A stretch of 25,313 nucleotides of DNA from the NCBI GenBank assembly GCA_023150835.1, contig JAKLKB010000102.1:1-25313 (forward strand), read 5' to 3'. Below are positions 1 through 25,313 of this stretch, piece by piece. The notes below the pieces were generated by a model. It was not told where the DNA came from and did not search any database. It saw nothing but the letters and a program-made list of their open reading frames with translations. The position numbers were made by a program, and so were the translations under genes. Each line of letters opens with the position of its first letter. The first letter of the stretch is position 1. This DNA is from Myxococcota bacterium. GTDB lineage: Bacteria; Myxococcota_C; UBA6777.

Positions 1-158
1 CGGGTAGCGTCTGCGTCTCGTGCATACAGCGTGCGTCACGAAAAAACAACATCCCCGCTGCTTCCGACTTTCGCTCCCTCCCCTGTTCACGGGGGAGGGC
101 TGGGGTGGGGGGCCAACAAGCGCTTAACCTAACGCCTATGCCCCCCTGCCCCCTCAGA
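1..158. other. Intergenic segment with G-rich hairpin repeat
   Basis: No gene is visible here. It lies downstream of the minus-strand Rpn gene. Bases 76-83 (CCCTCCCC) pair with 92-99 (GGGGAGGG) to form a hairpin, followed on the plus strand by further G runs to about base 112. The runs GGGGG, GGG, GGGG and GGGGGG are separated by 1-2 bases, which fits the G-quadruplex pattern. There is no T tract, so a classical terminator is not supported. A related G-rich string recurs near 1430-1447, which suggests a dispersed intergenic repeat. Confidence 0.5.
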
Positions 159-1175
159 TCAGCCTTCTTCTTTCGTCGCTGTGGGTTCTCCCACCGCCTG
201 CGCTTGCAGCTTCGCAATCGCTTCCGCTGATAAACCCGTCACTTTCGCGATATCCTCCATCCTCAGACCCATCTCCATCAGCCGCAACGCCATCTCACGC
301 TTTTCTTCTTCTCGACCCTGCTGCAAACCCTGCTGCAAACCCTGCTGCAAGGCTTGTTGTTTCACATAATCGATCAAGGGATTTTGTTCCAACCAGCTCA
401 TCTTAATCTCCTCCAAGATTTCCGACATCGCAAAGACACGCGCAAAAAAGAACGCCGCCATCGCCAACAGATCTTGCTTGCGATCTTCTTGCGCCTCACT
501 CTCCATAATGGCCTCTGCAAGCCGTTTGATAAAGGGTTTTTTCGCACCTTTCATCAACGCCGCAAAAGGCAGCAGGTACGTTGGCGCTTGTTTTGCGAAC
601 GCCTCCGCATCATATCCCCCCGGCAACCACACCTCTCTCCATCGCACCGAAGCGTGCAACTCCCCCTGCAACACCATCGTTTCCTCGCATCTTCGCTGCC
701 ATGCACCCTCCGGCCAGTACGACGGCGCATCCACACCCACCTGCCAAACGATGTGCATCACGGGTAACTCTTCCTTCTCATACAATCCCCAACCATACAT
801 CCCCAAACGCCGACCCATCCGAGGATTGTACGACGATTCAAACTCCAGATGCACCAAAAAGCTCTCTTCCTCCCCATCCTTCTGCGTCTTCACCCGATAC
901 ACTCGATCCGTCAAACGATGCGTCATCTCCACTTCCCCGCCCACCGCTTCACACGACGCGATCCCCTCGATACCCCCCAGATATCCCACAAGCTCCGCAC
1001 CATACGCATCCGCCAGCCGCTTCATCATCTCGTCGAATGGTGTCCGCTCTTTCTTCTTCTCCTCCTCCCCGCTCTTTCCGGCTTCTCCAACCTCGCTTTC
1101 TTCACCCTCTCCCATCTCTCCAACTTCTCTGGCTTCGGCATTCTCGACTCGCCTTCTGCTTTTTCTTTCCTTCAT
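159..1175 (-). CDS. Rpn-family recombination-promoting nuclease / putative transposase (PD-(D/E)XK)
   Basis: A 338-aa protein of the Rpn / PD-(D/E)XK putative-transposase family, whose members are thought to nick DNA and promote RecA-independent recombination. The nuclease core is visible as a TDRVYRV strand (Asp90) followed by LVHLEFES (Glu111, Glu113); many relatives have Gln or Lys at the last position, so Glu113 is atypical. The N-terminus (residues about 10-45) is a low-complexity Glu/Lys/Gly stretch. The C-terminus carries the family's hallmark LQQG repeats followed by a helix-turn-helix-like tail (MEDIAKVTGLSAEAIAKL). I chose the ATG at 1175 because GGAGGA lies six bases upstream; an in-frame ATG at 1262 lacks this. 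The gene appears to be an independent unit, separated from the SUMF-like gene by 287 bp of hairpin-rich DNA. Family assignment is good; activity is unknown. Confidence 0.8.
   Translation of the reverse strand: MKERKSRRRVENAEAREVGEMGEGEESEVGEAGKSGEEEKKKERTPFDEMMKRLADAYGAELVGYLGGIEGIASCEAVGGEVEMTHRLTDRVYRVKTQKDGEEESFLVHLEFESSYNPRMGRRLGMYGWGLYEKEELPVMHIVWQVGVDAPSYWPEGAWQRRCEETMVLQGELHASVRWREVWLPGGYDAEAFAKQAPTYLLPFAALMKGAKKPFIKRLAEAIMESEAQEDRKQDLLAMAAFFFARVFAMSEILEEIKMSWLEQNPLIDYVKQQALQQGLQQGLQQGREEEKREMALRLMEMGLRMEDIAKVTGLSAEAIAKLQAQAVGEPTATKEEG
316..351. repeat. 12-bp tandem repeat (3 copies) within the Rpn gene
   Basis: Three consecutive copies of CCCTGCTGCAAA (the last ends in G) at 316-327, 328-339 and 340-351. 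They encode the LQQG repeats. Such length-variable Gln-rich repeats are typical of the C-terminal part of this nuclease family. Confidence 0.9.
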
Positions 1176-1462
1176 CCTCACTCCTCCATCCGCAAAAAAG
1201 AAAACCCCTTGGGCACTCCATCGCAAAAATGACGGACACAACGGGCTTTCCGCCTCATCCATCGTTCATACGCACCGCTGTTCCTCACCGCGTCGCTTTG
1301 CGCCCCCCCTCTCCGTGCGGTCGCGAACGAAGGTTCGCTGCGCAGAGAGGGGACAGACACACCCGATACTCCCGCGTGCTTCGGCTCCCCTCGCCCCACA
1401 ACGCAGCATGGCGAAGTGCCCGTGGTGAGAGGGGCTGGGGGTGAGGGCTCCCTCCTCACAAA
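1176..1462. other. Intergenic region with two large hairpins
   Basis: This 287-bp gap separates the SUMF-like gene from the Rpn gene. It holds a nested hairpin at 1306-1352: an outer CCCCTCTC...GAGAGGGG stem and a perfect inner GCGAAC/GTTCGC stem with a four-base loop. A second stem joins 1386-1398 to 1421-1433. It is followed by GGGGCTGGGGGTGAGGG, which resembles the G-rich string near base 91. I read this as dispersed palindromic repeat DNA. It could also end transcription, but no T tract is present on either strand. Rpn's ribosome-binding site sits at 1182-1187. Confidence 0.55.
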
Positions 1463-2488
1463 CTACAAGCCCGACCTGACGACACGGAAGCCGATGTAGT
1501 CTTCGCGGTCCGTCGGCGGGCTGCAGCCACGCGACACCGCCCGCAAGGAGGGGCTGCCACCCCGTAGCATGCGGTCTGTGCTTGTAGCTGCTCCAACTGG
1601 GTTCGTAGCTGCTTGGGCCCGATAGTCATCGTACCAGTCATAGCACCACTCCCACACATTCCCTAGCGTATCGTGTAGCCCCCACGCGTTCGCTTGCATT
1701 TGTCCCACAGCGTGCGTTGTAAAGTCGCTGTTCTCACCGTACCATGCGATCTGGTCCAACTCCCCGTAGCGCGGCGTTGTCGCACCCGCACGACAAGCGT
1801 ATTCCCACTCTGCTTCCGTCGGTAATCTCCAGCCCTTACACCCGACGTAATCGCTGCCTTTGTTTCCCACTCCCTCCATCTCTTCGCCTGTTTCCACAAA
1901 ACAAGCGGGCAATCCCTCCAGCGCAGACAGCTTGTTCGCAAAAGCCGCTGCATCGTACCAACCCACAGACTCCACAGGCGCAGAAAACCCTGCTCGTTTG
2001 AAATGCGATGGATTATGGCCCGTGATCGTATGGTATTGGCCCTGTGTGACGGGCGTTTCGCCCATCCAAAATCCCCGTGTGATCGTCACTTCGTGTTGCG
2101 GTTTTTCGGTGTCATTGGCCTCCGAATCATCGGCTCCTGCGCCCATCCAAAAAGTTCCCGCTGGAATCCAGCGCATCCGCATCCCTGCCACAAACGCCAC
2201 TTCTCGCGCTTCTCCCGCCACCTTACCCTCTTCCCATGCGTATCTCGACCAGCACCCCACCAGCCTCTCATACCCCGTCACTTCGCCACTTCGGTGTTTC
2301 TCCCACCATCCATACAACGGGCGGCGCATCGACTCTCCCCAACCCTTCGTATGTTGCGCCACATACAACACACACATCTCTCGCTCCGATGCCTCTAATC
2401 CCTCCAATATCCGGCATATCCCCAACCACCCCGCCTCGCTCTCTCCCTTCACCAACCACCCTCGAATCTCTGCCAATCCACCGCTCAT
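1463..2488 (-). CDS. Formylglycine-generating-enzyme (SUMF1)-fold protein, probably not catalytic as FGE
   Basis: A 341-aa protein. From about residue 105 it shows the SUMF1/FGE fold: MRWIPAGTFWMG, then ETPVTQGQY, GWRLPTEAEWEYACRAG, GNVWEWCYDWY and a terminal GFRVVRSG. The N-terminal 100 residues are Trp- and Glu-rich and match nothing I recognise. True formylglycine-generating enzymes use a Cys pair in the last core motif. Here that region is RMLRGGSPSLRAVSRGCSPP: the usual GGSW reads GGSP and the CxxxxC pair is absent, so sulfatase activation is unlikely. The ATG at 2488 is preceded by AAGGA seven bases upstream. A longer in-frame start at 2623 would overlap the end of oleBC and has no such site. 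It lies 98 bp after oleBC on the same strand, so co-transcription is possible but unproven. Confidence 0.82.
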   Translation of the reverse strand: MSGGLAEIRGWLVKGESEAGWLGICRILEGLEASEREMCVLYVAQHTKGWGESMRRPLYGWWEKHRSGEVTGYERLVGCWSRYAWEEGKVAGEAREVAFVAGMRMRWIPAGTFWMGAGADDSEANDTEKPQHEVTITRGFWMGETPVTQGQYHTITGHNPSHFKRAGFSAPVESVGWYDAAAFANKLSALEGLPACFVETGEEMEGVGNKGSDYVGCKGWRLPTEAEWEYACRAGATTPRYGELDQIAWYGENSDFTTHAVGQMQANAWGLHDTLGNVWEWCYDWYDDYRAQAATNPVGAATSTDRMLRGGSPSLRAVSRGCSPPTDREDYIGFRVVRSGL

Positions 2489-2586
2489 CCAAACATCCTT
2501 CTTTTCGCCTGTTGCGCCCTCTGCATGATGCCCACGTTTTGTACCCCTACAAGCGGGGGGAGTGAGGGGCCTTTGCGAGCACACTT

Positions 2587-5196
2587 CTACTCGACCCAAG
2601 GGCCAAGGAGTGTGTGCGCCCATGCGGTGAGTTTTTCGTGGAAGATCTTGGAGTTGTGTCGAACATCGACGGGGAAAGAGCGGTGGGGCAAGAAATGCAC
2701 GATGGGTTGGGTGATATCGTAAGATTGCGCGAGGGTGCGGAGTTCGGATTCAAGGGCTTTCCAGCGTTCGTCTTGGGTGTCTTTGGGATCGAGGGGTTCG
2801 ATGCAGATCGCGGGAGTCTGGTTTGGGCGCGCTCCGAGTCCCACCAAAGCCGCACGATGCACCTTGGGATGGGTTTGAAAGATCGATTCGCAAGGAACGG
2901 TGAACATTGGGCCTTTGGCGGTTTCGAGGCGTTGTGACTTGCGCCCACAGAACCACACGCGCCCTTGTTCATCAAGCCACCCAAGATCGCCCATGCGATG
3001 CCATATCTCCGAACCTTCGTGGATCTTTGCCAGCGCGGTCCCTTTTTCGTTGTGCAAGTAAGCGTGTGTCACCATCGGGCCTTTGACGGCGATCTCCCCG
3101 ATCTGCCCTGTCGGTAGGACAAGATCGTCTGACCACTTGGGGATGGCTTCGTCGCGTATCGCGATGATCCGCAGCGTGACATCCACACAAGGATGCCCCA
3201 CGCAAACGCCCTTGCCTTGGTCGGTGGCGAAGCGCGTTTCTTGGAGCGTGGTTTGACTGCCGAGGGTACAAAGCGGCATGGCTTCGGTGGCTCCGTAGCC
3301 CGGGAAGATCTCGACACCTTCGGCAAGCATGGGTTGTAACGCAACCAACAAGCTCGGAGGCATCGGTGCTCCCGCAGAGATCACACGTCGAAGACTCGGA
3401 AGCTGGGTGGGCTGGGATCGTGCATAACGCGCCAAGACACGCAACAGCGCGGGAGATCCGAAGAGATTGGTGATCGATTGTTCTTGGATGGCTTGGATGA
3501 TCTTGCGCGCATCGGCCTTGGCAGGGCGTGAAGCATCCATCTCTGGGATGTATGCGCTCATCCCAAGGGCAGGCGCAAACAACGCAAACAGCGGAAAGGT
3601 GCAAAGATCCCGTTCGCTCGGCTGGATGTGATAGGTCTCGCGGATGGTTTTGATCTGCGCTTGGAAGTGACGGTGCGTATACACGGCCCCTTTGGGGATG
3701 CCCGTGCTTCCGCTGGTAAAAAGGATCGCTGCTGTTTCAAACGGTGCAGGAGCGTGAAGCATCGGCCCACCGCCCTGCCCTGCCAACATCACTTCGTCCA
3801 ACGTGTCGCCCACACGACCCACACGACGGCCCACATACACAAAGTGATGGATTGTTTCTTTGGCCCATCCAAGCGCGATCCGCGCAGCATGGGCCTTTGG
3901 GATACCGATAAACCCCTCTGGACGGGCATCGCCCAAACACGCTTTGAGCGATCGCAGACCCATGCCCGGGTCCACCACCACAGGCACCAAACCTGCCTTA
4001 AACATCGCAAAGACCAGTGAGAAAAATTCGAGGCTGGGCGGCACCATCAACACCGTCCGCATCCCGGGCTGAAACCCCAAACGCCGAAGCCCTCGGGCTT
4101 GTTGATCGCTGATCGCGTCCAGTTCTGCATAAGACCAACGCGCATAACGGATCGAACCACCCGCCTCACGGCCTTGAGGCATCGCCACCGCCAAGAGGTC
4201 GGGATGTTCTTTGGCGATCTGCACCAACGCAGCGGCGATATTGCGATGATCGTGCAAGGAGTTTTCTTGGGGAGGTCGGGTTGTACTTTGTGCGGTCTTT
4301 GGTTTGGACGTATTGTGTAGGCAAAACGACTGGATCGCAGCGCAGATGGCGTCGGGTTCGTCTTCGAGGACGTAATGTCCCGCATCAGGAAAGCGCAAGA
4401 TCTCGGCGTGTGGGGCTTTTTCGCGCCATGCACTCAAGAACACATCATCGAAGATAAAGTCCCGCGATCCCCAACAGATCAGCAACGGAAGATGCGCCAG
4501 ACGAGGCAAGGTGTCTTCGACCTGTTTGACGATGGGATAGGCAGGATCGATCGGATACAGCGGGATATCTTGGACAAAGCGCAAGATCCCCCGTCGCTCG
4601 CCCCACGAACCATACGGCCCAAGGTACATCGCCGCAACTTCCGCAGGCATCGGTTGTTTCGCGACGCAGCGCGCCACCGCTCCCCGCGCAAAGGCATTAA
4701 GACCGCGCACCAACAACGCCCCAAGAGGCGTCCGTGTCAGCCGAAGCTCCCATGGAAAGGGCTTCATCGCAGGCAACAAAAAGGCGGAGGTATTCATCAA
4801 AGCAATGCGCTTGATCCGCGAAGGATCGCACACAACATACCCCATCCCGATCATGCCGCCCCAATCATGCGCGATCAACGTGATCTCTTTGGTCACGCCA
4901 AGATGCCCAAGCAAGGCTTCGAGATCGTCGATGCGCTGTTCGAGCGTGTGGCGATAACGCCGATCATCAGGCTTTTCCGAAAGTCCACATCCGATATGAT
5001 CGGGGACGATCACCCGATACGCCCCTCGCATCGCTTGAACCAAGGTACGAAAATAAAAAGACCAACTCGGGTTTCCATGCACCATCACAACAGGCGGGCC
5101 GTCACCTTCGTCGAGATAGTGCATCCGCACGCCGCTTGGAAGAGTGAAAAAATGGCTTTCAAAAGGATAAAGACCGCGATCCACAACAAATGTCAT
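2587..5196 (-). CDS. oleBC: OleBC fusion: beta-lactone decarboxylase (OleB) plus beta-lactone synthetase (OleC)
   Basis: An 869-aa two-domain enzyme for the last steps of head-to-head olefin synthesis. Residues about 1-295 are an alpha/beta hydrolase of the haloalkane-dehalogenase type: HGNPSW at 40-45, nucleophile Asp111 in HDWGG, acid Asp246 in GSRDF and His274 in DAGHYVLEDEP. This is the OleB signature. A Ser/Thr/Pro-rich linker (about 296-318) leads to an acyl-CoA-synthetase-like domain with the P-loop LFTSGSTGIPKG (492-503), PGYGATEAMPL and a terminal HNSKIFHEKL with Lys850, as in OleC. OleC converts a beta-hydroxy acid into a beta-lactone, and OleB removes CO2 to leave the alkene. The ATG at 5196 overlaps the oleA stop (ATGA) and has GGGAG five bases upstream; an in-frame ATG at 5223 is less likely. 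OleB-OleC fusions are best known from actinobacteria, so the fusion beside a myxobacterial-type pfa operon is noteworthy. Confidence 0.92.
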   Translation of the reverse strand: MTFVVDRGLYPFESHFFTLPSGVRMHYLDEGDGPPVVMVHGNPSWSFYFRTLVQAMRGAYRVIVPDHIGCGLSEKPDDRRYRHTLEQRIDDLEALLGHLGVTKEITLIAHDWGGMIGMGYVVCDPSRIKRIALMNTSAFLLPAMKPFPWELRLTRTPLGALLVRGLNAFARGAVARCVAKQPMPAEVAAMYLGPYGSWGERRGILRFVQDIPLYPIDPAYPIVKQVEDTLPRLAHLPLLICWGSRDFIFDDVFLSAWREKAPHAEILRFPDAGHYVLEDEPDAICAAIQSFCLHNTSKPKTAQSTTRPPQENSLHDHRNIAAALVQIAKEHPDLLAVAMPQGREAGGSIRYARWSYAELDAISDQQARGLRRLGFQPGMRTVLMVPPSLEFFSLVFAMFKAGLVPVVVDPGMGLRSLKACLGDARPEGFIGIPKAHAARIALGWAKETIHHFVYVGRRVGRVGDTLDEVMLAGQGGGPMLHAPAPFETAAILFTSGSTGIPKGAVYTHRHFQAQIKTIRETYHIQPSERDLCTFPLFALFAPALGMSAYIPEMDASRPAKADARKIIQAIQEQSITNLFGSPALLRVLARYARSQPTQLPSLRRVISAGAPMPPSLLVALQPMLAEGVEIFPGYGATEAMPLCTLGSQTTLQETRFATDQGKGVCVGHPCVDVTLRIIAIRDEAIPKWSDDLVLPTGQIGEIAVKGPMVTHAYLHNEKGTALAKIHEGSEIWHRMGDLGWLDEQGRVWFCGRKSQRLETAKGPMFTVPCESIFQTHPKVHRAALVGLGARPNQTPAICIEPLDPKDTQDERWKALESELRTLAQSYDITQPIVHFLPHRSFPVDVRHNSKIFHEKLTAWAHTLLGPWVE

Positions 5197-5206
5197 GCCC
5201 ACTCCC
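5193..5206 (-). promoter_or_regulatory. Coupled oleA stop / oleBC start with Shine-Dalgarno
   Basis: On the minus strand the oleA TGA (5195-5193) overlaps the oleBC ATG (5196-5194) as ATGA. GGGAG at 5206-5202 lies five bases before the ATG. This decides the oleBC start and implies translational coupling of the two enzymes. Confidence 0.8.
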
Positions 5207-6257
5207 ATGCTTGCATCATGCAATTCAATCCGCTACCGATCCCCAAGAAACCAACCCGATGACCCGCTTGAAGAAAGCCCTGTTCCCACGCAATCGCCGC
5301 AGTGATCGGCAAAGCGACGCTTCCTGTATTCCCAAGATACGGATAACTCACAAAGTCTCGCGAAGCATCGATCTGCAAAGCACGCAAGATCTCGCGCTGA
5401 TGCGCTCCCCCAACTTGGTGACAGATCACCCGATCGATCGATTCGGGCCGCCATTGGGCCTCCGCAAGAAACCGCTCCCATGTGTGCATCCCCAAGGCCA
5501 CGCCATTCTTCAATACCCCCACCGCATCGGTACGAGCGTACTGCTGCAAGCCAAAAGGCGTGCCATCGCTTTCCACGCCCCATCGACACAGATCATGCAG
5601 GTGCGGCGCAGAAAGGCACGTCGCACTGTGCAGCCGAGGGCGCGCATAATGATGAAACGAACCATCCGACAAGATCAGCGCGATCGCCCCCGAACCACCC
5701 GTCAACGTCGCGAGCGACTGCATCCAACGCTCGCGATTGTTCGGCTGTTGGCGTAGTTCCGCGATCGTCTGTTCGTTGATCTCGCGGGCCGACTCACACG
5801 ACACCACCATCCCACAGCGGATCTGCCCAAGCGCGATGCGGTTGGCGATATCCAAAAGGCCGTTGAGTACGCCAAGACAAGCATTCGAGATATCGTACAC
5901 CATCGCATCCTCAGAAAGGCCGATCCCTGCGGCGATCTTGCACGCTGTTGCGGGTTCGAACTGCTCCCGACAAACACCGCCATACACCAACGCCCCCAAC
6001 GCTTGGGCCGGAATCCCCGATCCTTGTAGAGCCTTCCGCGCTGCACGCAACGCCCCTTCCGACAAAGCAGAGCCCTTTTCCCACCAGCGCCGCTCACGGA
6101 TCCCTGCCAGTCCCTCCAACTGCCCCATCGGAAGCCGCAGCGCCTGATACACCGACGCAAGCTGATCTTCCAACGCAGCCGAAGTGACAACCACAGGTGG
6201 AAGCTCATAACCCACAGCCTCCAAAAAAATGGATCGCGTATAACGCATCGACACCAT
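5193..6257 (-). CDS. oleA: OleA-type thiolase: non-decarboxylative acyl-acyl condensing enzyme
   Basis: A 354-aa thiolase-superfamily protein. It keeps the catalytic set of OleA: Cys127 in NACLGVLNG, His280 in ICHQVGGAHQ and Asn310 in YLGNTGSVALP. Glu101 (REQFEPATA) sits where OleA has the glutamate that reaches the active site of the partner subunit. OleA joins two fatty acyl thioesters head to head to give a beta-keto acid, unlike FabH, which uses malonyl-ACP. The adjoining oleBC, overlapping by 4 nt, strongly supports OleA over FabH. Two starts are possible, ATG at 6257 or at 6248; the latter has AAGGG better spaced, and the difference is three residues. The gene follows pfa3 after 292 bp that hold a MITE-like element ending 14 bp upstream of the ATG. 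OleA's acyl donors could therefore come from the Pfa synthase, but this is inference from position. Confidence 0.9.
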   Translation of the reverse strand: MVSMRYTRSIFLEAVGYELPPVVVTSAALEDQLASVYQALRLPMGQLEGLAGIRERRWWEKGSALSEGALRAARKALQGSGIPAQALGALVYGGVCREQFEPATACKIAAGIGLSEDAMVYDISNACLGVLNGLLDIANRIALGQIRCGMVVSCESAREINEQTIAELRQQPNNRERWMQSLATLTGGSGAIALILSDGSFHHYARPRLHSATCLSAPHLHDLCRWGVESDGTPFGLQQYARTDAVGVLKNGVALGMHTWERFLAEAQWRPESIDRVICHQVGGAHQREILRALQIDASRDFVSYPYLGNTGSVALPITAAIAWEQGFLQAGHRVGFLGIGSGLNCMMQAWEWA

Positions 6258-6271
6258 CCCTTCTCTCTATA

Positions 6272-6436
6272 GGAGTTACGCAGTTGCCAAAAAAACCCGT
6301 GTTCGCAGTGTTTCAAGCGACAGAGTCGTTGTGTTGAAAAGCCTGCGATCTCTTCGCCAACACGGGGTCAAGGGGGCCGAGACCCCTTGCGGGGTGTGGG
6401 GTGGAACCCCACAAAACCGAACCAACTGCGTCATAC
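6272..6436 (+). mobile_element. 165-bp MITE-like palindromic element, copy A (between pfa3 and oleA)
   Basis: Non-coding element with imperfect terminal inverted repeats (GTTACGCAGTTG at 6275-6286, CAACTGCGTCATAC at the right end). Internal hairpins are CAAGGGG/CCCCTTG (6369-6375 / 6383-6389) and GTGGGGT-gga-ACCCCAC (6396-6412). It shares CAAAAAAACCCGTGTTCGC and GGGGTGTGGGGTG with copy D on the opposite strand, and both are 165 bp long. No transposase is encoded, so it would be mobilised in trans by an unidentified element. Confidence 0.8.
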
Positions 6437-6549
6437 GATACCTGAGAGCAGTCCTGCGATTGGGCAGCCACAGGGGGCTGCCCCTACTTATGCGGCACAC
6501 CAAACAGGCAGATTTCGTATAACCCAATCATCTTTTTGAACAGTTTACG
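6437..6549. repeat. Short intergenic hairpin repeat downstream of pfa3
   Basis: GGGCAGCC (6462-6469) pairs perfectly with GGCTGCCC (6476-6483) across a six-base loop. There is no T tract in the direction of pfa3 transcription, so intrinsic termination is not supported and read-through into oleA remains possible. The rest of the segment holds nothing I recognise. Confidence 0.5.
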
Positions 6550-9500
6550 CTACTTTTTCGCCATCCAAGCCAACGCAAAGTCCTTGATCTCGTAGATGGC
6601 GCGGCCATCCACATGCAACAAGCCATCTGCGCGCAATCGCTTGTTCGGTACGTCGACGTCGGTGATACGGGCCTCGACACGCACACGCTCACACGTCGGG
6701 ATCACTTGGCCTCGATAGCTCCAACGGTGCGTCGTTTGCGGGGGCATCGCCACCATCGCTCCATCCGATCCGCCAAAACGCCGCATCGCTTCGACTTTCA
6801 TCAACTGCAACATCGCTTCCAAGCCCAAAGATCCCGGCCACACAGGGTCTTGGTAAAAATGCGCTTGAAAGAACCAATCTGCCGGATTCACACGCTTGAT
6901 CCCGCACAACAACGGCTTGCCTTGTGGATCCGCATCGGGCGGATACAACCACACCTCGTCAAGCATCCGCAGCATCTCCGAGGGAAACGGGGCTTGGCGT
7001 GGAAAAGGCCGCTGTTCGGCGCGGATATCGTAGGCTGGGTCGATCAGCGGCTTGGTTCCGCGCATCCCCACTTGTTGCGCCAAAGCTGCTTGCGAAAAGA
7101 AGCCAAAGTACGTTTTTCCCGTATAGACGGGGCCGTTGCGATCTTCGACAGACATCGCGTAATGCTGGATGATCATCCCGCCCGAATGAGAAACTTGCGT
7201 ACATTGCACTTCCATCCGCAAAGTCCCTGTTTGCGGCGTCACCAGCCGATGCACCGTCGCCTCTCCACCAAGGTTTCGGAAGTGCAAGGCTTCTTCGCTT
7301 GCAAACGCCGACCCCATAAACGCCGCCATCCATCCACACGGCTGCAAGGCGATCTCCAGCAACACAGCAAACGGCATCCAAGGTTGACGCTCTGCCCCAA
7401 AGTACCAAGCATCGGGCGGGATATCATAGGCCGCGATCACCCGTGTCCCCGCCTTCATCTCAGCCAACGTCCCCTCAACACCGATCACCCGATCCATAAA
7501 CAAGTACGGAGGACTCGGCAAACGCGCCAAAAATCGCTCCTGATCAAAGACCCCATAACGCGGCCCAAAACACAACGACGGCTTGCCCTTCGCATACTCA
7601 AGGATCTGCTGCGCATCGTACAGCACAGGCGTTTGGGCAAATGCGGCCCTGCTCTCAACACAAGACTCCTGCAATGGCCCGACGTCGTAGAAACCAACGT
7701 GCGGGCAATCCTCAGTTACGCAGATCTCACAAGACTCCTGCGATGGGTCGGTTTTGTGGGGCGAGGGACCGCCCCCCGCGAGAAGGCTTCGCCCTTTTGA
7801 CCCCGTATCGGCGAACAGATCATCGTCTTTCAAAACAACGACGCTACCGCTTGAAACCTCACGAACACGGGGGGTTTTGTCTGCTGCGCGGCGCAAATCA
7901 AGAGAAAAAGAGCGTGCAGGTTCGCGCTGCCAAAGAGCCCACAGCGCAGGATAGCCACTGCCCGTCAATTGCAGAGACATCTCACGCACCAGCACAATGG
8001 GACGATCATCGGCATACATCAACGCATCTGCGATCGCATAAGGGGCGGGATTGTAGCCGAGTTCTTTGAGATGGATCTCATAACGAACTTTTCGAGTGCT
8101 TTGTAAAACTTGGCCTCGACAACGCAGTTGGCTTTTGACTCCCGCAACAGGCTCCCATGCCACCACGCCGTCTTCTCCGAGCCATCCGAGGCTTAGGAGA
8201 TACAGCCGCATGGTGTGCAAGCAACACTCGTACATCAACGTACCCGGCATCACCATGTCATCGACAAAATGGCACGTCAAAAACCAATCGTCAGGATGGA
8301 TATCCATCTCCGCCACAAGACAACCGATCCCAAATCGCCCACCCATCGGCTCAAAAGACAACACGCGATCCAGCAGCTTCATCCGCCCATCGCGCCCCCC
8401 GGGAAGCGTCAAGGGATGGCGCAACGGCAAGCGCGCAAACGCTTCTCCCAACGCCGCACTCAGATCTCCTTGGCGCAAGGCCGCAAGCTCGGCATCTTGG
8501 GGCGGATGCGGTAAGACGTGGCTCCACAACACCCCACGCGGATCGATCCTCCCGTCGCCCTTGCCCCACTCTTTTTCGTTGAGGACGATGCCTTTGCCTT
8601 CTTCGAGTTGACGTGCGCTAAAAAAGCCCGCGCATCCGTTTCGCATCGTTAAGACTTTTTGCCCCGCAACAGTGCTGTCAAAAGCAAAGCGGAAAAGATA
8701 CGTCTCGTCGTGCTTAAAAAATCGCTCAATGCGGATATCGTGGTGGATCACTTCACCCGCACGCGGTAAGCCCGAATGGAAGGTGATCTCCGCATCAAGC
8801 AGCCGATACATCGCCAAACCGCCCGTCTCTCGGTCGACTCCAAGATAGCCCGACAACATCAGATCCGCTTGGCCCGACTCGACCGCGATGCACGTCGGAA
8901 GCCGCCCACCATCCAAATACCACGCCTCGGGCAAGATATCATGCTCCGTCACGATCCGCCCCGAACGCAGCGAAAAAGGTTCGCCTTCGAGCGCCAACAC
9001 CCGATCCACCAACATCAACGGCTCATCTGGCAAACGAACCCGCGTCGGATGCGCATCGATCGACGCAAACGCTTCTCCCCAAACCTCGCCGATCCGACCC
9101 GTCGCAAAACGCAAGCAAGCCGCTCGATCCATCACCACAGGCTGCACAAATGTCGGACGCTGCGGTACTTCGCGTGTACTCAGACGACTCGCCACAGACG
9201 TATACGCAGCCAACGCCTCTTGTGCGTCTCGAAGATACGCAGCATGCGCTTGGATCTCTGCACTTTCCAAAGCCAGTAGCACCCCAAGCATCGGCTGCGA
9301 TGCACTCAACGGGAGCGGTGAGGCCATCCTGTTCGTCCCTTCTTGATGTTGGAGGGGTTGATCCCCAAAGACAGATCCGTTGTGTTGAAAGACCTGTGCT
9401 GTCTTCGCCGATACGAGGTCCATAGAGTCGCGCTCTATGGCGGGGTCTGGGGTGGAACCCCACGAGGATGCTCGAACTGCGTAAGTCTTCTCAGAGAGAA

Positions 9501-12500
9501 CAAACGTGGGGATCAAAGGAGCCTCAGGCGTCCCCACCGCCAAAGAAACCGCAAGACGCGGTGTGTGCGCAAGAACAGGCGTTTTTTCTGTAGCGGCCCA
9601 AGCATCGGAAAGATGCGGCAGGCGATGGGCGGTCAACGCAGCGCGCAAACGTGCGATGGATTCAGGGGGGGTCGAATCTTCAACACAGGCCGAACGTGCA
9701 AAAAAAGGCTCGTCGCCAAGGATCTGACCGATCATCCGAGAACAACCATCCCCCGGCCCGATCTCGATAAACAAACGTACTCCCTCGCGGTGGGCCTGTT
9801 GGATCACAGCCGGAAAATCGATCCCGTGACGAGCATTCGCAAGAATCGAATCGGCGGCCTGTTCCGAAGTCAGCGCAAAACTGCGCCCCCAGTTTCCGCT
9901 GTAAAAGCGCACACCTTCGGGCGGTGTCACAGGATGCAGATGCAGCGCACGATAGGCAGAGGCAACAGGTTCGAGAACTTCGCAATGAACGGTGGTCACA
10001 CCTTCGATCGGGACGAACGCGCAGCGCTGCACTCGCACCCATTCCTCGACGGCTTGGGCTTCACCGCCGATCACGCAAGCGTCAGGCGTGTTGACGATCA
10101 ACAAATACACGCGAGGCGTTTCTTGTAAGGAGGCTCGCAAAGACGCAGCCGAGCGATTGACGAGGCCCATCTTCCAGCGCAGTTCTCGATGGGCAGGCCA
10201 CCCCCAAAGCTCACGCGCCGCCAAGCAAGGCCCCGCAAGATCGGTCGTAAACAGCGTCGAACGCAATGATCGCAACAGCATCGCGTCACGATCTCGCCAA
10301 GCCCGCAAGGAAAACAACGCCGTCGACTCGCCCAAAGAGTAGCCGATCGCCGCATCGGGTTCGATCCCAAGCGAATGACGGAGGATATCGCTCACCATCG
10401 CCCCAAGCGTCACTTGTGCAAAGATCAACTCCGCGCAAGTGAGCGCGTCTTGGCGCGTTTGTTGACGCCACACGCGGTCGCTAAACATCTGGGCGCGCAA
10501 GAAACCATTTTCTTTCGCTTGCTGTTCGAGGATCTCAGGCCAATACAGCGCTTCCAATCGCCCCATCTGCGGGAACTGCGCCCCTGACCCGGGGAAAACA
10601 AAGGCGATCTCTCCGCTTTTTCCGAGCGGCTGGGGCGTATAGAAGATATCTTCGCGAGGGCGGTTGGTGGTATTGCGCGATTGTTCGAGGATCGTCTGCG
10701 CACGAGCAAGCGTCTGTGTCGGCGGTGTATCGGACGAAAACAAGGCACTCAAGGCCAACGCAGGTGGGGGCTGAGCGATATCTCGCTGTTGCCAATCTGC
10801 GATGTGTTCTTGAAGGGGCCGCTCAGGTTGGTGTTGGGTTTGTTGGGCGAAGGCATGGAGCTTTTGTGCGATCGCATGGGGCGTATCACCCGCAAACACC
10901 GCCATCGACGGAGCGCACCGTTCAGGACGCCAAGCCACGCGAAGCTCATGGCGCGGCGACACAGGCGACTCGCGCAGCAAAAGATGAAACACCTTTCCAT
11001 CCCGACTATTTGCCGCAACAAGCGCACGACGCGGTCCAACAGCACGATCATGCACCCATGATTCGGGCTTTCGCAAAGGTTCCACAAAACGCCCCACCGC
11101 CGCCAAGGGCTCCCATCCCCGATCCGCCGAAGCCAACGCAGGCAACACCCGATGATGCAACCCCCAAACCGCCCTCGCCAAAGCCAACAAACCACTCGCA
11201 GCCCCCGCCCACCCCGTCACACTCGACGTTGCAGACAAGACCGCCTTTTGAGGCGAACGTATCGCTGCGATCTGTGCAGAGAATTCGATGGATTCAGCAA
11301 GAGCAGCTTCGCTGTCCACTTGAACAGCAGCCCTGCTATCCGCTTCAAGAGAAACCTCGCTGTCCACCCGAAGGGCAACCTTGCTATCCGCTTCAAAAGC
11401 AGCCTCGCTGTCCACCCGAAGGGCAACCTTGCTGTCCGCTTCAAAAGCAGCCTCGCTGTCCACGCGAAGAGCAGCCCCCCCCCCCGCATGACGGGCCTCG
11501 GCGGCATAGGCGCGTTCCAAGGCGCGCAGCCAAGAGGAAGCCGCCAAGAGGTCGGTGCCATCGGCGTATTCGATACACTCAACCGAAGAAAGCGATACAC
11601 CCGCCTCGCGCAAAGGGGCCGCCAAGGAACGCTCACAAGCCTCTTGATGCGCGATGCACCGTTTGTCCGACTCAAGGCGCAGATCGTCACCCCCCGCGCA
11701 TCCGATCCCCTCCAACACAGCGTAGATCGTCTGTCCATCCGCGAGGGCATCCGACAAGGGCTTCAACACCAACGCAACAGCACCATCGGCAGGAAGGCTG
11801 CCTTGGTGATCTGGATCAAACGGTCGAGGCGTTGCATCCGAAGAAAAAGGACACTCGCGATGCGCAAGCAGCGAAGCGCGCAGATCGCTTGTGAGATCGA
11901 CCGCAGCCACCAAGGCTTGCTTGATCTCGCCGCGTTGGATCGCACGAACCGCGATCTCCAAGGCTCGCAGCCCCGAACCTTCCTCGTTGGCGATCACAAA
12001 GCTCGGCCCACCGAGCCGATACTCCCGCGCCAATCGGCTTGCAACGATGCTTGCAAGTCCTCCCATCGTGCGGTTTGCGTTGAGCGGAGGTGTCAGCGCA
12101 TCGCACAACGATGCGATCCATCGCTCAGTTTCGGCCTCCTCTTGTGGGATCTCCGCAGCCGTCTTCCATGCCTTGACGATGGCGGGCAAGACCCAACGCA
12201 GATGGTAGTCGGTGGTATGAAGATCCAAGCCCACCCCAACATAAACTCCGGTCGTCTCGGCATCTGGGACCTCGACACCCTTTTCGCGGCCCCATTGTGC
12301 ATCACGCAAGGCGTCATCAGCCACTTGCAGCGTCCACAATTGTTGCGGCAAAAGCTCCGCCATCTCTCGCGGTGGGATGCGAAATCGCCCCGCAGGAAGA
12401 TCCACCGTCTCGCAAAACAACCCTTGCCTCGGCAAAGGCGACGCTCCTTGCCAAGCCGTCCAAGCCTCTGTCTGCCCAATCCCCCACCAAGCCGCTTCTT

Positions 12501-14328
12501 TGCGAGGCAGATCCATCTGCTCTCCCAAAAAAGCCCGCAACAACGCCTCTTGATCGTTGTACCCACCCACTCGCGCAGCGATCCCCACCACCGCAACAGC
12601 CTGCTCTTTCGCCGACGCAACGGAAACCTTGGTATCCGCCGACACAACCGTCTGTTTGGTTGTAGGGATGGTGGAGTGGTACGCTGGATCGTACGCTTCG
12701 ACGAGCAGATGGGCATTGATGCCACCAAAGCCAAAGGCGCTTACGGCGGCTCTGCGTGGATGTGGGTGCAAGGCTTCCCACGGCTGCGGCTTCGTCAAGA
12801 CACGAAACGGGCTGTCTTGAAGGTTGATCTTGTCCGAAGGTCGTTGGAATTGCGCTGTAGGCGGAAGTGTTTGGTGCTTCAAAGCCAACAGAACTTTAAG
12901 CAAGCCAGCGCCGCCTGCCGCCGTCAAGAGATGGCCGATATTGGACTTGGCCGAACCAAGGACGCATGGAACGAGGCGATCGCGATCCTTCCACAAGCTG
13001 CGCAAGCTCTCGAACTCGACAGCATCGCCGACAGGCGTCCCCGTCGCATGGCACTCGATCAGATCAACGCTTTGCGGCTCCCATCCTGCGGCGCGATACG
13101 CTGCACGCATCGCCCGAAGCTGCCCCTCGCTATCAGGAGCCAACAACCGCCCGCCGATATCGTTGGAAAGGCCGACGCCACGCAACACACCGTAGATGTG
13201 CTGTCCATCGCGCAGCGCGTCCTCTAGGCGGCGCAACACAAACAACGCTGCCCCTTCCCCCACCAAAAGGCCGTCAGCATGTGCATCAAAAGGCGTACAC
13301 GCTCCCTTGGAAGACAAGGCATGAAGCTGCGAAAAGCCCATCTGTGTGTAAAGATGATCAGGACGAGAAAGCCCTCCCACCAACGCAGCGTCACAACGCC
13401 CCGATTGAAGGCCATCACAAGCAAGCTTGATCGCATACAACGAAGAAGCACAAGCCGCGTCCAATGTGTACGTGCTTCCCTGCAAATCAAAAGCTTGCGC
13501 GATCAGCGCCGCAGGAAGGGCAGCGATGCCTCGCGCTGTCAACGCAGGATCAGAGGCCACACCGTGCGCTGTTGAAGTCGCAGCGGAGGCCACACCATGC
13601 GCCCTCGAAGCAGGCTCAAAAGTCACATCCTGCGCCGTTGAGGTCGCAGCGGAGGCCGCACCATGCGCCCTCGAAGCAGGCTCAGAGGTCACATCATGCG
13701 CCGTTGAGGTCGCAGCGGAGGCCACACCACGCGCCATCAAGGTTGGATCAATGCCCAAGCCTTGTTTGCCTTGCTGTTCTCCTAAAGCGGTGATTGGGGA
13801 CTGGCAGACTGCACGCCAGATCGAGGCAAGGCGGCGCTGTTGTGCTTCGTCTTGCGTCACCGCTCTCGCCACAGGTTCGGCCAACGCACCCAACAGCAAA
13901 GACTGTGTGATGGCTGCGTTTCGCTCGGTCGGTAAGGCGATATGTCCGAGGATTACGTCCGTTCGTTGGCGAAGACAGGTCGCCATCGCCGCATCTTCTA
14001 AAGCCATCCTCGCCACAGCAAGCGCGAGCCGTAGACTTTCATCCAGCCCTTCGAGCAAAGACGACGGCAGCGCAAGCCGATCCGCCTCTAGCCTTGGTGG
14101 AGTGGTGATGAAACAGCCAGTACGCGCCAGTACCCGATCCGCTTGGGGTGTGTCGGGCGCATACAAGGCATCGACAGGCGCGCTCCACCGTCCGAGCGGA
14201 GGTAAGCGATGCGAGGCGTGGCCGCATAAGAGATTTTCCCAAAAGTCTTCGGGGGTCGGAGCATCAGGGAGGCACGCGCCGATCCCAACGATCGCGATGG
14301 TAGGCAGAACAGACGGAGCAACGGTCAA
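6550..14328 (-). CDS. pfa3: Pfa3/PfaC-type PUFA synthase subunit: KS-CLF-AT-DH-DH
   Basis: A 2592-aa megasynthase. Domains in order: KS (about 9-545) with the full triad Cys293, His427 and His466; CLF (about 580-1063) with the Cys replaced in ANEEGSG; AT (about 1240-1570), PfaB-like, with Ser1331 in GYSLGES; and two tandem double-hotdog FabA-like dehydratases. DH1 (about 1730-2126) has His2020 in CHFVDDMVMPG; DH2 (about 2243-2592) has His2490 in AHFYQDPVWPG. The FabA-like DH domains are expected to dehydrate and isomerise, leaving cis double bonds. The AT within the KS-CLF protein matches myxobacterial Pfa3, but the C-terminal AGPAT-type acyltransferase found in some relatives is absent. The start is a TTG overlapping the pfa2 stop by 4 nt, with AGGAG eight bases upstream. 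Four in-frame repeat insertions occur: within KS (199-265), within CLF, and in the AT-DH1 and DH1-DH2 linkers. There is also a G11 tract. Confidence 0.93.
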   Translation of the reverse strand: MTVAPSVLPTIAIVGIGACLPDAPTPEDFWENLLCGHASHRLPPLGRWSAPVDALYAPDTPQADRVLARTGCFITTPPRLEADRLALPSSLLEGLDESLRLALAVARMALEDAAMATCLRQRTDVILGHIALPTERNAAITQSLLLGALAEPVARAVTQDEAQQRRLASIWRAVCQSPITALGEQQGKQGLGIDPTLMARGVASAATSTAHDVTSEPASRAHGAASAATSTAQDVTFEPASRAHGVASAATSTAHGVASDPALTARGIAALPAALIAQAFDLQGSTYTLDAACASSLYAIKLACDGLQSGRCDAALVGGLSRPDHLYTQMGFSQLHALSSKGACTPFDAHADGLLVGEGAALFVLRRLEDALRDGQHIYGVLRGVGLSNDIGGRLLAPDSEGQLRAMRAAYRAAGWEPQSVDLIECHATGTPVGDAVEFESLRSLWKDRDRLVPCVLGSAKSNIGHLLTAAGGAGLLKVLLALKHQTLPPTAQFQRPSDKINLQDSPFRVLTKPQPWEALHPHPRRAAVSAFGFGGINAHLLVEAYDPAYHSTIPTTKQTVVSADTKVSVASAKEQAVAVVGIAARVGGYNDQEALLRAFLGEQMDLPRKEAAWWGIGQTEAWTAWQGASPLPRQGLFCETVDLPAGRFRIPPREMAELLPQQLWTLQVADDALRDAQWGREKGVEVPDAETTGVYVGVGLDLHTTDYHLRWVLPAIVKAWKTAAEIPQEEAETERWIASLCDALTPPLNANRTMGGLASIVASRLAREYRLGGPSFVIANEEGSGLRALEIAVRAIQRGEIKQALVAAVDLTSDLRASLLAHRECPFSSDATPRPFDPDHQGSLPADGAVALVLKPLSDALADGQTIYAVLEGIGCAGGDDLRLESDKRCIAHQEACERSLAAPLREAGVSLSSVECIEYADGTDLLAASSWLRALERAYAAEARHAGGGAALRVDSEAAFEADSKVALRVDSEAAFEADSKVALRVDSEVSLEADSRAAVQVDSEAALAESIEFSAQIAAIRSPQKAVLSATSSVTGWAGAASGLLALARAVWGLHHRVLPALASADRGWEPLAAVGRFVEPLRKPESWVHDRAVGPRRALVAANSRDGKVFHLLLRESPVSPRHELRVAWRPERCAPSMAVFAGDTPHAIAQKLHAFAQQTQHQPERPLQEHIADWQQRDIAQPPPALALSALFSSDTPPTQTLARAQTILEQSRNTTNRPREDIFYTPQPLGKSGEIAFVFPGSGAQFPQMGRLEALYWPEILEQQAKENGFLRAQMFSDRVWRQQTRQDALTCAELIFAQVTLGAMVSDILRHSLGIEPDAAIGYSLGESTALFSLRAWRDRDAMLLRSLRSTLFTTDLAGPCLAARELWGWPAHRELRWKMGLVNRSAASLRASLQETPRVYLLIVNTPDACVIGGEAQAVEEWVRVQRCAFVPIEGVTTVHCEVLEPVASAYRALHLHPVTPPEGVRFYSGNWGRSFALTSEQAADSILANARHGIDFPAVIQQAHREGVRLFIEIGPGDGCSRMIGQILGDEPFFARSACVEDSTPPESIARLRAALTAHRLPHLSDAWAATEKTPVLAHTPRLAVSLAVGTPEAPLIPTFVLSEKTYAVRASSWGSTPDPAIERDSMDLVSAKTAQVFQHNGSVFGDQPLQHQEGTNRMASPLPLSASQPMLGVLLALESAEIQAHAAYLRDAQEALAAYTSVASRLSTREVPQRPTFVQPVVMDRAACLRFATGRIGEVWGEAFASIDAHPTRVRLPDEPLMLVDRVLALEGEPFSLRSGRIVTEHDILPEAWYLDGGRLPTCIAVESGQADLMLSGYLGVDRETGGLAMYRLLDAEITFHSGLPRAGEVIHHDIRIERFFKHDETYLFRFAFDSTVAGQKVLTMRNGCAGFFSARQLEEGKGIVLNEKEWGKGDGRIDPRGVLWSHVLPHPPQDAELAALRQGDLSAALGEAFARLPLRHPLTLPGGRDGRMKLLDRVLSFEPMGGRFGIGCLVAEMDIHPDDWFLTCHFVDDMVMPGTLMYECCLHTMRLYLLSLGWLGEDGVVAWEPVAGVKSQLRCRGQVLQSTRKVRYEIHLKELGYNPAPYAIADALMYADDRPIVLVREMSLQLTGSGYPALWALWQREPARSFSLDLRRAADKTPRVREVSSGSVVVLKDDDLFADTGSKGRSLLAGGGPSPHKTDPSQESCEICVTEDCPHVGFYDVGPLQESCVESRAAFAQTPVLYDAQQILEYAKGKPSLCFGPRYGVFDQERFLARLPSPPYLFMDRVIGVEGTLAEMKAGTRVIAAYDIPPDAWYFGAERQPWMPFAVLLEIALQPCGWMAAFMGSAFASEEALHFRNLGGEATVHRLVTPQTGTLRMEVQCTQVSHSGGMIIQHYAMSVEDRNGPVYTGKTYFGFFSQAALAQQVGMRGTKPLIDPAYDIRAEQRPFPRQAPFPSEMLRMLDEVWLYPPDADPQGKPLLCGIKRVNPADWFFQAHFYQDPVWPGSLGLEAMLQLMKVEAMRRFGGSDGAMVAMPPQTTHRWSYRGQVIPTCERVRVEARITDVDVPNKRLRADGLLHVDGRAIYEIKDFALAWMAKK
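7712..7893 (-). mobile_element. MITE-like element, copy B, read in frame inside pfa3 (DH1-DH2 linker)
   Basis: The minus strand shares with copy A, in the same order: CCCGTGTTCG, TTTCAAGCG, GTCGTTGT, CGGGGTCAA and CCCCACAAAACCGA. Remnants of both ends remain (GCGCAG on the left, CTGCGTAACT on the right). It lies entirely within the pfa3 frame, encodes about residues 2146-2206 and contains no stop. It is longer than 165 bp near its right end, where CACAAGACTCCTGC (7728-7741, plus strand) also occurs 69 bp away at 7659-7672. Confidence 0.78.
9361..9487 (+). mobile_element. MITE-like element, copy C, antisense inside pfa3 (AT-DH1 linker)
   Basis: The plus strand shares CGTTGTGTTGAAA, TCTTCGCC, TGGGGTGGAACCCCAC and AACTGCGT with copy A, in the same order and similar spacing. 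The first 30-40 bases of the element are unrecognisable, so the left boundary is approximate. It is inverted relative to pfa3 transcription, yet the pfa3 frame stays open through it (about residues 1614-1656). Confidence 0.7.
11303..11494. repeat. 24-bp tandem repeat in the CLF domain of pfa3
   Basis: Seven clear 24-bp units (11303-11470) plus one degraded unit. Two types alternate, for example GCAGCCTCGCTGTCCACC and GCAACCTTGCTATCCGCT beginnings, giving a 48-bp higher-order period. The encoded 8-residue units alternate ALRVDSEA and AFEADSKV. The repeat lies in the C-terminal half of CLF. Confidence 0.9.
11475..11485. repeat. Eleven-base C/G homopolymer inside pfa3
   Basis: A run of 11 C on the plus strand (11 G on the coding strand) encodes Gly-Gly-Gly at the edge of the 24-bp repeat array. 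Tracts of this length are prone to slipped-strand mispairing, and a one-base change would cut Pfa3 short within CLF. It is also a common place for sequencing error. Confidence 0.85.
13534..13764. repeat. 33/66-bp tandem repeat inside the KS domain of pfa3
   Basis: Seven 33-bp units start at 13534, 13567, 13600, 13633, 13666, 13699 and 13732. Two types alternate, giving three 66-bp repeats (13567, 13633, 13699), the last one diverging. They encode 11-residue units such as GVASAATSTAH and DVTSEPASRAH at about residues 189-265, just before the KS active-site segment that contains Cys293. Confidence 0.9.
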
Positions 14329-14341
14329 GATCGGGACTCCT
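14325..14341 (-). promoter_or_regulatory. pfa2 stop / pfa3 TTG start with Shine-Dalgarno
   Basis: On the minus strand the pfa2 TGA (14327-14325) overlaps the pfa3 TTG start (14328-14326) as TTGA. AGGAG at 14341-14337 lies eight bases upstream, inside the end of pfa2. This supports TTG as a start codon in this operon and coupled translation of the two largest subunits. Confidence 0.75.
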
Positions 14342-17300
14342 GCGAAGATCGAAAGGTGTCAACAAGCGATGGATCGGCGATGCTACGAGCCGATTCGACG
14401 CACAAGATCAGCGCACCTTCGAGGTCAAGCACTTCGAGATCCGCCATCAGCACAGGAAGAGAACTTGGTTGCATCCAAACACGCACCTCACAAGGCTGCT
14501 CAGGCCGCCACGTCCGAAAGATATCCATCCGCGCAAAGCCCGTCGGCAGGCAAGGAAAGCCATGTTGTTGCAACGACCACAAGATGATCATCTGAAAGGC
14601 TCCATCGAGCCAGAACGGATCGAGCAACCAATCCCGACGCAGCGGCTGTTCCATCCAACTTGCGGGCGGTGTGGCCGCTTTTAAGCGAGCGCGAATCCCC
14701 GTTGCATCGCAACCTTCGACAGATTCGATGCAATGAAACAGCGGCCCGTGAAACAACCGATCGTACGGAGAAAAAGACAAGGCCCCTTTGGGAAGCGCAC
14801 GTTGCGATGGCGATGGGATGGGCTGCTGCGGCCCAAAAAGCAGCCGCGCAGAAGCGTGTGTCAACGTCTTTGCGTGAGACGAACTTTCGCAGACAGCCGC
14901 CAATTGGAACCCCTCATCGGTGGAAGCAAGATCGCGGATCGTACAGCGCAAGGGGACCGCTTCTTGTGTGAGGGTGCAGCCTTTTCGCACCTCCATCCCG
15001 TCCATCCGCAACCAACGCAACGAGGCCGTCGGGTGCTGTTGGGACAAGACTGTGTGCGCTGCCACCGCCATCCATTCCACCATGATCGCCGCAGGAAGCA
15101 CCCCAACCCCGCGCATCTGGTGATCCCGCAAAAACAGATCACGCTGCGTGGTCAACGTGCGTTGCCATCCCACCCACTCGTCCGTGTCGATCCTCCCCAA
15201 GATCACGACTTCGATATCTTCTTGCGGGGTTCGCCTTGATGGCGTAAGGGATCGACCCGACGGCTGGTCCGATGCGGTCGATGCGTTCGAGGGCTCAAGC
15301 GACGGAACAGCGGTCATCTTGGACGAAAGCTCTTGCAACATACAGCGTGCGCCCTCTTCCAATCCGATTACACCGACACCTTCGCGTGCGAATATCTGCT
15401 TGAGTGCGGGTGTCACCATGCCGCCATCCCAAGGCCCCCAATTCATCGAACGCACCACACAGTTGGGCAGGCGTCGATGCAGGCGTTGTGCGATCTTGTT
15501 GAGGGCCTCGTTTGCCATCGCATAATCCGCTTGGCCGATCCGCCCAAAGCGCGCCGTACTCGACGAAAAAAGCACAACACAACGCAACGCCGATTCATCC
15601 ACCGCCCCAAGCAGCCCCAAAAAGCCTTGCACCTTGGTGGCGTAGACTTTTTCTGCATCCGCAAGCCGCTTTTCGGCGATCAGTCGATCCGCCAAGATCC
15701 CCGCACCATGGATGATCCCGCGCACAGGGCCTTCTTCGACTTGCACAGATCCCAACAAAGCCCGAACTGCCGATGAATCAGCGATATCAAGGCTGCGGTA
15801 CAACACCTTTGCCCCGAAGCGTCGCAAAGCGGCGAGAGTGCGATGCACTTCGCGACCGCGCAAGATATCTTCGCATCGTCGTTGGATATCACGGGGGCTG
15901 GGCTTGCCTTGTGTGTGTTCAAGCAAAGCTTTTTTGATCGAGGCCTCCTCATCGAGTCCTCGTAACCACGCCGCTTCGGGTTCTGGCAACGGTGAGCGCC
16001 CCAACAAAAGCAGCGTCGGTTGACAGGCTTGCGCAAGCGCCTGCGCCACCGTCGCTGTCACGCCACGCGCCCCCCCTGTGACAATCACCAGATCGCCCCG
16101 CTGGATCGGCAAACTTCCAACGATATCCGCTTCGGTCAACGTAGCTGACTGCTTCAAGGACGGAAAAGATATCGGAGAAAGGACGGACGGCTGCAAAGAA
16201 AGCATCCGCCATCCGCCAGTCGCTCCAGCGATCTCGACAGGTCCGATCGCACAAAGCGCCGCCCAGACATCTTGGATAGCCGTTTCTGCGTCGAGATCTG
16301 GCGCGATATCCAAGGCGCGACAGTGGACTTGCGGCCATTCACGCGCTGCTGTCTTGGTCAATCCCGCCAACGCACCGCTATCCACAGCGATCGGCGGCTC
16401 AAGCCGCCCCTGACCCAAACCAAAAGCGCCGTCCAAACGAGAGATCGTTGCGAACAACGAACCGCCTTGCATCGCGCTCGATTGGAGGGCTTTTGCTGCC
16501 GACTTGGCAACGGCCAAAGCCCCGAAGCTATCGGGAACTTCTCGAAATGGGGCCACCAAGATCACGCCACGCAGCACCGCTTGGGCCTCCAAGACCTCGG
16601 GAAGCTGCGACACGGAAAGCACTTGCGGAAAAAAGCCTTGCGCTTGTGCGAAAGCAGCGATCTTTTCGGCGAGACCGAAAGCGTCCGAGGTGAGATACAA
16701 CGGCCCCTGTTTGGCAAGCGAAACAGAAGTGGTAGCCGAAAGAGAGAATGGATCCGTTTGAAGAGTCAGGCGCTGAAGCTGTGCGGGCCAACGCGTCAGA
16801 TCAGCGCCGAAGGAAGGGTCCGCAGGTGGCCCTCCTTCGTGGGTCGCCATCGTGGGCGGCCCTCCGTTGGTTTGCAGGGTCTCCATCAGCGCCCCAACGA
16901 TATCACCGAGGGTACGGAGGCTTCCGAGTGCTTGCGAAGAAAGATGCGGCAACGAGGGTTGGGCTTCTTGGAGAGCCGACAAGATCTCCACGCGCTTGAT
17001 GCTATCGATGCCCAGATCCGCATCCAACTCCATCGACACTTCGAGGATATCCATCGGATAGCCCGTTTTTTCGGCCACCACCCGAAACAACAGCCCTGAC
17101 AACGCAGACGCATCAGCAGCACTTGATCCCTTGGGCTGTTCCGATGCGGATCGTGGATGCGCCACAAAAGAAGGCGCGGACAACACAGTCGGCGCAGACG
17201 AACGAAGCGAATCGCCATCCGCGTGCGTGTCTCCGTTGGTGCGGTGACCTGAACCGTTGCCATGAAAAGAGGTTGCAGCAGAAGAGATCGCTGCCGAACT

Positions 17301-20300
17301 CCCATACACGGGCGGAGCCGAAGGTTGGCGCATGACAGCCGAAGGCGCAGCAGCGGAAACAGCGGGCGCGGGCTGACGCGAGACAACAGAAGAGGCCGAC
17401 GAAAGCGGCACAACGGCGGACGATGCAGGCGCAAAAGACATCGTGGGTGTCGGCACAAAAGAAGTCCGTGATGTCGGTGCAAAAGAGGCTGCCGATGCAA
17501 AAGAGGCTGCCGGTGCGAAAGAGGCTGCCGGTTCAAAAGAGGCTGCCGGTGTCGGTGCATAAAGGGCGGCAGGAAGAGGCGGTTGAGCGGAGGCAGGCCA
17601 TGAGATATCCGTGGATTGTGGAGATATCCCGTGTTGTTGGAGCCACATCTGATAAAAGACCTGACGGGCTTGTTGTTGGCCTTCGAGGAATTGTTGGTGA
17701 AGTTGAGCGGTTTGTTGTTGGAGATGCAAAAGCTGGTAAAGCATCTGCTGGTTTGTGTGCAAAAGATCGTCCGACATGGTGCGGCTTCCCTGTATTGGTG
17801 AAGGAAAAACAGAACGAGATCGATGGGGTTCGATGGGGGGTCGTTGTGTGTTTGCGTTGGGGGATCGCAGGATGCTTGCGTTTGTGGGTGTAGCCTGCAT
17901 CGCATTTAATGGGATAGGCTTCGTGGTTGAAGAGGCCGATGGTTTGGAGTCGATGGGTGATGCGCTCGGCATCGTGGAGCGCTGGTTAGAAGAGGCCGAT
18001 GGTTTGGGGGGATCAGTCTGTAATGCGCTTGATGGCGTTGTTCGAGAGATCAAAGAGGCCGTGAGCGTAGGCGATTCGAGACGCGCAGGACTCCGAGGGA
18101 TCGATGAGGTAGGCGAAAGAGGAGTTGGTGGTGTAGGAGATTCGAGGCGCGCAGGACTCCGAGGGATCGATGAGGTAGGCGAAAGAGGAGTTGGTGGTGT
18201 AGGAGATTCGAGGCGCGCAGGGCTCGGAGGGATCGCACGTTGCGAAGTAAAGACATTGGCACCCGAGATCATCACTTGCATGGTGGGCTTTTTGGAGTGT
18301 TCGGCGGGTCGGGTGGTGGCGGTAGTATCCCATTCAGCGAGGCGTAGGGGATAACCGTGTGCAGCGAGACGCGCAAGCGTCAACGCCAGATCCCGCAAGC
18401 CGTCGCGTTGGCCTTGTGAGGCATCAAGCGAAAAGGCATCGACGCCTTCTTTCTCTGCGAGGATGGACTCGATCAAACGAGTCATGCGAGACCCCGGTCC
18501 AAGCTCCAAGAAGATCTGCGCCCCTGCATCGGCCATCGCGGAGATCTGCTCAACAAAACGCACAGGCGAGGCCAGTTGCGCAGCGAGCAAAGACGCCGAG
18601 GCTTGAAGCTCGGATGGATAAGGCGCAGCGGTCTTGTTGGCAAAAACAGGCGTATGGGTGGAAGACCACGCCCGAGAAGAAAGGCACTCCAAAAAAGGAG
18701 CTTGGGCGTCGGAAACAAGGGGGCTATGAAAAGCTGCGGCCACGGGGATACGACGCGTTTGCATCTTGCGGGATTCGAGGCGCGGTTCGGCAGCGGCGAT
18801 CGCGGCAAAGGTTCCCGAAAGCACCGCTTGGGTGGGGCTATTTTGGTTGGCGATCACAAGGTCGGGGGCTTCTTCACGCACAAAGGCATCGATCTGCGCG
18901 AGCGGAGCTTGGACAGCCAGCATCGTCCCGCGATCTCCGCCTTGGGCCATCAATTGGCCACGTTTGTGCGAGATCGCAAACAAGGTTTCTTCGTCGTAGG
19001 CTCCCGCCAAATGCAGCGCAACAAGTTCTCCGTAGCTATGTCCCGCCAGCAGATCGGCTTGCACACCAAAACGCGCCAAGGTACGCGCAGCAGCCAAACT
19101 CACCGCACCAAGCGCAGGTTGCGCTACATCGGTAGAACGCAAGGCATCGTCTTGAGAGAGCCGTTCGGCTTCATCCCACGCAGGGATCGGATAGATCAAG
19201 CGATCGAGCGGTGTGGTATGCGTCGAGTGTCTGCGCCAAGCTTGTTGTGCGCGTTCTAAAACACCAAAGGATTCAGGGAAATGGCACACAAGATCGCGCA
19301 ACATACCTGTGTATTGGCATCCTTGCCCGGGTACGATCACAGCCAGTTTTCCGCTTCTTGGCCCGCGACCATACGAGATGCCTTCGGGAGTCGTCCAAAC
19401 GCCCGCTTTCTCGGGAGAGATGGCGGCTTGTTTTTCAAAACGATCCATCGCTTGCAACGCTGCATCGCGCAAAGCCCCCCAACGTTCGGGCGGAGTGTGA
19501 GATTCGCAGGCCCACAACAACCGATGCGGCGCATCCGAACGAAACGCAGCACGTTGTTGGATGGCTTGGGCGCAAAGCTGCGACCATCCTTGAGGGATCT
19601 CCCAAGAGGACAAGGCTTTTTCGATCTGTGCAGGGGTGTCCGCACAAAAGGCAAGGATCTGAACACGCCCATCCCAATCAGGCGATGTCGGAAGATGAGG
19701 ATCAGCTTCTTCAAGGACGCAATGAAAGTTCGAGCCGCCAAAACCCAACGCGCTCAACGCCGCACGACGGGGAGAATCGGACGAAGACAGCCACGGTCTC
19801 AGTCGATTGTTCAGATAGAGGGGGGTGCGTTCTTGTCGCAAGATCGGCAAAGGCTTACGCGCTTTGATCGAAGGCGGAAGAACCTTGCGATGCAAGGCCA
19901 AGGCGATCTTGATCAATCCGGCCACCCCTGCGGCTGCTTTGGTATGTCCGATCTGCGACTTGACCGATCCGAGCGCGCACCACGGCGGCTGCTCGGGTTC
20001 GGCTTGGCCAAAAACTTCGACCAGCGCTTTGATCTCCGTCGCATCGCCGACTTTGGTTCCTGTGCCGTGAGCCTCGACAAGCTCGATGCTTCGGGCATCT
20101 ACGCCTGCCCGTTCGTAGGCACGACGCAGAGCCTTGGCTTGGCCTGTGTCGCTTGGGGCGTAGATGGCACGCCCGCGCCCGTCACTCGAAGAGCCGATGC
20201 CTTTGATCACGGCATAAACGCGATCTCCATCGCGTCGCGCATCCGCAAGGCGCTTGATCGCAACCATCCCCACGCCTTCGCCGAGGATGGTTCCGTCGCC

Positions 20301-21101
20301 TTCGGCATCAAAAGGCCGAGCGTCTCCTGTGGGCGAAAGTGCGGGTGTTTTGCTAAAGCACATATACATAAAGATATCGTTGAAGGTGTCTACACCGCCC
20401 GAAAGAACGAGGTCGGCATGGCCTGCTTGAAGTTCCAAACACGCAAGATGCAGCGCACTCAGCGAACTCGCACACGCCGCATCCACCACGCAATTGGTCC
20501 CACCGAGATCGAGGCGATTGGCGACTCGGCCTGCCACCACATTCCCAAGCAACCCGGGAAAAGAAGCCTCGCTCCAAGGCGGATAGGAGGCGCTGATCCG
20601 TTCGACGACTTCTTTTGCGATATCTTCGGGGATTCCTGAATCTTCGAGAGCTTTGCGCCAACGTGGATGCCCAAGGCGTGCGCCCAACGGGATCACCAAT
20701 TCCAAAGCCCCCGTCACTCCGAGGATCACACTTACGCGATCCCGATCCACCAAGCCTTCTTGATCATACCCAGCATCACGCAACGCATCTTGGGCTGCAA
20801 CCATCGCCAAAAGCTGCGATGTATCGGTTGCTTCGAGCGCGTTGGGGGTGATGCCATAGGCCAACGGATCGAACGCAAACGGCCTCAAAAATCCGCCACG
20901 TTTGGCGTAGGTGTGATCGGGTCTTTTGGGATCTGCATCAAAATAATCGCTGATCCGCCAGTGGGTCGGCGGGATCTCTGTGATGGCGTCTTGGCCGGTC
21001 TTGAGCATGGCCCAATAGGCGCGAACCTCTTCAGCCTGTGGAAAAAGGCCACCGATACCGACGATCGCGATAGGTTCAAAGGATGACTTGAACGACTGCA
21101 A
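14325..21101 (-). CDS. pfa2: Pfa2/PfaA-type PUFA synthase subunit: KS-AT-ACP-KR-DH with a single ACP
   Basis: A 2258-aa megasynthase (from the TTG). Domains: KS (about 9-462, Cys210 in DAACASSL), malonyl-type AT (about 587-920, Ser689 in GHSYGE), a long Pro/Ser/Ala linker holding a Gln-rich predicted coiled coil (about 1109-1154, including QQQTAQLHQQFLEGQQQ), one ACP (Ser1367 in GIDSIKRVE), KR (VTGGARGVTA; Tyr1860 in QADYAMANE) and a polyketide-type DH (His1994 in DHQMRGVGVLP, Asp2166 in WLDGAFQ). PUFA synthases usually carry several tandem ACPs, so one is unusual. Start: the frame is open upstream into pfaD, but TTG at 21101 has GGAG six bases upstream and places the KS at the N-terminus; GTG at 21113 is the alternative. 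In-frame tandem repeats of 66, 60 and 18 bp sit in the AT-ACP linker. It lies 77 bp after pfaD and overlaps pfa3 by 4 nt. Confidence 0.92.
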   Translation of the reverse strand: MQSFKSSFEPIAIVGIGGLFPQAEEVRAYWAMLKTGQDAITEIPPTHWRISDYFDADPKRPDHTYAKRGGFLRPFAFDPLAYGITPNALEATDTSQLLAMVAAQDALRDAGYDQEGLVDRDRVSVILGVTGALELVIPLGARLGHPRWRKALEDSGIPEDIAKEVVERISASYPPWSEASFPGLLGNVVAGRVANRLDLGGTNCVVDAACASSLSALHLACLELQAGHADLVLSGGVDTFNDIFMYMCFSKTPALSPTGDARPFDAEGDGTILGEGVGMVAIKRLADARRDGDRVYAVIKGIGSSSDGRGRAIYAPSDTGQAKALRRAYERAGVDARSIELVEAHGTGTKVGDATEIKALVEVFGQAEPEQPPWCALGSVKSQIGHTKAAAGVAGLIKIALALHRKVLPPSIKARKPLPILRQERTPLYLNNRLRPWLSSSDSPRRAALSALGFGGSNFHCVLEEADPHLPTSPDWDGRVQILAFCADTPAQIEKALSSWEIPQGWSQLCAQAIQQRAAFRSDAPHRLLWACESHTPPERWGALRDAALQAMDRFEKQAAISPEKAGVWTTPEGISYGRGPRSGKLAVIVPGQGCQYTGMLRDLVCHFPESFGVLERAQQAWRRHSTHTTPLDRLIYPIPAWDEAERLSQDDALRSTDVAQPALGAVSLAAARTLARFGVQADLLAGHSYGELVALHLAGAYDEETLFAISHKRGQLMAQGGDRGTMLAVQAPLAQIDAFVREEAPDLVIANQNSPTQAVLSGTFAAIAAAEPRLESRKMQTRRIPVAAAFHSPLVSDAQAPFLECLSSRAWSSTHTPVFANKTAAPYPSELQASASLLAAQLASPVRFVEQISAMADAGAQIFLELGPGSRMTRLIESILAEKEGVDAFSLDASQGQRDGLRDLALTLARLAAHGYPLRLAEWDTTATTRPAEHSKKPTMQVMISGANVFTSQRAIPPSPARLESPTPPTPLSPTSSIPRSPARLESPTPPTPLSPTSSIPRSPARLESPTLTASLISRTTPSSALQTDPPKPSASSNQRSTMPSASPIDSKPSASSTTKPIPLNAMQATPTNASILRSPNANTQRPPIEPHRSRSVFPSPIQGSRTMSDDLLHTNQQMLYQLLHLQQQTAQLHQQFLEGQQQARQVFYQMWLQQHGISPQSTDISWPASAQPPLPAALYAPTPAASFEPAASFAPAASFASAASFAPTSRTSFVPTPTMSFAPASSAVVPLSSASSVVSRQPAPAVSAAAPSAVMRQPSAPPVYGSSAAISSAATSFHGNGSGHRTNGDTHADGDSLRSSAPTVLSAPSFVAHPRSASEQPKGSSAADASALSGLLFRVVAEKTGYPMDILEVSMELDADLGIDSIKRVEILSALQEAQPSLPHLSSQALGSLRTLGDIVGALMETLQTNGGPPTMATHEGGPPADPSFGADLTRWPAQLQRLTLQTDPFSLSATTSVSLAKQGPLYLTSDAFGLAEKIAAFAQAQGFFPQVLSVSQLPEVLEAQAVLRGVILVAPFREVPDSFGALAVAKSAAKALQSSAMQGGSLFATISRLDGAFGLGQGRLEPPIAVDSGALAGLTKTAAREWPQVHCRALDIAPDLDAETAIQDVWAALCAIGPVEIAGATGGWRMLSLQPSVLSPISFPSLKQSATLTEADIVGSLPIQRGDLVIVTGGARGVTATVAQALAQACQPTLLLLGRSPLPEPEAAWLRGLDEEASIKKALLEHTQGKPSPRDIQRRCEDILRGREVHRTLAALRRFGAKVLYRSLDIADSSAVRALLGSVQVEEGPVRGIIHGAGILADRLIAEKRLADAEKVYATKVQGFLGLLGAVDESALRCVVLFSSSTARFGRIGQADYAMANEALNKIAQRLHRRLPNCVVRSMNWGPWDGGMVTPALKQIFAREGVGVIGLEEGARCMLQELSSKMTAVPSLEPSNASTASDQPSGRSLTPSRRTPQEDIEVVILGRIDTDEWVGWQRTLTTQRDLFLRDHQMRGVGVLPAAIMVEWMAVAAHTVLSQQHPTASLRWLRMDGMEVRKGCTLTQEAVPLRCTIRDLASTDEGFQLAAVCESSSHAKTLTHASARLLFGPQQPIPSPSQRALPKGALSFSPYDRLFHGPLFHCIESVEGCDATGIRARLKAATPPASWMEQPLRRDWLLDPFWLDGAFQMIILWSLQQHGFPCLPTGFARMDIFRTWRPEQPCEVRVWMQPSSLPVLMADLEVLDLEGALILCVESARSIADPSLVDTFRSSQESRS
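17479..17550. repeat. 18-bp tandem repeat (4 copies) in the AT-ACP linker of pfa2
   Basis: Four 18-bp units (17479, 17497, 17515, 17533) of the form GCAAAAGAGGCTGCCGGT. They encode Ala-Ala-Ser-Phe-Ala-Pro-like units between the Gln-rich segment and the ACP, and probably act as a flexible tether for the single carrier domain. Confidence 0.88.
17929..18240. repeat. 60-bp and 66-bp tandem repeats in the AT-ACP linker of pfa2
   Basis: GAAGAGGCCGATGGTTTGG occurs at 17929 and again at 17989 (60-bp period). Three 66-bp units follow, starting at 18073, 18139 and 18205. The first two are almost identical over their full length; the third keeps about 35 bases. The 66-bp unit encodes 22 residues made of two different 11-residue halves, IPRSPARLESP and TPPTPLSPTSS. 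It has the same unit length as the KS repeat in pfa3, although the sequence is unrelated. Confidence 0.9.
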
Positions 21102-21111
21102 CTCACTCTCC
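21099..21111 (-). promoter_or_regulatory. Probable pfa2 ribosome-binding site and TTG start
   Basis: On the minus strand, GGAG (21111-21108) precedes a TTG (21101-21099) by six bases. A GTG at 21113 is in frame but has no purine-rich site at a suitable distance. This is inferred from spacing only. Confidence 0.5.
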
Positions 21112-21178
21112 ACACATCGAAAGCATCCAACAGCAAACACACCGAACTCGACACAAAGCCCCAAACCAGCAGCGCGCT

Positions 21179-22792
21179 TTACGAGGCTGATGCGATTAAG
21201 CGCAACAACGTTTCGTGATCCATCGGTCGATACGGGGGAAACGGACCCAAACGCCCCAGCAGACCTTGTTGGCGAAGCCATTGCAGCCTCGTTTGATAAG
21301 CGGCCCCATACAGGAGTTGAAGCGCGACGTCAACCACACGCCGATGTTCTTGTTGTGCGAGTGCGGAACCTTCCGTCCATGCGTTAAAAGCCCCCATCGC
21401 TGGCCCTGTCCAGATCTGATAATCCAGTTTGCGCGCAGGATCGCCTTGGTTGGCCCACCGCGAAGACAAGCCCAGATACCAACGAAACACCAACGCCATC
21501 TTGTGCTTGGGATCTTGCTCAGCCCGCGTAAGCTGCGAAGCATCACGCGCTGCAAAGTACGCTTGGGTTTGTTCCCAGATCGCGTTCAATGGGGCTTGAA
21601 ATATCTGGCGTTCCAACATCTCTCGATCTTTGGCAGGGATCGCTTCGAGGCTCGGAAAGTCCCGATACAACGAATAGAGCTTGGCGGCACGCATCGCAAA
21701 CATGGTTCCGCGCTTGAGGACTTGGACTTTGACCCCCATCTCAAACATATCCGCAGCGGGGGCCATGATCACATCGGCCTGTTCGGCTTGTGCAAGCAGC
21801 GCACGCACAACCTCCGAACTCCCCGATTCAACACAGGCTTGGTTGATCGAGCCTGTGACAATGTAGGCTGCGCCCATCGCAAACATTGCAGCCGCAGCAT
21901 CGGGCGTTCCGATGCCACCTGCTGCCCCCACCCGCAAGATCCGCTGGTCTCCATAATGCGCTTGCATCTGATCGCGCAACGCACAGATCGTCGGAAACAA
22001 CGACAGCGCCGGACGATTGTCCGTATGCCCTCCCGAATCGGCTTCTGCGGTCACTTCGTCGGCCATCGGGATCTCGCTCGCCATCTGCGCTTGTTCGGGG
22101 CGCAAGAATCCTTCACGCACCAAGGTCTCCAACATCGCGCTTGGTGGCGGAGAAAAGAAACGCCGCGCTACCTCAACACGCGATATCTTCGCCATCACAC
22201 GTTGCGGCGTCTGAACGCGCCCATCTGCCGAGCGCGAGATCCCCTCCACCCGAAAACGCACCAACGGCAAGGTCAGATCCATATACGCTGAGGCCTCAAC
22301 AAAACGCACCCCTCGGCTCAAGTACAGATCCACCGTCTCCGCTTCCATCTTCGGCTCGTTGGGGCTGTGGATCAGGTTCATCCCAAACGGCGTCCTCAAC
22401 ACCTCCAATCGCGCCAACGCCCGCTCGATCGTCGATATCTCCAAGCCTGCCGCTCCAAAATACCCCATCAATCCTGCCTGACTCAGCGATTGGACCATCT
22501 CCACCGAGGCGATCCCATTCGCCATCGCCCCCGCAACATACGGATAGCGTACCCCATACGCCTCACAAAAGGAGGCATCTCCTAGATCCCGCATCGACAA
22601 CGCAGGCAACACGCCCAGCACAGGCAAGCCCCGACCTTCCGCCCCCTCCTGCCACACGCCCCCTCGCGCCAAACACGCCTCTCCCTCCACTTCCACCACA
22701 CCATAACGCTGCGCGATATCTTCCAACGCTGCTCGTTGCGCTTCATAACCCCTGATCAAGAGGCTTGATTCTCCTTGCCATCTTCCCTGCAA
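21179..22792 (-). CDS. pfaD: PfaD/Pfa1-type trans-acting enoyl reductase of the PUFA synthase
   Basis: A 537-aa flavin-dependent TIM-barrel enoyl reductase, close to the usual PfaD length of about 540. It reduces trans-2-enoyl-ACP on Pfa2 in trans. Visible landmarks are the N-terminal substrate region, VAGAMANGIASVEMVQ near the barrel start, ADSGGHTDNRP (His256; the NMO/FabK-like flavin and active-site motif), VGAAGGIGTPDAAAAMFAMG and VTGSINQACVESGSS. Start: an in-frame GTG at 22864 has no Shine-Dalgarno, whereas TTG at 22792 has GGAG seven bases upstream (22803-22800) and gives the typical length. It is the first pfa gene, as in the myxobacterial pfa1-pfa2-pfa3 order, and lies 114 bp after the MetZ-like gene on the same strand. 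Confidence 0.93.
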   Translation of the reverse strand: MQGRWQGESSLLIRGYEAQRAALEDIAQRYGVVEVEGEACLARGGVWQEGAEGRGLPVLGVLPALSMRDLGDASFCEAYGVRYPYVAGAMANGIASVEMVQSLSQAGLMGYFGAAGLEISTIERALARLEVLRTPFGMNLIHSPNEPKMEAETVDLYLSRGVRFVEASAYMDLTLPLVRFRVEGISRSADGRVQTPQRVMAKISRVEVARRFFSPPPSAMLETLVREGFLRPEQAQMASEIPMADEVTAEADSGGHTDNRPALSLFPTICALRDQMQAHYGDQRILRVGAAGGIGTPDAAAAMFAMGAAYIVTGSINQACVESGSSEVVRALLAQAEQADVIMAPAADMFEMGVKVQVLKRGTMFAMRAAKLYSLYRDFPSLEAIPAKDREMLERQIFQAPLNAIWEQTQAYFAARDASQLTRAEQDPKHKMALVFRWYLGLSSRWANQGDPARKLDYQIWTGPAMGAFNAWTEGSALAQQEHRRVVDVALQLLYGAAYQTRLQWLRQQGLLGRLGPFPPYRPMDHETLLRLIASAS

Positions 22793-22906
22793 GATCGATC
22801 TCCTATCGTTTTCGGTACCATTTCCCGTCCGACTTTTTGCTCGCAACCCTCTCGCCCAACACACCGAGCCAAACCAAGACAGAACGACTCCCCTCGGACC
22901 TTTGGC

Positions 22907-24118
22907 TCACGCCCCTCGCGACGGCAACACAGCACCCAAGGCTTGATCCAGATCTCGGATCAGATCCGCAACATCTTCGATCCCCACCGACAAGCGCAGC
23001 AAGCCCTCAGAAAGGCCCATCTCTGCGCGCATCCCTGCATCAACGTTGCGATGTGTCGTGGTGGCAGGGTGGGTGATCAGGCTCTTTGTGTCACCAAGAT
23101 TGTTTGAGATATCGATGATCTCTAAACGATCCATCGCCTCGAAAGCTCCGACCTTGCCGCCCTTAACCACAAACGCAACCATCGTTCCCCCCGAACTCAT
23201 CTGCCGTTTGGCGAGCTCATATTGCGGGTGGGACGGCAGGCCGGGATAGATTACTCGCTCGATCGCGGGCGACGTCTCCAGATAACGTGCAATGGCCAGT
23301 GCATTCGCACAATGCCGCTCCACCCGCAACGGCAACGTCTCCAAGCCTTTGAGCGCCAACCACGCATTAAACGGACTCATCGCAGGTCCGCTGTGTCGGT
23401 GAAATGGTGTGACAACTTCCTCAATAAACGACTTGCTCCCCAAGATCGCCCCGCCCAAACTACGGCCTTGTCCGTCGATGTGCTTGGTCGTCGAATACAC
23501 CACCACATCCGCCCCCAACACCAACGGATGCTGCAAGATCGGCGTTGCAAAGATATTGTCCACGATCACACACGCTCCGACTTCATGCGCCATCGCCGAA
23601 ACCGCCGCGATATCCACCAACTCTAACGTCGGATTGGAGGGCGATTCCAAAAACACATACGCTGTCTTTTCTCCCAACGCTTTTTGCCATGCCCCCAGAT
23701 CCCGACCATCCACCAACACCGTCTCGACCTGAAAACGCGGCAAGATCTGTGTGATGATGTAGTGACAAGAGCCAAACAACGCACGACTCGCCACCACCCG
23801 ATCTCCCGGGCGAATCCCCGCCATCAACGACACAAACACCGCTGCCATCCCGCTCGCCACCACCCGACAAGCCTCTGCACCTTCCATCATCCGCAAGCGT
23901 TCTTCCAACATCCCCTGTGTCGGCCCACCATAACGCGCATACACGTACCCCGGCACTTCACCTCGAAAACGCAACTCCGCTTCTTCGGCTGACTCGTAGC
24001 AAAACCCTGAATTCATATAGATCGCTTCGCTCGTCTCCCCATACTCCGAGCGTTCCGTCCCGCCACGCACCAACTTCGTTGCCTGCCCCCACAAGCTCGT
24101 ATCCACATCTCGCTTCAT
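22907..24118 (-). CDS. metZ: O-succinylhomoserine sulfhydrylase-type PLP enzyme (MetZ)
   Basis: A 403-aa Cys/Met-metabolism PLP-dependent enzyme. The PLP lysine is Lys212 in YSTTKHIDGQGRSLGG, and the HIDGQGR context is typical of MetZ rather than MetB or MetC. Other family marks are YARYGGPT near the N-terminus, VASGMAAVF, ESPSNPTLELVDI, VDNIFATP (Asp187) and SLITHPATTTH near the C-terminus. It would make homocysteine from an activated homoserine and sulfide in methionine synthesis. The ATG at 24118 has GAGG five bases upstream. It sits between an ATP-grasp gene (60-bp gap) and pfaD on the same strand. Co-transcription with the lipid operon is possible, but no metabolic link is evident; O-acetylhomoserine or other sulfhydrylase specificity cannot be excluded. 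Confidence 0.88.
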   Translation of the reverse strand: MKRDVDTSLWGQATKLVRGGTERSEYGETSEAIYMNSGFCYESAEEAELRFRGEVPGYVYARYGGPTQGMLEERLRMMEGAEACRVVASGMAAVFVSLMAGIRPGDRVVASRALFGSCHYIITQILPRFQVETVLVDGRDLGAWQKALGEKTAYVFLESPSNPTLELVDIAAVSAMAHEVGACVIVDNIFATPILQHPLVLGADVVVYSTTKHIDGQGRSLGGAILGSKSFIEEVVTPFHRHSGPAMSPFNAWLALKGLETLPLRVERHCANALAIARYLETSPAIERVIYPGLPSHPQYELAKRQMSSGGTMVAFVVKGGKVGAFEAMDRLEIIDISNNLGDTKSLITHPATTTHRNVDAGMRAEMGLSEGLLRLSVGIEDVADLIRDLDQALGAVLPSRGA

Positions 24119-24178
24119 CTCGCCCTCTTTTGTTTGACCGCTTTCTCAAAACATTGACGCGAGGGGTCGGTCTTTTGA

Positions 24179-25075
24179 CTACGACCACCAGCGCATCAAC
24201 ACCTCGGCAAAGCGATCCGCTGCGCCTGCATCCATCCGAAAAAACAGTTCCGGCTCAAAGATTTCTAGCTCGATCAAGGTGAAGCCGTCCTCTTGCACGA
24301 TCCCATCGACGCGGGCATAGAGCAATGTTTGTCCCACGCTGTCAAGTATCTTCTCTGCAACGTCCCGCACTTCTCGATCCACTTCTTCCGCACAAGCCCG
24401 ACCACCATGCTTGTCCTGCACACGAAACTCTCCGCCCTTCGGTATTTTTCGCACACTATGGCTGTACTCCCCCCCAAAAAAGATCAACGACCATTCTCCC
24501 TTGCTTAGAACTTCAGGCAAAAATGGCTGCAACATCATCGCTTTTTCCGCCAACAATGCCCGATAGCGCGGCGCAAAAGCCTCCATCTCCGCCACCCCCA
24601 AACGGTACGTATCCAAACCTCCTGCTGCGATCACGGGCTTCAACACCACTTCTGACCAACCCGCCTCAGACGCCACTTCCACCAACGAACGTGGATCGTC
24701 TACATCCATGTAGACCGTCGGGATCACTCGTGCGCCTCGACGCCCAAGCTCCGCAAGATACGTCTTTTCGATATTCCATCGCAACAACGCCGGATCGTGC
24801 GCCACCCGCATCCCCGTCCCCGATAACGCCTCCAACCATCCCAAAAATCCCGCCGCATCTTCTTGATAATCCCACGGTGTCCGCACCAAACACGCATCGC
24901 AATCCACACCCAACGGATCATCTCGACGCCACACCAGCGGCTGCACTTCCACGCCTCGCCCCCGCAACGCCCGCACCAAGTGCATATCATCCGCCGTCAC
25001 CAACGGCGACTCCGCGCTCCAAAAAGCCTCCCCGATCGTTTCGCATGTAATCCAGCCCAACTTTCGCAACACCAT
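24179..25075 (-). CDS. RimK/glutathione-synthetase-like ATP-grasp ligase, substrate unknown
   Basis: A 298-aa ATP-grasp protein. Visible are a pre-ATP-grasp region with VRTPWDYQED (about 64-73), RWNIEKTYL before the central domain, ATP-contacting Lys146 in VVLKPVIAAGG, VLSKGEWSLIFFGGEYSHSV, and a metal-binding C-terminus ARVDGIV...ELEIFEPELFF (Glu269, Glu271 and neighbours). ATP-grasp enzymes join a carboxylate to an amine or thiol through an acyl phosphate; nothing here fixes the substrate. The ATG at 25075 has AGAGG five bases upstream; an in-frame GTG two codons earlier lacks spacing. It is the first gene of the minus-strand series and is preceded by a 165-bp MITE-like element. The family call is firm and the function open. 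Confidence 0.8.
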   Translation of the reverse strand: MVLRKLGWITCETIGEAFWSAESPLVTADDMHLVRALRGRGVEVQPLVWRRDDPLGVDCDACLVRTPWDYQEDAAGFLGWLEALSGTGMRVAHDPALLRWNIEKTYLAELGRRGARVIPTVYMDVDDPRSLVEVASEAGWSEVVLKPVIAAGGLDTYRLGVAEMEAFAPRYRALLAEKAMMLQPFLPEVLSKGEWSLIFFGGEYSHSVRKIPKGGEFRVQDKHGGRACAEEVDREVRDVAEKILDSVGQTLLYARVDGIVQEDGFTLIELEIFEPELFFRMDAGAADRFAEVLMRWWS

Positions 25076-25139
25076 CCGCACCTCTCACAAGTCTTTTTTG
25101 GTTGATAACAGACGCAATTCTTCCCACTCAACGACGATA
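25076..25139 (-). promoter_or_regulatory. Leader upstream of the ATP-grasp gene
   Basis: This 64-bp stretch lies between the first gene and element D. On the minus strand, TTGAGT and TATCAA are separated by 18 bases and could be a weak sigma-70-like promoter, followed by the AGAGG ribosome-binding site. The match is poor and speculative. Confidence 0.25.
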
Positions 25140-25304
25140 GGACTTACGCACTTGGGCTGGTGTGGTGGGGTTTCACCCCACACCCCACAAGGGACTGTCG
25201 CCCCTTGACCCCGAAAGGGGCGAAACGATCACTGTTTTTCACACAGACGACCCTCTCGCTTGGAACACCGCGAACACGGGTTTTTTTGGGCAACTGCGTA
25301 AGTT
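25140..25304 (-). mobile_element. 165-bp MITE-like palindromic element, copy D (upstream of the gene series)
   Basis: The best-preserved copy. Its ends are inverted repeats: ACTTACGCACTTG on the left (25142-25154) and CAACTGCGTAAGT on the right (25291-25303). The pentamer CGATA lies directly outside both ends (25135-25139 and 25305-25309), as expected for a target-site duplication. It carries the same internal palindromes as copy A but in the opposite orientation. It encodes no protein. Confidence 0.82.
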
Positions 25305-25313
25305 CGATATGAT

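Follow-up and report, generated by a model that had tools for sequence, protein, structure and literature searches.

A MITE-like element read in frame in two inter-domain linkers of a putative PUFA-synthase-type megasynthase

Introduction

Rickettsia palindromic elements (RPEs) are dispersed repeats that were reportedly described by Ogata et al. in 2000 and 2002. These elements contain ORFs that encode a conserved peptide, and almost half of them have been found within ORFs (PMC10969869). In enterobacteria, intragenic ERIC and RU elements give rise to ORF fusions and new peptides (Delihas 2007, PMC2759123). The QMITE1 and QMITE2 elements of Coxiella burnetii are MITEs with copy numbers in the tens, and occasionally a copy sits in frame in the interior of an ORF for a hypothetical protein (PMC5896051). 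The ERIC/RU elements and the Coxiella QMITEs are the nearest general precedent for the case described here, and a narrow query of the open-licence literature turned up no report of such an element in a linker of a PKS or PUFA synthase.

We analyzed a stretch of 25,313 nucleotides (hereafter the window), which is one contig of a 7.56-Mb draft genome (G000; 239 contigs, many repeats). The original prediction placed a MITE-like element in frame between two DH domains of a Pfa3 protein. This locus resembles an RPE insertion in that a small (~150 bp) dispersed repeat lies in frame in a functional protein gene and adds ~50 residues at a tolerated site, and in that orthologues without the repeat exist. 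The element is, like ERIC and RU, MITE-like, of similar length, mostly intergenic and now and then fused to or located inside ORFs; with QMITE1 and QMITE2 it shares the occasional in-frame insertion of a MITE in the middle of an ORF. Unlike in the ERIC/RU case, the insertion here extends a linker within a conserved megasynthase, and neutral evolution of an element-coded linker was measured between species; unlike with QMITE1/QMITE2, the insertions lie in a multi-domain enzyme for which purifying selection was measured.

Host gene and element copies in the window

A profile HMM built from 70 full-length genomic copies, all from outside the window, identified four copies of the element in the window, two of them intergenic and two within a megasynthase gene. 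The features are as follows.

6550..14328, minus strand: megasynthase gene, host of both in-frame elements (ORF list; Pfam ketoacyl-synt, Acyl_transf_1 and three FabA matches)
7742..7893, minus strand (the sense of the gene): element copy 1 in the DH-DH linker, read in its own orientation (nhmmer, 114 bits, E=6e-35)
9367..9490, plus strand, opposite to copy 1: element copy 2 in the linker between AT and the first DH, 5'-truncated (71-82 bits, E ~1e-21 to 1e-23)
6269..6435, plus strand: intergenic full-length copy directly downstream of the megasynthase gene (167 bits)
25141..25308, minus strand: intergenic full-length copy at the window end (144 bits)
7659-7677 and 7728-7746, minus strand: 19-bp direct repeat CCATYGCAGGAGTCTTGTG, a small local duplication at the distal end of copy 1

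The profile matches run over 6269-6434 for the downstream intergenic copy and over 9370-9487 for copy 2, which scores 71 bits under the model free of window copies. The best of 300 dinucleotide shuffles of the gene scored 9.9 bits and the reversed sequence gave no profile matches. The scores and the shuffles thus exclude a chance likeness of the sequence blocks shared by these copies, and the proposed relationship of copy 1 to the intergenic copies is borne out. The frame had also been read correctly as coding: the ORF on the minus strand is free of stops over 2592 codons, through copy 1 as well. The proposed span of 7712-7893 does contain the element; however, the profile match covers 7742-7893, and at its right-hand end it is followed by ~20 bp of foreign sequence and then by a degenerate terminal repeat near 7711-7722. 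The second in-gene copy, which is likewise read in frame, was absent from the original prediction. Copy 1 is 73-84% identical to other genomic copies by BLAST and identical to none of those found. Between the downstream intergenic copy and the gene, positions 6445-6510 hold a GC-rich palindrome, GATTGGGCAGCCACAGGGGGCTGCCCCTAC, which resembles another dispersed repeat family; a GATTGGGCAGCCACAGGGGGCTGCCCCTAC-like sequence that adjoins a further element copy matches the sister genome at more than 20 places.

The domain order of the 2592-aa protein is KS, second KS/CLF-like, AT and tandem FabA-like DH regions. Pfa3/PfaC-like would be a fair name for this predicted PUFA-synthase-type megasynthase, because its gene adjoins a KS-AT-ACP-KR-DH (pfaA-like) gene and a PfaD-like enoyl reductase gene. 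The protein is similar to Pfa3/PfaC-type proteins in its KS, second KS, AT and tandem DH regions and in its pfaA-like and pfaD-like neighbours. The cluster partners are intact. Tandem repeats with whole-codon units of 24, 33, 18 and 66 bp occur in both megasynthase genes (11298-11500, 13533-13751, 17472-17561 and 18067-18264, respectively). In the 6550-14328 gene their copy number differs from that of the sister species (45-aa and 24-aa gaps), and one of them lies inside the N-terminal KS region. The pfa-like genes (6550-22864) are adjoined by a thiolase/ACP_syn_III-like gene (5193-6257), presumably OleA-like, and by a gene for a fusion of alpha/beta-hydrolase and AMP-binding domains (2587-5223), which we take to resemble an OleB-OleC fusion. 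The combination of pfa and ole neighbours suggests a putative polyunsaturated hydrocarbon pathway.

Structure and class of the element family

The family consensus is ~170 bp long and is bounded by terminal inverted repeats (TIRs), ATAGGACTTACGCAGTTG ... CAACTGCGTAAGTCCTAT. The TIR pattern has 147 matches over both strands versus one match with the reversed pattern, and the best copies have 1-5 mismatches across both ends together. An ORF is not part of the element: of 40 full-length copies, only 11-15 are open in any one of the six frames, and no frame is preferred. These counts also led us to reject the reading of the family as an RPE-like element that bears an ORF in a preferred frame. Given this length and the lack of a consistently open frame, no transposase is encoded. 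The family thus shows several features of MITEs, being short, dispersed and present in high copy number, with TIRs, no transposase, and an insertion polymorphism with an empty site. Hints of target-site duplications of 3-4 bp (CAG, GTAG) are seen at some copies and are inconsistent among copies.

In the sampled regions, no autonomous IS with the same ends was found among DDE_Tnp_1 and DDE_3 loci and TIR pairs spaced 0.8-3 kb apart. The TIR pairs in C183 and C102 enclose no recognisable transposase, and the DDE_Tnp_1 and DDE_3 loci are without paired TIRs around the transposase; both sets of candidates were rejected. A second class of ~118-bp palindromic elements has the same terminal inverted repeats (for example, L205 2243-2361, and many other contigs); in the first 1.49 Mb there are 12 TIR pairs spaced 110-119 bp apart.

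Genomic distribution and avoidance of genes

The census that the original prediction had proposed, of copies inside versus between genes, identified 254 element copies in 2.25 Mb (30% of the genome), which extrapolates to ~850 copies per genome; the reversed control, run on a smaller sample, gave none. Only two of the 254 copies are inside called genes, both in the megasynthase gene on a contig that was chosen for this finding (without the four copies of the window, the count is 0/250). Random placement would put 67% of copies in genes (p ~1e-117), where the expectation is for a 150-bp segment well inside a gene and predicted genes make up 84% of the sample. The element family therefore strongly avoids genes. 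The home-made gene caller trims 5' ends, and 22 copies, examined in part, fall within such 5' extensions of gene frames, so that N-terminal cases may be undercounted.

A third in-gene copy was found by hand at C138:97980-98128. There it lies in frame in a TonB-dependent receptor, after the signal-peptide-like N-terminus and before the plug domain; this receptor gene with its element lies behind a cobalamin riboswitch (L116 1056-1671, equal to C138:97529-98144) and is kept in the sister species. Other candidates were rejected. Among tblastn matches in long open frames, the sister locus L130 is not coding, and the copies in C201 and C206 that overlap gene starts precede signal peptides and are thus probably located 5' to the gene.

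Element copies are numerous in G000 and in its congeneric sister species G001, and none was detected in three other genomes of the same family (G002-G004); the element appears to be genus-restricted. The phylum-level search covered five genomes only (G000-G004), all from one family, which makes for very sparse sampling of the lineage. Mobility of the element is indicated by an intact copy at C136:16984-17155 that corresponds to a contiguous empty site in G001, while other copies are seemingly occupied at the orthologous place, with flanks ~170 bp apart.

Compared by described features rather than by sequence, and with a host lineage labelled Myxococcota, the family shares with RPEs the presence in frame in functional protein genes, as seen in the two copies of the megasynthase and in the TonB receptor. 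In contrast to RPEs, ~1% of its copies are in genes (2/254 and one by hand), each frame is open in about one third of copies, and both orientations are used in one gene. The proposed Rickettsia-like behaviour thus holds for the insertion itself, which works like that of an RPE, but not on a comparable scale, as genes are strongly avoided, no frame is preferentially open and more than one reading frame is used.

State of the in-gene copies in the sister species

Both genomes are drafts, and that of the sister species is a MAG. Copy 2 is orthologous and in frame there (L131). At copy 1 the two species differ.

7621..7860, minus strand: absent from the sister orthologue, 240 bp or 80 codons (BLASTN versus L102; protein gap of 80 aa)
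7861..7893, minus strand: element tip kept by the sister, ACAAAACACCCCGTGTTTGT (~31 bp, model positions 10-40)

The missing segment holds most of copy 1 together with ~90 bp of adjoining non-repeat DNA. As positions 7612-7738 are single-copy in the genome, we rejected the interpretation that the entire 240-bp difference is the element. The proposed insertion of ~60 residues was therefore correct as to its site, the DH1-DH2 linker, but not as to its size, which relative to the sister is 80 aa including the non-repeat part. The gap does not match the exact footprint of the element, and there is no clean empty site at copy 1 in the sister. The tip retained by the sister scores 10.2 bits (E=2e-5 within 120 bp around the junction, E=0.003 within 14 kb). 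In addition, the residues FAQTPVLYD next to the copy match FSGKPILYD of the outgroup, and the sister is without most of them.

Copy 1 is most likely an ancestral insertion that was mostly deleted in frame in the sister, because an apparent element tip is found at the junction and FAQTPVLYD is mostly missing there. It is alternatively conceivable, and in our judgment unlikely, that copy 1 is recent and unique to this species, given that it is found in one of the two species only and that the two orthologues differ there by complete codons. However, the sister has element-tip sequence at the exact junction and mostly lacks the outgroup-like residues, and copy 1 is diverged from the other copies rather than fresh. 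As the tip spans only ~31 bp (10 bits), an independent insertion at an element-like sequence in this species is a less probable alternative. The intergenic copy at 6269-6435 has a truncated counterpart at the same place in the sister, the same kind of partial deletion as that proposed for copy 1. Apart from extra N-terminal residues of the sister, every gap between the two megasynthase proteins consists of complete codons, and the frame continues undisturbed on either side of it.

Linker length, selection and disorder

The DH-DH linker is 103 aa long in this protein and 22 aa in the sister, while among 51 relatives, a few distant ones of which are poorly aligned, the median is 15 aa and the maximum is 57. 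The alignment of orthologues foreseen in the original prediction thus gave much shorter linkers where the element is missing, and the MITE-bearing linker sets this protein apart from its Pfa3/PfaC-type relatives. Neither of the two refuting outcomes named with the original prediction, an equally long homologous linker in element-free orthologues or a lack of further genomic copies, was observed.

Relative to the sister, dN/dS is 0.17 for the whole gene, 0.08 for KS, 0.09 for AT, 0.11 for DH1 and 0.12 for DH2. For the coding segment of copy 2 we obtained dN 0.300, dS 0.219 and dN/dS 1.37, an estimate from 40 codons of one copy in one species pair; the segment differs from the rest of the gene (Fisher p=7e-6) and does not differ from neutrality (p=0.80). 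The element-coded AT-DH linker appears to drift neutrally, as judged from these substitution rates, while the catalytic domains are conserved. An AlphaFold2 model of the DH-DH region, built with 15 sequences, has a mean pLDDT of 74.5 and a pTM of 0.53. Modelled residues 261-351, which comprise most of the insert, have pLDDT below 50 and lie between better-modelled folded domains, so that the insert is probably disordered in the real protein as well. With purifying selection on the domains, a neutral AT-DH element segment and a DH-DH insert disordered in the model, the claim that such linkers tolerate insertions was supported.

These data bear on two further explanations. Selection may have co-opted the copies, with linker length or sequence mattering for DH-DH geometry or product chain length; the AT-DH copy is in frame in both species, and the length of the DH-DH linker greatly exceeds that seen in all 51 relatives. 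We regard this as very improbable, since copy 2 evolves at the neutral rate, copy 1 is mostly deleted in the sister with the DH domains still conserved, and the insert is disordered in the model. Numerous in-frame repeat expansions and indels could also point to a decaying gene, in which insertions are tolerated as the enzyme no longer matters. This reading has very little to commend it because it is contradicted by the rate data (dN/dS of 0.08-0.12 in the KS, AT and DH domains); moreover, the 2592 codons contain no stop, every indel preserves the frame and the cluster partners are intact. Finally, an assembly error that collapsed or wrongly joined a repeat within the gene, as might be suspected in a repeat-rich draft of 239 contigs compared with a MAG, can practically be dismissed, since copy 1 is identical to no other copy found, the frame is open throughout and an independent assembly has copy 2 in the same position.

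Discussion

We consider it very probable that the megasynthase linkers passively tolerated the MITE, with the frame kept, the peptide drifting and copy 1 later lost in the sister species. A non-autonomous MITE-like family would have multiplied in this genus, presumably transposed in trans by a host transposase, and two copies would have entered inter-domain linkers before the split of the two known species. Each copy may have happened to be stop-free and compatible in length with the frame of the gene, in opposite orientations. By chance, about one in ten insertions might persist in a tolerant linker, because about one third of copies are open per frame and one third of lengths fit. The inserts would add only disordered spacer between independently folded catalytic domains, probably with no effect on catalysis; the copies may have been retained because nothing else was lengthened. 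Selection would then not have removed them, keeping the reading frame and nothing else, and the element-coded peptide would drift neutrally. In the sister, most of the DH-DH copy would later have been deleted, again in frame.

A further idea, which we put forward as speculative and improbable, is that megasynthase linkers are safe landing sites and that MITE inserts supply long linkers that later alter the geometry or product of the synthase. If true, MITEs would be a driving force by which such linkers evolve.

The locus adds, from outside Rickettsia, a documented instance of in-frame tolerance of mobile repeats. Here two independent insertions of opposite orientation in one conserved enzyme come together with a probable ancestral state and a later in-frame loss in the sister species, and with a direct measurement in which the element-coded peptide appears neutral beside strongly conserved domains. 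These observations suggest that megasynthase linkers can take up ~60-80 additional residues, a point of relevance to linker engineering.
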